This document shows, one piece after another, positions 1 to 64,000 of a DNA stretch of 64,000 nt. Under the pieces are notes generated by a model. It ran no database searches. It was not told the DNA's origin and was given only the letters and a program-made list of their open reading frames with translations. The number at the start of each line of letters is the position of its first letter. The stretch's first letter is position 1. Both the position numbers and the translations under genes were made by a program. Source of the DNA: Paenirhodobacter populi (GTDB taxonomy: Bacteria > Pseudomonadota > Alphaproteobacteria > Rhodobacterales > Rhodobacteraceae); the NCBI RefSeq assembly GCF_004022215.1, contig NZ_SAUZ01000001.1, positions 124,001-188,000 of the forward strand, read 5' to 3'.

Positions 1-13
1 GAGGAGGAACCGG

Positions 14-448
14 ATGACCTTCACGCCCTATCTGCTGTTCCCCGGCACCTGCGCCGAGGCGATGGATCTGTATTGCCGGGTGTTCGGCGGCTCGGAGCCG
101 GTGCTGATGCGCTATTCCGAAGCCCCGCCCGAGGATTTCCCCGAGGACATGCCGGGCGGCGGCGCGGCGATCCCGCCCAATCTGGTGATGCACGCGAATT
201 TCCGTCTGGGCGACGGTCTGCTGATGGCGTCCGACTATCCGCCGGGGGTTGAGACGCCGCCGCAGGCCTCGGTTGCCGTGCATGTGGGCTTCGCCTCGGT
301 CACTGCCGCGCAGGAGGCGTTCGATGGCCTGATCGAGGGGGGCGCGATCCTTGTGCCGTTCGCCGAGACGTTCTGGGCCAGCGGCTTTGGCATGCTCCGG
401 GATCGCTTCGGCACGCACTGGATGCTGTCGGGGCCGGCGAGGGCGTGA
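14..448 (+). CDS. VOC family protein, PhnB-like
   Basis: A 144-residue protein of the glyoxalase/bleomycin-resistance (VOC) fold, PhnB-like subgroup. The N-terminus reads as a typical strand followed by GTCAEAMDLYCRVFGG, the usual start of this subgroup, and the C-terminus has the FGMLRDRFGTHWML strand expected in the last beta-alpha-beta unit. Length fits the family (about 135-150). A strong ribosome site (GAGGAGG) lies just upstream of the ATG. Members are small cytosolic proteins whose substrates are mostly unknown, so no reaction is assigned. It is followed 60 bases later by trpA and shares no obvious pathway with it. Confidence 0.85.
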   Translation: MTFTPYLLFPGTCAEAMDLYCRVFGGSEPVLMRYSEAPPEDFPEDMPGGGAAIPPNLVMHANFRLGDGLLMASDYPPGVETPPQASVAVHVGFASVTAAQEAFDGLIEGGAILVPFAETFWASGFGMLRDRFGTHWMLSGPARA

Positions 449-508
449 TGGACCATTGATTTTCCCTTTCTCCTGTCGCACACCGTGCGCAGCAGAGAGG
501 AAGACGAC

Positions 509-1300
509 ATGACCCGGATCGACGCGAAATTCGCCGCCCTGAAGGCGGAGGGGAAGAAAGCCTTCGTGGCCTATCTGATGGCGGGCGATCCGGATATCGA
601 AACGTCTCTCGCGGTGATGAAGGGGATGCCGGAAGCGGGCGTCGACGTGATCGAGCTGGGCATGCCCTTCACCGATCCGATGGCCGACGGCCCGACGATC
701 CAGCACGCCGGGCAGCGCGCGCTGGAGCATCACCAGACGTTGCAGCAGACGCTCGACATGGTGGCCGAATTCCGCAAGGGCGATCAGGTGACGCCGGTGG
801 TGATGATGGGCTATTACAATCCGATCTATTCGCGCGGGGTGGAGCGGTTCCTCAAGGATGCGGTCGCTGCCGGGATCGACGGGCTGATCGTCGTAGACCT
901 GCCGCCCGAGGAGGATGTCGAGCTGTGCCTGCCCGCGCAGGCGGCGGGGATCAACTTCATCCGGCTGGCCACGCCGACCACCGACGATCACCGCCTGCCG
1001 AAGGTGCTGCAGAATACCTCGGGCTTCGTCTATTACGTTTCCGTCACCGGGATCACCGGCGCGCAGGCGGCCGATGCCAGTGCCGTCGCGCCCGAGGTCG
1101 CGCGGATCAAGGCGAAGACCGATCTGCCCGTCGTCGTCGGTTTCGGCATCAGTTCGCCCGAGGCGGCGCGCACCATCGCGGGCATCGCGGATGGCTGCGT
1201 GATCGGCTCGGCCATCGTCAAGCTGATCGGCGAGGGGCGGCCCGTCGCCGATGTGCTGGCGCGGGTGCGCGAGCTGGCCGCGGGCGCCCACGCCGCCTGA
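509..1300 (+). CDS. trpA: Tryptophan synthase alpha subunit
   Basis: Cleaves indole-3-glycerol phosphate to indole and glyceraldehyde 3-phosphate; the indole is channelled to TrpB in the alpha2-beta2 complex for the last step of tryptophan synthesis. The 263-residue product has the catalytic stretch [19 protein letters not shown], with the Glu and Asp that act as general acid/base, and the phosphate-binding end GFGISSPE...GCVIGSAIV. The start at 509 is preferred over the in-frame GTG at 485 because AGAGAGGAAG lies at proper distance and the protein then begins MTRIDAKF as in relatives. No trpB is in the window just upstream, so the gene stands alone here. Confidence 0.97.
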
Positions 1301-1402
1301 TCGCGGGGGCTATCGCCTTCACGGGGCCGTGTCTTGACGGCTTTCGCCGGATGCGCGCAACACTACCGGATAAAAACATAACCGAATCCGGGCAGTAAAA
1401 TC

Positions 1403-1651
1403 ATGAGAACGGGATACAGAGCCTCCGCAGGGGGATTCGACCTGCTTGGCCTGCGCAGGCGGCAGGGCGCGGTCGAGATCGTCTATGACGATGGCGTCAT
1501 GCACCGCAAGGTCCTGCGGGTCAGCGGTTTCCGCACCGAGGCGCAGTTGGACGAGGCGCTGGCACATGCCGCGCGCGAGGTGCGGGTGCTGCCCGCATTG
1601 TATGCGGAACTGCGCAAGCGCGCGATCACCATTGAGGCGGTCAGCGGCTGA
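1403..1651 (+). CDS. Small hypothetical protein, 82 residues
   Basis: I do not recognise a family. The product is basic at the N-terminus, then has a short strand-like segment (GAVEIVYDDGVMHRKVLRV) and an amphipathic helix (EAQLDEALAHAAREVRVLP) and no signal peptide or membrane segment. Third-position GC bias matches the neighbouring core genes, which supports coding. It lies alone between trpA and the minus-strand DUF1127 gene. Confidence 0.55.
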   Translation: MRTGYRASAGGFDLLGLRRRQGAVEIVYDDGVMHRKVLRVSGFRTEAQLDEALAHAAREVRVLPALYAELRKRAITIEAVSG

Positions 1652-1667
1652 TCCACCGGTCCGGGGG

Positions 1668-1696
1668 AAAAAAGAAGCCGGGTGCAAGCACCCGGC
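1668..1696 (-). terminator. Rho-independent terminator of the DUF1127 gene
   Basis: A perfect 9-bp stem (GCCGGGTGC / GCACCCGGC, 1677-1696) with a 2-nt loop is followed on the minus strand by TTCTTTTTT (A-run at 1668-1676 on plus). It lies 37 bases past the DUF1127 stop codon and reads in that gene's direction. Confidence 0.85.
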
Positions 1697-1732
1697 CAGG
1701 AAGAGGGCCGACAGGGGACTGCGGCACCTATC

Positions 1733-1930
1733 TCAGAAATCCCAGAACGGACGCTGCGTTTCGGCCTTGGCCTGCGCCGACGATATGCCAATATCGTCCA
1801 GAAGACGCGCATCCAGATGGTCCAGCGCGATGCGGCTGCGGCGGACAGCCATCCAGGTCAGGATCCGGCCGGGAAGGCTGACGGCGTTCCAGGCGTGAAG
1901 GGTCAGACGTTGCAGCGAAACCGTGGACAT
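1733..1930 (-). CDS. DUF1127 domain-containing small protein
   Basis: A 65-residue protein of the YjiS/DUF1127 family. The diagnostic C-terminal signature is present: LDARLLDDIGISSAQAKAETQRPFWDF. Some members of this family in alphaproteobacteria bind RNA or modulate phosphate and stress metabolism; the role of this copy is not known. It is divergent from the MocR-type regulator at 2017, separated by 86 bases, a pairing that suggests the regulator controls it. A strong terminator follows it. Confidence 0.88.
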   Translation of the reverse strand: MSTVSLQRLTLHAWNAVSLPGRILTWMAVRRSRIALDHLDARLLDDIGISSAQAKAETQRPFWDF

Positions 1931-1946
1931 AGGGCACCTTTGCGTA

Positions 1947-1975
1947 TTGATACAATCCGTGTTCTGATTTAATGT
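1947..1975 (+). promoter_or_regulatory. Candidate sigma-70 promoter of the MocR-type gene, with TGATACAA repeats
   Basis: TTGATA (1947-1952), a 17-base spacer and TAATGT (1970-1975) form a plausible promoter reading toward the regulator at 2017. The octamer TGATACAA occurs at 1948-1955 and again at 2022-2029, inside the first codons of the gene, and its complement TGTATCA recurs at about 2253. MocR-type regulators often bind direct repeats, so these may be operator half-sites; that is inference from motif and position only. Confidence 0.4.
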
Positions 1976-2016
1976 ATTTGTAAATCAAGTAACACAATCG
2001 GGGCCAGAGAAACATT

Positions 2017-3429
2017 GTGACTGATACAAGTTGGAAACCAGACCTGTCGCAGATCAGTGGGCCGAAGTATTTGTCACTGGTCCGGGCGCTGCGCGACGGG
2101 GTGCGGCGGGGTGATCTTTCGCCGGGGTCGCGGCTGCCGACAGTTCGGGATTTGGCGTGGAAACTTGGGGTTACGCCCGGAACGGTGGCGCGCGCCTATC
2201 AGATCGCGACACAGGAAGGGCTGCTGGAAGCCGCTGTGGGGCGCGGGACGTTTGTATCAACACAATCGCGCCGCCTTGGCCCGACCGAGCCGCTGTATCG
2301 CCAGCCGATGACGGATCCCGAGGATGACGACGGCGTGGTCGATCTGCGCTCGCCGCAGCTTCCGGATGTGGGTCAGGTCGCGGCGCTGAAAACCGCGATG
2401 GCCGAGGCGACGGCGGAACTGGGTCAGCAGTATCTGGAATATCCGGGGCTGCGGCGCGATCTCTTTTGCCGCGAGGCGGTAATCGAATGGTTCCGCGACT
2501 GCGCGATCTACCAGCAGATCACCGCGGATGATCTGGTGCTGACGCTCGGCGGGCAGAACGGCATCAACATCGTGATGCAATGCTGCCTGCGCGGCGACCG
2601 GCCGGTGGTCTTCTGCGAGGAACTGGCCTATCCGGGCTTTCGCCATGCCGCGCGGCTGAACCGGGCCGAGGTGGTGGCCGTCGCGCTGGACGGCGAGGGG
2701 ATGGTGCCCGCCGCGCTCGATGCGGCCTGCCGGCGATACGGCGGGCAGATGGTCTGCGTCACGCCCGATGCGCAGAACCCGACGACCGCGCGCATGTCGA
2801 CCGAACGGCGCCGCGCCATCGTCGATGTCGCCCGCCGCCATGATCTGCAGATCATCGAGGACGATTGCTACACCGCGCCCGTCACCAATGTCGAAAGCTT
2901 GCGCAAGCTGGGGCCGGAGCGGACCTGGCATGTCACCTCGCTCTCGAAGACGATTTCGGCGGGAATGCGATTCGGCATCGTCGTCGCGCCCGAGGGCATG
3001 GGCGAGGCCGGGCGCCTGACCGCGCAGCACAGCTATTTCGGCCTGCCGCGCCCGGTGACGGATATCGTCACGCGGCTGTTCCGCTCGGGCGAGGCGATGC
3101 GGCTGCGCCATGCGGCGCAGGCCGAGATGGCGCGGCGGTTGCAGATGGTCGTGCAGGCCTTCGGCAATCAGGACCTGAGCTGGCAGGAGGGGCTGAGCTT
3201 CGTCTGGCTGCGGCTGCCCACGGGGTGGCGCGCCTCGACCTTCGCGCGGATGGCGGAATCGGAAGGGGTGCTGCTGCGCTCGGCCGATGAATATGTCCTG
3301 CAGGACGGCCATGCGCCGAATGCGGTGCGCATCGCGCTGGCCGGCGGCGTGACCGAGGAACGGTTCCAGCGCGCCATCGGGCGGCTGACGCGCCTGCTGA
3401 ACAATCCGCCGGGAGATCTGCCGGTCTGA
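2017..3429 (+). CDS. MocR/PdxR-type transcriptional regulator with aminotransferase domain
   Basis: A 470-residue GntR-superfamily regulator. Residues about 20-90 form the winged helix (LPTVRDLAWKLGVTPGTVARAYQIA), and about 120-465 form a fold-type I aminotransferase-like domain. The PLP-binding lysine is visible as K311 in VTSLSKTISAGMRFG, and the cofactor-contacting stretches GGQNGINIV and TPDAQNPTTARM are present, so PLP binding is likely. It starts with GTG at 2017. It is divergent from the DUF1127 gene, which is its likely target, and is followed by a dispersed intergenic repeat. It is not assigned as PdxR because no pdx gene is adjacent. Confidence 0.9.
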   Translation: MTDTSWKPDLSQISGPKYLSLVRALRDGVRRGDLSPGSRLPTVRDLAWKLGVTPGTVARAYQIATQEGLLEAAVGRGTFVSTQSRRLGPTEPLYRQPMTDPEDDDGVVDLRSPQLPDVGQVAALKTAMAEATAELGQQYLEYPGLRRDLFCREAVIEWFRDCAIYQQITADDLVLTLGGQNGINIVMQCCLRGDRPVVFCEELAYPGFRHAARLNRAEVVAVALDGEGMVPAALDAACRRYGGQMVCVTPDAQNPTTARMSTERRRAIVDVARRHDLQIIEDDCYTAPVTNVESLRKLGPERTWHVTSLSKTISAGMRFGIVVAPEGMGEAGRLTAQHSYFGLPRPVTDIVTRLFRSGEAMRLRHAAQAEMARRLQMVVQAFGNQDLSWQEGLSFVWLRLPTGWRASTFARMAESEGVLLRSADEYVLQDGHAPNAVRIALAGGVTEERFQRAIGRLTRLLNNPPGDLPV

Positions 3430-3451
3430 CGGTTCCGGCGGATAGGGCGGC

Positions 3452-3550
3452 AGGGGGCCAGCCCCCTCGCGCCTTTGGCGCATTCGGCGGGACATTCTTC
3501 CACTGGAAGAATGTCTGATCCGCCTCATCCCGGGATATTTATGGAAACAC
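3452..3550 (+). repeat. Dispersed two-hairpin intergenic element, copy 1
   Basis: Starts about 23 bases past the MocR-type gene's stop codon. Order: hairpin 1 (AGGGGGC ca GCCCCCT, 3452-3467), hairpin 2 (GCGCC ttt GGCGC, 3469-3481), an extra 23-bp near-perfect palindrome (3492-3514, 11-bp arms ACATTCTTCCA and TGGAAGAATGT), and the core CCCGGGATATTTATGGAAA at 3529-3547. This copy is the only one with the palindrome between hairpin 2 and core. Five further copies are in the window. Confidence 0.8.
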
Positions 3551-3560
3551 GAAAGGAAAG

Positions 3561-3822
3561 TCGCTTCCTGCGGCTTTTGAACCTGCTCCCGGCACGGATG
3601 CGGAAAGCGGGCGTGTGGTGCGTTGCGTTGTTCCGGAGGGGTGCACGGGATCAGGGCGCGCGCGTGCCCGGGGTATCTTCGGGGGGAGCGGTGAAATTTT
3701 AGGCCATCGCCCGGAATTTCCACGAAGCGGCGCGATGCCCCCCTTTTCACCGCCGGTGCCTTGTGCAAGCGTGACCGCAAGCGCCGAGGCGCGGACCGGG
3801 ACGGGAAGAGGGACCTGTGGGC
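3561..3822. other. Intergenic stretch before potB
   Basis: Between repeat copy 1 and potB I see no gene with family resemblance. Short open frames exist on both strands but lack homology or a ribosome site. A promoter for the pot operon should be here; no convincing -35/-10 pair was found by eye. Confidence 0.4.
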
Positions 3823-4704
3823 ATGTCGGCATCGCCTTGGAAGCGCCTGAAGCAATCCGAAGCGTTCAACGGCTATGTGATGGTCAGCCCGACGCTGATC
3901 TACGCGATCCTGATGCTGGCGGCGCCTCTGGGGATGATCGTCGCCTATTCCTTCTTCAAGGACGGTTATCTGGAGGTGATCCACGAGTTCACCTTCGAGA
4001 ACTACATACAGGCCTGGACCGACCCGATCTTTCAGGCGATTCTGTTCCGCTCCGTGCTGGTGTCGATGCTGGTGACGCTGGTGACGGTGGTTCTGGCCTT
4101 TCCGATCGCCTATTTCATCTCTTTCGTGGTGCCGGCGCAGAAGAAGTCGCTGTGGCTGTTCCTGATCACCATCCCGTTCTGGACCTCGTATCTGATCCGG
4201 GTGTTCCAGTGGAAGGTGATCCTGAACTACAACGGGGTCATCAATTCGATCCTGACCGGGCTCGGCATTGTCGATCAGCCGTTGCAGATGCTCAATTCGG
4301 TGGGCGCGATCACGGTGACGCTGGCCCATGCCTATGCACCCTTCGCGATCCTGCCGATCTTCGTCAGTCTGGAAAAGATCGACCGCAGCTTCCTCGAGGC
4401 CGGGCGCGATCTGGGGGAGAGCCCGTTCATGACCTTCTGGCGGGTGACGCTGCCGCTGGCGATGCCGGGTGTCGTGGGCGCGGTGATGATCGTCTTCATC
4501 CCGACCATCGGCGACTATGTGACGCCCGAACTGATCGGCGGCGGCAAGTTGCCGATGGTGGCGAACATGATCCAGCAGAACATGCTCAAGATCGACAACA
4601 AGCCTTTGGGATCGGCCATCGCGGTCAGCTCGATGCTGGTGGTGGCGGTGATCGCGCTGGTGTTCCTGTTCCTCAACCGGCGCTTTCTGCGGGGGCCCAA
4701 ATGA
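3823..4704 (+). CDS. potB: ABC transporter permease, polyamine type (PotB-like)
   Basis: Inner-membrane permease of a PotABC-type importer (spermidine/putrescine-like cationic substrates). About 293 residues with six predicted membrane segments, beginning YVMVSPTLIYAILMLAAP, and the cytoplasmic EAA loop EAGRDLGESPFMTFWRVTLPLAMPG that docks to the ATPase. The ATG at 3823 follows AGAGGG by about ten bases; a GTG at 3817 is an alternative. The stop overlaps the next permease start (ATGA at 4701-4704). No periplasmic binding protein gene is in the operon or window, so substrate is inferred only from family. Confidence 0.88.
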   Translation: MSASPWKRLKQSEAFNGYVMVSPTLIYAILMLAAPLGMIVAYSFFKDGYLEVIHEFTFENYIQAWTDPIFQAILFRSVLVSMLVTLVTVVLAFPIAYFISFVVPAQKKSLWLFLITIPFWTSYLIRVFQWKVILNYNGVINSILTGLGIVDQPLQMLNSVGAITVTLAHAYAPFAILPIFVSLEKIDRSFLEAGRDLGESPFMTFWRVTLPLAMPGVVGAVMIVFIPTIGDYVTPELIGGGKLPMVANMIQQNMLKIDNKPLGSAIAVSSMLVVAVIALVFLFLNRRFLRGPK

Positions 4705-5507
4705 AATCTCCGGGGCTGCGCCTGTTCGCCTTCGCCTATCTGATCTTCCTCTATGCGCCGATCGTGCTTTTGCCGATCTTCGCCTTCAATTCCGGAACGA
4801 TCATCGCCTTCCCGCTCAAGGGGTTCACGCTGCACTGGTTCGACCAGCTGTTCAGCAATGCGACGCTGGGGCAGGCGCTGCGCAATTCGCTGATCATCGC
4901 GGTGTCGACGGCGATCTTTGCCACGACGCTTGGCATTTTCGCGGCGCGCGCCTCGACCCGTTACAGGTTTCCGGGCAAGCCGGGGATCATGGGGCTGATC
5001 ATGCTGCCGCTGGTATTGCCCGAGATCATCGTGGCGGTGTCGCTGCTGATCGTGCTGCTGGGGATCGGGGTGCCGCTGTCGATCTTCACCGTGATCCTTG
5101 GCCATGTGCTGGCGGCGACGCCCTATGCGATCGCGGTGCTGAACGCGGCGTTTTCCTCGCTCGACAAATCGCTGGAAGAGGCGGCCTATGATCTGGGCGA
5201 GACGAAATGGTCCACCTTCCGGCTGATCACCCTGCCGCTGGTTCTGCCGGGGATCGTGTCGTCGATGCTGATGGCCTTCACCATTTCGCTCGATGAATTC
5301 ATCATCGCCTTCTTCCTTGCGGGGGAACAGGTGACGCTGCCCACCTATATCTTCTCGCAGCTCAGATTCCCCAAGCAGATCCCGATGATCATGGCCCTTG
5401 GCACCTGCCTCGTGATCGCCTCGATCGTGCTTTTGACCATTGCCGAATATGCCCGCCGCCGCGGCATCGCGAAGACCGGCGCCAAGGATACCGGAGGCTT
5501 CCTGTGA
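4701..5507 (+). CDS. potC: ABC transporter permease, polyamine type (PotC-like)
   Basis: Second permease of the same importer, 268 residues with six membrane segments. It starts LRLFAFAYLIFLYAPIVLLP and has the EAA loop EEAAYDLGETKWSTFRLITL. The C-terminal YARRRGIAKTG is cytoplasmic and basic. The start codon overlaps the potB stop, and its own stop overlaps the GTG start of potA, so the three genes are translationally coupled. Confidence 0.9.
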   Translation: MKSPGLRLFAFAYLIFLYAPIVLLPIFAFNSGTIIAFPLKGFTLHWFDQLFSNATLGQALRNSLIIAVSTAIFATTLGIFAARASTRYRFPGKPGIMGLIMLPLVLPEIIVAVSLLIVLLGIGVPLSIFTVILGHVLAATPYAIAVLNAAFSSLDKSLEEAAYDLGETKWSTFRLITLPLVLPGIVSSMLMAFTISLDEFIIAFFLAGEQVTLPTYIFSQLRFPKQIPMIMALGTCLVIASIVLLTIAEYARRRGIAKTGAKDTGGFL

Positions 5508-6613
5508 CCATCAAGACCGCCAGCGACCGTCCGACGATGATCGAATTCCGCGAGGTGCAGAAATATTACGGCGATTACCATGCCCTGCGCGGCATCAGCG
5601 CCGAGATCCGGGCGGGCGAGTTTTTCTCGCTGCTCGGCCCCTCGGGCTGCGGCAAGACCACGCTGTTGCGCACGATCGCGGGGTTCGAGGATATTTCCTC
5701 GGGCGCGGTGCTGATCGACGGCAAGGACATGTCGAACGTGCCGGCGAACAAGCGGCCGACCAACATGGTGTTCCAGAGCTATGCGATCTTTCCGCATCTG
5801 ACGGTGGCGGAGAATGTCGGCTTTGGCCTGCGCCGCGATCCGCGATCCTCCGCGGAAAAGGCCCGCGCGGTCGAGGAGGCGCTGGAACTGGTGGGCCTCA
5901 AGGGGTACGGGCCGCGCGCCGCCCATGCGATGTCGGGCGGGCAGCGGCAGCGGGTGGCGCTGGCGCGGGCGCTGATCCTCAAACCCAAGGTGCTGCTGCT
6001 CGATGAACCGATGTCGGCGCTGGACAAGAAAATCCGCGAACAGATGCAGGTCGAGCTGATCAAGCTGCAGCGCGAGCTGGGCATCACCTTCGTGCTGGTC
6101 ACCCACGATCAGGAAGAGGCGCTGGTCATGTCCGACCGGATCGCCGTGATGTTCGACGGCGAGATCGCCCAGCTTGCCGATCCCGAGACGCTCTACCGCC
6201 ATCCGAATTCGCGCCGGGTGGCGAATTTCATCGGGGTGATGAACTTCCTGCCCGCGCGGGTGACGGCGGAAAGCGACAGCCATGTGGCGCTGGAGGTGCC
6301 GGGGCTGGGCCCGTTGGAGGTCACGCCGGATCAGGTCGCGGCGCAGACCTCGGGCGGGGAAGCGACGGTGGGCTTCCGGCCCGAAACGCTGACGCTGCTG
6401 TATGAAGGGCAGACCGCATCCGACCGCGAGGCGCCCGGTGTCATCGACGAGGTCGTCTATTACGGCGACATGACCTATTATGACATCAGGCTCGACGGAG
6501 TATCGGCGCCGGTGCGGATCTCGATGCGCAATGTGTTCGGGCGACCGGTTCTGGACGTGGGCTCGCGCATCCGGGTTGCGTGGTCGCCGGGCGCGCTGGT
6601 GCTGTTTCGCTGA
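5504..6613 (+). CDS. potA: ABC transporter ATP-binding protein, polyamine type (PotA-like)
   Basis: ATPase of the PotABC-type importer, 369 residues. Walker A GPSGCGKTT is near residue 45, the signature MSGGQRQRVALARAL and Walker B LLLDEPMSALD follow, and the switch histidine is in VTHDQEEAL. The C-terminal 110 residues form a TOBE domain, which in this family contacts substrate-linked regulators. The GTG start overlaps the potC stop by four bases. All catalytic residues look intact. Confidence 0.92.
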   Translation: MTIKTASDRPTMIEFREVQKYYGDYHALRGISAEIRAGEFFSLLGPSGCGKTTLLRTIAGFEDISSGAVLIDGKDMSNVPANKRPTNMVFQSYAIFPHLTVAENVGFGLRRDPRSSAEKARAVEEALELVGLKGYGPRAAHAMSGGQRQRVALARALILKPKVLLLDEPMSALDKKIREQMQVELIKLQRELGITFVLVTHDQEEALVMSDRIAVMFDGEIAQLADPETLYRHPNSRRVANFIGVMNFLPARVTAESDSHVALEVPGLGPLEVTPDQVAAQTSGGEATVGFRPETLTLLYEGQTASDREAPGVIDEVVYYGDMTYYDIRLDGVSAPVRISMRNVFGRPVLDVGSRIRVAWSPGALVLFR

Positions 6614-6634
6614 GGCCGCGGCGCGGAGCCGTTC

Positions 6635-7075
6635 ATGAAAACCGTTTTGCTTTGCGCGGCGCTCTGCGCGCCCGGTTGCGTGATGGCGCAGGATCTGCGG
6701 ATCTCGGACGCTTGCATCCGCGCGCCGATGCCCGGTGCGCCGGTGGTGTCCGGTTATCTGACGATCACCAATCCGGGGCCGGTGGCGGATCGCCTGACCG
6801 GCGGGCGGGCGGATTTCGCGGAGGTGGTGCAGGTCCACGGAATGACCATGGAGGGCGAGGTGATGCGGATGCGCCAGCGGGTCGATGGCCTGCCGGTTCC
6901 CGCGGGCGCGACCGTCACGCTGCAACCGGGCGGCGATCATCTGATGTTCAGCGGGCTTAACTTTGCGCCGAAAAGCGGCGATACCGTGCATGTCACGCTG
7001 ACCTTCGACCATGCCGGGCCGGTGACCCTGCCGATGCCCGTCTGCGCCGGCGGCCCGGCCGGAAGGGTGCAATAG
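6635..7075 (+). CDS. Periplasmic copper chaperone, PCu(A)C family
   Basis: A 146-residue secreted protein. Residues 1-19 are a Sec signal peptide ending VMAQ. The copper-binding pattern of the PCu(A)C fold is visible: HGMTM...VMRM followed about 40 residues later by GGDHLMF, that is His/Met ligands in the expected order. These proteins deliver Cu(I) to the CuA site of cytochrome c oxidase, usually together with SCO proteins. A SCO gene follows after ten bases, so the two form an operon for oxidase copper loading. Confidence 0.9.
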   Translation: MKTVLLCAALCAPGCVMAQDLRISDACIRAPMPGAPVVSGYLTITNPGPVADRLTGGRADFAEVVQVHGMTMEGEVMRMRQRVDGLPVPAGATVTLQPGGDHLMFSGLNFAPKSGDTVHVTLTFDHAGPVTLPMPVCAGGPAGRVQ

Positions 7076-7085
7076 GGGGATCGCG

Positions 7086-7679
7086 ATGCGGAAGGACAGG
7101 ACGGCGCGGTGGCTTGCGTTGGGAGCCGTTGCGGCAGGGCTTGCCGTGACGCTGTGGTTCGCTGTCCTTGATCCGCGTGCGGAGGACGTGCCCACGGTCG
7201 GGCAGGGGGACTACCTGCTGGAAACGACGGAAGGCGCGCCCTTCACCGCCGCGACGCTGACGGGGCAGCCCTCGGCGATCTTCTTCGGCTACACCCATTG
7301 CCCGGATGTCTGTCCCACGACGCTGGGTGATATCGCGCTCTGGCAGCAGGAGCTTGGCGATCGGGCGGCGGCGATGCGGTTCTTCCTCGTGACGGTCGAT
7401 CCTGAGCGCGACACGATCCCGGTGCTGGCGGATTATCTGTCCTGGTCCGAGGGCATCATCGGCGTCACCGGGACGGAGGCCGAGATCGCGAAGGCGCTCG
7501 AGGCATTCCGGATCTATGCGCAGAAGGTATCGGGGGAGGGGGCGGATTACAGCATGGATCATTCGGCCTCGGTCCTGCTGTTCGATGCTGATGGGCGGTT
7601 CGCGGGCCGGATCGGCTATCAGGAGCCGGTCGAGACGGTCCTGCCGAAGCTGCATGCCCTGATCCCCGGCGCGGGATGA
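7086..7679 (+). CDS. SCO family copper chaperone (SCO1/SenC/PrrC)
   Basis: A 197-residue membrane-anchored thioredoxin-like protein. An N-terminal membrane anchor spans about residues 10-27; the CuA-loading motif GYTHCPDVCPTTL has its two cysteines at about 72 and 76, and the distal histidine ligand is in SMDHSAS near residue 158. SCO proteins bind copper in the periplasm and help assemble cytochrome c oxidase; in Rhodobacter the PrrC member also affects redox signalling. It directly follows the PCu(A)C gene, which supports a joint role. Confidence 0.92.
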   Translation: MRKDRTARWLALGAVAAGLAVTLWFAVLDPRAEDVPTVGQGDYLLETTEGAPFTAATLTGQPSAIFFGYTHCPDVCPTTLGDIALWQQELGDRAAAMRFFLVTVDPERDTIPVLADYLSWSEGIIGVTGTEAEIAKALEAFRIYAQKVSGEGADYSMDHSASVLLFDADGRFAGRIGYQEPVETVLPKLHALIPGAG

Positions 7680-7794
7680 AGCGCCCGCTGCATTAAGCAA
7701 AAACTGCGGCTTCCGTCACACCCTGCGGCAACGAGGGCCGGCGGGGCGTGGGGACCCTGCGTCCGGGTCCGGCCCCGCAGAAGGAGTGACGCCG

Positions 7795-7998
7795 ATGAAT
7801 CCAGCCATTATCCGCAATATCCTGCGTTATGCCGCGGGCGCGCTTGTCGCCAAGGGGCTGATCGCGCCACAGACAGGCCTGGCGATCGCCTCGGATCCCG
7901 TTCTGGTCGAAAGCCTGTCGCTGGCGCTCGGCGCGGTTCTGGGACTGATCGCCGAGGGCTTCTATGCGCTTGCGAAGCGCGCGGGATGGCGCACCTGA
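7795..7998 (+). CDS. Putative phage-type holin, small membrane protein
   Basis: A 67-residue protein with two hydrophobic segments (RYAAGALVAKGLI and LSLALGAVLGLIAEGFYAL) and a basic tail KRAGWRT, the layout of small holins of the kind found in Rhodobacterales phages (Pam3-gp28-like). AAGGAG at correct spacing fixes the ATG at 7795 rather than the GTG at 7786. A minus-strand endolysin/Rz/Rz1 set begins about 300 bases away beyond a tRNA, which is why holin is favoured over an unrelated membrane protein. It is on the opposite strand to that set, so they are not one transcript. Confidence 0.6.
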   Translation: MNPAIIRNILRYAAGALVAKGLIAPQTGLAIASDPVLVESLSLALGAVLGLIAEGFYALAKRAGWRT

Positions 7999-8215
7999 CC
8001 GTCTGCCGTCGCGGGCCTGCGCTCCGCGACGGCACGTCGGGCCGGTGTCGCGCGCGAGCGATGGGGTTCGGATTTTACGTCAGGTGTTTGCGGGGGCTGG
8101 CCGGACGGGCGGCAGGCCCCGGCTCTGCACCGCCAGAGGCAGTGATGCCCCGCAGCCCAACTTGCCAAGCCTTTCCGCCCCGTCTAATAGTCTTGCGGGG
8201 CATGTTGCCATGCTT

Positions 8216-8299
8216 GCGGGGTTGGTGGAATTGGTAGACACCCACGGTTTAGGTCCGTGTGCCTCTGGCGTGAGGGTTCAAGTCCCTCACCCCGCACCA
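8216..8299 (+). tRNA. tRNA-Leu (anticodon UAG)
   Basis: Seven-base acceptor stem GCGGGGT pairs with ACCCCGC, followed by encoded ACCA at 8296-8299. The anticodon stem CACGG/CCGTG closes the loop TTTAGGT, giving anticodon TAG. A long variable arm and the T-arm GGTTCAAGTCC are present as expected for a class II leucine tRNA. Confidence 0.95.
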
Positions 8300-8304
8300 A
8301 TCCA

Positions 8305-8520
8305 TCATCGGATCGCCTCATTCACCGCCGAAAGCTTGGCATTGGCGCACAGCCGCCCGGCCTGTTCCGCAGCCGCCGCGCGGGCGAACTGGCTTTCGGT
8401 CGCGGGGGTGTTTCCGCTCCAGCCGGGGCAGGGGCGGAGGTCGAGCAACTGCAGCTCCGCCGGCGCCTCACGGCCACAATTTGCGAGCAGCATCAGACAG
8501 ATAAGCGTCAAGTGGCGCAT
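8305..8520 (-). CDS. Rz1-like outer-membrane spanin lipoprotein
   Basis: A 71-residue protein that starts at the ATG at 8520, preceded by GGAGGGGGG, and has a lipoprotein signal MRHLTLICLMLLANC, with the lipobox cysteine at residue 15. It begins inside the preceding Rz-like gene in another frame (53-base overlap), which is the classic Rz/Rz1 arrangement. Rz1 anchors in the outer membrane and joins Rz to fuse the two membranes in the last step of phage lysis. The rest of the sequence is poorly conserved, as is normal for spanins. Confidence 0.7.
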   Translation of the reverse strand: MRHLTLICLMLLANCGREAPAELQLLDLRPCPGWSGNTPATESQFARAAAAEQAGRLCANAKLSAVNEAIR

Positions 8521-8743
8521 CGCCCCCCTCCACGTGAGACAGATCTTCGTCCAGTGCCGCGGCGGCATCCCGCAGTCTGGCCTGTTCGGCATCCTGCCGC
8601 GCACGGATCGCCGCGGCCTCGGCATAGGCGCCCAGCTGCGATTGCGCGGCGGTCAGTTGCTCAGCCAGACGATTGACGCGCCACGACTGGACGCCCGCCG
8701 CCAGCAGCGCCACGACCGTTCCGATCACCAGCAGCCGGATCAC
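8468..8743 (-). CDS. Rz-like inner-membrane spanin
   Basis: A 91-residue protein with one N-terminal membrane segment (RLLVIGTVVALLAAGV) followed by a charged alpha-helical coiled-coil (RLAEQLTAAQ...AEQARLRDAAAALDEDL). It starts with GTG at 8743, whose codon overlaps the endolysin stop (GTGA), with GAGGAGGCGCT as ribosome site. The Rz1-like lipoprotein starts inside its 3' end. This position directly after an endolysin supports a spanin role over a generic coiled-coil protein. Confidence 0.7.
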   Translation of the reverse strand: MIRLLVIGTVVALLAAGVQSWRVNRLAEQLTAAQSQLGAYAEAAAIRARQDAEQARLRDAAAALDEDLSHVEGGDAPLDAYLSDAARKLWP

Positions 8744-9288
8744 AGCGCCTCCTCGAAGCTGCGCGCATGGCCTGCGATCAGCGCCGCGCGATCCGTCCCG
8801 TTGATGACTCGGCGCGCGTTCACATAGTCGGGCGGGCTGCGGTCCAGATAATCGGCGAGCTTGCGTCCCGTGAACCAACCCTCGCCTGAGCCCCGCACCA
8901 TGATCTGGGCCGCGATATCGCCGCGCAGCGCCAGATCCGGATTCCCGACGAGGTCGAGGCCCAGTTTCCGCCCCGCATTGGCGTAGTTGGCGCGCCCGGT
9001 GATCTGGACATACCCCCGCCCGCGGAAAAGGTAACCGTCTCCGGCCCGGACATTGCCCAGCCGTCGCCCGATCGCCGTCTCCGGTTCATAGCGGCGGAAA
9101 TAGTCCAGGGTGCCGCGCTCTGTGATCGGCTGCATGGTGCGGGCGGTTTCGTGAAAGGCCGTCGCCAGAAGATAGGCGCGATACGTGACGGGCAATTGTG
9201 CCGTCGCGTGAAGGATGCTGTTCAGTCCCGTGACCTGAGCCTGCGTCAGCCTGCCGCCGAACAGCGGACGAATACGGTCGAAATCCAT
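8740..9288 (-). CDS. Phage-type endolysin, glycoside hydrolase family 19-like
   Basis: A 182-residue lysozyme/chitinase-like enzyme that cuts peptidoglycan during lysis. The catalytic region reads ATAFHETARTMQPITERG, with the Glu of HETA as catalytic acid and a second Glu in ITERG, followed by the conserved GRGYVQITGRANYANAG. It starts at 9288, where GAGGG precedes the ATG; longer in-frame starts lack a ribosome site. It heads a minus-strand endolysin-Rz-Rz1 lysis set bracketed by tRNA-Leu and tRNA-Ser, with no capsid or tail genes alongside. It may be a prophage remnant or a lysis module used by a gene transfer agent. Confidence 0.85.
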   Translation of the reverse strand: MDFDRIRPLFGGRLTQAQVTGLNSILHATAQLPVTYRAYLLATAFHETARTMQPITERGTLDYFRRYEPETAIGRRLGNVRAGDGYLFRGRGYVQITGRANYANAGRKLGLDLVGNPDLALRGDIAAQIMVRGSGEGWFTGRKLADYLDRSPPDYVNARRVINGTDRAALIAGHARSFEEAL

Positions 9289-9451
9289 GATACCCTCGCG
9301 GAAAAGATCCGCGATGATGGGCATGGAAGCCTGTGCAAATCCCGATGACAGCGACCGCTGCGGCGGTCGGGGACCCTGACCGGAAGGATTGCGCCGCCGA
9401 CAACATCGCACCACTTGGAATTCCTACGCGCTCCCTGTAGGTTCCCTGACC

Positions 9452-9541
9452 GGAGCAGTGGTCGAGAGGTCTAAGGCAACCGACTTGAAATCGGTCGGGC
9501 CAGAGATGGTCCCGTGGGTTCGAATCCCACCTGCTCCGCCA
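9452..9541 (+). tRNA. tRNA-Ser (anticodon UGA)
   Basis: Acceptor stem GGAGCAG pairs with CTGCTCC, followed by encoded GCCA. The anticodon stem CCGA/TCGG closes loop CTTGAAA, giving TGA. It has the long variable arm of serine tRNAs and the T-arm GGGTTCGAATCCC. It marks the left end of the accessory island. Confidence 0.95.
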
Positions 9542-9563
9542 CTTGCCCTCGCGAAAGCGTTCT

Positions 9564-9590
9564 CCCGATCCGGATTCGGCCGGGTTTTTT
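9564..9590 (+). terminator. Rho-independent terminator after tRNA-Ser
   Basis: Bulged stem CCCG-AT-CCG / CGG-C-CGGG with loop GATT, followed by six T at 9585-9590. It lies 22 bases past the tRNA. Confidence 0.75.
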
Positions 9591-9842
9591 CGTTGTTTTC
9601 GAGGGTTATGCGGGAGGGGCTGAGCACTGACGTCCTCGCCAGGTGGCCCGAAGGCAGTCTCTAAGGGCCGATATTATCCGGACCTGATGACTGCGCGGAT
9701 TTGGTGAATAGCTTGCAAGCCTCTGAAAAACATAGGCAATACGGATATATGGGCTAAACACTCCGACGCCAGTGGCGTTCGCAACAAGGAACTCGGATCG
9801 AACATTCGCGAGGCGCATCATAGCCCGGCCGGGTTGGATCAA
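9591..9842. other. Left edge of the accessory island
   Basis: About 250 bases with no recognisable gene. Base composition falls from the G/C-rich core to a more A/T-rich sequence here (for example around 9715-9760), which continues through the restriction-modification genes. No copy of either flanking tRNA 3' end was found here. Confidence 0.4.
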
Positions 9843-10340
9843 TCAGCTGGAAGAGCCGACATCGTCGCCTTCACTTGTGGATGCAAAGACGTCGACTTCG
9901 CCGAGTTCGAGCGTGTCAGTTTCAGTCAGTAGCCATGCTGAAAGACGCTCGGTGGCTAGGGAGGCCTGTTTGGGCTTTCGCAGGGCACACTCCCAGATCG
10001 TCGCCACGCGCCAACCCGCCGCAAGCAGCACTCCACGAACGGCGCTGTCCCGGGCAACGTTCGCCTCGAACTTTGCCTGCCAGAAGTCCGCGCGAGTCGA
10101 CGGTGTAGAGGCGTAGCGGCATCCATGATGCCGATGCCAGAAGCAGCCGTGAACGAAGATGACGGCGCGGTGCATGGGAAGGGCCAGGTCGGGCCTTCCA
10201 TAGACCTTTTTTGAGTGAAGACGGTAGCGGAAGCCCTTCTTGTGAAGCGCACTGCGAATGGCGATCTCGGGAGCGGTGTCCTTTTGCTTAACGCTCGCCA
10301 TGATCCTCGTCCGCGTCTGCGGATCGAACACGTCGGTCAT
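9843..10340 (-). CDS. vsr: Very short patch repair endonuclease
   Basis: A 165-residue mismatch endonuclease that nicks 5' of the T in T:G mismatches arising from deamination of 5-methylcytosine. Family marks are clear: MASVKQKDTAPEIAIRSAL at the N-terminus, GRPDLALP with the catalytic Asp, VIFVHGCFWHRHHGC with zinc-linked His/Cys, and WRVATIWECAL near the end. It is divergent from the restriction genes and on the same strand as the two cytosine-5 methyltransferases further on, whose product lesions it would repair. Confidence 0.95.
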   Translation of the reverse strand: MTDVFDPQTRTRIMASVKQKDTAPEIAIRSALHKKGFRYRLHSKKVYGRPDLALPMHRAVIFVHGCFWHRHHGCRYASTPSTRADFWQAKFEANVARDSAVRGVLLAAGWRVATIWECALRKPKQASLATERLSAWLLTETDTLELGEVDVFASTSEGDDVGSSS

Positions 10341-10475
10341 TGCTTAGAGTTCCGTGCGGTCTTACCTTGTGTTGCGAACCTAGAGCAAACCTGACCGAAG
10401 AACAACGCGATGTGTAGCCGTGTTTTCGGAAGACGCGGTGCTCTAGACGGATATAGATAAGGGGAATCAAGACTA

Positions 10476-10583
10476 ATGGAACTCAAACCCGTTTTAAACT
10501 CCGGCCTCCCCAATGGAGAATCTCATATTTCGGAAGAATGTTCGTTTATCTCGCGGCTGGCGCAAGAGGCTACGCAGAGATGA
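10476..10583 (+). CDS. Possible 35-residue leader ORF ahead of the McrB-like gene
   Basis: An open frame ATG (10476) to TGA (10581-10583) whose stop overlaps the McrB-like ATG as ATGA. It has only a distant AAGGGG as ribosome site and no recognisable family. Translational coupling to the restriction subunit is the only argument for it. Confidence 0.25.
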   Translation: MELKPVLNSGLPNGESHISEECSFISRLAQEATQR

Positions 10584-12352
10584 GCTGGCCGATTTCAAAC
10601 CACGAGAGCCCAGACGTTGACCTCTCAATACCCGGCGTGACCGCACCTCACTATCTGTGGGCAATACTGTCCGCAGATGGAACCAACTTTCGGGAGCGCA
10701 ACTACGAGAGTACCCGTGCTGCGCTTAGGGCGGCAATAGATCGTTTTTCCACTAGGACTACTGGGGGTCAAAATCCAAACGCCGAGATCTCAGAGCAAAG
10801 GCTCCGGACATGGAAGACGGCGTTCGAAGAAATGGGGCTGTTGACGGTTGACGAAGATGGCACTGTCCAAGCCACCCGCTTTGGTCGCGCAGTTATCGAC
10901 AGCCTAGACGACGTAGCCGCGTCCTTAGAGGGAGCAAATCATAAGATTGCTCGACTGGGTGCGATGGTTGCAAACCGCGTCCTCCTAGCAAAGCCCGACC
11001 GAAGCGGCAATCCGGCTTCCGGCGTGCCGGCTGGATCAGACCTGCGTCCACTTCGGGCCATTTGGAAGGCCTTTCGGCAACTCGACAACAGGCTTCACTG
11101 GCAGGACATCAACCGCGTTCTCGGTCACATACACAACGAACACGAGCTCGAAAACGCCATCTCGCAGATTTCAGAATTTCGAAAGAGATTTCCGATGGGC
11201 TACTCTAACGAGTTGGAGCTCAAGGAGCTTGGCCAGAACGCTCTCACCAACGATCCACGGCACATAACACCTTGGTTCAACCGAGCCGGCTTGGGCGGAG
11301 TGTTGATCCCCTCGGAAGCGGCTTCCGATGGCTTTCGTACGCTGACCAACGAGAATGCCGCAATCTTGGATAGTCTACTCGATGAAGCCGTTCCTGAAGT
11401 CCCGCGCGACGCTTGGTCTAATCGATCGAGCTACATTTCCTACTTGATGTCGCCAGTTGAGGCCGCGGAACGCCCGCCCTTGGCGACGGCTGACATTAAT
11501 TTAGTGAAAGAGGTGTTGACGGCAGTAAGGGTGCACGGAGTTCGGAAAATCATAGCGCTCTCAGGTATACCAGGGACGGGAAAAACTCGTCTGGCGAGAA
11601 TTGTTGCCGATCAAATCACTGATGGAGATCCGTCGAGAAGCATGGAGATCCAATTCCACGATAGTACTTCATACGAGGATTTCGTTGAAGGGTTTGTTCC
11701 GAAAGCTGATGGACAGGGCTTTCAGCTTCGCTCAAAGACCCTTCGAAAAATTAATGAAAAGGCGTTGGAAGACCCCGGAAGAGAGTATGTTTTGGTGATT
11801 GAGGAATTTACTAGGGCGAACGCCCACTCCGTACTTGGCGAGTTGCTTACTTACATTGAACACCGAGGCCGGAAATTTACTCTTTCCATTTCTCAGTCTG
11901 AAACGCAAATCGCACCAAATTTGATCGTTCTCACCACAATGAACCCGCGAGATCGCTCGGCGCTCTCGCTGGACGACGCGGTAAATAGACGAGTTCACAG
12001 AATTCCCGTTCCCTCGTCTGTTGCTTCTTTAAAGGAGATGCTTCGTAGAAATTTGCCGCCCGAAGTCTTGGAACGGCTGGTCGAGTGGTTTGATCGGCAC
12101 CTTGAGGACTTGCCGTTTGGGCACGGTGTTTTTGCGCACGCGAAGGATACCGGCGCTCTAGCTGACATCTTCAACGGTACTGTACGGCCTTTATTGTCAG
12201 ATCCACTGGGGAGAGTTCACGAAGCATACGAGGCGGCCTACGACTCTTTTCCGTATCGACATGCCCAGTCTTCGGAAGAAGCTATTGGTGTAGATCAAGA
12301 CTCCAAATTGTCTGAGACTGAGGGCCTTCTGAGCATTGACCGATCGGCTTGA
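10580..12352 (+). CDS. McrB-like AAA+ GTPase, restriction subunit 1 of an LlaJI-like system
   Basis: A 590-residue McrB-type motor. Residues about 1-310 are a poorly conserved DNA-interacting N-terminal region. Walker A is SGIPGTGKTRL near residue 329; EDFVEGFVP follows as in McrB proteins; Walker B is a variant, VLVIEEFTRAN, with Glu where Asp is usual; the guanine-specific McrB motif is TTMNPRDRS. In LlaJI the GTPase R1 acts with a McrC-like nuclease R2 and two cytosine-5 methyltransferases. The same four genes are here. The ATG at 10580 is preferred over 10538. The next gene's upstream start option overlaps its stop. A/T-rich codons (ATA, TTA, AGA) set it apart from the core genes. Confidence 0.85.
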   Translation: MSWPISNHESPDVDLSIPGVTAPHYLWAILSADGTNFRERNYESTRAALRAAIDRFSTRTTGGQNPNAEISEQRLRTWKTAFEEMGLLTVDEDGTVQATRFGRAVIDSLDDVAASLEGANHKIARLGAMVANRVLLAKPDRSGNPASGVPAGSDLRPLRAIWKAFRQLDNRLHWQDINRVLGHIHNEHELENAISQISEFRKRFPMGYSNELELKELGQNALTNDPRHITPWFNRAGLGGVLIPSEAASDGFRTLTNENAAILDSLLDEAVPEVPRDAWSNRSSYISYLMSPVEAAERPPLATADINLVKEVLTAVRVHGVRKIIALSGIPGTGKTRLARIVADQITDGDPSRSMEIQFHDSTSYEDFVEGFVPKADGQGFQLRSKTLRKINEKALEDPGREYVLVIEEFTRANAHSVLGELLTYIEHRGRKFTLSISQSETQIAPNLIVLTTMNPRDRSALSLDDAVNRRVHRIPVPSSVASLKEMLRRNLPPEVLERLVEWFDRHLEDLPFGHGVFAHAKDTGALADIFNGTVRPLLSDPLGRVHEAYEAAYDSFPYRHAQSSEEAIGVDQDSKLSETEGLLSIDRSA

Positions 12353-12360
12353 GTTCGGAA

Positions 12361-13698
12361 ATGAAGTTGATTTTACAGGAACGTGGATCGTCTGTGGTGG
12401 TCTCTCTTGACGAGTGGCGTTCGCATTCTCTTGACCAGCCAATGAAGGCTTTGGCTTCGAAGAACGTGCTTCGGATTGCACGGAGCAATTCCGGTTTCGT
12501 TGTTACGCCTGGAAACTACGTCGGTGAACTTGTACTGCCGTCGGCCAGCGTAAGTATCGAGCCAAAATCTCCAAGCGTTCTAGCGGCAATGGATCGCTTG
12601 GCCTTGCTGTCAAAAGAAAAGCACTTGGAGAACCTGAAGTCAGAGGGTGTTCCGGATGGCTCCACAGAGGGCGATCCCGCTGGTGAGTTCCGTGATGCGC
12701 TTCTTGATTGCGTCTACGAGGGTATTCCTTGGCAGTACGTTCGAGAAACTCACACAACGTCATTCCCGAGAGGCAGAATAGAATTTGGCAAGACCGTACG
12801 CCAAATTGCAGCTCGAGGTATCCGTCATCGCGTAATTGCGACACGCCCAGTTCATCGCCAGGACCAACAGTTCAACCGTGTTGTTCAGTCTGTCATCCCG
12901 ATCCTTCCAACCCTAGTCGGCGTGACGGCGAGGACACTCAGGGAAGTACACACACTCTCCCAATCGCTCGATGTTGCAGAGCCATTCGGCACGAGCGAAG
13001 AGGCCATCGTAGCCGCTCACGACGCAATCCAGAATCTTGCTATAGGGTCCAACACAGCTGCTGTCAGGCTTCTTAAGTGCTGCATCCAAATTCTGACTAC
13101 GGGACACCTCTTCGCTGGATGGGTGGCGCACGTACCAAATGGGATAGCCAGGTTCCGCAACATCGAGGCGCTTTGGGAGCGCTGTGTGCAAGTACTCGTC
13201 GATGTGTGGCTCCAAGACTCGGCCGTCCAAGCCGATGCTCGTTTGCATGGACTGCGGGGAAGTGAAGCCCGCCTCTTCCCTGACGGGGGCCCTCTATTGG
13301 ACCCCGATGTCATTATTGAGGCCGAGGGCAGGACCATTGGCGCTATAGATGCGAAGTATAAGTTGTTGGATCCGATGAGTTCCGGCGCATCCGCAGACCT
13401 CTATCAGTTGACGTGCTACGTAAGAAGTCTGAATGCGGGTTTAGGAATTCTAGTTCATCTCACGGAAAGAAACGAATACGCCAAAGTCGTCGGCACGACG
13501 TTAGAAGGCGCGCCGATCGTCATAGTCACGATTTCCGACAAACTTCTCTTGCAAGAGAGAGCTTGTGCATTGAGCAGTCTCCTTGCTCGTTGGCCTCTCG
13601 TCCGAGAGCGCTTGGACCAGAGCTTCGCCCACTGCTTGGCCGAGACGAGGAGGAACCGCGTTGCCGATTTGTTTGGCAACGTCCTTCTTCGGACCTAG
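12361..13698 (+). CDS. McrC-like nuclease subunit 2 of an LlaJI-like system
   Basis: A 445-residue McrC/LlaJI-type subunit expected to bind the McrB-like motor and cleave DNA. The PD-(D/E)xK nuclease core is visible near the C-terminus: LLDPDVIIEAEGRTIGAIDAKYK, with catalytic Asp, Asp and Lys. The ATG at 12361 is chosen; an in-frame TTG at 12349 overlaps the previous stop (TTGA) and is possible. The last 198 bases overlap the 3' end of the minus-strand methyltransferase M1, tail to tail. It could also be called a generic McrC; the LlaJI label rests on the two partner methyltransferases. Confidence 0.85.
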   Translation: MKLILQERGSSVVVSLDEWRSHSLDQPMKALASKNVLRIARSNSGFVVTPGNYVGELVLPSASVSIEPKSPSVLAAMDRLALLSKEKHLENLKSEGVPDGSTEGDPAGEFRDALLDCVYEGIPWQYVRETHTTSFPRGRIEFGKTVRQIAARGIRHRVIATRPVHRQDQQFNRVVQSVIPILPTLVGVTARTLREVHTLSQSLDVAEPFGTSEEAIVAAHDAIQNLAIGSNTAAVRLLKCCIQILTTGHLFAGWVAHVPNGIARFRNIEALWERCVQVLVDVWLQDSAVQADARLHGLRGSEARLFPDGGPLLDPDVIIEAEGRTIGAIDAKYKLLDPMSSGASADLYQLTCYVRSLNAGLGILVHLTERNEYAKVVGTTLEGAPIVIVTISDKLLLQERACALSSLLARWPLVRERLDQSFAHCLAETRRNRVADLFGNVLLRT

Positions 13699-14631
13699 AA
13701 ACCTGAAGCTGTCCGGAAACGACTGCAGGCGCGCACCCTCTCGGCTTGTGATATTACGGTTCTCTTCAGGATGAGCAAAACGGCCGCGCGTGAAGTTGTC
13801 AAACATGGCAGTGATTGTACCCGCTGGACGGTCCCACCAGAGCCGACCAAAGACATCGAGATGGCGGTGACCATTTGAGGCCTTATGGCAGGGCAGCTGC
13901 AACTTCGAAGGCACGTCCAACCGTCCACCCCCTTCGGGAACGTAGCTTATCCTTTCAAGGTTTCGGGCTGAGATAGCCACACGGCGATGATTGTGGTGGT
14001 CGGGGTGTTCATTGAAGTCTTCTTGTGGAGACGGGAGATCGGCAATAGCCTCCCTTACAGTGACATATTGCTCCGGCAACCTCGTGGGCTCGGGAAAGGA
14101 GAACTGTGCATTCAAGTCCTTCCGAATGGCTACGACGAAGGCCCGCCGACGGAACTGGGGGACACCGTAAGAAACCGCGTCTAGAATGGCCTTGTGCAAA
14201 ACGTATTCTTGCTCCCAAGCCTCGGTGATAAAATCGATAAAGGCACGTCCCCGTGCGCCGAGAATAGTCGGAACGTTCTCCATCAAAATCGCTTTAGGCG
14301 ATAGGGCCAAGGCATACTGCCCAAACCTTTTCACAAGTTCGTTCCTGGCGTCGAGAGGTTGTCCGCGACGTTGGACCGAAAAGCCCTGACATGGCGGCCC
14401 CCCAGCTACTATGTCAACCCGCTCCGTCGAATCGCGAACCATCGAAATGAACTCGCTAACGGAGGTCTGTGACAGGTCGAGTTGACGGACGTGATCGCCA
14501 AGGTTTGCTCGGTATGTCGCACACGAATGCGAGTCAAAATCGGCCGCGAAAACAGGCCTTATGCCTGCCTCCCGCAACCCAAGTGAGAGTCCGCCAGCTC
14601 CACAGAAGAGGTCAACTGCTTGGAGCGCCAT
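13501..14631 (-). CDS. DNA (cytosine-5) methyltransferase M1 of an LlaJI-like system
   Basis: A 376-residue C5 methyltransferase that would protect one strand of the target site with AdoMet as methyl donor. Motif I LFCGAGGLSLG binds AdoMet; motif IV GGPPCQGFS holds the catalytic Cys; MENV (VI), QFRRRAFVV (VIII) and QIGNAVPP (X) are in order. The ATG at 14631 shares one base with the stop of the second methyltransferase, so the pair is co-translated. Motif X and the tail are encoded antisense to the end of the McrC-like gene. LlaJI has two such enzymes because its site is asymmetric. Confidence 0.93.
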   Translation of the reverse strand: MALQAVDLFCGAGGLSLGLREAGIRPVFAADFDSHSCATYRANLGDHVRQLDLSQTSVSEFISMVRDSTERVDIVAGGPPCQGFSVQRRGQPLDARNELVKRFGQYALALSPKAILMENVPTILGARGRAFIDFITEAWEQEYVLHKAILDAVSYGVPQFRRRAFVVAIRKDLNAQFSFPEPTRLPEQYVTVREAIADLPSPQEDFNEHPDHHNHRRVAISARNLERISYVPEGGGRLDVPSKLQLPCHKASNGHRHLDVFGRLWWDRPAGTITAMFDNFTRGRFAHPEENRNITSREGARLQSFPDSFRFLGPKKDVAKQIGNAVPPRLGQAVGEALVQALSDERPTSKETAQCTSSLLQEKFVGNRDYDDRRAF

Positions 14632-15893
14632 CAAGCCACCTCTGCTTCTTGTTCAGCGAGCCTGAGGCGCCTCTTCATTCCTGCCAGAGCTGAAGAAATG
14701 GATTTCTCGATAGGTGCGCGCACGTCTTCTTCAAGTGAAGTCCTTTCGGCCTCGCCGACCCAAGCTTGATCGATATGTTCTGCCAACGCGCGAGCGAAGG
14801 TTGGTGCGACAGCATTGCCAATCTGCTTGAACTTGTCGTCAAACGGTCCTTCGAAATGATAGTTGGCTGGGAAGCCTTGCAACAGGCCCGCTTCTCGAAC
14901 GGATAGGCCCCTGTCTTGCGTAGGGTGTACAAACCTGCCGCAAGACGGCGTTCGACAACGAGCGGTAATTGCTACAGCCGGACGATCCCACCACAACCTA
15001 CCATAAACATCTCGGAAGCCATCAACCTTCGTGTGACATTGGGGACCAACGCCATCAGGAAGCGATTTCCTGCTGCCTCCGTCGTGCGGAATGAGCTTGA
15101 GAAGCTCAACCGTTTCGCGGCGGTGCTTTGACGTCTTGTGCATCGGATCATGTTTGCACTCTTCGCCCGCAGAAAGAGGTGGTAACTCGCCAATAGCGTC
15201 TCGAACCGAAACAAACTTGCTTGGAGCATGTGTGGGTCGCGGCATTTCAGTGCGATGAGAGAGCCGTGAAGATAACACCAAGGCCCTATACCGCTCTTGC
15301 GGAACACCAAAGCTGGCGAGGTTGTGTAATCGTGCGCGTGTAATATACCCATGTTCCTCCAATTGTGACGAGAACGCTTCATAATGCTTCCAATATTTTT
15401 TTTGAAGCATTTCGGGTACATTTTCCATTACAACCAATGCCGGCTCCAGCGCCAGAACGATGGCGCCAAAAGCGGCAAGAAGCTCATTTCTCTCGTCTTC
15501 GCGGGGATCTTTCTTTCTGTGAGAGCTGAACCCTTGGCAGGGCGCACATCCAATTAGGATCAGCGGCTTACTTGAGTCATAGCCCCACTGAGAGAGGGCC
15601 TCCTCGAGCGATTCGCGATCAGTCAGTCGCCGAATGTCGTTCATTATGGCGGGCTTCTTCAGCATCCGCTCGTATGTCGCGTTGGCGTGCCGGTCGATGT
15701 CGAGGCCGCCGAGAACACGATACTTTACATTGCGAGTGGTAGCAGTGTGGAAGCCGAAAGACATACCGCCACAACCGCTGAAGAAGTCAATCACCTGGAC
15801 CTCTTCAATGCCTCGACCCACATGAGATTTCATTTTTTTATTTAGTTGCATCGATGGTCTCAATCTTTCGTTCTTGTTATTATTTTCATTCAT
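14631..15893 (-). CDS. DNA (cytosine-5) methyltransferase M2 of an LlaJI-like system
   Basis: A 420-residue C5 methyltransferase. Motif I is FFSGCGGMSFG, motif IV GCAPCQGFS with the catalytic Cys, motif VI MENV, motif VIII QERYRALVL and motif X QIGNAVAP. The variable target-recognition part between VIII and X (VSVRDAIGELPPL...) resembles M1, as expected for a pair reading two strands of one asymmetric site. A Lys/Arg- and Glu-rich C-terminal extension of about 45 residues follows motif X. The ATG at 15893 overlaps the end of the upstream 52-residue gene, which suggests coupled translation and a regulatory link. Confidence 0.92.
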   Translation of the reverse strand: MNENNNKNERLRPSMQLNKKMKSHVGRGIEEVQVIDFFSGCGGMSFGFHTATTRNVKYRVLGGLDIDRHANATYERMLKKPAIMNDIRRLTDRESLEEALSQWGYDSSKPLILIGCAPCQGFSSHRKKDPREDERNELLAAFGAIVLALEPALVVMENVPEMLQKKYWKHYEAFSSQLEEHGYITRARLHNLASFGVPQERYRALVLSSRLSHRTEMPRPTHAPSKFVSVRDAIGELPPLSAGEECKHDPMHKTSKHRRETVELLKLIPHDGGSRKSLPDGVGPQCHTKVDGFRDVYGRLWWDRPAVAITARCRTPSCGRFVHPTQDRGLSVREAGLLQGFPANYHFEGPFDDKFKQIGNAVAPTFARALAEHIDQAWVGEAERTSLEEDVRAPIEKSISSALAGMKRRLRLAEQEAEVA

Positions 15894-16044
15894 GTCGCGA
15901 TGCTTCTTTATCGAGGTGCTCACGTACAAAGCCGGCGATAAGGGTTGATTTCTTGTAGCCCTTTTCTTCGCAATACGCGGAAAAGCGGCGATCCTCTTGA
16001 TGCTCTAACAGAACCGTCACTTGTTTCTTGTGTTCCCTAGCCAT
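15886..16044 (-). CDS. Small ribbon-helix-helix-like protein, possible RM control protein
   Basis: A 52-residue frame with a strong ribosome site (GGAGGTGGCG directly before ATG at 16044). The product starts MAREHKKQVTVLLEHQEDRR, a beta-strand, then SAYCEEKGYKKSTLIAGFVREHLD, two helices: the CopG/Arc ribbon-helix-helix pattern of small DNA-binding dimers. Its stop codon lies inside the first codons of M2 (8-base overlap), so it heads the methyltransferase operon. It may repress or time that operon as control proteins do. Family assignment is by eye and the role is inference. Confidence 0.65.
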   Translation of the reverse strand: MAREHKKQVTVLLEHQEDRRFSAYCEEKGYKKSTLIAGFVREHLDKEASRHE

Positions 16045-16138
16045 CGCCACCTCCGTTCTCGTTTTGTGCTCGACCCCGGTGCTTTGGTCAAGAGAAGTAT
16101 GGACTCTTCGACAGGAGTCTGGAAGCGGTGATCGACCA

Positions 16139-16532
16139 TCAGGTTGTTGGGCCAGAACGTCCTTTGTGGCTCTCTAGCACGGCAGGTGCCTGTTGCTGCA
16201 GGCTCCACTCCAACGGGAAAGGCTCCAGCACCTGCGCCAACGTCACCTCCCGGCCCAGCTTGTCGTCCAGGATCGCCTCAACGAGGTCCGGTGCAAGCAG
16301 CGTTAGGCGCAGGATGCGCGTCATATAGGACGTTGCGATCCCCTCCTGCTCTGCCAGTTCGGCGATGGTAGCGAACTCACCCGACTTGAGCATCCGCTTC
16401 CAGCGGAAGGCTCGCCTTGCGGTCTGGCCGAACGCCATCGGGCAGGTGCATTTCCTTTCGGCCGCCGCGCTTAACGACGCGGAACGGGACGTGGAGCGTC
16501 ACGGTCTCGGGTATCGGCGCGCCGTGTGTCAT
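16139..16532 (-). pseudogene. Broken phage/recombinase-associated DNA-binding protein gene
   Basis: Two frames that together match the small gene usually found after large serine recombinases in Rhodobacterales. Frame one starts at 16532 (MTHGAPIPETVTLHVPFRVV, then KRGGRKEMHLPDGV) and goes out of frame near 16440; frame two carries the helix-turn-helix-like rest (FATIAELAEQEGIATSYMTR...ILRLTLLAPDLVEAIL). The missing segment and frame change between them show an internal deletion. Its start overlaps the recombinase stop as ATGA. Confidence 0.7.
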
Positions 16533-16912
16533 GCGGCTTCTCCGATGTCGCCGTCCAGCATCTCGCGGGAAAGGCCAGCGAGACCGTCGATACGTAGCCG
16601 CAAGTTCAGGCCGTCGACTCCGATATCGACGCGCCCGACCAGCAGAGCCACGACGCGTGCCTGTTCGGCGAAAAGTTCGTCCCAGAGCGGGTCCAATTGC
16701 TGCAGCGCCATGCGGGCGTCGGCTTCGGAGATGTCTTCAGCGTGGGCGCTCGCCGCCTTCCACGTCCCGGCCACGATCTCGGGCTGGCGGAACACGGCGC
16801 GCAGCTGGTCAATGACGGCGGTCTCGATCTCGCCAGCGGGCACGCGGCCAACCGGACACGACCCGGCGCCATGCTTCAGCACCGTCTGGCTGACATAGTA
16901 GCGGTACAACCC
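16529..16912 (-). pseudogene. Large serine recombinase, C-terminal fragment
   Basis: About 125 residues matching the C-terminal part of phage-type serine recombinases, starting YRYYVSQTVLKHGAGSCP and running through GEIETAVIDQLRAVF to the coiled C-terminus. The catalytic serine domain and most of the recombinase domain are absent: the frame ends at about 16912, where plus-strand phage tail sequence begins. It therefore cannot act as a recombinase. Confidence 0.75.
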
Positions 16913-16917
16913 GGGGG

Positions 16918-18031
16918 GCGCCGAAAACCGTCACGCTGACCTTCTGAGGATCCCATGTCCGACGCCACGACCCATCTGCTGCTGCCCTATATCCTGGCGG
17001 CACAAGCCCAGAAGCATGTCACCCACAATGAGGCGCTGCGAATCCTCGACGGGCTCGTGCAGCTCTCCGTCCTCGACAGGGACCTGACCGTGCCGCCCGG
17101 CAGCCCTGCGGATGGCGACCGCTACATCGTCGGTTCGGGCGCGACGGGCGACTGGGCGGGCTGGGACCTGAACGTCGCGCTCTGGACCGACGGCGCCTGG
17201 CTGCGCCTGCCGCCACGAACAGGCTGGCGGGCGTGGGTCGAGGACGAGGGCCTGCTGATGGTCTACGACGGGTCTGGCTGGGTCGGCACCACGCCCGCGG
17301 CGCTGTAAAACATGGCACTCTTGGGGCTCGGCACGACGGCGGATGCGTCGAACCCGTTCTCGGCCAAGCTGAACGCCGCGTTCTGGACCGCGAAGACCAT
17401 CGCCGAGGGCGGGACCGGTGATCTCTTCTACACCATGAACAAGGAGACTGCGGCCGACGATCTGGGCCTTACCCTCCAGACTGGCTATGTGACCAAGGCG
17501 CTGGTCGGCCTGTTCGGCTCCGACAGGTTCCGGCTGGTGGTCTCCGCCGACGGCAGCGCCTTCTTCGACGGGCTGATCGTCGACAACGCCACCGGCATCG
17601 TCGATCAGCCCCGGCTGCCGCGCTTCAAGGGCTATACCAACTACGACAACTATGTCGCCGTCGACACCTGGACGAAGATCGGTATCAACAACACCGACAC
17701 CAACGATCAGGGCGTGTTCGATGCCGCGAACAACCATTTCGTCGCTCCGGTCGCCGGCACATACCTCTTCGGCGCCACGCTGCTCTACAAGGTCAATTCC
17801 AGCACCAATGCCCGGATGCGCGGCCGGCTCGTCCTGAACGGCAGCACCGAAATCCGCGGCTCGCGGGGGGAGGTTTCCGGAGCGCACGCCTCCGAGGCGA
17901 CGGCGCTTTGACTGCAGACCATGGCGCTGCTTGATCCGGGCGACACGGTGGAACTTCAGGGCACCTTCCGGGCAGCCGACGGGTATTTCGCGGCCGACCA
18001 TACGTCCTTCTGGGGCGTGAAGGTGGGGTGA
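16918..18031 (+). pseudogene. DUF2793 phage tail-type gene with two in-frame stop codons
   Basis: From ATG 16955 to TGA 18029-18031 is one 359-codon frame of a DUF2793 tail-fibre-like protein (starts MSDATTHLLLPYILAAQAQK). It is cut by TAA at 17306-17308, where relatives continue ..ALQNMALLGLG.., and by TGA at 17909-17911, in a context reading ..ATAL-stop-LQTMALLDPG. Each can arise by a single base change (CAA to TAA, TGG to TGA). No frameshift accompanies them. Just upstream, 16918-16941 reads as the last codons of another phage gene (PKTVTLTF then stop). The gene is a remnant of a tail cluster unless stops are suppressed. Confidence 0.75.
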
Positions 18032-18085
18032 GGCGCGAGAGGGAAATCCGTGGCCAGTTCGGACAGTGGTGGATAAGCTCTCCCC

Positions 18086-18463
18086 ATGAACAAGGACGCC
18101 GAAAAACGGATCGCCGCTAGGCTCGCCAAGATCATGGCGATGCTCTGTGTGCGCAACACCCATATCGAGAACATCCATGCGGGCCTCACACCCGTAACGC
18201 ATACCGGCGACTGGAGCGACGTCACCGTGGTGGATGCCGATGGCCGACGCATCCCCTGGACCGAGGTCTCGCATATCACCGATGACGACATGCGCGAACT
18301 GATGCGGGATATCGTCAACCGCCTCTACACGTTCCACCTCTGCGCCGACGATCCCAAGCTGCAGGCCGAAATCGAAAAGTGGATGGCTGTCGCGGGCAAG
18401 TGGGACGAGCCGGAAATCGATCAGAGGATGATCGGGCGCCGTGGCACCCAGCCGGGAACCTGA
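18086..18463 (+). CDS. Hypothetical protein, 125 residues
   Basis: I recognise no named domain. The protein is cytosolic in composition, with an N-terminal helix (KRIAARLAKIMAMLCVR), a middle segment DWSDVTVVDADGRRIPW that looks like two strands, and a C-terminal helical part. GC bias and clean start support coding. It follows the DUF2793 remnant by 55 bases and may be cargo of the same mobile DNA. Confidence 0.6.
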   Translation: MNKDAEKRIAARLAKIMAMLCVRNTHIENIHAGLTPVTHTGDWSDVTVVDADGRRIPWTEVSHITDDDMRELMRDIVNRLYTFHLCADDPKLQAEIEKWMAVAGKWDEPEIDQRMIGRRGTQPGT

Positions 18464-18475
18464 GGACCACGATCC

Positions 18476-19141
18476 TTACGGGACCACCGGATAGAACGGC
18501 TTGCCCCAGTCCTTGCCGGGATTGTCCATCATCAGATCAATGAAGGTCGGCATCAGGAAGCCAAGGATCGCGGCGCCGTCGCGGACCTGCGCCCGGTTCA
18601 CGCCGCTGTTCCAGGTGGCGCCGCCATGGACCAGCTGGTTGCGCAGGACATAGAGCCGGTCGAAGACGAAACTGAGAACGCGCGCCGTGTCGCCGGCCTG
18701 GAAAGCCTGCGTGAAGGACCGGGCTGAGGACTTGAATTGATCCTCCCAATCGTCGAATCCGTCGATGCCGTTGTGATGCTGCCAGAACGGATTGAAAACA
18801 TAGCGGTTTTCCAGCAGCAGCCGAACCGGCCCCGAAAACCGCTGCCAGACGGCCTTGTAGATGCGCCGGTCGCCATCGAGCGCCACCAACCGCCCGAAGA
18901 AATCGGCGAAGGCCGCGCGTTCGCCGGGGGCAATGGCCTGAAACTCCCGCTCGTCCGCATAGGCCGCGTTAAACGCGATCCAGAGGAAGATGAAGCGAGC
19001 GTCATCGTCCTCGCCGCAAGCCTCGGCGCGCCCGATCCAGCTGATGGCGCGATGGACGCGCAGGCCCATGGTCTCGGGAAAGCCACCGCGAATGGCGCGC
19101 TGCCTGGTCTTCAGCGCTGCATGGTCGAGAACATCCTTCAT
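18476..19141 (-). CDS. HEPN-like domain protein
   Basis: A 221-residue, mostly helical protein. Near the C-terminus RLYVLRNQLVHGGATWNSG carries the R-x4-H motif that forms the RNase site in HEPN domains; upstream FIFLWIAFNAAYAD is a typical core helix. HEPN proteins are frequent RNA-cutting effectors in defence and toxin systems. The ATG at 19141 follows GGGAG at seven bases and is preferred over TTG at 19147. It lies 24 bases downstream of the WYL regulator on the same strand, so the two are probably one transcript. Confidence 0.6.
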   Translation of the reverse strand: MKDVLDHAALKTRQRAIRGGFPETMGLRVHRAISWIGRAEACGEDDDARFIFLWIAFNAAYADEREFQAIAPGERAAFADFFGRLVALDGDRRIYKAVWQRFSGPVRLLLENRYVFNPFWQHHNGIDGFDDWEDQFKSSARSFTQAFQAGDTARVLSFVFDRLYVLRNQLVHGGATWNSGVNRAQVRDGAAILGFLMPTFIDLMMDNPGKDWGKPFYPVVP

Positions 19142-19165
19142 CCACAATCTCCCACTGAAAATCCG

Positions 19166-20149
19166 TCACGGCAAGGCATCGAAATCCGGCCTTCGATAGC
19201 CTTCGACCAGGGTCCGCAGCCCGTCAGGCGCGATCACCTCGACCTTGTCGCCCCATTGATAGAGATGCCATGCCATCTCGAGCCATCCGGCCGCATTGAA
19301 CCGGACGATCAGGCTTCCGTCGTACTGCGGCTCAAGGATCTGGGTGGGGTGAAAGCGGAATTCGGCGGCGCGCGCGGCGGCCTCGGGCGCGAAACGCCAG
19401 ATCACCTCGCCATACTGCGCCGGGTCCTGATAGACGCCGAAGGCCTTGGCGGCATAGTCCTCCAGGATGAACCCCCGCGCGAAGGCAAAGCTTTCGTCCA
19501 GCACCTCGGCGGCATGGATCCGGTCCATGCGGAAATTCAGGATCGTCTCGCTGCGCGCCGGCTGCCGCGCCACGAGGTAGCTGCGGTGACCCAGCAGCAG
19601 GCCGTGCGGTTCGATCACCCGTGGAGCGGCGTCCGCCGCTCCGTAGGTGACGCGCAGGCGAAACGGTCCTCGCAGCGCCTCGATCACGGCATCCGTCACC
19701 TCTGGGCGCAAGGCGACGGTCGGACCGGGGCGCATGACCTGGCCAAGACCCGCCAGCACTGCTTCGGCGTCGGCCTCTGACCGGCTGGCGTCACGCGGAG
19801 TCAGCCGCGCCAGCAGCCCGTCACGCAGATCCTCCAGTGCCCGCGCATGACGCAGTCGCGCCTGGTCCCGGGCAGACCGGGCGGCGATCTCCAGCGCCTC
19901 GATGGTGGTTTCCTGTCGCGGTTGCAGGCGCTCGGACGGGGGCGCCTCGAGCCGCCAATAGCGACGGCGATCCTCGGCATCCGTGGTCGTGACATTGGCG
20001 AAGGCGGCGTCCAGCGCTTCGGTCATCCGTTGCGCGGTGCGGTGCGAAACGCCGAACTCGGTGCAGATGTCCTTAAGACAGACGCCTCCGCGTCGGGAGG
20101 CCGCCATCTGGGCAAGACGAAGCAGATCCTGAGCCTTGGCGAAAGACAT
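19166..20149 (-). CDS. WYL domain transcriptional regulator
   Basis: A 327-residue regulator. Residues 1-60 form a helix-turn-helix (GGVCLKDICTEFGVSHRTAQ); about 150-235 form the ligand-binding WYL domain (YGAADAAPRVIEPHGLLLGH then RSYLVARQ); the C-terminal part is the WCX extension (MAWHLYQWGDKVEVIAP). WYL regulators commonly control phage-defence operons and sense nucleic acid or nucleotides. It is divergent from the nuclease-helicase gene with 105 bases between starts; that gap holds a TTGACA at 20169-20174 toward the helicase. Confidence 0.9.
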   Translation of the reverse strand: MSFAKAQDLLRLAQMAASRRGGVCLKDICTEFGVSHRTAQRMTEALDAAFANVTTTDAEDRRRYWRLEAPPSERLQPRQETTIEALEIAARSARDQARLRHARALEDLRDGLLARLTPRDASRSEADAEAVLAGLGQVMRPGPTVALRPEVTDAVIEALRGPFRLRVTYGAADAAPRVIEPHGLLLGHRSYLVARQPARSETILNFRMDRIHAAEVLDESFAFARGFILEDYAAKAFGVYQDPAQYGEVIWRFAPEAAARAAEFRFHPTQILEPQYDGSLIVRFNAAGWLEMAWHLYQWGDKVEVIAPDGLRTLVEGYRRPDFDALP

Positions 20150-20254
20150 TTGACCACTATGCCAGAAATTGACACCATCATAAGCTATTGATGAACTTGT
20201 GGTCTGTCGAGGCGATTCCCTCGGGGATCGATTGTCGCAAGTATTGGAGCAGTA

Positions 20255-23200
20255 ATGAGGAACCTCGACGGCCGCATCCTACTGTCCGCCTCGGATCTCA
20301 TGCGGTTCATGGGCTGCACTCATGCGACCACTCTCGATCTGGCCTTCATGCGCGGCATCGGCCCCGAGCCGCGGGAAGACAGCGAGGACGCGGCCCTGCT
20401 GCAAAAGCAGGGCGACGCCCATGAGGCTGCGCATCTGGCGCGCCTCAACGCGGCGGGCCGCGGTATCGTGGAGATTTTGCGCGGCAACCTCGCCACTGAC
20501 GCCGAGACCACGCGTGCGGCACTGGCGGCCGGGCCGGAAGTGGTGTTCCAGGGGGCCTTCCTGTCAGGCAACTGGGGCGGCTGGTCGGATTTCCTGGAGC
20601 GGGTCGAGCGCCCCTCCGCGCTTGGATCCTTCAGCTATGAGGTGGCCGACACCAAGCTGAAGCGCCGCCCGCACCCGAAGCATGTGCTGCAACTGGTGCT
20701 CTATTCCGACCTCTTGACCGAAATTCAGGGTGCTGCGCCCGAGTTCGCCCATGTCGAGCTGGGGGACGGCACCCGCGCAACCCTTCGGCTATCGGATTAC
20801 GCGGCATACGCCCGCATGGCGCGGGCACGGCTTGAAGATTTCGTGACCGATCCGCAGCCGACACGCCCGACGCCACGTGCCGATTGTGGTTTGTGCCGCT
20901 GGGGAGATCATTGTGCCGGTGTCTGGCAGGCCGAGGACAGCTTGTTCAATGTCGCCAATATCAGCCGCAGCCAGGTGAAGAAGCTGGAAGCGGCGGGGAT
21001 CACCACGATGGCGGCACTTGCAGGTCTCGATCACCCGATCCGCGGCATGGCGGAAAACACGCGTCTGCGCCTTGTGACACAAGCCCGGCTGCAACATGCC
21101 CGCAAGACCGGTGCACCTGCTTTCGAACTGCGCGCACCCGAAACCGGAAAGGGCTTCGATCTGCTGCCCGAGCCGCAGCCGGGCGATCTGTTCTACGATA
21201 TCGAAGGCGATCCGCATTTCGAGGGCGGCCTCGAATACCTGCATGGCGTCTGGTTCGACGGGCAGTTCCGCGCATTCTGGGCGCACGATCATGCCGCCGA
21301 GGGGCGCGCGCTCGCCGAGCTGCTGGAGTTCTTCCGCGCGCGTCTCGTGGCATACCCCGATGCGCGCATCTATCACTACGCCGCTTACGAGATCACCGCG
21401 CTGCGGCGGCTCACCACGAAATACGGTATCGGCGAAGCCTTCCTCGATCGTCTTCTTCGCGAGCGGCGTTTCGTCGACCTGTTCGCCGTGGTGCGCGGCG
21501 GGCTGATCGGCTCCGAGACCAACTATTCCATCAAGTCGATGGAGGCCTTTTATGGCCGCAAGCGCGAGGGCGAGGTCAAGACGGCGGGCGGATCGGTCGT
21601 GGCCTATGAGAACTGGCGCGAAGCCGGTGAGCAGCACATCCTTGACGAGATCGAGGATTACAATCGCATCGACTGCATCTCGACCGAGGAGTTGCGCGAC
21701 TGGCTGGTCGGCATTCGGCCTAGGGGCCCATGGCCGTCGCCCGGTCAGGACGCAGGCAGCAAGGAAGCAGAGGAGGATGCCGACACGCAGGCGCTGCGTT
21801 CGGCTCTTGCGGCATCCGGCCTATCCGAAGACCGACGGGAGACGCTGTTCAACTTCGGCCTCTTTCACAAGCGCGAAGCCAAGCCCGCGCAATGGGCGGT
21901 GTTCGACAGCGTGGGCAAGGACGAGGACGATCTGATCGACGATCTTGATGCACTCGCCGGGCTCGAAGCCGTGGGGTCGGCCGAACCCGTCAAACGCTCG
22001 ATGGCGCGCACCTATCGCTTCCCGCAGCAGGAAACGAAGTTGCGGGGCGGCAGATCGGCGACTGTGCCGGTCCTCGATGGTCCACCTGCTACCATCAGCA
22101 TCACGGATCTGGACCGCACCGCGCGCGAGATCACCCTCAAGGCTGGGGCGGCGAAGGCGCATCTTCTGACAGACCGCCTGACCCTGCACCCGGACTGGCC
22201 GCTGAATACCGACGTCATCGCTGACGCCCTGCGCGATGTGATTGCCGATCAATGCGGCCCGCGCACCTACCAAGCGGTTGATGATCTGCTGTCCCGCGCG
22301 GCGCCGAGCCTGACCACTGGCCCGCTGCGGCCCATTGACCATCCGGTCGCGGGGACAATCGCCGCCGTGGCCGCGATGGATGGAACCGTGCTGCCTATCC
22401 AAGGACCACCCGGCACCGGCAAGACCTATGTCACCGCAAGAGCGATCCTGTCGCTGGTGCGCCAAGGCGCGCGCGTGGGCGTCACCTCGAACAGTCACGA
22501 GGCGATCCGCAACGTGTTGATGGGCTGCCTGAGCGCGCTGGAGGATGCGGACCTGCCGATCACGCTCGACCTCGTCCACAAGACCGGCGGAGAGGATGAC
22601 GGCTATCCCGAGGATTGCCCCGTCCATCGCACCAACAGCAATGACGAGGCCGCCGGCGGAAGGCATGTTGTCGGTGCTACTGCCTGGTTCTTCACCCGCG
22701 ACGAGAACGTGCAGGCGTTCGACTGGCTGTTTGTGGACGAGGCCGGACAGGTGGGACTGGCCAACATGGTCGCCATGGGCCGTGCCGCAAAGAACATCGT
22801 TCTGGTCGGCGATCCGCGCCAGTTGCCACAGGTTGTCCAGGGCGCGCATCCGGAACCCGCGAACCTCTCCTGCCTCGATTGGATGCTGGGCGACCACGCC
22901 ACCGTGCCACCGGACCGGGGCATCTTCCTGCCGGTCTCGCGCCGGATGCACCCCGAGGTCTGCCGGTTCATCTCCGATCAGGTCTATGAGGGGCGGCTGG
23001 AAAGCCATCCCGACACCGCGCGTCAGGCCGTGACCGGCACTGGCTTCCCCGAGGCAGGGGCCTACTGGGTTTCGGTGTCGCATGAGGGCAACGCGCAGAT
23101 CGCGCCCGAGGAAGTCACCGCCATAAGGGCTGCCGCAGACGACCTGCTGAAGGGCACATGGACTGACAAGGACGGCCAGACGCGACCCATCCGACAATCC

Positions 23201-23578
23201 GATATTATCGTCGTCGCACCCTACAACGCGCAGGTGAACGCCCTGCGCGGCGCGCTGCCCGAAGGCATCCGCGTCGGCACGGTGGACAAGTTCCAGGGCC
23301 AGGAAGCGCCGGTCTGCCTCGTCTCGATGACCGCATCATCGGCCGAAGAAACGCCTCGCGGCATGGAGTTCCTGTTTTCGCTCAACCGTATCAACGTCGC
23401 CGTGTCCCGCGCCAAGGGGCTGGCGCTCGTCTTCGGCGCCCCGCGCATGCGCGAGGCAAAATGCGAGACGGTCGAGCAGATGCGGCTGGTGAACACGCTG
23501 TGCGCTCTGCCCAAATATGGAGACATTGGAATGGGCAAGAAATTCGATCATCTGTCTCGCGATCGAGCCGATGCCTGA
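20255..23578 (+). CDS. RecB/Cas4-like nuclease - DEDD exonuclease-like - SF1 helicase fusion (TM0106 family)
   Basis: A 1107-residue fusion. Residues 1-230: RecB-like nuclease of the TM0106 type, with catalytic YEVADTK (128-134) and four cysteines at C21, C211, C214 and C220 in the C...C-x2-C-x5-C layout of the iron-sulfur cluster of AddB, Dna2 and Cas4. Residues about 310-485: RNase H-like YprB-type domain with DLFYDIEGDP, HYAAYEITALRRL and DYNRIDC supplying acidic residues. Residues about 700-1080: superfamily 1B helicase of the UPF1/Dna2 type, Walker A GPPGTGKT near 718, Walker B FVDEAGQ near 827, motif VI NRINVAVSRAK near 1043. It opens the operon that ends in McrB/McrC. The last 16 residues appear to be read-through into inserted DNA. 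Confidence 0.88.
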   Translation: MRNLDGRILLSASDLMRFMGCTHATTLDLAFMRGIGPEPREDSEDAALLQKQGDAHEAAHLARLNAAGRGIVEILRGNLATDAETTRAALAAGPEVVFQGAFLSGNWGGWSDFLERVERPSALGSFSYEVADTKLKRRPHPKHVLQLVLYSDLLTEIQGAAPEFAHVELGDGTRATLRLSDYAAYARMARARLEDFVTDPQPTRPTPRADCGLCRWGDHCAGVWQAEDSLFNVANISRSQVKKLEAAGITTMAALAGLDHPIRGMAENTRLRLVTQARLQHARKTGAPAFELRAPETGKGFDLLPEPQPGDLFYDIEGDPHFEGGLEYLHGVWFDGQFRAFWAHDHAAEGRALAELLEFFRARLVAYPDARIYHYAAYEITALRRLTTKYGIGEAFLDRLLRERRFVDLFAVVRGGLIGSETNYSIKSMEAFYGRKREGEVKTAGGSVVAYENWREAGEQHILDEIEDYNRIDCISTEELRDWLVGIRPRGPWPSPGQDAGSKEAEEDADTQALRSALAASGLSEDRRETLFNFGLFHKREAKPAQWAVFDSVGKDEDDLIDDLDALAGLEAVGSAEPVKRSMARTYRFPQQETKLRGGRSATVPVLDGPPATISITDLDRTAREITLKAGAAKAHLLTDRLTLHPDWPLNTDVIADALRDVIADQCGPRTYQAVDDLLSRAAPSLTTGPLRPIDHPVAGTIAAVAAMDGTVLPIQGPPGTGKTYVTARAILSLVRQGARVGVTSNSHEAIRNVLMGCLSALEDADLPITLDLVHKTGGEDDGYPEDCPVHRTNSNDEAAGGRHVVGATAWFFTRDENVQAFDWLFVDEAGQVGLANMVAMGRAAKNIVLVGDPRQLPQVVQGAHPEPANLSCLDWMLGDHATVPPDRGIFLPVSRRMHPEVCRFISDQVYEGRLESHPDTARQAVTGTGFPEAGAYWVSVSHEGNAQIAPEEVTAIRAAADDLLKGTWTDKDGQTRPIRQSDIIVVAPYNAQVNALRGALPEGIRVGTVDKFQGQEAPVCLVSMTASSAEETPRGMEFLFSLNRINVAVSRAKGLALVFGAPRMREAKCETVEQMRLVNTLCALPKYGDIGMGKKFDHLSRDRADA

Positions 23579-23996
23579 TCCCGATCTCCGCATCCTCGCA
23601 CGCTTCTTGCCGGAATTCGAAAGTCCGGATTTCCCGCTGGGCGTCTGGTCCCCGATGCAGCAGGCGGAAGATGGTGTGTACACCATGCCGTACGTCACGC
23701 TTTCTCCGGTCGTGGAGGAGTTTGTGCAAGCGGCATACGACGGCGGATGGGTGCTGTGTGATTTAGACTGGCCCAAGTGGAAGGAAACGGAAGAAGCGAT
23801 AACGCGCTATCGCGATCCTGACGCATTAGCCCGTGCGACGCCTCACCAACTCGCGCAGTTGCTTACGGTGTTCATCCGCCAGGACCGGTTCGTCGAGGGA
23901 GCCTTGCTGGACGACGTCAAGAGCGGCCACGTCCTCGCAATACTCCGTCGCGCCGCAGAGCTCCTGGGGTCTGGCGAACCTTCGTCCGAGTGCTGA
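23571..23996 (+). CDS. DUF6508 domain-containing protein
   Basis: A 141-residue protein whose end, LTVFIRQDRFVEG then DDVKSGHVLAILRRAAEL, carries the DUF6508 signature; function is unknown. The ATG at 23571 lies inside the end of the helicase gene (stop 23576-23578) and replaces a longer in-frame start at 23517. It appears to be an insertion: 85 bases past its stop begins a diverged copy of the helicase C-terminus, which in turn runs straight into the McrB start. Confidence 0.75.
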   Translation: MPDPDLRILARFLPEFESPDFPLGVWSPMQQAEDGVYTMPYVTLSPVVEEFVQAAYDGGWVLCDLDWPKWKETEEAITRYRDPDALARATPHQLAQLLTVFIRQDRFVEGALLDDVKSGHVLAILRRAAELLGSGEPSSEC

Positions 23997-24080
23997 GACC
24001 ACCCAATGGAACTTCGCAGTCCATACATCTTCATGATCCTGCGAACCAAGAGTATGACGCCCATGTTCTTCGCGTGACAG

Positions 24081-24164
24081 TTGCGGGAAGCAACATGCGA
24101 ACCTGTCGATCAAATGCACCTCGTCAATACATTGTGCGCACTGCCTAAAGCTGGAGAAATTTGA
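24081..24164 (+). pseudogene. Diverged duplicate of the helicase C-terminus (27-codon scar)
   Basis: Read in frame, this segment ends in TCEPVDQMHLVNTLCALPK followed by AGEI and a stop, matching the end of the nuclease-helicase (KCETVEQMRLVNTLCALPK, then YGDI). Nineteen of 27 residues agree while the DNA differs mostly at third codon positions, so both copies evolved as coding sequence. The stop TGA directly abuts the McrB ATG at 24165. It is the expected native end of a helicase gene in an uninterrupted operon, now without the rest of the gene. Confidence 0.8.
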
Positions 24165-27100
24165 ATGTGGGAAGGCTTCAAGGCACGCCTCGACGAGAAT
24201 GAGCTAGATCGTCCGATACCGCTGCGCCGCGTTCTGTTCGACGTGCTTCGCAGCTCGGGGCTTCGCCCCGGGAACGGCGTCACCAAGAAAATGCTGGCAT
24301 TCGAGTTTGGCGAAGGTGAACGCCTCCTTTGGGAAATCCAGAACCCGAGCAATGTCTTTATCCACGAGAAATGGCGCGATCTGATCGAGGCGAACGGCTT
24401 TTCCAACGAGCCGAGGCCCTTTCAGAGCGGCATGAAGGATGGCAGTCGGCATTCCGCCCTCAGCCGCGACTGGTCCTTTGGCGATGCCAACTGTTTTGTC
24501 GTGCGGATCGAGAGCGCCGAAGCCTTGCGCCGGCTGATCGCGGTGCTGTTGCAGTCCAGCGATGCCTTGGTACTCAACCCAGCTGCGATCACGCGCTGGA
24601 TCGAGCGGCTGCGCCATTTCTTTCCAGCACTCGACCGTTTCGACCTGCCGGATCCGCATTTCGACGAGGCGGAACGGACCTACAAGCTGGAGATCGCGGC
24701 CGTGCTCAAGGCCGCGATCGGGCAGGCTGGCTCCGATCAGGAACTGGCCGATGCCGTCAACACCGCACTGGTCAAAAGCAACCTTCTGCAATGGCGTGCC
24801 TATTGGCCGATGTCGCCCAAGGGGGATGCCGATCGCGAAAAGCTATGGCCCGCCTTGCGTGGGCTTGTCGATGCGGCGCTGGGCACGCCGGAGGGCCACG
24901 CCGCTGCGCTGGAAGCCTTTGTCGACGCCTGGCTAGCAGCAGTTTCGGAGGGCAAGCCCGATCCGGCGCGCCAGATCGCTGAATTCCTGTTCCTCCATCT
25001 CGCTCCTAACGATGGCATTTATATTCGCCATTCCGTGCGTCAGGACCTCTGGCTGGAAGCCGTCGGCAGCCGGTTTCCCGATCACGCGTCGATGGCCGAC
25101 ACCTATCGTGACGAACTGCGCTTCATGCAGGCGGTACGCCGGGCCTTCGCGTCCCAAGGCTTGGCGCCGCGCGATATGATCGATGTGCAAGGCGCGCTGT
25201 GGATCGTCCACAACTACAAGGAAGAGGACGCGGCCACATCTTCGCGCGAGGCGATCGAGGCCGCGATGGACGCCTATGACAGCTACCGGCGGTCAGGCGA
25301 GCATGGCGCCATCTTCGATGCCTTCGGCGAACCGCGCGACTATTGGGTCCGCTCGACACGCGAGCGGCCAAATCGGGTTTACCCTTCAAAGCCGATCGTC
25401 GGCTTCCTGCGCGGGAAAACAAAACTCAATGGTGGTTGGGGGCAGAAGGACGATGCCGCCGCGCAGCTTCACAACGCCGGTTATATCATCGTCGATGGCG
25501 ATGACACGCCAGTCACCCCGCCCGAGCGCTATGAGCATCTGATCGGCAATGCCGACCGGATCCGGCTATGCGCACGCAACTATTATGTCGAACCGGCTCG
25601 CGAGAGCGGCGCGGCGGAAGTTGCGATCCGTGCCGGCGACCTCGGCCACAACATGGGTCTGCGCGATCGGCATCCGGCGATTTGCAGTGCGCTCGGGAGC
25701 GAGGAGTTCCAGCGATGTGCCCAGGTTCCACCGCCGACGAACACCTTGCCCAATCCCAGCAGTTCCACAGTCTTCACCTATCAGCTCGCCTCAGCGGAAG
25801 GGCACGAAACCATGACCTTTGAACCCATGATCGCGATGCCCGCCGCCACCAATCTCATCCTTTACGGCCCTCCGGGAACCGGCAAGACCTATGCCACGGC
25901 CTGGGAGGCCGTGCGGCTTTGCCTGGGTGACGCCGCAGCCGAACCGCTGCGCGATGATCGCGACGCCCTGATGGACGAATATCACCGTCTTGCCGGCGAA
26001 GGCCGGATCGAGTTCGTCACTTTCCACCAGTCCTTTTCCTACGAGGATTTCGTGGAGGGCTTGCGGCCGACGACGGGGAGCGAACAGGAAGGTGGCGAAG
26101 AAAGCGCCAGTGCCTCGGGAGGCTTCAGCCTCAAGCCCCATGCCGGTGTGTTCAAGATCATCAGCGAGAGGGCACGGCTCGACACGGGTGATGCGCCTGC
26201 CAAGCGACTCGACCGTTCGCGTCCGATCTACAAGATCGCGCTCGGCCAGCGCGGCAGTCAGGAAGACCGCATCCGCGAAGGCCTCGCTGGCGGATTAATC
26301 CATCTCGGCTGGGGCGGCGATATCGACTGGTCTGGCGAGCGTTTCGACGATTTCGAAGAAATCAGGAAGGCGTGGAACGACCAGAAGGATCCCGATGCAT
26401 CCGGCAAGGACCCCAATATCGAAATGCTCTACGCGTTTCGGTCCGGTCTCCAGGTCGGCGACTATGTCGTCATCTCCGATGGCCGTGACAGCTATCGCGC
26501 CTTCGGACGGGTGAGCGGCGAATATTATTTTGATGCCGATGCCGATTTCCATCCACACCGGCGCAGCGTCGAATGGATCTGGCGAGATGACAACGGAGCG
26601 GAGCGCGCACCATTCTACGCCCGGAACTTCCGCCGACAGTCGGCCTACCGGCTCGATCCGAACCGGATTGACTGGGATGCGTTGGAATCGGTGGTGATCG
26701 ATCCCAATGCCGAGCGGCCGGTGGCGAGCGCGCGGCCGCATGTCCTCATCATCGACGAAATCAACCGGGCCAATATCTCCAAGGTTTTCGGCGAATTAAT
26801 CACGCTGCTAGAAATCGACAAGCGGCTAGGTTGCGAAAACGAAGTCAGGGTCAGACTTCCCTATTCGGGGACGAGTTTCGGCGTACCTGCCAACCTGCAT
26901 ATCATCGGCACCATGAACACCGCGGACCGCTCTATTGCGCTGCTCGACACTGCCTTGCGCCGCCGCTTCACCTTCCGCGAGCTGATGCCCGACGTTGAAG
27001 AACTACGCCGGGTGCTGGCGGCGCGGCAGCTTGATGCCGCAGATCTCGAGGGGGTCGATCTGTGCAAGCTGCTGCACACCCTCAACGAGCGGATCGAATA

Positions 27101-27395
27101 TCTCTTCGATCGCGAACACCAGATCGGACATGCCTATTTCACCGGTTGCCGCAGTCGCGCCGATGTTGAGAACGTCATGCGTCACAAGGTTATCCCGCTT
27201 CTGGCGGAATATTTCTACGAGGACTGGTCGAAGGTCGCCGCCGTCCTTGGCGATGGCGACGGAGCTAACGGCTCCCATTTTCTCGAAGCCAGACGATTGA
27301 TGGTGCCGGCCGGCTTTGCCGATGATGAGTTGGGCGGGGACAAGCTGCGCTGGAGCGTGAAGGCCAGCTTCGATTTCTCGGACTTTGCAGCCTGA
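24165..27395 (+). CDS. mcrB: McrB-like AAA+ GTPase with PUA/EVE-like insert
   Basis: A 1076-residue McrB-type motor. Residues 1 to about 550 are a large N-terminal region I cannot assign. The motor has Walker A LYGPPGTGKTYAT near 567, FHQSFSYEDFVEGLRP, Walker B LIIDEINRANISK near 862, the guanine-specific GTMNTADRS near 917 and DTALRRRF as arginine finger region. Between Walker A and B, about 690-850, lies a PUA/EVE-like domain (GGLIHLGWGGDIDWS, LQVGDYVVISDGRDSYRAFG, HRRSVEWIW); such domains read modified bases. The stop overlaps the mcrC start by one base. It is the motor of a modification-dependent restriction pair. Confidence 0.88.
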   Translation: MWEGFKARLDENELDRPIPLRRVLFDVLRSSGLRPGNGVTKKMLAFEFGEGERLLWEIQNPSNVFIHEKWRDLIEANGFSNEPRPFQSGMKDGSRHSALSRDWSFGDANCFVVRIESAEALRRLIAVLLQSSDALVLNPAAITRWIERLRHFFPALDRFDLPDPHFDEAERTYKLEIAAVLKAAIGQAGSDQELADAVNTALVKSNLLQWRAYWPMSPKGDADREKLWPALRGLVDAALGTPEGHAAALEAFVDAWLAAVSEGKPDPARQIAEFLFLHLAPNDGIYIRHSVRQDLWLEAVGSRFPDHASMADTYRDELRFMQAVRRAFASQGLAPRDMIDVQGALWIVHNYKEEDAATSSREAIEAAMDAYDSYRRSGEHGAIFDAFGEPRDYWVRSTRERPNRVYPSKPIVGFLRGKTKLNGGWGQKDDAAAQLHNAGYIIVDGDDTPVTPPERYEHLIGNADRIRLCARNYYVEPARESGAAEVAIRAGDLGHNMGLRDRHPAICSALGSEEFQRCAQVPPPTNTLPNPSSSTVFTYQLASAEGHETMTFEPMIAMPAATNLILYGPPGTGKTYATAWEAVRLCLGDAAAEPLRDDRDALMDEYHRLAGEGRIEFVTFHQSFSYEDFVEGLRPTTGSEQEGGEESASASGGFSLKPHAGVFKIISERARLDTGDAPAKRLDRSRPIYKIALGQRGSQEDRIREGLAGGLIHLGWGGDIDWSGERFDDFEEIRKAWNDQKDPDASGKDPNIEMLYAFRSGLQVGDYVVISDGRDSYRAFGRVSGEYYFDADADFHPHRRSVEWIWRDDNGAERAPFYARNFRRQSAYRLDPNRIDWDALESVVIDPNAERPVASARPHVLIIDEINRANISKVFGELITLLEIDKRLGCENEVRVRLPYSGTSFGVPANLHIIGTMNTADRSIALLDTALRRRFTFRELMPDVEELRRVLAARQLDAADLEGVDLCKLLHTLNERIEYLFDREHQIGHAYFTGCRSRADVENVMRHKVIPLLAEYFYEDWSKVAAVLGDGDGANGSHFLEARRLMVPAGFADDELGGDKLRWSVKASFDFSDFAA

Positions 27396-28708
27396 TGGCC
27401 GCCTACACGGTTCGTGAATGGGACAAGCTCGCTTATGGCGAGGCCGTAGGTCAGATCCCGACTCGCCATGCCGACCGACTGGCGGGGCTGGCGGCCCGCT
27501 CGGCCTTTGCCGGCCGTGGCGGCAGCGGGGTGCTCGAACATGGCCGGTATGCGTTGCGAGCTCGCGGCGTGGTGGGGATTCTCGTGGCGGGCGATGCGAG
27601 CCTGGAGATCTTGCCCAAGATCGATGTGGCGACCGGTGAAACACCCGATCACCAGAACGCGGCGATCCGCAAACGCCTGGTGCATATGCTGGCCATTGCG
27701 CTCGATCTCAAGATCGACCTCGGCGTCATCACCGATCTCGCCTGGCAGCGCGAAACGCTGCTGGAAATCCTGATCCGCATCTTTTGTGACAAGCTGACCG
27801 AAGCCCTGCGCGAGGGCATGCCACGCCGCTATGTCGAGCGCGAAGAAGACTTACCGACCTTGCGCGGCCGACTCGACATTACCCGCCAGTTCACCCGTCA
27901 TGCGGTCAATCCTTCGCGCCTCGCCTGCCGCTTCGATCTCCTCTCAGAAGACACCCCCCTGAACCGCATCATGAAGGCCGCAGTGGTCCGCCTGTCACGC
28001 CTCTCGCGGCGCAGCGCCAACCAGCAGCGCCTGCGCGAGCTCGCCCTTGTTTACGCCGATATTTCCGATGTGCCGATCCCGGCGCTGCGATGGGATGATG
28101 TCATCATCGATCGCACCAACAGGTCTTGGCAGGAGCTGTTCGTCATGGTGCGCCTCTTCCTTCAGGACCGCTACCAGACGACGACGGGCGGGCCTGGCCA
28201 AGGCACCGCGATGCTGTTCGAGATGAACGCGCTTTTCGAAGAATATGTCGGGCGGCTGATCGGTCGCGCGCTGGCGGGAACCGGGCTCACCGTCTCGCTG
28301 CAAGGCGGACGCCTGTTCTGCCTGAGCGCGCAGGACAGCGAACGCGGGCTATTCCAGACCAAACCCGACATCCTGATCCGCAGGGGCGGCACAGTAACCC
28401 ATGTCATCGATACCAAATGGAAGCGGATATCCTCACGGATCGATGACCCCAAACAAGGGGTCTCGCAGGCCGACGTCTATCAGATGATGGCTTATGCGCA
28501 GCTCTATCGCGCGCCGCGCTTGACGCTGCTCTATCCCCATCACCCTGGCCTCGGAACCGACGAAGTGATTCACGCCCGCCATCGGATTACCGGGCATGCC
28601 ACTATTCTGGAGACCGCGAGCATCGACGTGGCGAACAGTAAGAATATGCTTGATCGCATCCGGCAACTGCTTATCGGCGATGACGCCATGGTCGATGCCA
28701 TTGTTTGA
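27395..28708 (+). CDS. mcrC: McrC family nuclease subunit
   Basis: A 437-residue McrC protein that would pair with the McrB above and cut DNA when the motor stalls. It has the N-terminal beta-rich domain (SLEILPKID), the central PTLRGRLDITRQFTRH segment typical of McrC, and the C-terminal PD-(D/E)xK nuclease FQTKPDILIRRGG...VTHVIDTKWKRI with acidic and Lys residues intact. It is more closely related to standard McrC than the subunit at 12361. It is the last gene of the operon. Confidence 0.9.
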   Translation: MAAYTVREWDKLAYGEAVGQIPTRHADRLAGLAARSAFAGRGGSGVLEHGRYALRARGVVGILVAGDASLEILPKIDVATGETPDHQNAAIRKRLVHMLAIALDLKIDLGVITDLAWQRETLLEILIRIFCDKLTEALREGMPRRYVEREEDLPTLRGRLDITRQFTRHAVNPSRLACRFDLLSEDTPLNRIMKAAVVRLSRLSRRSANQQRLRELALVYADISDVPIPALRWDDVIIDRTNRSWQELFVMVRLFLQDRYQTTTGGPGQGTAMLFEMNALFEEYVGRLIGRALAGTGLTVSLQGGRLFCLSAQDSERGLFQTKPDILIRRGGTVTHVIDTKWKRISSRIDDPKQGVSQADVYQMMAYAQLYRAPRLTLLYPHHPGLGTDEVIHARHRITGHATILETASIDVANSKNMLDRIRQLLIGDDAMVDAIV

Positions 28709-29019
28709 CCATGGTCGAAGCCGTCTTACCCGATTGACGGCGCTTAAGGCAGGCCCCGAACGCGCTGGCATCGTGATGCACCAAGCGTGCGGTGCCGAAG
28801 CGTAAACTGCAGGGGTGAGATCAGGAAAAATATAATAAATTCAATACTTTGATCAGTAGAGATGGGGTGGATGCCGCTCTCCCCTGACGACATCGCGATG
28901 TGCCAGACACACGGTATCGAGGCAGAGACTGGGGATGTGGCAGCTGTGGGAGAGGCTCTGGCGGATGCCTTCGGCGTCAAAGCCGTCAAGCTTTCTGCGG
29001 CTTGCCTCTGAACCACGGA
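28709..29019. other. Gap between mcrC and the transposase remnant
   Basis: No supported gene. A 49-codon frame at 28862-29011 (starts MGWMPLSPDDIAMCQ) has normal-looking coding bias but no family match or ribosome site; it may be a gene fragment cut off by the transposon. Around 28826-28860 the sequence is A/T-rich. Confidence 0.35.
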
Positions 29020-30145
29020 TCACGCCGCCTCGCGAGTGTAGGAGGTGATGATGCCGCCAAGCTGGCGCCGGCAGCGGATCGGGCCGTCACGGGCAGGTCG
29101 AAAGTCGACCTGCAGCACATTGTTCCCGATCTCGCGCCCGCGATGCGGGCGCTCGACATTGTAATGGTGCACCCATGTGCGCAGGATATAGTCGAGCTGA
29201 GACCGGCTGAAGCAGACGAAGAAGTCCAGGCATTCGCGCTTGATGGTGCCGATGAAGGATTCGGCGAAGGCATTGGCATTCGGCGCCCTGTGCGGGATCT
29301 GGATGACCCTGGCAGCTTCCGATGCCCAGACGGTATCGAGGCTGCCGCTGAACTTGGTGTCAGCGTCGCGGATCAGGAAGCGCGGCGTGATCCCCTGTTC
29401 CGCGCACCACATCAGCGTGTTGCGGGCCTGCTGGGTCACCCATGCCGAGTCGGGGGCGTAGGTCGGGGCGCTGCAGACCACGCGGCGGCTGCCGAGATGG
29501 ATGAAGATCAGCACATAGGCCGTCAGCGGACCACGGGCGGTGAACACGGTCTTGGTGAAGAAGTCGCAGGCGACCATGCTTTCCATATGCGCCCGGACGA
29601 AGGTGGTCCACGGCAGGGCCGGCTGCTTTTTCCGCTTCTCGGGGGCTCGGGTGGATGCCCGCCTCATTGAGAATGCGCTTGACCGAATTGGCGCCGGCAT
29701 AAAGCCCGAGCTTTTTCAGTTCCCCGGCGATCCGCTTGTAGCCCCAGAGAAGGTTTTCCGACCCGATGCGGATGACGACATCGCGCAGCTCCTGTGTCAG
29801 GCGCGGGCGCCCGACGGCCTTGAAGGGGCGCCCGCTGCGCATCTGGGCGAGCCAGCGCTTGTAGGTCGCGGGCCTGGCCACCTCCATGAGCCCGTCGATA
29901 TCGTGCCCGCACTCCGCCCCGATGCGCAGCAGCTCGGATTTCTCGGCGGGCGACAGGATGATCCGTTGCGCCGGGATGCGGGTCCGCAGAATATGGATCT
30001 GGGCCTTGAGCAGCCGCATCTGCGCGTTGTGCCGCGGCATGAAGAGCCGGGCCAAGAAGACCAGAAGGAGGGAGAACGTCGAATTCATCTTGCCGGGCTC
30101 CACCACGGCGCTAAAAATTGCCGTCATGTCAATGCGATGAGACAT
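29020..30145 (-). pseudogene. DDE integrase-core transposase, frameshifted
   Basis: Two minus-strand frames make one transposase. The N-terminal half (30088 or 30145 down to about 29650) has the helix-turn-helix and RPRLTQELRDVVIRIGSENL...GYKRIAGELKKLG; the C-terminal half (about 29660 to 29020) has the rve catalytic core: VACDFFTKTVF, FLIRDADTKFS and NAFAESFIGTIKRECLD give D, D and E. The frames break at the sequence coding NEAGIHP, within an AGCCCCC run near 29652; dropping one base rejoins them. Either a true inactivating frameshift or a base-calling error. I could not define terminal inverted repeats. Confidence 0.75.
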
Positions 30146-30576
30146 GCCTACATTTTGGCACCCCTCTCAGGGAAGACCAGAAACGCGCGGGGCGGAAGAC
30201 GGCCGTCGTGAATGAACGGCGGGCCGCAGCGGACAGGTCCGTTGATCTCCGCATGAGGGTATAGGAACCACAGTCACCCGTTTCGCTGCCAGTCCCGACT
30301 GAACCAGATGACCATTCAAACCATCATCTGCATCATATAAAACAATGACTTAGGTGGTGGAGAAGGTTGTCTTTCAGGCCCATCCCCTCCGATCGTTCTC
30401 GGCATAGTCGAAACTTCCGAAATTTGCCGCCGGGTTTCCACGTTCGCGCGATCGTTTCCGGCGTTGCGACGGGTCCACCAAGGATTAGAAGGTGCTGATT
30501 TTTCACTGTAGTAGTTCTGTATTAGGATTTTCAGATTCTGAAATTTCGCCTAAAATCAGCTACTTACAGCTAGAAG
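30146..30576. other. Right end of the island, no recognised gene
   Basis: No supported gene over 430 bases. On the minus strand two short frames (for example one ending in TIGGDGPERQPSPPPKSLFY) could be debris of a lost gene, but I cannot name it. The last 100 bases before tRNA-Glu are clearly A/T-rich, as is often seen where an element has integrated beside a tRNA 3' end. Confidence 0.35.
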
Positions 30577-30651
30577 TGGCAGCCCGTAGGGGAGTCGAAC
30601 CCCTCTTTTCAGGTTGAAAACCTGACGTCCTAACCGATAGACGAACGGGCC
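30577..30651 (-). tRNA. tRNA-Glu (anticodon UUC)
   Basis: On the minus strand the 5' end is at 30651: acceptor GGCCCGT pairs with ACGGGCT (first pair G-U), then GCCA. The anticodon stem CAGG/CCTG encloses TTTTTCAA-type loop with anticodon TTC; the T-arm is GGGGTTCGACTCCCC. Its 3' end faces the island, so it is a candidate integration site. Confidence 0.95.
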
Positions 30652-30840
30652 ACTTCTGTTGCGCTTTGCGGCGGGGTCATCGGCCTCGTCGCTGGCGTGA
30701 CGCGGTATTTAGGGTAGTGGGAAAAGATACGCAAGCGCTAATTTCAAGTTTTTGCAGTGCAGAGAGATTTTTCGTAAAACATATAAGTATCAAGATATTA
30801 CCGATCCATCATAGGGCGTGGCGCGCCATGCTCCGGAACG

Positions 30841-30868
30841 GAAAATGCCCCGCTTGCGGGCGGGGCAT
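30841..30868 (-). terminator. Terminator of pyrG
   Basis: Nine-bp stem ATGCCCCGC / GCGGGGCAT (30845-30868) with a six-base loop, followed on the minus strand by TTTTC. It lies 38 bases past the pyrG stop. Confidence 0.75.
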
Positions 30869-30906
30869 GAAGGGCTGGCGGCGCAGCCGGAAGGCGACAG
30901 GCGGGC

Positions 30907-32550
30907 TCAGACGAGGCGGCTCTGATCCTTCGCGGCCTTCACGAAACCGGCGAAGAGCGGATGCGGCGCGAAGGGCTTCGATTTCAGCTCCGGGTGGAAT
31001 TGCACGCCGATGAACCAGGGGTGGTTCTTGTGCTCGACGATCTCGGGCAGGCGGCCATCCGGCGACATGCCGGAAAACACCAGCCCGCAGGCCTCGAGCT
31101 GGTCGCGGTAGCGGATGTCTACCTCGTAGCGGTGGCGGTGGCGTTCCTCGATCGTCGTCTCGCCATAGACCTCGGCGACCTTCGAGCCTTCCTTCAGCAC
31201 CGCGGTATAGGCGCCAAGGCGCATCGTGCCGCCCTTGTCGTCATCCAGCTTGCGCTCGACCCGGTGGTTGCCCTGCACCCATTCCTTCAGGTGGTAGACG
31301 ACGGGGGTGAAACGCTTGCGGCCGGCCTCGTGGTCGAATTCCTCGGAGCCGGCATCGTTGATGCCGGCCAGATCGCGGGCCGCCTCGATCACCGCCATCT
31401 GCATGCCAAGGCAGATGCCCAGATAGGGGATGCCCTTTTCCCGCGCATAGCGGGCGGCGCTGATCTTGCCCTCGGTGCCACGCTCGCCGAAGCCCCCGGG
31501 AACGAGGATCGCGTGGAAATTCTCAAGATGCGGGCCGGGATCTTCGTGCTCGAAAATCTCGGCGTCGATCCATTCGGCCTTCACCTTCACCCGGTTCGCC
31601 ATGCCGCCGTGGGTCAGCGCCTCGGCGATCGACTTGTAGGCATCCTCGAGCTGAACGTATTTGCCGACGATCGCCACCCGCACCTCGCCATCGGTGTTGG
31701 TCAGACGGTCCATCACGTCTTCCCAACGGCTCATGTCGGGCTTCGGAGCGGGGGAGATGCCGAAGGCGTCCAGCACCGCCTGATCCAGCCCGGCGCGGTG
31801 ATAGGCGAGGGGGGCTTCGTAGATCGACTTCAGGTCATAGGCGGGAATCACCGAATCCGGCCGCACATTGCAGAACAGCGCGATCTTCGCCCGTTCCTTG
31901 TCCGGGATCGGCTGTTCCGAGCGACAGACCAGCACATCCGGCTGCAACCCGATGGAGCGCAATTCCTTGACCGAATGCTGCGTCGGCTTGGTCTTCAGCT
32001 CGCCCGAGGCCGCCAGATAGGGCAGCAGCGTCAGGTGCATGAAGATGCACTGGCCGCGCGGGCGTTCCTGCGCGAACTGGCGGATCGCCTCGAAGAAGGG
32101 CAGGCCCTCGATGTCGCCCACCGTGCCGCCGATCTCGCACAGCATGAAGTCGACCTCTTCGTCGCCGATCGAGATCCAGTCCTTGATCTCGTTCGTGACG
32201 TGGGGGATCACCTGGATCGTCTTGCCGAGGTAGGCGCCCCGGCGTTCCTTTTCCAGCACGTTGGAATAGATCCGCCCCGAGGAAACGGAATCCGTCTTGC
32301 GCGCCGAAACGCCGGTGAAACGTTCGTAATGGCCAAGGTCGAGATCGGTTTCCGCGCCGTCGTCGGTGACGAAAACCTCGCCATGTTCAAAAGGCGACAT
32401 CGTGCCGGGATCGACGTTCAGATAGGGGTCGAGCTTGCGCAGCCGGACCGAAAAGCCGCGCGCCTGCAACAGCGCGCCCAGTGCCGCGGAGGCAAGGCCC
32501 TTGCCCAGCGATGATACCACACCGCCGGTAATGAAGACATATCGTGCCAT
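30907..32550 (-). CDS. pyrG: CTP synthase
   Basis: Converts UTP to CTP with ATP and glutamine. The 547-residue protein has the synthase domain first ([45 protein letters not shown] split over the ATP/UTP site) and a class I glutaminase domain after about residue 290, with the catalytic Cys in LGICLGMQ and the His-Glu pair in GVQFHPE. Length is typical. It follows secG by 149 bases on the same strand, and a terminator follows. Confidence 0.98.
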
Positions 32551-32699
32551 GAAGCCCCCGTGATTTGCAAAAAGACATAGTCATTCCGGAACCAAAAAGG
32601 TTCAGGATCACGGGACTTAATATCTAACCGATTCGGGCGGAGCCCGCAACCGTCCCGCTAAATTTTGTGATTTTTCAGGGCGCAGACCTAAGTCTGGTG

Positions 32700-33068
32700 T
32701 CATTCCGCCGCAGGCGGCGTGACAGGCCCGTCGGTCGCCGGGGCGGGCGGCAGTTCGACCTGCGGCAGGGCCGGGCCGGTCGCGGGCGCCGTCGCCGGAG
32801 CATCCTGCAGGAAGCGGTCGACGACCGAGGTCACCCCGGCCTTGTGCGCGGACAGCACCGTCAGCGTCAGCGAGGTGACGATGAACGCCGCCGCAAGTGC
32901 CCAGGTCAGCCGGGTCAGCGCATTGGCCGCCTGACGCCCGGTCATGACGCCCGTCCCCGAGGACGATCCGCCCATGCCAAGACCACCGCCTTCCGACCGT
33001 TGCAGCAGCACGATGCCGATCAGCAGCAGCGCGAGGATCAGGTGGATCGAAAGGACGACGTTTTCCAT
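32700..33068 (-). CDS. secG: Preprotein translocase subunit SecG
   Basis: Small Sec translocon subunit that aids SecA-driven export through SecYE. The 122-residue protein has two membrane segments (VVLSIHLILALLLIGIVLLQ and LTWALAAAFIVTSLTLTVLS) joined by the Gly-rich loop RSEGGGLGMGGSSSG typical of SecG. A C-terminal Ala/Pro-rich tail of about 35 residues (ATAPATGPALPQVELPPAP) is common in this order and is the least conserved part. Confidence 0.95.
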   Translation of the reverse strand: MENVVLSIHLILALLLIGIVLLQRSEGGGLGMGGSSSGTGVMTGRQAANALTRLTWALAAAFIVTSLTLTVLSAHKAGVTSVVDRFLQDAPATAPATGPALPQVELPPAPATDGPVTPPAAE

Positions 33069-33180
33069 AGGGCATGGTTCCGTTAGCTGACGGGTTTATC
33101 TATTCGCAGGAACCTGTCGCCGCAACCCCGTAGTTTCAACTTAGCGCGATGGCGGGGGCGAAAGGTGCCCCGAACGCAGA

Positions 33181-33205
33181 CCGGCCGCCCCTGAAGGGCG
33201 GCCGG
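33181..33205 (-). terminator. Hairpin after degP
   Basis: Perfect 10-bp G/C stem CCGGCCGCCC / GGGCGGCCGG with loop CTGAA, 24 bases past the degP stop. No T-run follows on the minus strand, so it may stabilise the mRNA end or act with Rho. Confidence 0.55.
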
Positions 33206-33228
33206 CTGAAGACACGACTGCGTGGCGA

Positions 33229-34722
33229 TCAGTCGACCGGCAGCGCGACGAAGCGCGGCTCGCCGGCGCGGCGCACCAGAATCAGCACCGATTTCCGGCC
33301 GCCGTCCTTGGCCGCCTTCACCTGATTCTCCAGATCCGCAAGCTGCGCCACCGGCTGTTGCCCGGCCTCGACGATCACATCGCCTTCGCGCAGGCCACGG
33401 TCATAGGCCGCCGAGGTTTCCTCGATCGACTTGACCACCAGTCCGGTCTGACCCGAGGACAGGTTGAGTTCCTGGATGAGCTGGTCGTTCAGCGGCATCA
33501 GCGTCATGCCCAGAACCTCGCCCTGCGTTTCGGCGGGGCGGTTCACCGCGGCGGGGATCGCCTCGCCCTCGGCGGTCTCGCGCCGGCCGAGCTTGACCAG
33601 CAGGGTCTGTTCCTTGCCCTCGCGCACGACGACCACGCGCACCGCCTCGCCCACCGGGGCATCGGCCACGCGCCGGACCAGATCGCGGGAGTTCTTCACT
33701 TCGCCGCCGTCGAAATTGACGATCACATCGCCCGCCAGAATGCCGGCGTCCTTGGCCGGGCCGTCGGGCACTTCGGAAACCAGCGCGCCTTCGGGCTTGG
33801 GCAGGCCCATGGCCTCACCCATCTCGGGGGTGATTTCCTGGATCTTCACGCCCAGCCAGCCGCGCCGCGTTTCGCCGAATTGCTTGAGCTGGTCGACGAC
33901 CTTCTTGACCACGTTCGACGCCATCGAGAAGCCGATCCCGATCGAGCCGCCGTTGGGCGACAGGATCGCGGTGTTCACGCCAAGCACCTGTCCGTCCATG
34001 TTGAACAGCGGCCCGCCCGAGTTGCCGCGGTTGATCGCCGCGTCGGTTTGCAGATAGTCGTCATAGGTGCCGCTCAGCTCCCGGTTACGGGCCGAGACGA
34101 TCCCCGCCGAGACCGAGAAGCCCTGACCAAGCGGGTTGCCCATCGCCATCACCCAGTCGCCCACCCGCGCCTGATCGCTGTCGGCGAAGGGCACGAAGGG
34201 CAGGGGCTTGTTCGCCTCGACCTTCAGCAGCGCGATATCCGTCTTGGTGTCGGTGCCGATCAGCTTGGCGTCCAGCTTCTCGCCGCTGTAGAACTCGATC
34301 TGGATCTCGTCCGCATTCTCGATGACGTGGTTGTTGGTGACGATATAGCCGTCTTCCGAGATCACGAAGCCCGAGCCGAGCGCCTGCGAATGGCGCGGCT
34401 GCTGCGGCCGGTTCGGCTGCTGCTGCGGCATGTTCGGGAAGGGGAAGTTCGGGAACAGGTCGGAGAAGGGCGAGCCGTCCGGGAAGGGCGAATCCTGCTG
34501 CGTCGGCGTCGAAACGGTCTGTGTCGTGGTGATCATGACCACGGCCGGGCTGACCCGTTCGGCCAGATCGGCAAAACTGTCGGGCGCGGCGCGGGCGAAG
34601 GCCGGGGCCATCGGCGTCACGGCCAGGGCGGTGGAAAGCATCATCGCCCCGAGCACCCCCGTCACGAGCCGCGTGCCACGGATCGCCTTGGGCGCAAACA
34701 GGGAAAGGGTGGTCTTGATCAT
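33229..34722 (-). CDS. degP: DegP/HtrA family periplasmic serine protease
   Basis: Periplasmic protease-chaperone for misfolded envelope proteins, 497 residues. After an N-terminal signal segment (LGAMMLSTALAVTPMAPAFA) comes a Gln/Pro-rich linker, the trypsin-like domain with His in TNNHVIE, Asp in TKTDIALLK and Ser in NRGNSGGPLF, then two PDZ domains (RGWLGVKIQEI and GMTLMPLNDQLI onward). The ATG at 34722 with GGAGCG upstream is used rather than longer starts. It ends the rpiA-gor-hflK-hflC-degP run. Confidence 0.95.
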   Translation of the reverse strand: MIKTTLSLFAPKAIRGTRLVTGVLGAMMLSTALAVTPMAPAFARAAPDSFADLAERVSPAVVMITTTQTVSTPTQQDSPFPDGSPFSDLFPNFPFPNMPQQQPNRPQQPRHSQALGSGFVISEDGYIVTNNHVIENADEIQIEFYSGEKLDAKLIGTDTKTDIALLKVEANKPLPFVPFADSDQARVGDWVMAMGNPLGQGFSVSAGIVSARNRELSGTYDDYLQTDAAINRGNSGGPLFNMDGQVLGVNTAILSPNGGSIGIGFSMASNVVKKVVDQLKQFGETRRGWLGVKIQEITPEMGEAMGLPKPEGALVSEVPDGPAKDAGILAGDVIVNFDGGEVKNSRDLVRRVADAPVGEAVRVVVVREGKEQTLLVKLGRRETAEGEAIPAAVNRPAETQGEVLGMTLMPLNDQLIQELNLSSGQTGLVVKSIEETSAAYDRGLREGDVIVEAGQQPVAQLADLENQVKAAKDGGRKSVLILVRRAGEPRFVALPVD

Positions 34723-34864
34723 GGTTCGCTCCGAAATCTCGCGCCGGGTGTCGCCGGCCTTGAGCCTGTTAAAGACCCGGGGCGCAAAAGGCGCAAATGA
34801 AAGACTGTCGCGTGGCGTCAATTCGGTGTGAAAGCCTGCGATCAGGATCGCGATCACAGGAAGG

Positions 34865-34893
34865 CAAAGGGGGCCGGCGATGCGCCGGCCCCC
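34865..34893 (-). terminator. Terminator of hflC
   Basis: Eleven-bp stem GGGGGCCGGCG / CGCCGGCCCCC (34869-34893) with loop ATG, followed on the minus strand by TTTGCC. It lies nine bases past the hflC stop and would partly separate degP from hflKC transcription. Confidence 0.75.
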
Positions 34894-34901
34894 TCTTCAG
34901 G

Positions 34902-35801
34902 TCATTGTGCGGCGACCACAGGGGTGCCGCCGTCGCCCAGGCTCTGGACGAAATGGCCGTAGTCGAAATACAGGCTCGACGGATTGGTGACGAGCGAGGT
35001 CGACCCCGGCTTCAGGCTGTCCGAGTAGAACTGCAATGCCCGGGTAAAGGCGAAGAAGGACTGGTCCCGGCCATAGGCTTCGGCATAGATGCCGTTCGCC
35101 TCGGCCTCGGCCTCACCGCGGATGATCTCGGCCTGACGGCGCGCGGCCGAGGTCAGCTCGATCACCGTCCGGTCCGCCGCGGCCCGCACGCGCTGCGCCG
35201 CTTCGCCGCCGCGGGCGCGTTCGTCCGCCGCCTCGCGTTCGCGTTCGGCCCGCATCCGGGCGTAGGTCGCCGCAAGGTTCTGCGTCGGCAGGTCGGTGCG
35301 CGTCAGCCGCACGTCGATCACGTCGACGCCGAGCGAGGCCGCCTCGCGCTTCGCCTGATCGCGGATCTGGTTCATCAGCGCGGTCCGGTCATCCGACAGC
35401 ACCGCCGTCGACGGCACGGAACCCATCACTTCGCGGATCGCGTTGTTCAGGATGCCGTCGAGCCGGCTTTTGGCGAATGCCTCGCCGCCGGTGCCAACCG
35501 CCTCGCGGAAGCGCACGGTGTCGGCGATCCGCCAGCGGGCGAAGGCATCGACCACCAGCCGGCGGTCGTCCAGCGGCGTGACTTCCAGAGGCTGGGTGTT
35601 GATGCTCAGGATCCGGTCGTCGTATTTCGCCACGGTCTGGATCAGCGGGACCTTGAAGCCAAGGCCCGGATCGGTCCGTACCGTCGTCACTTCGCCGAAC
35701 TGCAGCACCAGCGCCTTTTCGCGTTCGTCCACCACGTAGAACGAGGACAGGGCGAGCCCGCCCAGAACCACCGCGACGGGAATGAGGTATTGCGCGCGCA
35801 T
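34902..35801 (-). CDS. hflC: HflC, protease modulator
   Basis: SPFH/stomatin-family membrane protein that assembles with HflK into a cage around FtsH and limits its access to membrane substrates. 299 residues: N-terminal membrane anchor (YLIPVAVVLGGLALSSFYVV), SPFH domain (EREKALVLQFGEVT...GLGFKVPLIQTVAKYDDRIL), then a long helical part (RMRAEREREAADERARG) and QAEIIRGEAEAEANGIYAEA. Start shares one base with the hflK stop. Confidence 0.96.
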   Translation of the reverse strand: MRAQYLIPVAVVLGGLALSSFYVVDEREKALVLQFGEVTTVRTDPGLGFKVPLIQTVAKYDDRILSINTQPLEVTPLDDRRLVVDAFARWRIADTVRFREAVGTGGEAFAKSRLDGILNNAIREVMGSVPSTAVLSDDRTALMNQIRDQAKREAASLGVDVIDVRLTRTDLPTQNLAATYARMRAEREREAADERARGGEAAQRVRAAADRTVIELTSAARRQAEIIRGEAEAEANGIYAEAYGRDQSFFAFTRALQFYSDSLKPGSTSLVTNPSSLYFDYGHFVQSLGDGGTPVVAAQ

Positions 35802-36952
35802 CAGTTGTTCCCTCCCGTGGCTGCGGTCACCGTGCCGTTGCGGCGCAACTGGTCGAGCGGCAGATAGGGCACCACGCCCTGTTCGCTCTGGCTGTTGTCG
35901 ATCATCACCTTGTCGATATCCCCGAGCGTCCGTCCCATGGTTTCAAAGAACATCCGGCGTTTGGTCACATCCGGCGCCTTGACGTATTCCTCGTAGACCG
36001 AGAGGAAGCGCGCCGCCTCACCCTGCGCGTTGTTGACGGTCTGGGCACGATAGGCTTCGGCCTGTTCCTGCAACTGCGCCGCCTGACCGCGCGCACCGGC
36101 GGTCACCTGGTTGGCATAGGCATCCGCCTCTTTCTCCAGCCGGTCGCGTTCCTGCTGCGCCGCCTGCACGTCGCGGAAGCTGTCGATCACCTCGGACGGC
36201 GGGTCGGCGCGGTTGAAGTTCACCCGCACGACGTTGATGCCGACGCCGTAATTGTCGAGCGTCCCCTGCACCGCGGCGCGCAGATCGGTGGCGATCGCAC
36301 CGCGGTCGCGGTTGAGGATCGGCGACAGTTCGGACCGCGCGATGATGTCGCGCATCGCCGAGGCCGAAACGGCGCGGATCGTGTCTTCGGGATCGGCCAG
36401 ATTGAACAGGTATTTCGCCGGGTCCGAGATGTTCCAGACAACCTGATATTCGATGTCGACGATGTTCTGGTCGCGCGTCAGCATCAGCCCGGAATCCGAA
36501 TCCCCCGCGCGCCCGGTACCAAGCTCGGTCGTGCGTTCATCGGTGACGGGAAGCACTTCGGCCGTGATCACGGGCCAGGGGGCAAAGTTCAGACCGGGGT
36601 TGCCGGTCTTGTAATATTTGCCGAACATCAGCTCGAGCGAGCGTTCGTTCTGCTGCACGGTGTAGAACGAGGCCCAGCCCCAGGCCGCGACGATCCCGGC
36701 CACCACCAGCGCGACGGTGCCCTTGCCGAAGCCGCCCGTGGGCAGGCCGCCGCCGCCCGAGGGCCGTCCGCCACCCGTGCCGCGTCCCCCCATCAGCACG
36801 CGCAGATGTTCGGAACCCTTCTTCATGATGTCTTCGATCTCGGGGATCGGACCTTCGGGCGGACGCCGTCCTCCGGGTCGCCGGTTCGGGTCGCGGTCGT
36901 CTTTTCCCCCGTTCTGGCCACCGCCAGATCCCCAGGGACCTCCGTTCGTCAT
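35801..36952 (-). CDS. hflK: HflK, FtsH protease activity modulator
   Basis: Partner of HflC. 383 residues: a disordered Gly/Arg/Pro-rich N-terminus (GGRRPPEGPIPEIEDIM), a membrane segment at about 76-97 (ALVVAGIVAAWGWASFY), the SPFH domain (NERSLELMFGKYYKTGNPGL, QNIVDIEYQVVWNISDP) and a helical C-terminus (QAAQQERDRLEKEADAYANQ). Gene order hflK-hflC with a one-base overlap is standard. Confidence 0.96.
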   Translation of the reverse strand: MTNGGPWGSGGGQNGGKDDRDPNRRPGGRRPPEGPIPEIEDIMKKGSEHLRVLMGGRGTGGGRPSGGGGLPTGGFGKGTVALVVAGIVAAWGWASFYTVQQNERSLELMFGKYYKTGNPGLNFAPWPVITAEVLPVTDERTTELGTGRAGDSDSGLMLTRDQNIVDIEYQVVWNISDPAKYLFNLADPEDTIRAVSASAMRDIIARSELSPILNRDRGAIATDLRAAVQGTLDNYGVGINVVRVNFNRADPPSEVIDSFRDVQAAQQERDRLEKEADAYANQVTAGARGQAAQLQEQAEAYRAQTVNNAQGEAARFLSVYEEYVKAPDVTKRRMFFETMGRTLGDIDKVMIDNSQSEQGVVPYLPLDQLRRNGTVTAATGGNN

Positions 36953-37032
36953 GCTGTCCTCGCCTTCCGTTGTGTCCCTGCCGAGGTGGGGAGGGATCTT
37001 TCAAATTCAAGTTCGTGTGAGGGCCAAAACCC

Positions 37033-38379
37033 TCAGCGAACAGGTTTGCGCAGCGTCACCAGCTCTTCCGCCATCGTCGGATGGACGGCGCAGGTGGCGT
37101 CGAACTGCTCTTTCGTCGCGCCCATCTTCATCGCGATGGCGGCAAGCTGGATCATCTCGCCCGCGTCGGGGGCGACGATGTGGCACCCCAGAACCTTGCG
37201 CGTGGCTTTTGAAACCACGAGTTTCATCAATACCTTGTCGGGCGATCCTGCGAAAGAGGATCGCATCGGGCGGAAGCTGGTCGCGTAAACCTCGATCTCC
37301 TCCTGCGCGCGGGCGATTTCCTCGGTCAGGCCGCATGTGCCGAATTCGGGCCGGGTGAACACCGCCGAGGGCACAAGGTCGTGATCCATCCTGCGGGGCC
37401 TGGCGCCAAAGACGGTATCGGCAAAGGCATGGCCCTCGCGGATCGCCACCGGGGTCAGCGCGATGCGGTCCGTCACGTCGCCCACCGCGTAGATCGAGGG
37501 CACGTTGGTCTGCGACCAGTCATCCACCATCACCGCGCCATTGACCGCAAGCTTGACCCCCGCCGCGTCCAGCCCCAGCCCCCTGGTGTTCGGCACCCGG
37601 CCGGTGGCATAGAGCACGGCGTCGAAGGTCTCGGTGATCTCGCCCCCGGTGACGGCCAGACCCTCCGCGGTCTTGCGGACCCGGTCCACGGTCACGCCGA
37701 TGCGCGTCGCGATGCCGCGCGCCTGCATCTGTTCCGTCACCAGATCGGCGCATTCCCGGTCGAAATAGCGCATCAGGGGCGAGCGGTTCCACACCGTCAC
37801 CTGCACGCCCAGCCCTTCCATGATGCAGGCGAATTCGACGGCGATATAGCCGCCGCCGACGATCAGCAGTCGCCGGGGCAGGGCGTCGAGCTTGAACATG
37901 TCGTTCGAGGTCAGCACATGTTCGCGCCCCTCGAACTCGGGCACGAAGGGCACGTCGCCCACCGCGACGAGGATATGCTTTGCGCTGATTTCCGTGCCGT
38001 CGGCAAGCCGCACCTCATGCGGGCCGATGACGGTCGCGCGCTGGTCGTGGACGGTGACGCCGGCGCCGGTCTGGCCCTTGCGGTAGATCGCCTCCAGCCG
38101 GTCCAGCTCGGCCTCCAGCTTCGCGCGGAACGCCTGCCAGTCGAAGCGGCCCACCTCGGTGGACCAGCCGTAACCGCGCGCCTCTTCGGCCATCGTGGGC
38201 ACGGAGGAGGCATAGACCATCAGCTTCTTCGGCACGCAGCCGCGGATGACGCAGGTGCCGCCCATCCGGTATTCTTCCGCCAGCGCCACCCGCGCGCCAT
38301 ATTCCCCCGCCGCGATGCGCGCCGCCCGGACCCCGCCGGAGCCGCCGCCGATGACGAAAAGATCGTAGTCGAAGCTCAT
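37033..38379 (-). CDS. gor: Glutathione-disulfide reductase
   Basis: Reduces GSSG to GSH with NADPH using FAD. 448 residues: FAD site VIGGGSGGVRAARIAA, redox-active disulfide in GGTCVIRGCVPKK, NADPH site VGGGYIAVEFACIMEGLG, and dimer-interface His-Pro near the end (CAVHPTMAEELV). The ATG at 38379 is used; an ORF extension of 19 codons upstream lacks family similarity. It lies 63 bases after rpiA, upstream of hflK. Confidence 0.96.
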   Translation of the reverse strand: MSFDYDLFVIGGGSGGVRAARIAAGEYGARVALAEEYRMGGTCVIRGCVPKKLMVYASSVPTMAEEARGYGWSTEVGRFDWQAFRAKLEAELDRLEAIYRKGQTGAGVTVHDQRATVIGPHEVRLADGTEISAKHILVAVGDVPFVPEFEGREHVLTSNDMFKLDALPRRLLIVGGGYIAVEFACIMEGLGVQVTVWNRSPLMRYFDRECADLVTEQMQARGIATRIGVTVDRVRKTAEGLAVTGGEITETFDAVLYATGRVPNTRGLGLDAAGVKLAVNGAVMVDDWSQTNVPSIYAVGDVTDRIALTPVAIREGHAFADTVFGARPRRMDHDLVPSAVFTRPEFGTCGLTEEIARAQEEIEVYATSFRPMRSSFAGSPDKVLMKLVVSKATRKVLGCHIVAPDAGEMIQLAAIAMKMGATKEQFDATCAVHPTMAEELVTLRKPVR

Positions 38380-38442
38380 GTATCCGTCCGTTCTGTTTCC
38401 CCGCCGCGGCGTCTTGGCATGGGCCGGACGGGGCAAGGGGGC

Positions 38443-39225
38443 CTAGAGATCGGTGAAGATGTTCACCGTGTCGGGAAAGTCGATCCGTTCCTGCCGGACG
38501 GTGCCGGCGGCGATGTCGCGCAGCTCGACCTGACCCTCGGCCCCGCCGATCACCACCATGTCGCAGATGTCGATGAACAGGCCCGTCTCCACCACCCCGG
38601 CGATCTGGTTCAGCGTCACGGCCAGTTGCCGCGGATTGCCGATCCGGTTCAGGTGCAGGTCGAGGATGTAATTCCCCTCATCCGTCACGAAGGGCTGGCT
38701 GCCGTTCTGCCGCAGCGATGTCGTCCGCCCCAGCACGTCCATCGAGATCAGCGTCTCTTCTATGATCGTGCGGGTGGTCTGCCAGCCGAAGGGCACCACT
38801 TCGACCGGCAGCGGGAAGGCGCCAAGCTGCGCCACCTCTTTCGCCGCATCGGCGATCACCACCATCCGGTCCGAGGCCGTCGCCACGATCTTTTCCAGAA
38901 GATGCGCCCCGCCGCCGCCCTTGATCAGGTTCAGCTCGGGGTCGAATTCATCGGCGCCGTCGATCGTCAGATCCAGCCATTTCGCCTCGTCGAGCGAAAC
39001 GATCTCGATCCCCAGTTGCCGCGCCAGATCCGCTGTGCGGGTCGAGGTCGGCACGCCGGTGATCCGCAGCCCTTCCTCGCGCACCCGCTCGCCCAGACAG
39101 CGCACCATCCAGGCGGCGGTCGATCCGGTGCCCAGCCCGACCTTCATCCCGTCCTCGACCAGAAGCGAGGCGCATTTGGCTGCGGCGAATTTCGCCTTGT
39201 CGATGGGGGACAGATCTGCGGGCAT
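38443..39225 (-). CDS. rpiA: Ribose-5-phosphate isomerase A
   Basis: Interconverts ribose 5-phosphate and ribulose 5-phosphate in the pentose phosphate pathway. 260 residues with phosphate loop VGLGTGSTAAW, DLTIDGADEFDPELNLIKGG holding the catalytic Asp/Glu, and KEVAQLGAFPLPVEVVPFG. The ATG at 39225 is used; the frame is open far upstream, antisense to the serine dehydratase, but without similarity. Confidence 0.97.
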   Translation of the reverse strand: MPADLSPIDKAKFAAAKCASLLVEDGMKVGLGTGSTAAWMVRCLGERVREEGLRITGVPTSTRTADLARQLGIEIVSLDEAKWLDLTIDGADEFDPELNLIKGGGGAHLLEKIVATASDRMVVIADAAKEVAQLGAFPLPVEVVPFGWQTTRTIIEETLISMDVLGRTTSLRQNGSQPFVTDEGNYILDLHLNRIGNPRQLAVTLNQIAGVVETGLFIDICDMVVIGGAEGQVELRDIAAGTVRQERIDFPDTVNIFTDL

Positions 39226-39423
39226 GGGCGTATCCTTCGGATGTTGCGTTTCGCTTATAGACAACCGGGATAATGGGTGCGAGTTAAAAACCACCCACCG
39301 GCATTCCGGCCCGGCGTCCTTCTTTCCTGCCCGCTGCGCCTTCGGCCGATTGCAGGTCGCTTTCGGGCTCTCGCGCGGCGGCGATGGTGACATGCTGGCC
39401 GGACGAGAGGAAAGGCACCGCGC

Positions 39424-40803
39424 ATGTTTCTGAGCGTCTTCGATATCTTCAAGGTGGGCGTCGGCCCTTCGTCCTCGCATACGATGGGGCCGATGGTGGC
39501 GGGGGCGCGGTTTCTGGCGGCGCTGCGTGGCTCGCCCTTCCGGGCGGCGGGGCTGCGGGCGCGGCTGCACGGCTCGCTCGCCTTCACCGGCAAGGGCCAT
39601 GCGACGGACCGGGCGACGATTCTTGGCCTCGCGGGGTTCGCGCCCGACACCTATGACGCCGAGGCGGCCGAGGCGGCGCTGGCCGCGAATCGCGAAACGA
39701 AGGTGCTGACGCCGCCCGGTCTTGGCGCGCTCGCCTTCGACCCCGAGCGCGACCTGATCTTCGATTACGGCCCGCCGCTGCCGCTCCATGCCAACGGCAT
39801 GGTGATCGAGGCGCTGGACGCGCAGGGCGACGTGGTGTTGCAGGAAACCTATTATTCGATCGGCGGCGGCTTCGTGCGCACGGCGGCGGAACTCGCGTCG
39901 GTCGACGACAAGGCGCTGAGCGGCGCGGGCCCCGTGCCCTTTCCCTTCCGCACCGCCGGGGAAATGCTGGCGATGGCGCGCGAATCCGGGCTGAGCATCG
40001 CGCAGATGAAGCGGCGCAACGAACGGGTCTTCCGCAAGGATGCCGAGATCGACGCGGGCCTCGCGCGGATCTGGGCGGTGATGGACGATTGCCTGACGCG
40101 GGGGCTGACGACCGACGGCATCCTGCCCGGCGGGTTGCAGGTCAAGCGCCGGGCCAAGGCGATCCATGAATCGCTGCTGGCCGAGCGGGGAATGAACCTC
40201 GCTCCGCCCCACACGATCAACGACTGGGTGTCCGCCTATGCGATGGCGGTGAACGAGGAAAACGCCGCGGGCGGGCAGGTCGTCACCGCGCCCACCAACG
40301 GCGCCGCCGGGGTGGTGCCGGCGGTGATCCGCTACTGGCTCGACCATGTGCCGGGGGCAAGTAGCGCGCGGGTCGGGGAGTTCCTGCTGACCGCCGCGGC
40401 GGTGGGGGGGCTGATCAAGACCAATGCCTCGATCTCCGGCGCCGAATGCGGCTGTCAGGCCGAGGTGGGATCCGCCGCGGCGATGGCGGCGGCGGGGATC
40501 GCCGCCGTTCTGGGCGGCAGCCCCGAACAGATCGAGAATGCGGCGGAAATCGCGCTGGAACATCACCTCGGCATGACCTGCGACCCGGTGAAGGGGCTGG
40601 TGCAGGTGCCCTGCATCGAGCGGAACGGTCTGGGCGCGATCAAGGCGATCTCGGCCGCCTCGCTGTCGCTGCGCGGCGACGGGACGCATTTCGTGCCCCT
40701 CGACGCGGCGATCGAGACGATGCGCCAGACCGGCCGCGATATGGACCACCGCTACAAGGAAACCTCGCTCGGCGGTCTTGCCGTCAATGTGCCGAACTGC
40801 TGA
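39424..40803 (+). CDS. L-serine ammonia-lyase (L-serine dehydratase), iron-sulfur type
   Basis: Deaminates L-serine to pyruvate and ammonia. 459-residue single-chain form: the beta-like N-terminal domain starts [20 protein letters not shown], and the alpha-like domain carries [20 protein letters not shown] and [20 protein letters not shown], whose cysteines bind the [4Fe-4S] cluster. The 3' end overlaps the minus-strand LysR gene by 20 bases, tail to tail. Confidence 0.96.
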
Positions 40804-41698
40804 CGACCTCGCGCTTCAGCAGGTCTTCCAGCCAGTCGGCGAAGACCCGCAGCCGGCGCGACAGATGCTGGCGGTGCGGATAGAGCAGCGTCATCGGCAG
40901 CGGCGCGGCGCGATGCCGGGGCAGGATCTCGACCAGTTCCCCGGCCACCAGATGCCTGCGCACGTCATAGGCGGGAATCTGGAGCAGCCCCAGCCCGGCA
41001 AGGCAACAGGCGATGCTGGCCTCGGCGCTGTTCACCGTGACGCGGCCGCGCATCTCCATCGTCTGCGCTGTGCCGTTCTCGACCCATTCCCAAGGTTCCA
41101 CCCTCCCGGTGGTCGGCGAGGCATAGTTCACCGCCAGATGGCTGGACAGGTCGGCGGGGCTTTCCGGCGTGCCGTGCCGCGACAGATAGGCGGGGCTTGC
41201 CACGTTGATCAGCGGCAGATCCCCGATCCCCCGCGCGATCAGCCCGGAATCGGGCAGCGGGCCGACGCGCAGCGCGCAATCCACCCCCTCGCCGATCAGG
41301 TCGATGGCCCGGTCGGTCACGCCCAGATCGATCTCGACCCCCGGGTAACGGTCCAGAAACTCCGGCAGCGCCGGGGCAAGGATCAGCCGCCCGATCCGGC
41401 CCGGCACGTCGATCCGCAGCTTGCCCATGGGCTGCGCCTGCCGGTTCAGGAACAGGTTCTCGGTCTCCTCGACATCGGCGATGACCTGAAGGCAGCGTTC
41501 ATGGAAGGCGGCGCCGTCCGGCGTGGCCGACACCTTGCGCGTCGTGCGGTTGAGCAGCCGCGCCCCCACCCGCGATTCCAGCTCCGCGATCGCGGCCGAG
41601 ACGGAGGACCGTGGCATTCCCAGCGTATCCGCCGCGCGGGTGAAGCTCGCGCATTCGACGACGCGGACGAAGGTGCGGAAAAGGTCGATGCGGTCCAA
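40784..41698 (-). CDS. LysR family transcriptional regulator
   Basis: A 304-residue regulator. Residues 1-60 form the winged helix ([20 protein letters not shown] then [12 protein letters not shown]); about 88-295 form the periplasmic-binding-protein-like effector domain ([20 protein letters not shown]). It resembles the CrgA/DmlR branch that often controls an adjacent oxidoreductase. It is divergent from the SDR gene, and a palindrome sits in the gap. Effector unknown. Confidence 0.92.
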
Positions 41699-41721
41699 TG
41701 CGATCCCTTTGTTCGGATATT

Positions 41722-41738
41722 CTGACAGATGATGTCAG
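41722..41738. promoter_or_regulatory. Palindromic operator candidate for the LysR regulator
   Basis: CTGACA-N5-TGTCAG is a perfect 6-bp inverted repeat 23 bases upstream of the lysR start and about 90 bases upstream of the SDR start. A dyad with a short spacer in a divergent LysR intergenic region fits an autoregulatory/activator site. Confidence 0.5.
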
Positions 41739-41826
41739 GATGGCGCACTTTATGCCGTGATGCCAGACGATCATTATACCGCCGAACCGCCCGCATGACT
41801 GGGGGGCACAGCACAGGAGGCACCGG

Positions 41827-42600
41827 ATGACAGCGCATTCGATCGAGGGGAAAACCGTCATCATCGCCGGAGGGGCGAAGAACCTTGGCGGGCTGATCGC
41901 GCGTGACCTTGCCGGGCACGGGGCGAAGGCGATCGCCATCCATTACAACAGCGCGGCGAGCGAAGCGGCCGCCGAGGAAACCGTGGCGGCGGTCAAGGCC
42001 GCGGGCGCGCGGGCGGCGGCCTTTCAGGCCGACCTGACCACGGCCGGGGCGGTGGAGAAGCTCTTCGCCGATGCGGTAGCAACCTTCGGTCGCCCGGACA
42101 TCGCGATCAACACCGTGGGCAAGGTGCTGAAGAAGCCGATCCTCGACATTTCCGAGGCGGAATATGACGAGATGAGCGCGGTGAACGCCAAATCCGCCTT
42201 CTTCTTCCTCAAGGAGGCCGGGCGGCATCTGAACGACGACGGGGCGATCGTGACGCTGGTCACCTCGCTTCTGGGGGCGTTCACGCCGTTCTACGCGAGC
42301 TACGCGGGCACCAAGGCGCCGGTCGAGCATTTCACCCGCGCGGCGGCCAAGGAATTCGGCGAACGCGGCATTTCCGTCAATGCGATCGGGCCGGGGCCGA
42401 TGGACACGCCCTTCTTCTACGGGCAGGAAAGCCCCGAGGCGCAGGCCTATCACAAATCCGCCGCGGCGCTGTCGAAATTCTCGAAAACCGGGCTGACGGA
42501 TATCGAGGATATCGTGCCCTATGTTCGTTTCCTCGTGTCCGAGGGCTGGTGGATGACGGGGCAGACGATCCTCGTCAACGGGGGCTACACCACGAAATAG
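41827..42600 (+). CDS. SDR family oxidoreductase
   Basis: A 257-residue classical short-chain dehydrogenase/reductase. Cofactor loop IIAGGAKNLGGLIARDL, the NTVG element, the active-site Ser in LVTSLLG and YASYAGTK giving the catalytic Tyr-x3-Lys, then VNAIGPGPMDTPFF. Cofactor is probably NAD(P)H; substrate unknown. It is divergent from a LysR gene that likely regulates it. Repeat copy 2 and two terminators follow. Confidence 0.92.
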   Translation: MTAHSIEGKTVIIAGGAKNLGGLIARDLAGHGAKAIAIHYNSAASEAAAEETVAAVKAAGARAAAFQADLTTAGAVEKLFADAVATFGRPDIAINTVGKVLKKPILDISEAEYDEMSAVNAKSAFFFLKEAGRHLNDDGAIVTLVTSLLGAFTPFYASYAGTKAPVEHFTRAAAKEFGERGISVNAIGPGPMDTPFFYGQESPEAQAYHKSAAALSKFSKTGLTDIEDIVPYVRFLVSEGWWMTGQTILVNGGYTTK

Positions 42601-42623
42601 CAGGTCGCGGCCGGAATGGCGCG

Positions 42624-42690
42624 GAGGGGGCCAGTCCCCTCTTGGTCTGTGGCCAATTCACCCCCGGGATATTTAGGGAAAGCCGAAGGG
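42624..42690 (+). repeat. Dispersed two-hairpin intergenic element, copy 2
   Basis: Begins 24 bases past the SDR stop. Hairpin 1 GAGGGGGC/GTCCCCTC-type (42624-42641, one mismatch), hairpin 2 TTGGTC tgt GGCCAA (42642-42656, one G-U pair), core CCCGGGATATTTAGGGAAA at 42663-42681. Confidence 0.8.
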
Positions 42691-42695
42691 AAAAT

Positions 42696-42726
42696 GGCGC
42701 ATCCAGTTGATGCGCCGCCGATTTTT
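42696..42726 (+). terminator. Rho-independent terminator after the SDR gene
   Basis: Perfect 8-bp stem GGCGCATC / GATGCGCC with loop CAGTT (42696-42716), then GCCGA and five T. It comes directly after repeat copy 2. Confidence 0.7.
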
Positions 42727-42782
42727 GGATGACGTATGGATTTCGGAAATATGTTTTCATGAGTGGATGGTTGTGTTGACTG

Positions 42783-42812
42783 TGGCCGGGCGTCTTGCCC
42801 GGCCGCTTTTTT
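42783..42812 (+). terminator. Second strong terminator upstream of the GcvT-family gene
   Basis: Eight-bp stem GGCCGGGC / GCCCGGCC with loop GTCTT (42784-42804), then GC and six T (42807-42812). It lies 137 bases before the next gene start, so it is either a tandem terminator, the end of a short RNA, or an attenuator. No riboswitch I know is recognisable before it. Confidence 0.8.
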
Positions 42813-42948
42813 ATGACCGTCGGCGCGGGAGGCGTTTTCGCGCGGATGGTGAAACGGTCGGGAACCTCTCTTATCATGTCGCAATCTCACGGACGAAAGC
42901 GGCATCCGGCGCTAACCTTTGCCGGTCAGCGGGTCGCGCGAGGATGAA

Positions 42949-45504
42949 ATGAGCAGCTTTCCGGAACATGCAAACGTGGTGATCGTCGGGGTCGGCGGGA
43001 TTGTCGGCGCCTCGGTCGCGCATCACCTGATCGAGCGGGGATGGGACGACATCGTCGGCATCGACAAGTCGGGCATCCCGACGGACATCGGGTCCACTTC
43101 GCATGCGTCGGATTTCGTCTTCATGACCAGCCACGATTACCTGTCGGTCTGGACGGCGCAGTATTCCGTCGATTTCTACGACAGGATGGGCCATTACGCC
43201 CGCATCGGCGGGCTTGAGGTCGCGCGCACGGGCGATGACGCATGGCTTGCGGAAATCACCCGCAAGGTGACCTCGGGTAAGGCCTTCGGCACCCGTGCGA
43301 GGCTTGTGGACGCGGGTTTCGCCAAGGAGAAATTCCCGCTTCTGGAAGAGGACATGGTCGCCGCCGCGCTGTGGGATCCAGATGCCGGGCTGGTCATTCC
43401 GCGCTCGCAGACCGTGGCGGGAAAGCTCGTGGATCAGGGCGAGAAGACCGGTAAGCTGCGCACCTTCGCCAACACCCCCGCCACCTCGCTGCTGATCGAG
43501 GGCGGGCGGGTCAAGGGCGTCGTCACCCCGCGCGGCACGATCCTGTCCGATCATGTCGTGGTCTGCGCCGGGCTCTGGGGCCGGCTGGTCGCCGAAATGG
43601 CGGGCGAGGATCTGCCGCTGATGCCGGTCGACCATCCTCTGACCTTCTTTGGTCCCTTCGACGAATTCGCCGGAACGGGCAAGGAGATCGGCTATCCGCT
43701 GCTGCGCGATCAGGGCAATTCCGCCTATATGCGCGACACGGGCGACCCCAAGACCGCCGAGGGCGGGCAGATCGAATGGGGCTATTATGAGACCGAAGAG
43801 CCCCGCATGTGCCATCCGAGCGAGATCCTTGAAAAGGAACAGTCGCGGCTGTCGCCCTCGCAGCGGGATCTGGACCTTGAACAGGTGATCGGCGGGCTGG
43901 AAAAGGCGATCGAGCTGACGCCGATTCTGGGCGAGCTTGGTTACAACGAAAGCCATTCCTTCAACGGGTTGTTGCAGGTCCATGCCGATGGCAATGCCTC
44001 GGTGGGCGAAAGCCAGAAGGCGCGGGGGCTGTGGTATTGCGTCGGCATCTGGGTCAAGGACGCGCCGGGCTATGCCAAGATCGTCACCGACTGGATGACC
44101 GACGGGCGCACCGGGGTCGACCATTCCAAGATCGACTTCGCCCGCTTCTATCCCTATCAGATGAAGCGCGACTACATCGACCCGCGCTGCACCGAAGCGG
44201 CGCTGAAGATCTATTTCCCCGCCGTTCATCCGCGTGAGCCCTATACCAAGGCGCGCAACATCCGCCGCTCGCCCTTCTACGAACGGGAAAAGGCGCTTGG
44301 CGGCCATTTCATGGAACTGGGCGGTTGGGAACGCGCGCATGGTTATGCGGCGAACGAGCATCTGCTGGCGAAATACGATGTGCCGGTGCGCGAGAACGAA
44401 TGGGACAACCGCCATTTCTGGCGCGTCTCGAACGCCGAGCAACTGGCGATGAGCGATGATGTCGGCATGATCAACCTGTCGCATTTCGCCATCTATGACG
44501 TGACCGGGCCGGATCATGTGGCGTTGCTGGAATGGCTGGCGGCGGCGAAGATCGGCGGCGACGGGCAGGTGGGCCGCGGCATCTACACCCATTTTCTCGA
44601 TGACGAGGGGATGGTGCGCTCGGACCTGACGATCTTCCGTCTGGCCGACCGCTGCCGGATCATCGACGGCGCCGACGCCGGACCGCGCGACTTCAACTAC
44701 ATCAAGCACATGGCCGCCGACAAAGGCTATGACGTCACCGTGACGGACGAGACCGAGGCCTGGGTCACGCTTGGCGTCTGGGGGCCGAACGCGCGCGAAA
44801 ACCTCAAGAAGGTCGTCGAAAACCCCGAGGTTCTGGACCGCGAGAATTTCGCCTTCGGCACGCTCAAGGACATCCGCATCGCGGGCAAGGACGTGCTGGC
44901 GTTCCGCATCTCCTACGTCGGCGAACAGGGGTGGGAGCTGCACATGCGCTACGAGGACGGTCTGGCCGTCTGGGATGCCCTGCGCGAGATCGGCATCATG
45001 GCGGTGGGGGTGGAAACCTATGCCAACAGCCGCCGGCTGGAGAAGAGCCTGCGGCTGCAGAACGCCGACCTGCTGACGCAATACAACCTGTATGAAGCCG
45101 ATCTGGCCCGGCCCAAGGTCAAGGAAGCCGATTTCCGCGGCAAGGCGAAGCATCTGGAATATCGCGCGCGCGACCATCAGCCGGCGATGCTGTGCACGCT
45201 GGTGATGACCGAAAACACCGACAGGAGCGGGGTGAAGCGCTACCCCGTCGGCATCATGCCGGTGCTGGACCCGGAAACGGGCGAAACGCTGGTCGATGAA
45301 CTGGGGCGGCGGTCCTATACGACCTCGGTGGTCTACGGGCCGACGATCGGCGCCAATATCGCGCTGGCCTGGCTGCCCTGGTCGCAGGCGCAGAAGGGGC
45401 GCAGGCTGGCCGTCGAATATTTCGGCGAGACCTATCCGGTCGAGGTCGCAGGCGTCGGCTACGCGCCGCTTTACGATCCGGAAAACCTGAAGCCGAAGTC
45501 CTGA
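42949..45504 (+). CDS. GcvT-family FAD-dependent dehydrogenase (dimethylglycine/sarcosine dehydrogenase-like)
   Basis: An 851-residue two-part enzyme. The N-terminal 400 residues are a DAO-type FAD domain (VVIVGVGGIVGASVAHHLIE), with SHASDF in the place of the Trp-His segment that carries covalent FAD in relatives. From about 440 onward are GcvT aminomethyltransferase domains (VGMINLSHFAIYDVTGPDHV then ALLEWLA), which bind tetrahydrofolate and collect the one-carbon unit. Family members demethylate N-methylated glycines or similar amines; the exact substrate cannot be read. The ATG at 42949 follows AGGATGA. Neighbouring serine dehydratase fits glycine/serine catabolism. Confidence 0.85.
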   Translation: MSSFPEHANVVIVGVGGIVGASVAHHLIERGWDDIVGIDKSGIPTDIGSTSHASDFVFMTSHDYLSVWTAQYSVDFYDRMGHYARIGGLEVARTGDDAWLAEITRKVTSGKAFGTRARLVDAGFAKEKFPLLEEDMVAAALWDPDAGLVIPRSQTVAGKLVDQGEKTGKLRTFANTPATSLLIEGGRVKGVVTPRGTILSDHVVVCAGLWGRLVAEMAGEDLPLMPVDHPLTFFGPFDEFAGTGKEIGYPLLRDQGNSAYMRDTGDPKTAEGGQIEWGYYETEEPRMCHPSEILEKEQSRLSPSQRDLDLEQVIGGLEKAIELTPILGELGYNESHSFNGLLQVHADGNASVGESQKARGLWYCVGIWVKDAPGYAKIVTDWMTDGRTGVDHSKIDFARFYPYQMKRDYIDPRCTEAALKIYFPAVHPREPYTKARNIRRSPFYEREKALGGHFMELGGWERAHGYAANEHLLAKYDVPVRENEWDNRHFWRVSNAEQLAMSDDVGMINLSHFAIYDVTGPDHVALLEWLAAAKIGGDGQVGRGIYTHFLDDEGMVRSDLTIFRLADRCRIIDGADAGPRDFNYIKHMAADKGYDVTVTDETEAWVTLGVWGPNARENLKKVVENPEVLDRENFAFGTLKDIRIAGKDVLAFRISYVGEQGWELHMRYEDGLAVWDALREIGIMAVGVETYANSRRLEKSLRLQNADLLTQYNLYEADLARPKVKEADFRGKAKHLEYRARDHQPAMLCTLVMTENTDRSGVKRYPVGIMPVLDPETGETLVDELGRRSYTTSVVYGPTIGANIALAWLPWSQAQKGRRLAVEYFGETYPVEVAGVGYAPLYDPENLKPKS

Positions 45505-45520
45505 TCCGGCCCGTTCAACG

Positions 45521-45559
45521 AAAACCCCGCCGGGAGCCAATCGCGCCCGGCGGGGTTTT
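45521..45559. terminator. Bidirectional terminator between the GcvT-family gene and guaA
   Basis: Fourteen-base arms AAAACCCCGCCGGG and CCCGGCGGGGTTTT with an 11-base loop; T-run on both strands. Serves the plus-strand dehydrogenase and, 45 bases past its stop, minus-strand guaA. Confidence 0.92.
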
Positions 45560-45603
45560 CATATCGTCTTGCGCGATGGCAACGCGCGATCAGGGGCGTC
45601 CGG

Positions 45604-47160
45604 TCATTCCCACTCGATCGTGCCCGGCGGCTTCGAGGTGATGTCGTAGGTCACCCGGTTGATCCCCTTCACCTCGTTGATGATCCGCGTCGCGGTCTCG
45701 CCGAGAAATTCGTGGCTGAAGGGATAGTAATCCGCCGTCATCCCGTCGACCGAAGTCACGGCCCGCAATGCGCAGGCGTAATCGTAGGTCCGTCCGTCGC
45801 CCATGACGCCCACGGTGCGCACCGGCAGGATCGCGACGAAGGCCTGCCAGATCTCGTCATACAGGCCATGTTTGCGGATCTGGTCGATATAGACCGCATC
45901 CGCCTCGCGCAGGATGGCCAGCTTTTCGCGGGTGATCGCGCCGGGGCAGCGGATCGCAAGGCCGGGGCCGGGGAAGGGATGGCGGCCGATGAATTTCGCG
46001 GGCAGGCCAAGCTCGCGGCCAAGGGCGCGGACCTCGTCCTTGAACAGCTCGCGCAGCGGCTCGACCAGTTTCAGGCCCATCTTTTCCGGCAGGCCGCCGA
46101 CATTGTGGTGCGACTTGATGGTGACCGAGGGGCCGCCCGAGAAGGACACCGATTCGATCACGTCCGGGTAGAGCGTACCCTGCGCGAGGAATTCGGCGCC
46201 CTCGATCCGGTTCGCGTATTTCTGGAACACGTCGATGAACAGCTTGCCGATCGTCTTGCGCTTGACCTCGGGATCGGAGACCCCCTCCAGCGCGCCGAGG
46301 AACAGGTCGGATTCATCCGCCGCGATCAGCTGCATGTTGTAATGGTCGCGGAACATCGTCACGACCTCTTCGGCCTCGCCCTTGCGCAGCAGGCCGTGGT
46401 CGACGAAGACGCAGGTGAGATTGTCTCCGATCGCCTCATGGATCAGCACCGCGGCGACCGAGCTGTCGACCCCGCCGGAAAGACCGCAGATCACCTTCTT
46501 GTCGCCGACCTGTTCGCGGATCTTCTGGATCGCCTGTTCGCGGTAGCCCGCCATCGTCCAGTCGCCGGTGAAGCCCGCCAGCCGCACGAAGTTTTCGTAA
46601 AGCCGCGCGCCCTTCGGTGTGTGGTGCACCTCGGGGTGGAACTGCACGGCATAGAAATTGCGCTCGACATCCGCCGTGATGGCGAAGGGCGCGTTGGGCG
46701 AGGTGCCGTAGACCTTGAAGCCCGGTGCGATCTGGCTGACATGATCGCCGTGGCTCATCCAGACCTGCTCGCGTCCGTCCTCGAACCAGCCGTTCAGGAT
46801 GGCGAGGCGTTCCTCGGTCGGCGTGACGAAGGCGCGGCCGAATTCGGCGGTGCCGTGGCCGCTTTCGACCTTGCCGCCAAGCTGCGTCATCATGGTCTGC
46901 TGGCCGTAGCAGATGCCAAGGACCGGCACCCCCATCGTCCAGAGGCTTTCGGGGGCGCGCGGGCTGCCCGCCCGCGTCACGCTGTCAGGTCCGCCCGACA
47001 GGATCACCGCGCGCGGCGCGAAGTCGCGCAGGAAAGCGTCGGTGACCTTGTTGTAGGGATGGATTTCGCAATAGACGTTCAGCTCGCGCAGGCGCCGCGC
47101 GATGAGCTGCGTGACCTGCGAGCCGAAGTCGATGATGAGAAGGCGCTGGTGCTGTGTCAT
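45604..47160 (-). CDS. guaA: GMP synthase (glutamine-hydrolysing)
   Basis: Converts XMP to GMP with ATP and glutamine. 518 residues: class I glutaminase domain with catalytic Cys in GICYGQQ and His-Glu in [12 protein letters not shown]-pyrophosphatase domain with [14 protein letters not shown], and C-terminal dimerisation domain ending [10 protein letters not shown]. The ATG at 47160 ([15 protein letters not shown]) is the family start; the frame is open about 100 codons upstream without similarity. Confidence 0.98.
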
Positions 47161-47295
47161 GTCCGGGGAATAGGCGGGGCCGGGCCGGAAAGCAAGAGGG
47201 CCGGAGGCGCGCGCATGCGACGGAGCCGCCGCCGCAGGCCGATGTCGGGGAGTGCATTTCAAAACCGGAACCTCCGGCGCGGGTGGAGGGGAAGA

Positions 47296-47353
47296 AGGGG
47301 CGCTGCCCCTCGGCGCAAGCGCCTCACCCCGGGATATTTGAGGAAAGATGAAG
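47296..47353 (+). repeat. Dispersed two-hairpin intergenic element, copy 3
   Basis: Hairpin 1 AGGGGC gct GCCCCT (47296-47310), hairpin 2 GGCGC aa GCGCC (47312-47323), core CCCGGGATATTT at 47328-47339, followed by GAGGAAAGATGAAGG. It is the one copy not placed just after a stop in its own direction; it is upstream of guaA and faces copy 4. Confidence 0.75.
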
Positions 47354-47414
47354 GGAAACGGTTCCTGTTTCCAAACGCCGCGCTTCGGAACCGGGGCCGG
47401 GTTTTCTGGCCGTC

Positions 47415-47475
47415 GTTTTTCCATAAATATCCCGGGGGTGAATTGGCCAAGGGCCAAGAGGGGGCTGGCCCCCCT
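47415..47475 (-). repeat. Dispersed two-hairpin intergenic element, copy 4
   Basis: Read on the minus strand from the livM stop: hairpin 1 GGGGGC ca GCCCCC (about 47459-47473), hairpin 2 TTGGCC ctt GGCCAA (47443-47457), core CCCGGGATATTTATGGAAA (47418-47436). It is 41 bases past the livM stop and is core-to-core with copy 3, 85 bases apart. Confidence 0.8.
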
Positions 47476-47515
47476 CTCTCCCCATCCGCCCGCGTCTGCG
47501 TTCCCGGTCCCGAGA

Positions 47516-48847
47516 TCACTTCTCCGGCAGCAGGCCCCGGGGCGCGAAGCGCAGCACGATGAGCAGGATCAGCCCCATGATGATGACCCGCATATGCGGC
47601 GCCGAATCGTAGAGGTGCTGGCGCAGCGGGCCGTCTGCCAGGGACATGGTGATCGTGTGCATGATCTTGGGCCCCCAGACCTCGGCCTTGATCCAGACAT
47701 ACCAGATCAGCACGCCGCCAAGGACCGAGCCCCAGTTGTTCCCCGATCCGCCGACCACCACCATCACCAGAATCAGGAAGGTGTAGCGCAGCGGGTTGTA
47801 GGAGGCGGGCGTCATCTGTCCGTCGAGGGTGATCATCATCGCCCCCCCAAGCCCGATCACCGCCGCGCCGAGGATGAAGATCTGCAGATGCCGGCCCGTG
47901 ACGTCCTTGCCCATGGCGGCGGCGGAGACCTCGTTGTCGCGGATCGCGCGCATCATCCGGCCCCATGGCGATTTCAGCGCAAGCTGCGCGCCTAGGATCA
48001 GCACCGCAAGCACGACGCCGAAGATGCCAGTATAGAGCAGCTTCACCAGCACTGTCGAACCCGTCACCGGGCTGATGCCCCAGTCCGTCATCCACTGCAC
48101 GAAGGCCGGGTTCGCCTGCAGGTCGACCTCATAGGGCACGGGCCAGGGGCGCGGGATGCCGGTGACGTTGAGAACGCCACGGTCCAACCATTCCTCGTTC
48201 TTCAGGACGGCGACGATGATTTCCCCGATGCCGAGCGTGGCGATGGCGAGATAGTCCGACCGCAGGCCGAGCGCGGTCTTCGCCACACCCCATGCGGCCA
48301 GCGCCGCGAGCAGGGCGCCCACCGGCCAGGACAGCATCACCGGCAGGCCGAGCCCGCCCAGATAACCTTGCGACGCCGGGTTGATCGCCTGGATCGCCGC
48401 CACCGCGGGGTCGAAGATCCAGCGGTAGACGAAGAAGCCCACCACCAGCACCGCGACGATCGACAGCCCCTTGGCCTTGCCCGTCAGATGGCGGTTCAGC
48501 CAGACGGCGGCGGCGATCGCCAGCGCCGCGACGACAAGCGCGAGCAGCACCCCCCAGCCGCCGGCCGAGAACGCTCCGGGCGTCGGCTGCATGGAAATCA
48601 GCACCGGCGCCAGCCCGCCGATCGCGGTGAACCCCACGACGCCCGAGTTGAACAGCCCCGCATAGCCCCATTGCATGTTGAGGCCGAGCGCCATGATCGC
48701 CGAGATCAGCCCCATGTTGAGGATCACCAGCGCGCCGTTCCAGCCCGAGGTCATCCCCTCGGCCACGATCAGCGCGGCCATGGCGGCGAACAGAAGCGGC
48801 GCGCGCAGCTTGCCGCCCCCGGCGGCATCGGGTTGACGAGTGCTCAA
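47516..48847 (-). CDS. livM: Branched-chain amino acid/amide ABC transporter permease LivM
   Basis: Second permease of a Liv-type (HAAT) importer. About 443 residues with roughly ten membrane segments ([37 protein letters not shown]) and the ATPase-contacting segment [20 protein letters not shown]. The predicted TTG start at 48847 overlaps the livH stop (TTGA); a GGGGG site precedes it. An insert of about 90 residues between the first segments and the conserved core includes an extra hydrophobic stretch. Stop at 47516. Confidence 0.9.
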
Positions 48848-49845
48848 AACGATTTCCCCCTGAAGAGACCCGTGGGCTTGAACAGAAGCACGATAATCAG
48901 GATCACGAAGCTGACGGCGAACTTGTATTCGGTGGACAGGAGCTGCAGCAGCCCGTCGGCGTTGTAGCCCAGATAGCCCGCCACCTTCTTCCATGCATAG
49001 GTCACGCCGACCTCGGAAAAGGCGATGATGAAGCCGCCCGCGATGGCGCCGAGCGGATTGCCGAGCCCGCCGACGATGGCGGCGGCAAAGACCGGCAGCA
49101 GAAGCTGAAAGTAGTTGAAGGCCTTGAAGCTCTTGTCGAGGCCGTAAAGCACCCCGGCCGTCGTCGCCAGCGCGGCGGCGATGATCCATGTCACGGCGAC
49201 GACGCGGTTCGGGTTGATGCCCGACAGAAGCGCCAGATCCTCGTTGTCGGAAAAGGCGCGCATCGACTTGCCGGTGCGGGTCTTCGCCAGAAACCAGAAC
49301 AGCGCCCAGACCACGACGGCGGCGACGACCACGGTGATCGCCTGCGTCGAGCGCAGGGTCAGCGGCTCGGCCAGACCCGTCCAGTCGCGCCATTCCCGCG
49401 CGGTGATCAGGAAGCGGGCGCCGTCGTCGAAACGGATCTCGTCCACGCCGATGAGCAGGCGGGTGATGCCGTTCATCAGGAACATCACCCCCACCGACAC
49501 CATCACGAGGATCACCGGCGCGGCATGGACCTTGCGGTAATAGCGGTAGATCACCCGGTCCGTCGCCAGCATCAGCGCCGCGGTGATCGCGATGCCGAAG
49601 GGCAGGGCGAGCAGCGCCGTCGGCAGCGGGCCGAGGCTGACCCCCGCCGCCTGCAACCCCCATGTGACGATGATCGTGACCGCCGTGCCGAAGGCCATCG
49701 TGTCGCCATGCGCGAAGTTCGAGAACCGCAGGATGCCATAGATCAGCGTCACCCCGAGCGCGCCGAGCGCGAGCTGCGCCCCATAGGCGGTGGCGGGGAT
49801 GACGACGTAGTTCAGGATCGCGACAAGCGCGTTCAGCAAGTCCAT
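48844..49845 (-). CDS. livH: Branched-chain amino acid/amide ABC transporter permease LivH
   Basis: First permease of the Liv importer, 333 residues, about eight membrane segments. LALGALGVTLIYGILRFSNF then AHGDTM is the family N-terminal signature; the ATPase-contacting segment is KTRTGKSMRAFSDNEDLALL. It sits directly after livF (one base apart) and overlaps livM by four bases. Confidence 0.93.
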   Translation of the reverse strand: MDLLNALVAILNYVVIPATAYGAQLALGALGVTLIYGILRFSNFAHGDTMAFGTAVTIIVTWGLQAAGVSLGPLPTALLALPFGIAITAALMLATDRVIYRYYRKVHAAPVILVMVSVGVMFLMNGITRLLIGVDEIRFDDGARFLITAREWRDWTGLAEPLTLRSTQAITVVVAAVVVWALFWFLAKTRTGKSMRAFSDNEDLALLSGINPNRVVAVTWIIAAALATTAGVLYGLDKSFKAFNYFQLLLPVFAAAIVGGLGNPLGAIAGGFIIAFSEVGVTYAWKKVAGYLGYNADGLLQLLSTEYKFAVSFVILIIVLLFKPTGLFRGKSF

Positions 49846-49846
49846 C

Positions 49847-50551
49847 TCAACCCCCGAGGAAGGTGCGCCGGACCTCCGGATCGGCCATCAGCGCCGCTCC
49901 GGTGTCGGTGTATCTGTTCGCGCCCTGCACCAGCACATAGCCCGTGTCGGCGATCTCCAGCGCCTGCCGCGCGTTCTGTTCCACCATCAGGATGGAAATG
50001 CCGGTGCGGGCGATCTCGATGATCCGGTCGAACAGCTCGTCCATCACGATGGGGGAAACGCCCGCCGTGGGTTCGTCCAGCATCAGCAGTTTCGGTTTCG
50101 TCATCAGCGCCCGGCCCACGGCGACCTGTTGGCGCTGCCCGCCCGAAAGCTCGCCCGCGTTCTGCCGGCGCTTGTCGCACAGGATCGGGAACAGCTCGAA
50201 GACCTGCTCCATCGTGCCGGTGAAATCGTCCTCGCGGATGAAGGCGCCCATTTCGAGGTTTTCCTCGACCGTCATGGTGGGGAAGACGTTGTTGACCTGC
50301 GGCACGAAGCCCATGCCCTTGCGCACCCGTTCCTGCGGCGACAGGGCGGTGATGTCCTCGCCGTCCAGCGTGACCTTGCCCGCGCGCAGGCGCAGCATGC
50401 CGAAGACGGCCTTCATCGCGGTGGATTTGCCCGCGCCGTTCGGGCCGACGATCACCGCGATCTGGCCTTTCTCGACGCGCAAGGTGCAGTCGTGCAGGAT
50501 GTCGGTCGCGCCATAGCCGCCGGTCATGCCGGAAGCGTCAAGAAAGCTCAT
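49847..50551 (-). CDS. livF: Branched-chain amino acid/amide ABC transporter ATPase LivF
   Basis: One of two ATPases of the Liv importer, 234 residues. Walker A VGPNGAGKST, signature LSGGQRQQVAVGRALM, Walker B LLMLDEPTAGVSP, switch region LMVEQNARQAL. Length and the short C-terminus distinguish LivF from LivG. All motifs intact. Confidence 0.93.
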   Translation of the reverse strand: MSFLDASGMTGGYGATDILHDCTLRVEKGQIAVIVGPNGAGKSTAMKAVFGMLRLRAGKVTLDGEDITALSPQERVRKGMGFVPQVNNVFPTMTVEENLEMGAFIREDDFTGTMEQVFELFPILCDKRRQNAGELSGGQRQQVAVGRALMTKPKLLMLDEPTAGVSPIVMDELFDRIIEIARTGISILMVEQNARQALEIADTGYVLVQGANRYTDTGAALMADPEVRRTFLGG

Positions 50552-50588
50552 CTCCGGCCCCCGCGATTGGAAAAATGGGTCATGGGGG

Positions 50589-51365
50589 CTATGCCTTCAC
50601 CTTGTTCTTCAGGCCGCGGCCCAGATAGGCCTCGATCACCGCCTCGTTCTGCATGATCGTGGCGGGGGAGCCTTCGGCCAGCACCTTGCCCTCGGCCATG
50701 ACGATCACCGGGTCGCACAGGCGGCCGATGAAATCCATGTCATGCTCGATCACGCAAAAGGTATAGCCGCGTTCCCGGTTCAGCCGGATGATCGCATCGC
50801 CGATGGTGTTCAGAAGCGTGCGGTTCACGCCCGCGCCCACCTCGTCCAGAAAGACGATCTTGGCATCGACCATCATCGTCCGGCCGAGTTCCAGCAGCTT
50901 CTTCTGCCCGCCCGACAGGTTGCCCGCGCGTTCGTCCTTCAGATGCGAAATCGTCAGGAAATCAAGCACCTCGTCGGCCTTCTTCAGAAGGGCGGATTCC
51001 TCCTGCGCGATCCGGCCGCGATGGAACCACGTGTTCCACAGCGTCTCGCCCGACTGGCCCGCGGGCACCATCATCAGGTTCTCGCGCACCGTCAGCGTCG
51101 GGAATTCATGCGCGATCTGGAAGGTGCGCAGCAGCCCCTTGTGGAACAGCTCATGCGGGGCGAGGCCGGAAATATCCTCGCCATCCATCAGCACCCGGCC
51201 CGAGGTGGGCTTGTAGATCCCGGCGATGACGTTGAAGAGCGTGGATTTCCCGGCGCCGTTCGGGCCGATCAGCCCGGTGATGGAGCCCGTCGCGATGGTC
51301 AGCGAGGCGCCATCGACGGCATGGAAGCCGCCGAAATGCTTGTGCAGGTTCTCGACCTGTATCAT
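50589..51365 (-). CDS. livG: Branched-chain amino acid/amide ABC transporter ATPase LivG
   Basis: Second ATPase of the Liv importer, 258 residues. Walker A IGPNGAGKSTLFNVI, signature NLSGGQKKLLELGRTMM, Walker B IVFLDEVGAGVN (Val replaces the usual Pro after DE), switch His in VIEHDMDFI. It follows livJ after a hairpin and precedes livF by 37 bases. Confidence 0.93.
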   Translation of the reverse strand: MIQVENLHKHFGGFHAVDGASLTIATGSITGLIGPNGAGKSTLFNVIAGIYKPTSGRVLMDGEDISGLAPHELFHKGLLRTFQIAHEFPTLTVRENLMMVPAGQSGETLWNTWFHRGRIAQEESALLKKADEVLDFLTISHLKDERAGNLSGGQKKLLELGRTMMVDAKIVFLDEVGAGVNRTLLNTIGDAIIRLNRERGYTFCVIEHDMDFIGRLCDPVIVMAEGKVLAEGSPATIMQNEAVIEAYLGRGLKNKVKA

Positions 51366-51430
51366 ATCGTCCCCTGGTTCATGCGTTGCATGAGGAACAG
51401 CCGTTATCGGCTTGTTTCTTAAATGGAACA

Positions 51431-51448
51431 GCCCGGATCTCTCCGGGC
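51431..51448 (-). terminator. Hairpin between livJ and livG
   Basis: Seven-bp stem GCCCGGA / TCCGGGC with a four-base loop, 26 bases past the livJ stop. No T-run follows on the minus strand, so it may be a partial terminator or mRNA stabiliser that lets the binding protein be made in excess. Confidence 0.5.
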
Positions 51449-51473
51449 CGTCCTTGCATTCCGCGAAACCCGT

Positions 51474-52658
51474 TCAGCGGTATTTCACGGTTTCGATCTT
51501 GCCATCCGTGATCTCGATCTCGCGGAAGGTGCCGGCGTTCTCGCGGCCGTTGACGAAGTTGACCGAGGTCGCCCCGTCATAGTCGATCGCCGTGCCGGCC
51601 TTGAGCAGGTCGAGCCCCTTGGCAAGCTCGCCGGGCAGGATCTTTTCGCCCGGACCATTGGCGATTTCCAGCACCTTGTCCTTGTAGACCTGCGGATCGG
51701 TGGAGCCGGCCGCCTGCATCGCCAGCAGCATCAGCGCGGCGGCGTCATAGGCCTCGCCCGAATAGACCGCGGTGCCGTCGAAGCCCGCTTCCTTCGCCAT
51801 GGCGACGAACTTGTCCTTGCCCTCGCCCTCGGACGACGGCATCTGCCCGAACGATCCGTTGACCTCCGGCCCGAAGTTCTTTTCCAGCGTTTCGCCGATC
51901 ATCCCGTCGGGGAAGACGAAGGTCTCGAACGCGCCGGAATCGAGCGCGCCGCGCAGGATGCCCGAACCGCCCTGATCGACATAGCCCGCGATCACCAGCG
52001 CCTCGCCCCCGGCGGCGGCAAGCGCGCCGACCTCGGCCGAATAGTCGGCCTTGCCGTCTTCATGCGCGGCGACGACGGTGACGGTGCCGCCCTTGGCCTT
52101 GAAGGCCTCGGCGAAGCTGTCGGCAAGACCCTTGCCGTAGTCGTTGTTGGTATAGGTCACCGCGACCGACTTGAGGCCGTGTTCAAGGATGATGTCGGTC
52201 ATCACCTCGCCCTGCCGCGCGTCGGACGGCGCGGTGCGGAAGAACAGCCCCTTGGTGTCCAGCGTCGACAGTGCCGGCGAGGTCGCCGAGGGCGAGATCA
52301 TCACCACGCCGTTCGGAATCGCGACATTGGTGAGCGAGGCGATCGCCTCGCCCGAACACATGCCGCCGACGATGCCCTTCACCCCTTCCGAGGTGATCAG
52401 CCGCTCGACCGTCGCGGTGGCGGCGGCGGCGTCGACGCAGGTGGAATCGCCGCGCACCGGGGTGATCGTGGTGCCGTCGAGCAGCTTGCCGGAGTCCGAA
52501 ACTTCCTTGAACGCCAGTTCCGCGCCCTGCGCCATCATCGGGGACATCGATTCCAGCGGGCCGGTGAAGCCCAGCGAAATCCCCATCTTGATGTCCTCGG
52601 CGAAGGCCCCGCCCGCGGTCAGCGCGATCGCCGCGCTTGCCCAAAGCAGTTTCTTCAT
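51474..52658 (-). CDS. livJ: ABC transporter substrate-binding protein, Liv family
   Basis: Periplasmic binding protein of the Liv importer, 394 residues. Signal peptide MKKLLWASAAIALTAGGAFA, then the two-lobed Leu-binding fold (IKMGISLGFTGPLESMSPMM, GIVGGMCSGEAIASLTNVAI). The start at 52658 follows GGGGAGATTGAAG; longer frames are read-through. Substrate could be a branched-chain amino acid, amide or related compound; sequence does not decide. Confidence 0.92.
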   Translation of the reverse strand: MKKLLWASAAIALTAGGAFAEDIKMGISLGFTGPLESMSPMMAQGAELAFKEVSDSGKLLDGTTITPVRGDSTCVDAAAATATVERLITSEGVKGIVGGMCSGEAIASLTNVAIPNGVVMISPSATSPALSTLDTKGLFFRTAPSDARQGEVMTDIILEHGLKSVAVTYTNNDYGKGLADSFAEAFKAKGGTVTVVAAHEDGKADYSAEVGALAAAGGEALVIAGYVDQGGSGILRGALDSGAFETFVFPDGMIGETLEKNFGPEVNGSFGQMPSSEGEGKDKFVAMAKEAGFDGTAVYSGEAYDAAALMLLAMQAAGSTDPQVYKDKVLEIANGPGEKILPGELAKGLDLLKAGTAIDYDGATSVNFVNGRENAGTFREIEITDGKIETVKYR

Positions 52659-52805
52659 CTTCAATCTCCCCGAAATGAATGCCATGGAGCGGACGTTAGC
52701 CCTCCCTCCGGCAAAAGAAAAGCGCCGCTCCCCGGCCTGCGATGTGAATCCGGTCACATGGCGCGAAAATGGGCAGCCGGCAAACGCGCGCGACACTTTC
52801 TACCT

Positions 52806-52868
52806 TCATTCTTCCATAAATATCCCGGGGTGAATTTGCGCGTCAGCGCAAAGAGGGGCAGCGCCCCT
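52806..52868 (-). repeat. Dispersed two-hairpin intergenic element, copy 5
   Basis: Minus-strand reading, 14 bases past the GlxA-type gene's stop: hairpin 1 AGGGGC gct GCCCCT (52854-52868), hairpin 2 TTTGCGC tgac GCGCAAA (52835-52852), core CCCGGGATATTTATGGAA (52812-52829). Confidence 0.8.
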
Positions 52869-52881
52869 GCTGCTCCGACGC

Positions 52882-53994
52882 TCAGAACTTCTCCTCGGGA
52901 AAGTCGATCCCGGTGAAGTCGCATTCGTCCCCGATGTCCTCCACGGGAACGGGGGACTGCGCCGCCCCCTCGACCGCCGAGGCGCCGCGTTCCCGATAGG
53001 GCGTCGTGCGGTAATGCGCCCGGTAGCATTTCGAGAAATGCGACGGGCTGGCGAAACCGCAGGCCAGCGCCACGTTGATCACGCTCATCTCCGTCTGCAT
53101 CAGCAGGTTGCGCGCCTTTTGCAGACGGATCTCCATGTAATAGCGTTTGGGCGAGCGGTTCAGATAGCGGCGGAACAGCCGTTCCAGCTGCCGCGTCGAC
53201 ATGCCGACATCCTCGGCCAGATCGGCGGGGCTGATCGGCTCCTCGATATTCGCCTCCATCCGGCCGATCACCTGCGCAAGCTTCGGATGCCGCACGCCGA
53301 TGCGGGTGGGGATCGACAGGCGCTGGCTGTCGCGGTCGGTGCGGATCGAGGTGTAGATGAGCTGGTCGGCGATGGTATTGGCCAGCGGCTCGCCGTGATC
53401 GCGCGCGATCAGCCGCAGCATCAGGTCGATCGAGGCGGTGCCCCCCGCCGTCGTCAGCCGGTTGCCGTCGATCACGAAGACCGATTTCGTCAGCAGGATT
53501 TCATCGAATTCCTCGGCGAAGCTGTCCTGATTTTCCCAGTGGATCGTCGCGCGCCGGCCGTCCAGCAGCCCCGCCCGCGCCACCGACCATGCGCCGGTGC
53601 AGAGGCCACCCACCGCCGCGCCGCGCCGCGCCTCGCGCCGCAGCCAGTTCAGCACGGGCTTCGAGGTCGCCTCGACCACGTCGATCCCGCCGCAGACGAG
53701 CACGGTGTCGTCGCGCGTCACCTCGCCCAGACCCATGTCCACCTGCACGACGGTGCCGTTGGAACAGGTCACCTGCTGGCCGTCCTCCGACGCCAGAACC
53801 CATTCGTAAAGCTTCTGCCCCGAAACCTGATTGGCCAGTCGCAAAGGCTCCAGCGCCGAGGCAAAGGCCATCAGCGTGAAACGGTCGAGCAGCAGGAAGA
53901 TGTAGCGCTGTGGCCGGGTGCTGGCCGGCAACCGCATCGTGCCCTGCGAGGGGGCCGGGCGGGCATGGGTGCGGGGCAGGCTTGGGTGGCGCAT
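52882..53994 (-). CDS. GlxA family AraC-type transcriptional regulator
   Basis: A 370-residue regulator with a DJ-1/PfpI amidase-like sensor domain (about 25-205, including [19 protein letters not shown], with Cys in the nucleophile-elbow position) and a C-terminal AraC double helix-turn-helix (about 240-335, [20 protein letters not shown]...[20 protein letters not shown]). Relatives such as GbdR and CdhR control betaine, carnitine or arginine use. The liv transporter upstream and the dimethylglycine-type enzyme 8 kb away would suit such a role, but that is inference. Confidence 0.88.
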
Positions 53995-54129
53995 TTGCGA
54001 CCTCTGCAATGTCGTTTCGCGCTTGCTTATCGCGCCGTTGCGCCACGGCAAGAGGCGGCGTGACGGCAACGGGTGAAAATCATGCGATTGCGCCTGTCTG
54101 CCTTTATTTTGGGCGCTATCAGAAACGGT

Positions 54130-54158
54130 TTGTTCTGAGGCGGCAGAGGCCTTATAAG
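54130..54158 (+). promoter_or_regulatory. Promoter of class II DAHP synthase gene
   Basis: TTGTTC (54130-54135), 17-base spacer, TATAAG (54153-54158), about 37 bases before the start codon. A good sigma-70-type match for this order. Confidence 0.6.
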
Positions 54159-54194
54159 CACGGCACTTCTGGTATTGGTTTTTCGGAGGAAGGA

Positions 54195-55565
54195 ATGATC
54201 AAGGGGTGGCAGAAATCCGACTGGCGCGCGAAACCGCGGGTCCAGATGCCGGATTATCCCGATCAGGCGGCCCTGCGGGCTGTCGAGGCGCAGCTTTCGC
54301 GCATGCCTCCTCTCGTTTTTGCGGGTGAGGCACGGCGGCTGAAGGCGGATCTGGCGAAGGCGGCGCGGGGGGAGGCGTTCCTGTTGCAGGGCGGCGACTG
54401 CGCCGAGAGCTTCGCCGAGTTTTCGGCCGACAACATCCGCGACACATTCAAGGTCATGCTGCAGATGGCGATCGTGCTGACCTGGGGCGCCAAGGTGCCG
54501 GTCATCAAGGTCGGCCGCGTCGCCGGGCAATTCGCCAAGCCGCGCTCCGCCGCGACCGAGACGATGGGCGGCGTCGAACTGCCCAGCTATCGCGGCGACA
54601 TCGTGAACGGTTTCGACTTCACCGCCGATGCCCGGGTGCCCGATCCGGCGCGGATGCTGCAGGCCTATACGCAGGCCGCCGCCTCGCTGAACCTGCTGCG
54701 CGCCTTTTCGACCGGCGGTTATGCCGACATGCACCGGGTGCAGTCGTGGATCGCGCATTTCACCGATGGCGAGGAGGCGACCCGCTACCGCAAGGTGGCC
54801 GATCAGATCTCGGATGCGATGGATTTCATGGCCGCCGCCGGCGTGACCTCGGAAACCGCGCATGATCTGGGCGGCGTCGATTTCTATACCTCGCACGAGG
54901 CGCTGCTGCTCGAATACGAAGAGGCGCTGTGCCGCGTCGATTCGACCACGGGCATTCCGCTGGCGGGGTCGGGCCACATGATCTGGATCGGCGACCGCAC
55001 GCGGCAGCCCGATGGCGCGCATGTGGAATTCTGCCGTGGCGTGCAGAACCCGATCGGGCTGAAATGCGGGCCGTCGACCACGGCCGAGGATCTGAAGGTG
55101 CTGATGTCGCGGCTGAACCCGGAGAACGAGCCGGGCCGGCTGACGCTGATCGCGCGCTTCGGCGCGGGCAAGGTGGGCGAACATCTGCCGCGCCTGATCC
55201 GCACCGTGCAGGCCGAGGGGGCGAATGTCCTCTGGTCCTGCGATCCGATGCACGGCAACACGATCAAGTCGGCCTCGGGCTACAAGACCCGGCCCTTCGA
55301 TTCCGTGCTGCGCGAGGTGCGGGAATTCTTCGCGATCCACAAGGCCGAGGGCACGATCCCCGGCGGCGTGCATTTCGAGATGACCGGGCAGGACGTGACG
55401 GAATGCACCGGTGGCGTGCGCGCGGTCTCGGACGAGGATCTGTCGAGCCGTTACCACACCGCCTGCGACCCGCGCCTGAACGCGAGCCAGGCGCTGGAAC
55501 TGGCCTTCCTCGTCGCCGAGGAACTGCAGGACCGCCGCGCGCTGCGCCGGGCCTCGGGCCTGTAA
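54195..55565 (+). CDS. 3-deoxy-7-phosphoheptulonate synthase, class II
   Basis: First step of aromatic amino acid synthesis: erythrose 4-phosphate plus phosphoenolpyruvate to DAHP. 456 residues of the class II (plant-like, AroA-II) family: [14 protein letters not shown] holds the metal-binding Cys, [14 protein letters not shown] binds PEP, and CDPMHGNTI gives the metal-binding His. The start follows GGAGGAAGGA. Monocistronic: own promoter and terminator. Confidence 0.97.
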
Positions 55566-55593
55566 TCCACGGATCGCCCTGACGATGACGAAG

Positions 55594-55619
55594 CCCGCGC
55601 CCCGACCGGCGCGGGTTTT
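55594..55619 (+). terminator. Terminator of class II DAHP synthase gene
   Basis: Eight-bp stem CCCGCGCC / GGCGCGGG with a six-base loop, then TTTT, 28 bases past the stop. Confidence 0.88.
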
Positions 55620-55644
55620 CCTTTGGGGCAGCCGCAAACAGGAA

Positions 55645-55667
55645 GGCGCCCCGAAGATCGGGGCGCC
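55645..55667 (-). terminator. Hairpin downstream of the PAS_5 gene
   Basis: Ten-bp stem GGCGCCCCGA / TCGGGGCGCC with loop AGA. It sits between two convergent genes, 114 bases past the PAS_5 stop. T-run is weak on either strand, so direction is uncertain. Confidence 0.45.
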
Positions 55668-55780
55668 CCTGCGTTACAGATCACCAACCACCCGCCTGCA
55701 TGCCCGCTGCGGGCAGTCGTAATCGCACTCGTTACACGGAACAAACAAAACTCGTTACGACGCCGGCAAACCTTCCGGGA

Positions 55781-56503
55781 TCAGTCGTCGGACGACACCA
55801 CCCGGAACGATGCGCGCCGCGTCTCCGGACTGTCCGGCTTTGACGCGGGGTGAAAAGGGGCCTGTTCCTCGGCAAGTCCGCGGGGCGGGTCCGCGGAGGA
55901 AACGTGCGGGGAATGCCGAAGTTCCGCCCGTTCCGGCAAAGATTCCGCTTCTCCCGGCGGCACCACGCGGATCATGTTCAGCGTTGTGACCTCGAACCGG
56001 GTGGGGGTGCGGCGGACGTCGCCCTCGGCCACCAGACAGCCAAGCGCCCGGTTGATGTCGCCAAGGTCGGAACGCAGCGGCAGCACCAGCAGCCGCGCCG
56101 AAAAGCTCGGCAACCCCTGAAAGGGTTCGGAAACCAGCGTCGCCTCGATGATCGCGGGATCGCGGAACAGGCTTTCGGTCGCCTCGGTGATCTGCGGACG
56201 CGAGGAGGTGACGAAGAAGGCGGTCAGCGGCATGCCCCGCACCTCCATCCCCAGAACGTCGCACAGATGCGTTCCCGCCAGCCGGAAGCGGCCGATCCCC
56301 GGCGCCACCCGTTCCAGAACGAAGGAATATTCCAGCGCCCGGTCGATCCCGCGCGGGTTCACGTCGGCCCGGTCCGGCACCAGTCGTCCGGCCCGCAGCG
56401 CCTCCCAATAGGCGCGCACTTCGGCACTGATCCTGAGACCGAGACCCATCCGGGCCTCAAGGCGAGCGATCTTTCCGGTGATGTCCTCTTCCCGTTCGGT
56501 CAT
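55781..56503 (-). CDS. PAS domain-containing protein (PAS_5 type)
   Basis: A 240-residue protein with a PAS_5-type domain over about residues 25-160 (RAYWEALRAGRLVPDRADVN then PRGIDRALEY, RFRLAGTHLCDVLGMEVRGM), typical of stand-alone alphaproteobacterial proteins. The last 60 residues (after LRHSPHVSSADPP) look disordered and acidic/Pro-rich. No output domain is attached. Function unknown; possibly a sensory partner. Confidence 0.82.
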   Translation of the reverse strand: MTEREEDITGKIARLEARMGLGLRISAEVRAYWEALRAGRLVPDRADVNPRGIDRALEYSFVLERVAPGIGRFRLAGTHLCDVLGMEVRGMPLTAFFVTSSRPQITEATESLFRDPAIIEATLVSEPFQGLPSFSARLLVLPLRSDLGDINRALGCLVAEGDVRRTPTRFEVTTLNMIRVVPPGEAESLPERAELRHSPHVSSADPPRGLAEEQAPFHPASKPDSPETRRASFRVVSSDD

Positions 56504-56676
56504 GTCAAATCCACCCCTACCCCCTAAAGGGAGAATTTTAACATAGCGCAGGCCGGTTCGTGCGGGGATTCACGGCTGACCGGTCACAAAATTGCTTACG
56601 GCCTTTTTAATACTCCAAAGGTATGCCTAAGAAAGGTTTAACTTTGGAACTGGTTAAATCGTTAACGGAGGCAAGG

Positions 56677-57600
56677 GTGAACGGACCTGCGGGAGGAAAG
56701 CGCGCCGAAGGCGGTATCGCCTCGATGACGGGATTCGCCGCCCGTCAGGGCGCCGGGGCCGGGCACGACTGGATGTGGGACATGCGGTCGGTCAACGGCA
56801 AGGGGCTGGACCTGAAGCTGCGCCTGCCGGATGTCGAGGGGCTGGAGGCCGCGGTGCGCGCGGCCGTGGCCGGCGTCGCGGCGCGGGGCAATATCTCGGT
56901 CACCCTGCGGCTGTCGCGTGCAAAACAGGCCGAGGTGCTGCGCCTCTCGCCCGAAGGGCTGCGCGGGGCGCTGGCCGCCGTGGCGGCGGTCGGGCAGGCG
57001 GCGGCGGAACGCGGCATGGAACTGGCGCCCACCCGCGCGACGGACATTCTGGCCCTGCGCGGCGTGATCGAGACCGCGCCGCCCGAGATCGAGGACCCGG
57101 ATGCGCTGCGCATCGCGCTGCTGGCGGATCTGGACGGGCTTTTGTACGACTTCTCCGCCATGCGCCGGGCCGAGGGCGGCCGGATCGGCGCGGTGATCGC
57201 GGGGCAGGTGGAACGGATCGCCCAGCTGACCGAAGAGGCCGCCGGGGTGGCCGAGGCCCGCCGCCCCGAAGCCGCCGCGGCGCTTCAGGCGGCGCTCGCG
57301 CGTGTGGCGCCGGTGCCCGGTGCCGATCCGCAGCGCGTCGCGCAGGAACTCGCGCTGATCGCCGTGCGCGCCGATGTGACCGAGGAACTCGACCGCCTGC
57401 GCGCCCATGTTGCCGCGGCCCGCGCGCTTCTGGTGCAGGGCGGGCCGATCGGGCGCAAGTTCGACTTTCTCACGCAGGAATTCGTCCGAGAGGCGAATAC
57501 CCTGTGTTCCAAGTCCGGCTCGACCCGGCTGACGGCGATCGGGCTTGACCTCAAACACGCCATCGACCAGATGCGGGAGCAGATCCAGAACGTGGAGTAA
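56677..57600 (+). CDS. YicC family endoribonuclease-like protein
   Basis: A 307-residue YicC protein. E. coli YicC is an endoribonuclease tied to sRNA turnover and stress. SMTGFAARQG near the start and the C-terminal GRKFDFLTQEFVREANTLCS...KSGSTRLTAIGLDLKHAIDQ are diagnostic. The GTG at 56677 with GGAGG upstream keeps the conserved Ser before MTGF; the ATG at 56725 would remove it. gmk follows after three bases, and this pairing is widespread. Confidence 0.9.
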   Translation: MNGPAGGKRAEGGIASMTGFAARQGAGAGHDWMWDMRSVNGKGLDLKLRLPDVEGLEAAVRAAVAGVAARGNISVTLRLSRAKQAEVLRLSPEGLRGALAAVAAVGQAAAERGMELAPTRATDILALRGVIETAPPEIEDPDALRIALLADLDGLLYDFSAMRRAEGGRIGAVIAGQVERIAQLTEEAAGVAEARRPEAAAALQAALARVAPVPGADPQRVAQELALIAVRADVTEELDRLRAHVAAARALLVQGGPIGRKFDFLTQEFVREANTLCSKSGSTRLTAIGLDLKHAIDQMREQIQNVE

Positions 57601-57603
57601 GCC

Positions 57604-58248
57604 ATGCCCATTCCCGACCGCCGCGGGTTGCTCATCATCCTGTCCTCGCCCTCGGGGGCGGGCAAGTCGACGCTGACGCGGCGGCTGATGGCCTGGGACA
57701 CGACGCTGCGGTTTTCCGTCTCGGCGACGACGCGCCCGCCGCGCCCGGGCGAGGTCGAGGGCAAGGACTACTATTTCACCACGCGCGAGGAATTCATGCG
57801 CATGGTGGCCGAGGGTCGGATGCTGGAACATGCCGAGGTCTTCGGCAATTTCTACGGCTCGCCGCGCGATCCGGTCGAGGCCGCGATGCTGGAAGGCCGC
57901 GACACCGTTTTCGACGTCGACTGGCAGGGCGGGCAGCAGATCCGCCGCTCGGCGCTTGGCAAGGACGTGGTGTCGATCTTCATCCTGCCGCCGACCATCG
58001 CCGATCTGGAAAGCCGGCTGCGCGGGCGCGGGCAGGACAGCGAAGAGGTCATCGCCCGCCGCATGGCGAAATCGCGCGACGAGATCAGCCACTGGGCGGA
58101 ATACGATTATGTCATCGTGAACCATGAACTGGATCAGGCGGAAAACGATCTGCGCACCATCCTGTCGGCGGAGCGGATGCGGGCCGACCGCCAGCCCGGC
58201 CTGACCGAGATCGTGCGGGAACTGAACAGGGAGTTCGAGGCAAGATGA
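57604..58248 (+). CDS. gmk: Guanylate kinase
   Basis: Phosphorylates GMP to GDP with ATP. 214 residues: P-loop [18 protein letters not shown]-binding [20 protein letters not shown] and [10 protein letters not shown]. Start lies three bases after yicC and the stop overlaps the next gene's ATG by four bases (ATGA), so the three are co-translated. Confidence 0.97.
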
Positions 58249-58775
58249 TCTACGCGCTGGACGGTGTGGAGCCGCTGATCGCGCCGGATGCCTGGGTGGC
58301 GCCGGATGCCAATCTGATCGGGCGGGTGGTGCTGGAGGCCGCCGCCTCGGTCTGGTTCGGCTGCACCCTGCGCGGCGACAACGAGGAAATCCGCATCGGC
58401 GCCGGATCGAACGTGCAGGAGAATGTCGTCTGCCATACCGACATGGGCTTTCCGCTGGTGATCGGCGCGGATTGCACCATCGGGCACAAGGCGATGCTGC
58501 ATGGCTGCGTGATCGGCGAGGGCTCGCTGATCGGCATGGGCGCGACGATCCTGAACGGCGCGCGGATCGGCCGGGGCTGCCTGATCGGCGCCGGGGCGCT
58601 GGTCACCGAGGGGAAGGAAATCCCCGATGGCGCGCTGGTCATGGGTGCGCCGGGGCGGGTGGTCCGGATACTCGACGCGGCGGCACAGGAAAAACTGCGG
58701 CAATCGGCCGCGCATTACCGCGCCAATGCCGCCCGTTTCGCCAGGGGATTGCGCCCGGTCGCAACGCCTGCCTGA
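58245..58775 (+). CDS. Gamma carbonic anhydrase family protein
   Basis: A 176-residue left-handed beta-helix protein of the gamma-CA/YrdA group. Hexapeptide repeats run through most of the chain. Metal-binding histidines are visible in [16 protein letters not shown] (first) and [18 protein letters not shown] (second and third). Whether it hydrates CO2 or acts otherwise is unknown for most such bacterial proteins. Confidence 0.9.
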
Positions 58776-58801
58776 GTCCGGTCCGGCGCGCGGCCGTCAA
58801 T

Positions 58802-59164
58802 TCAATGCAAAAGGCGGTCGGTTTCGATGATGGTGAAATTCCCCGCCGACCAGATTTCCCGCACCTCGTCCTGCACCATCGCGTAATGCGGCAGGCTGCG
58901 GGCGATCGCGATAAGCTCGCCGCTGTATCCAAGGGTGTTCAGCGCGCGCGCGACATCAAGGATATCATGCGACTCGCACAGCAGCGGCGACAGCACCACA
59001 TCCGGGCAGGCGCGCAAAATCACATCCGGATCAAGGTCTTGCAACGTCGTCGCATAGGCGCAACCGGACCCCGCATCGCGCAGCACCCCCGGGAGGTCAG
59101 GCGTTTGCCCGACATACAGGAAACGGTGTCCGGCAAGATATGGGACAAGTCTTGTGAAGGACAT
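58802..59164 (-). CDS. Hypothetical protein, 120 residues
   Basis: Not recognised. Alternating strand/helix pattern (RFLYVGQTPDLPGVLRDAG, PDVVLSPLLCESHDILDVAR, GELIAIARSL) resembles a receiver-like or Rossmann-type fold, but the conserved phospho-acceptor Asp pattern is not clear. Start at 59164, with a GTG one codon earlier possible. It is tail-to-tail with the gamma carbonic anhydrase gene. Confidence 0.6.
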   Translation of the reverse strand: MSFTRLVPYLAGHRFLYVGQTPDLPGVLRDAGSGCAYATTLQDLDPDVILRACPDVVLSPLLCESHDILDVARALNTLGYSGELIAIARSLPHYAMVQDEVREIWSAGNFTIIETDRLLH

Positions 59165-59332
59165 CACTTTATCCGGATCGAGTTGCGGAATGGTCAGACC
59201 ATCTTTGAAGTTGATCGAAATATTCGCACCTGTAACAACTCAACTCGTCAACAGCGAGGCCGTCATTCGGATTTTGTCCACGCACTGGAACTAAAATATC
59301 GCCGATGGGTCAGAATAACAAACAGATTCAAC

Positions 59333-59350
59333 CTGTCATGAAAGGGTCAT
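59333..59350 (+). promoter_or_regulatory. Candidate Pho box upstream of phoR
   Basis: CTGTCAT-GAAA-GGGTCAT matches the PhoB-binding direct repeat (two CTGTCAT units 11 bases apart; the second has two mismatches). It lies 47 bases before the kinase start, so PhoB could autoregulate phoR. Confidence 0.6.
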
Positions 59351-59396
59351 GCGGATTTGCTTTCGCTGGTCCCAGCAAAAAGGAGCCGCCGCCGGA

Positions 59397-60452
59397 ATGA
59401 CCCGCGCCCTGACTTTCGCCCTTGTGGACGCTTTACCCTTCGCCTTGTTGATTGTTGATGATCGGGAAAGGATCACCTGGGCCAATCCCGTCGCCGCCGA
59501 CCTGTTCGGGCGCGATCTGGTGGGGCGGACCTTCGTGACGGCGCTGCGCCAGCCCTCGGTCGGGGAGGCGCTGGAAACCGCGCTGACGGGCGGCGGCGAG
59601 GATCGGGTGCGGCTGCGGATCCAGACCACGCGGCGCGAGATCTCGGCCGTGGTGACCACGGCGCCCTTGCCCGCCGATCAGGACATGAACCTGCCCTACG
59701 GCGGCGCGATGGTGACGATCGAGGATGTCACCGCGCTCGAGGATGCCGAGGCGATGCGCCGCGATTTCGTCGCCAATGTCAGCCATGAGCTGCGCACGCC
59801 GCTGACCGCGCTGATGGGCTTCATCGAGACGCTGCGCGGCAATGCGCGCGACGATCCGGCGGCGCGCGACCGCTTTCTGGGCATCATGGAGCGGGAAGCC
59901 GCGCGGATGAACCGCCTTGTCGGTGACCTGCTGTCCCTGAGCCGCGTCGAGGCCGAGGAACGCCGCGTGCCGACGACCGAGGTGGACCTCTCCGCCGTGC
60001 TGAAGGGCGCGATGCAGACGCTCGCCCCCACCGCCGAAACGCGCGGGGTCGCCCTGCTGCGCGAAGGCGAAACGGGCCGCCTGCCGGTGCGCGGCGATCC
60101 CGACCAGCTGACGCAGGTCTTCGCCAACCTGATCGAGAACGGCATCAAATACGGCGGATCGGGCGGCGAGGTGCGCATCACCGTCACCCGCGTCGCGCAT
60201 GAACCCGTCCTGCGCGGTCCGGCGCTGCGGGTCGAGGTCGCCGACAAGGGCGAGGGGATCGACGAAATCCACCTGCCGCGCCTGACCGAACGGTTCTACC
60301 GCGTCGACACCCATCGCTCGCGCGAGCAGGGGGGGACGGGGCTCGGCCTCGCCATCGTCAAGCATATCGTCTCGCGCCACCGCGGGCGGCTGAAGATCGA
60401 CAGCCGCAAGGGCGAGGGATCGCGCTTCGTCATCGTGCTGCCCGCGCTCTGA
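59397..60452 (+). CDS. phoR: PhoR-like sensor histidine kinase
   Basis: A 351-residue kinase: PAS domain (about 5-110; ALVDALPFALLIVDDRERIT), HisKA with the phospho-acceptor His in FVANVSHELRTPLTALMGFI, and HATPase with NLIENGIKYGG and GGTGLGLAIVKHI. It lacks membrane segments at the N-terminus, a form known for PhoR of this order, where phosphate status comes through PstB/PhoU. The ATG at 59397 follows AAGGAG; an ATG at 59349 would overlap the Pho box. No pst or phoB genes follow in the window. Confidence 0.82.
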   Translation: MTRALTFALVDALPFALLIVDDRERITWANPVAADLFGRDLVGRTFVTALRQPSVGEALETALTGGGEDRVRLRIQTTRREISAVVTTAPLPADQDMNLPYGGAMVTIEDVTALEDAEAMRRDFVANVSHELRTPLTALMGFIETLRGNARDDPAARDRFLGIMEREAARMNRLVGDLLSLSRVEAEERRVPTTEVDLSAVLKGAMQTLAPTAETRGVALLREGETGRLPVRGDPDQLTQVFANLIENGIKYGGSGGEVRITVTRVAHEPVLRGPALRVEVADKGEGIDEIHLPRLTERFYRVDTHRSREQGGTGLGLAIVKHIVSRHRGRLKIDSRKGEGSRFVIVLPAL

Positions 60453-60477
60453 TCCGGGCGCGCGTCCCTTCTCCCTT

Positions 60478-60543
60478 TCGTGTTTCCATAAATATCCCGG
60501 GGGTGAATTTGCGCGCATGCGCAAAGAGGGGGCTGGCCCCCTC
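60478..60543 (-). repeat. Dispersed two-hairpin intergenic element, copy 6
   Basis: Minus-strand reading, 11 bases past the GH13 stop: hairpin 1 GAGGGGGC ca GCCCCCTC (60526-60543), hairpin 2 TTTGCGC atgc GCGCAAA (60508-60525), core CCCGGGATATTTATGGAAAC (60482-60501). It is the cleanest copy and a good seed for a search. Confidence 0.85.
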
Positions 60544-60553
60544 AGCCCGCGTT

Positions 60554-62146
60554 CTACACCAGCCAGGCGGCGCCGTTCGGGCCAAGCGTGACCCGCCCGC
60601 CCGACAGCGTTGCCGCCACCACCGGCCCGGTCAGCGCGCCGGGCAGCGCGGGCAGGGTGACCGGCTCGGGGCCGAGGTTGAACAGGCAGGTCAGGCTTTC
60701 CCCCTCAAGGATGCGGCGGAACCCCAGCACCGGCGCCGGCAGGTCCAGAAACTCCGTCCGGCCAAGCCGCAGCACATCCGACCCGCGGCGGAAGGCCAGC
60801 ACCTTGCGGTAATGGTGCAGGACGGATCCCGGATCGGCCTCCTCCACAGCCACGTTATGCGCGGCCTGCGGCGCCTTGACCGGCAGCCATGGCTTGACGG
60901 CCGAAAAGCCCGCATTGTCACTGTCGTCCCAGACCATCGGCGTGCGGCATCCGTCGCGGCCCTTGTTCTCGGGCCAGAAGCGGATCCCCGGCGGATCGGT
61001 CAGTTCCTCGTAGAGCAGGCTGGTTTCCGTCTGGCCAAGCTCCTCGCCCTGATAGATCCCGATCGTGCCCTCGAACGAGGCGAGCATCGCGATCGCCATC
61101 CGCGCCAGCGCATCCGTCGTGCCGAACTCCGCCCATCGGGAGACATGCCGCATCACGTCATGGTTGGAGAACGACCACGACGGCCAGCCGTTGGGCGCGG
61201 CGGTGAAGAAATCGGTGATGATCTTGCGGAAATGCGCTGGCGAGAAGGGCGGCCCCAGCATGTCGAAGCTGTAGGCCATGTGCAGCCGGTCGCTCCCCGA
61301 GGTGTAATCCGCCATCAGCCGCAGCGCGCGGGCGGGCGTGTCGCCCACCTCGGCGATCAGGCAGCGGCCCTCGTATTCATCGGTCAGCGCCCGCATCCGC
61401 TTGAGGAAACCCACCGTCTCCGGCTGGCTCTTGTCGTGGTCGTGTTGCTGCATGTCGTAGGTGGACACCGGCGGCCAGCGGTTCGTGTCGGGCGTCGCGG
61501 GCGGGTTGTCGCGCAGGAGCGCGTCCTGAATGTAGGAATTCGCCGCATCCAGCCGGAACCCGTCCACCCCGCGGTCGAGCCAGAAGCGCAGCACCCGCAG
61601 CAATTCGTCCTGAACCTCGGGGTTGCGCAGGTTCAGGTCGGGCTGCGAGATCAGGAAATTGTGCAGGTAATACTGGCCGCGACCGGGCGCCCATTCCCAG
61701 GCGGACCCGCCGAAATTCGACTGCCAGTTGTTCGGCGGCGATCCATCGGGTTTCGGGTCGGCCCAGACATACCAGTCGGCCTTCGCGCCGCGCTGCCGGG
61801 AATCCGCGAACCACGGATGCCGGTCCGAGGAATGGCTCAGCACCTGATCGATGATGACCCGCAGGCCCAGCTCATGCGCCCGCGCCAGCAGCGCATCGAA
61901 ATCCGCAAGCGTGCCGAACAGCGGGTCGATGTCGTAATAGTCCGACACGTCGTAGCCCATGTCCTCCATCGGCGAGCGGTTGATCGGCGACAGCCAGACC
62001 GCGTCGGCGCCCAGCCTTGCGACATGTTCCAGCCGGTCGACGATGCCCTTCAGATCGCCGATGCCGTCGCCGTCGCTGTCCTGAAAGCTGCGCGGATAGA
62101 TCTGATAGATCACCGCGCCGCGCCACCATTCGCTGTCTTGCCGCAT
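60554..62146 (-). CDS. GH13 alpha-glucosidase
   Basis: A 530-residue family 13 glycoside hydrolase that probably cuts alpha-1,4- or alpha-1,6-linked glucosides in the cytosol. (beta/alpha)8 motifs: AVIYQIYPRSFQDSDGDGIG, DQVLSHSSDRHPWF, GFRLDAANS with the nucleophile Asp, CLIAEVGD with the acid Glu, and FSNHDVMRH. A C-terminal beta domain follows. No signal peptide. It is divergent from glgP, which suits glycogen/maltodextrin use. Confidence 0.92.
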   Translation of the reverse strand: MRQDSEWWRGAVIYQIYPRSFQDSDGDGIGDLKGIVDRLEHVARLGADAVWLSPINRSPMEDMGYDVSDYYDIDPLFGTLADFDALLARAHELGLRVIIDQVLSHSSDRHPWFADSRQRGAKADWYVWADPKPDGSPPNNWQSNFGGSAWEWAPGRGQYYLHNFLISQPDLNLRNPEVQDELLRVLRFWLDRGVDGFRLDAANSYIQDALLRDNPPATPDTNRWPPVSTYDMQQHDHDKSQPETVGFLKRMRALTDEYEGRCLIAEVGDTPARALRLMADYTSGSDRLHMAYSFDMLGPPFSPAHFRKIITDFFTAAPNGWPSWSFSNHDVMRHVSRWAEFGTTDALARMAIAMLASFEGTIGIYQGEELGQTETSLLYEELTDPPGIRFWPENKGRDGCRTPMVWDDSDNAGFSAVKPWLPVKAPQAAHNVAVEEADPGSVLHHYRKVLAFRRGSDVLRLGRTEFLDLPAPVLGFRRILEGESLTCLFNLGPEPVTLPALPGALTGPVVAATLSGGRVTLGPNGAAWLV

Positions 62147-62314
62147 TCCGCCCGCCTTCGTCCCGCTGTCATGAATTTGCCGCCATCTTTGCTGATGAAA
62201 CGGGCAATGAACAGGGTTCTCCGCGCCGCCGGCGCCGCGCGGACCCATGTCCCTTGACGCATGGCAGGGCCCCGGCCCATCAAAAGGCATACGAGCCGCA
62301 CGAAAGGTATGATC

Positions 62315-64000
62315 GTGAAAGATGTTTCCGCCCCGACCGTCGAGACGCTGCGCAGCGACATCCTCCACCACCTGATCTATGCGATGGGCAAGGACGCGGA
62401 CCACGCCTCGGTCTACGACTGGCGCATGGCGCTGAGCTTCGCGATTCGCGACCGGATCGTGACCCCGTGGTTCGCCGCGACGAAGCAGACCTGGGATCAG
62501 GGCCGCAAGCGGGTCTACTACCTGTCGATGGAATTCCTGATCGGGCGGATGCTCGAGGATGCGGCGATCAACCTTGGCATGCGGGCGGTGGCGCGCGAGG
62601 CGATCGAAAGCCTCGGGCAGGACTGGCGCGCGGTGGTCGAGGATGAACCGGATGCGGCGCTCGGCAACGGCGGCCTCGGCCGGCTGGCGGCATGCTACAT
62701 GGAAAGCATGGCGACGCTTGGCTGCGCGGGCTACGGCTACGGCATCCGCTACGAGCACGGCCTGTTCAAGCAGGGCTTCGATCACGGCCGGCAGGTCGAG
62801 GCGCCCGAGGACTGGCTGAAACAGCGCCATCCGTGGGAATTCGAGCGCCCCGAGGTCGCCTATGAGATCGGCTTCAAGGGCGGGGTGGAAAAGCAGGGCG
62901 GCAAGTCGGTCTGGCATCCCGGCGAAACCGTGATCGCCGAGGCGTTCGACATGCCGATCATCGGCTGGCAGGGGCGGTGGGCCAATACGCTCCGCCTGTG
63001 GTCGGCGAAATCGACGCAGATCTTCGATCTTGCGCGGTTCAACCACGGCGATTATGCCGCCGCCGCCGAACCCGAGGCGCTGGCCCGCACGCTCAGCCGC
63101 GTGCTCTATCCCGACGACACCACCTATCAGGGCAAGGAACTGCGGCTGAAACAGGAATATTTCCTGACCGCCGCCGCGCTGCACGACATCATCTATCGCC
63201 ATCAGGCGGCGGGGCTGTCGCTGGCCGATCTGCCGAAATACGTGGCGATCCAGATGAACGACACCCATCCCGCCATCGCCGGGCCTGAACTGGTGCGCAT
63301 CCTGACCGATCTGCACGGCATGCCCTTCGATCAGGCGATCGGCATCGCGGTCGAGACGCTGGGCTACACCAACCACACCCTGCTGCCCGAGGCGCTGGAA
63401 CGCTGGGCCACCTATCTGATGGGCGCGGTGCTGCCGCGCCACATGCAGATCATCGAGGCGATCGACGCATGGCATCTGCGCAACAACCCCTCGCGGCCGC
63501 ATTACGTCGGCATCGTCAAGCATCAGGAAGTGCGGATGGGGGAGCTGGCCTTCATCACCTCGCACAAGGTGAACGGGGTTTCGGCGCTGCATACCGAACT
63601 GATCAAGCAGAACCTGTTTCCCGAGCTGAACAAGCTGCATCCCGGCCGGATCGTCAACGAAACCAATGGCGTGACCCCGCGGCGCTGGATCCGCGCGGCG
63701 AACAAGGACCTGTCCTACCTGATTTCCGACACCATCGGCGATGTCTGGGAGGCCGATCTGGACCGTCTGGGCGAGCTGGAAAAGCACGTCGAGGACAAAT
63801 CCTTCCGTGACGCCTTCGCCGCCGCCAAGCACAAGAACAAGGTGGCGCTGTCGAACTGGATCGGCGAGACGCAGGGGGTCAAGGTCGATCCGGCGGCGCT
63901 CTTCGACGTGCAGGTGAAGCGCATCCACGAATACAAGCGCCAGTTGCTGAACATCCTGCAAACCATCGCCGAATGGAACGAGATCCGCACCAACCCGCAG
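62315..64000 (+). CDS. glgP: Glycogen/alpha-glucan phosphorylase, 5' part
   Basis: Releases glucose 1-phosphate from glycogen by phosphorolysis with PLP. The frame is open to the window end without a stop, so only about 560 residues are seen; the PLP lysine region lies beyond. Visible signatures: YYLSMEFLIGRMLEDA, DEPDAALGNGGLGRLAACYM, ESMATLGCAGYGYGIRYEHG, VAIQMNDTHPAIAGPELVRI, YTNHTLLPEALERW, FDVQVKRIHEYKRQLLN. GTG at 62315 lies seven bases after AAAGG; ATG at 62309 is one base from it and so less likely, though possible. Confidence 0.92.
   Translation, partial: MKDVSAPTVETLRSDILHHLIYAMGKDADHASVYDWRMALSFAIRDRIVTPWFAATKQTWDQGRKRVYYLSMEFLIGRMLEDAAINLGMRAVAREAIESLGQDWRAVVEDEPDAALGNGGLGRLAACYMESMATLGCAGYGYGIRYEHGLFKQGFDHGRQVEAPEDWLKQRHPWEFERPEVAYEIGFKGGVEKQGGKSVWHPGETVIAEAFDMPIIGWQGRWANTLRLWSAKSTQIFDLARFNHGDYAAAAEPEALARTLSRVLYPDDTTYQGKELRLKQEYFLTAAALHDIIYRHQAAGLSLADLPKYVAIQMNDTHPAIAGPELVRILTDLHGMPFDQAIGIAVETLGYTNHTLLPEALERWATYLMGAVLPRHMQIIEAIDAWHLRNNPSRPHYVGIVKHQEVRMGELAFITSHKVNGVSALHTELIKQNLFPELNKLHPGRIVNETNGVTPRRWIRAANKDLSYLISDTIGDVWEADLDRLGELEKHVEDKSFRDAFAAAKHKNKVALSNWIGETQGVKVDPAALFDVQVKRIHEYKRQLLNILQTIAEWNEIRTNPQ

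Follow-up and report, generated by a model that had tools for sequence, protein, structure and literature searches.

Probable module displacement in an McrBC defence operon of Paenirhodobacter populi, with a DUF6508 gene at the join

Displacement of a gene end has been described for Rhs genes, where an old core fragment and its tip are shunted downstream and the fragments decay (Jackson et al. 2009, PMC2935791), and for effector-immunity modules of the T6SS, for which a process like homology-facilitated illegitimate recombination has been proposed (Kirchberger et al. 2017, PMC5361080). The locus described here resembles C-terminal displacement in Rhs in having a constant core and an exchangeable 3' part. 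In PMC2935791, however, the exchange takes place inside a toxin gene, and cores are described as identical whether attached or dissociated; in our case complete genes follow downstream of a defence helicase, and the tails are clearly diverged in two of three loci. As in the T6SS, new cargo stands behind a conserved anchor and the 3' end of the old gene is shifted downstream; the T6SS case (PMC5361080) concerns secretion effectors, whereas ours concerns phage defence and comes without a located homologous anchor point. A third point of comparison is formed by the CoCoNuTs (PMC11090510), which likewise encode McrB/McrC together with a UPF1/DNA2-like SF1 helicase. The CoCoNuT helicases are CnuH with coiled-coil partners, and the main text of that article does not mention TM0106, RecB or Cas4; in our loci mcrBC is one cargo among several. 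Our case is probably a gene-end displacement of a known kind, here in a phage-defence operon. In the open-access PMC literature no description of this helicase slot was found.

The window, by which we mean the whole stretch of 64,000 nucleotides that was analysed (genome G000, contig 1, positions 124001-188000), carries a module that starts on the minus strand and continues on the plus strand. The minus strand holds an outer left gene of HEPN type (18476..19147), for which the Pfam scan gave no match and whose relatives are annotated as HEPN domain-containing, and a gene for a WYL/WCX-domain regulator (19166..20149; PF13280 and PF25583). These are followed on the plus strand by the helicase (20255..23578), a DUF6508 gene of 141 amino acids (23571..23996), mcrB (24165..27395; AAA_5, 51.4 bits) and mcrC (27395..28708; PF10117, 240.4 bits), the last cargo gene of the module. 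The N-terminal half of the helicase is a TM0106-family RecB-like nuclease (TIGR03491, 264.9 bits) and the other half an SF1 helicase according to the Pfam scan. With the genes for the McrB AAA/GTPase and the McrC nuclease found together, the window's mcrBC is a predicted McrBC type IV restriction system. Similarity to the loci L040, L043, L048 and L060 starts at 18480-18482, at the HEPN stop; against L039 it continues beyond this stop to 18104.

Some other features of the window were observed along the way. A second McrB/McrC-like pair lies at 10538-13698, within a region (9843-15929) that by eye also contains two C5 cytosine methyltransferase-like genes and a Vsr-like gene, and a tRNA-Ser is located near this pair at 9452-9541. 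Directly after the defence operon, at 29020-30145, stands a transposase-like remnant with overlapping frames that looks IS3-like by eye.

A sequence-only reading had reported a second helicase C-terminus between the DUF6508 gene and mcrB, and our analysis confirms it. This second copy (tail 2, 24084..24164, plus strand) ends in TGA and the ATG of mcrB adjoins it directly; its counterpart at the present helicase 3' end (tail 1) occupies 23450..23530. Over the 26 codons before the stop 20 residues are identical, where the earlier count had been 19 of 27 alike, and 58 of 78 nucleotides agree. This is far above chance, since the runner-up, with all frames of the window considered, agrees at 8 of the 26 residues. 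The differences were said to lie mainly at third positions, and indeed they number 3, 3 and 14 at the three codon positions, that is 14 of 20. Profile searches recover tail 2 with E-values of 1.1e-6 (one whole genome) and 3.9e-6. The homology is not confined to 27 codons, as had been supposed, but extends weakly leftward to approximately 24036 (24036..24083; tblastn, 54% over 48 codons), and the profile match to the second copy spans 24039-24143. Since this weak homology runs through an in-frame TGA at 24069-24071, the second copy is a decaying stub. The share of amino-acid-changing codons is 0.53 for tail 2 against 0.38 in intact pairs, which is a modest selection signal. A repeat scan of the window missed the pair of tails and says nothing on repeats either way.

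Eleven relatives (L040, L043, L060, L077, L082, L120, L121, L123, L055, L051 and L061), picked because their helicase and mcrB matches meet, join the two genes directly, and the structure of the window must therefore be regarded as derived. The similarity of the window to these uninterrupted operons, which the sequence-only reading had proposed to look for in relatives, ends at 23522-23547 and resumes at 24082. In the closest kind of uninterrupted relative the helicase ends with ...LCAL-P-x-x-G-x-x-stop, directly followed by the ATG-TGG of mcrB. At the position of the ancestral helicase TGA the window reads GGA (23528-23530), and the codons after the lost stop are homologous to the start of mcrB. 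When positions 23510-23549 are compared with the uninterrupted junctions, 28 of 40 nucleotides match in L060 and L123, 27 in L043 and 24 in L040, while every other 40-nucleotide stretch of these four loci gives at most 23 matches. Because of this match the foreign part is placed near 23550, and not at 23535 where the insert had been thought to start. The helicase extension of 16 residues that was noted earlier does exist; it is not all insert, though, but partly a read-through into an mcrB-start stub (23531..23549, plus strand) that is fused in frame to the helicase. Some six mcrB codons are left before the foreign DNA (approximate edges 23550..24035, plus strand). The match across the junction implies that the window's type of helicase, which we call A-type, was also once placed in front of an mcrB.

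In the last helicase codons of the uninterrupted junctions a GGAG or similar site is found, and tail 2 has kept it (24153..24156, plus strand) as the likely ribosome-binding site of mcrB. Helicase, DUF6508, mcrB and mcrC can for this reason be read as one operon, and they may be co-expressed, with DUF6508 as a working accessory. The kept site would also explain why tail 2 survived: a leftover tail would supply the start signal of the next cargo. It might be argued from the preserved GGAG site and TGA-ATG junction that the arrangement is old and fixed, with DUF6508 and tail 2 as functional, conserved parts of the operon and tail 2 serving, for example, as a translational coupler. We consider this most improbable. 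The uninterrupted relatives disfavour it, tail 2 contains the in-frame stop and the raised share of amino-acid-changing codons mentioned above, and a DUF6508 gene follows the helicase in the window only, that is in 1 of 103 loci, whereas an old structure was expected by the sequence-only reading to show DUF6508 with the same second tail in all homologous operons. Furthermore, among 394 genomes of the family the window's is the one that carries DUF6508. In the class it was found in 2 of 190 genomes, the window's included, and a tblastn search of 80 of the helicase-locus records found none.

That the join brings together two diverged versions of the operon, as was proposed before, agrees with the third-position lineage signatures of the two tails. 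Seven diagnostic sites were defined from five A and six B loci, allowing one dissenter per side (L048 and L088 were dropped, having no tail by motif). Tail 1 shows 5 A and 2 B states and tail 2 shows 0 A and 5 B, to be read with the caveat that just these seven sites exist and that tail 2 is decaying. Tail 2 is also nearer to each of seven B-type tails (48-53 of 69 nucleotides) than to each of eight A-type tails (43-47). In the helicase tree the window is placed beside L040 and L042, with a support of no more than 82; a separate branch, with support 100, unites the B loci L043, L060, L077, L121 and L123. Forcing the window together with L043, L060, L077 and L123 is rejected (p-AU 1.6e-34), as is a grouping with L040 alone (p 0.0003), whose nearer neighbour is L042; a grouping with the wider B set stays above rejection (p 0.061). 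The B-type loci that are split from the window in this tree have an mcrB close to that of the window: in the mcrB tree the window, L040, L043, L060, L077, L121 and L123 form one cluster of seven rows with support 100 and unsettled order. Here the window with L040 stays above rejection (p 0.37), and placing it with the four B loci (p 0.026) or with the wider B set (p 0.047) meets weak rejection. The lineage split is accordingly carried by the helicase body and the two tails, since mcrB alone does not separate the lineages. A count of A/B sites along the genes (252 A and 130 B in the helicase, 65 A and 226 B in mcrBC) had looked like a clean chimera; it is biased, because it weighs a single A taxon against three B taxa that agree, and was set aside in favour of the trees and tail sites. 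In L120 (9001-12297) the last helicase codons are B-type and the body falls outside the B helicases in the tree, which shows that the type of the tail can differ from that of the body; perhaps this locus has another seam inside the helicase gene.

To see the slot behind the helicase in a wider setting we compiled 103 helicase loci, leaving out L052, L054 and L066, which duplicate other loci, and keeping L037, L168 and L169, which have no full helicase, outside the count. A few of the 103 represent one genome from two collections (for instance L051/L176 and L073/L174) and six have less than 500 nucleotides downstream of the helicase. The genes that follow are of many types: McrBC, TmtA-like proteins (PADLOC, up to 1425 bits), SNF2 helicases, RmuC, DUF4357 proteins, a calcineurin-like phosphoesterase with an SMC-like ATPase, and toxin-antitoxin pairs. 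The upstream gene is constant, the downstream module is exchangeable and the boundary between them is sharp. Across 943 pairs with different cargo, the final A of LCA has an identity of 1.00, which drops to 0.76 at +1, 0.20 at +2 and at most 0.15 from +3 onward, and beyond the seam pairs with the same cargo score higher at every position shown. This comparison uses the 49 of 96 tails that were kept as close (at least 22 of 30 residues like those of the window), with L176 omitted as a repeat of L051 and with loci without a recognised cargo cluster counted as different from all. The number of helicase codons after LCAL varies from 3 to 27 across these loci. The drop in identity at the seam implies that the last few helicase codons tend to travel with the cargo, and part of it may reflect the end of the folded protein.

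Second tails are rare. Four copies were found in three of the 103 loci (the window, L028 and L109), always on the same strand and downstream, and the other 100 have none in the downstream DNA compared. As a control we used 16 consecutive helicase segments of 66 residues as profiles: the last one gives these four second copies in three loci, 14 give zero, and the Walker A segment gives 34, of which the 12 listed fall in mcrB loci at the expected P-loop. The control misses stubs shorter than about 20 codons, and outside the window it covers between 0 and approximately 22 kb of downstream DNA.

In the second of these loci, L028 in genome G021, the junction is resolved. The order is helicase (81% identical to that of the window), a gene of 2480 amino acids, a gene of 877 amino acids, a broken helicase tail and mcrBC. 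Compared with the Roseivivax locus L093, L028 is 91% identical from 1287, at the HEPN stop; compared with L201, which is a longer stretch of the same Roseivivax genome, it is 93% identical up to 16634, which is 5 nucleotides past the last cargo stop. From 16655 onward it follows L042 (71-74%), in which the same tail and mcrBC adjoin without an insert. Two histories thus meet within approximately 20 nucleotides, and L028 has a complete helicase-cargo module abutting the helicase tail and mcrBC of another lineage. A third copy of the L028 cargo is present in Amaricoccus (L202), and there too the match ends at the cargo end. The junction at 16634/16655 is non-homologous; that of the window, near 24036, is blurred by decay. 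No breakpoint of a homologous cross-over was found inside the window helicase or inside the L028 module, which resembles Roseivivax over its whole length, so that a homologous anchor within this module is no more than hypothetical. The simpler forms before and after the event are extant, being the empty sites and, for L028, L042 and L093/L201. The suggestion that variants of this operon exchange cargo at this exact point is supported: the cargo varies there, and L028 provides a second independent case with its junction located.

The third locus is L109. Its helicase is 43% identical to that of the window, and downstream lie a copy of its own helicase end (copy 2; 90 of 91 nucleotides identical, with sharp edges on both sides) and another copy (copy 3; 62 of 66). 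These copies stand among toxin-antitoxin pairs of the Phd/ParE, TacA/GNAT and ParE types, the antitoxin of the last pair giving a sub-threshold DUF6290 match only; the region (13298-15840), with its near-exact helicase 3' end copies, looks like a stack of cassettes. The duplicate of 90/91 nucleotides lends some weight to another explanation of the window, in which a single operon received DUF6508 together with a long duplication of the target, and ordinary homologous recombination from upstream later replaced the helicase copy with A-type sequence. The two copies in the window overlap by approximately 100-130 bp, as a long duplication would. Nonetheless we regard this explanation as unlikely: the window would require two events, DUF6508 is without a match in phage records or PHROGs, and the second tail of L028 is of a different lineage from the helicase that precedes it.

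Tails also occur outside intact operons (L037, L168, L169 and L235). The sequence-only reading had proposed to compare the insert ends between strains, and these coincide in part: the two sharply defined left edges, those of L109 copy 2 and L028, lie at the same codon, 1055. The left edges of the other displaced tails are less certain or differ, however, with approximately 1063 for L109 copy 3, 1033 for L235, 1040 for L037 and 852 for L233. The shared codon, together with an orphan tail and large gene in L168 at about 30 nucleotides from a tRNA-Ser, might indicate site-specific integration, with the helicase 3' end as attachment site, a recombinase moving some 31 helicase codons plus cargo, and displaced tails that start at a fixed codon. 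This is very unlikely in our opinion. Apart from the deviating edges, no recombinase is found among the scanned genes between the tails, and in L028 the helicase body accompanies the cargo instead of the displaced tail, an outcome not expected from a simple integrase acting at the tail. An integrative element at a gene 3' end would have a fixed cross-over position with an identical core in both copies; the window tails agree at 58 of 78 nucleotides, and codon 1055 is shared by two loci, the other edges being different. A related idea is that the helicase 3' end forms the edge of a mobile cassette, in which the last 31 or so helicase codons and the defence cargo move as a unit that stacks behind modules or settles at tRNA genes, codon 1055 being the recombination site. 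This too is quite unlikely, and the strict model with a fixed edge is held as a minor reading since the other copies have other edges.

 In L168 (1723-3836) the tRNA-Ser is followed after roughly 30 nucleotides by the orphan tail and then by a gene of 615 amino acids, by eye a DUF262 (GmrSD-type) protein. L233 is the whole of contig C593 of genome G158 and consists of an array in which every decaying 3' part of the helicase is accompanied by an ORF of 83 amino acids; the tandem array has a period of 1575 nucleotides (approximately 230 helicase codons plus the 83-aa gene) and its repeats are 84.5% alike. A small ORF similar to this 83-aa ORF is found near the orphan tail in L235. In L036 (4934-5989, genome G030) the helicase has an internal deletion that joins residues 1-265 to 1004-1092.

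The DUF6508 gene at the join had been recognised before and proves to be intact (23571-23996): PF20118 matches with 133.8 bits over profile positions 2-126 of 129, which is near full-length, and the domain begins at the ATG at 23571, overlapping the helicase stop (ATGCCTGA). A single-sequence structure model was poor (mean pLDDT 55.3). The domain was found on 9 of 72,556 plasmids, two of which also carry this helicase. In Croceicoccus it lies 15 nucleotides after a HEPN gene that is 58% identical to the window's, and in Mesorhizobium it is fused to GIY-YIG; other contexts are seen in Sphingomonas, Planktothrix and Deinococcus, and no pairing with HEPN was seen in the plasmids of these three or in L167. 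On a Mesorhizobium plasmid (L125) the GIY-YIG/DUF6508 fusion occupies 9609-10862, with a helicase and a WYL gene approximately 11 kb away. Relatives of DUF6508 were found neither in phage records, IMG/VR (by peptide patterns) and PHROGs nor among solved-structure sequences, and its name is absent from the open-access PMC literature searched. A link to the nuclease parts of such systems is plausible; that DUF6508 is the partner of their HEPN or nuclease part is a tentative and somewhat doubtful proposal. The antitoxin-like role suggested for it earlier finds no support beyond the one pairing in Croceicoccus.

Summarizing, the locus is probably the scar of a module displacement, in which two diverged versions of the operon were joined with DUF6508 at the join. 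Behind this stand five observations: the empty sites, the lineage signatures of the tails, the lost stop, the exact seam, and the second case with a located junction. The displacement would proceed stepwise behind a constant front (HEPN, WYL and helicase), with the exchangeable cargo starting one to two codons past ...LCA. Lineage A would have given the front, the helicase and the mcrB stub, and lineage B the last 27-43 helicase codons and mcrBC. A short dead helicase tail remains because the non-homologous junction falls near the end of the old helicase. The DNA might have entered by a recombination that used homologous module sequence as its anchor and closed illegitimately at the far end, or alternatively by a single cross-over of a circle. 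The newcomer may be either the DUF6508 gene or the tail with mcrBC.

The simpler forms that are still extant show how one defence front end swaps its cargo at a codon-exact seam. Displaced helicase tails are a searchable mark of such swaps, through which the history and direction of exchange within defence islands could be traced. If the helicase 3' end were indeed the edge of a mobile cassette, defence cargo would possess a dedicated means of exchange, much as Rhs tips or integron cassettes do.
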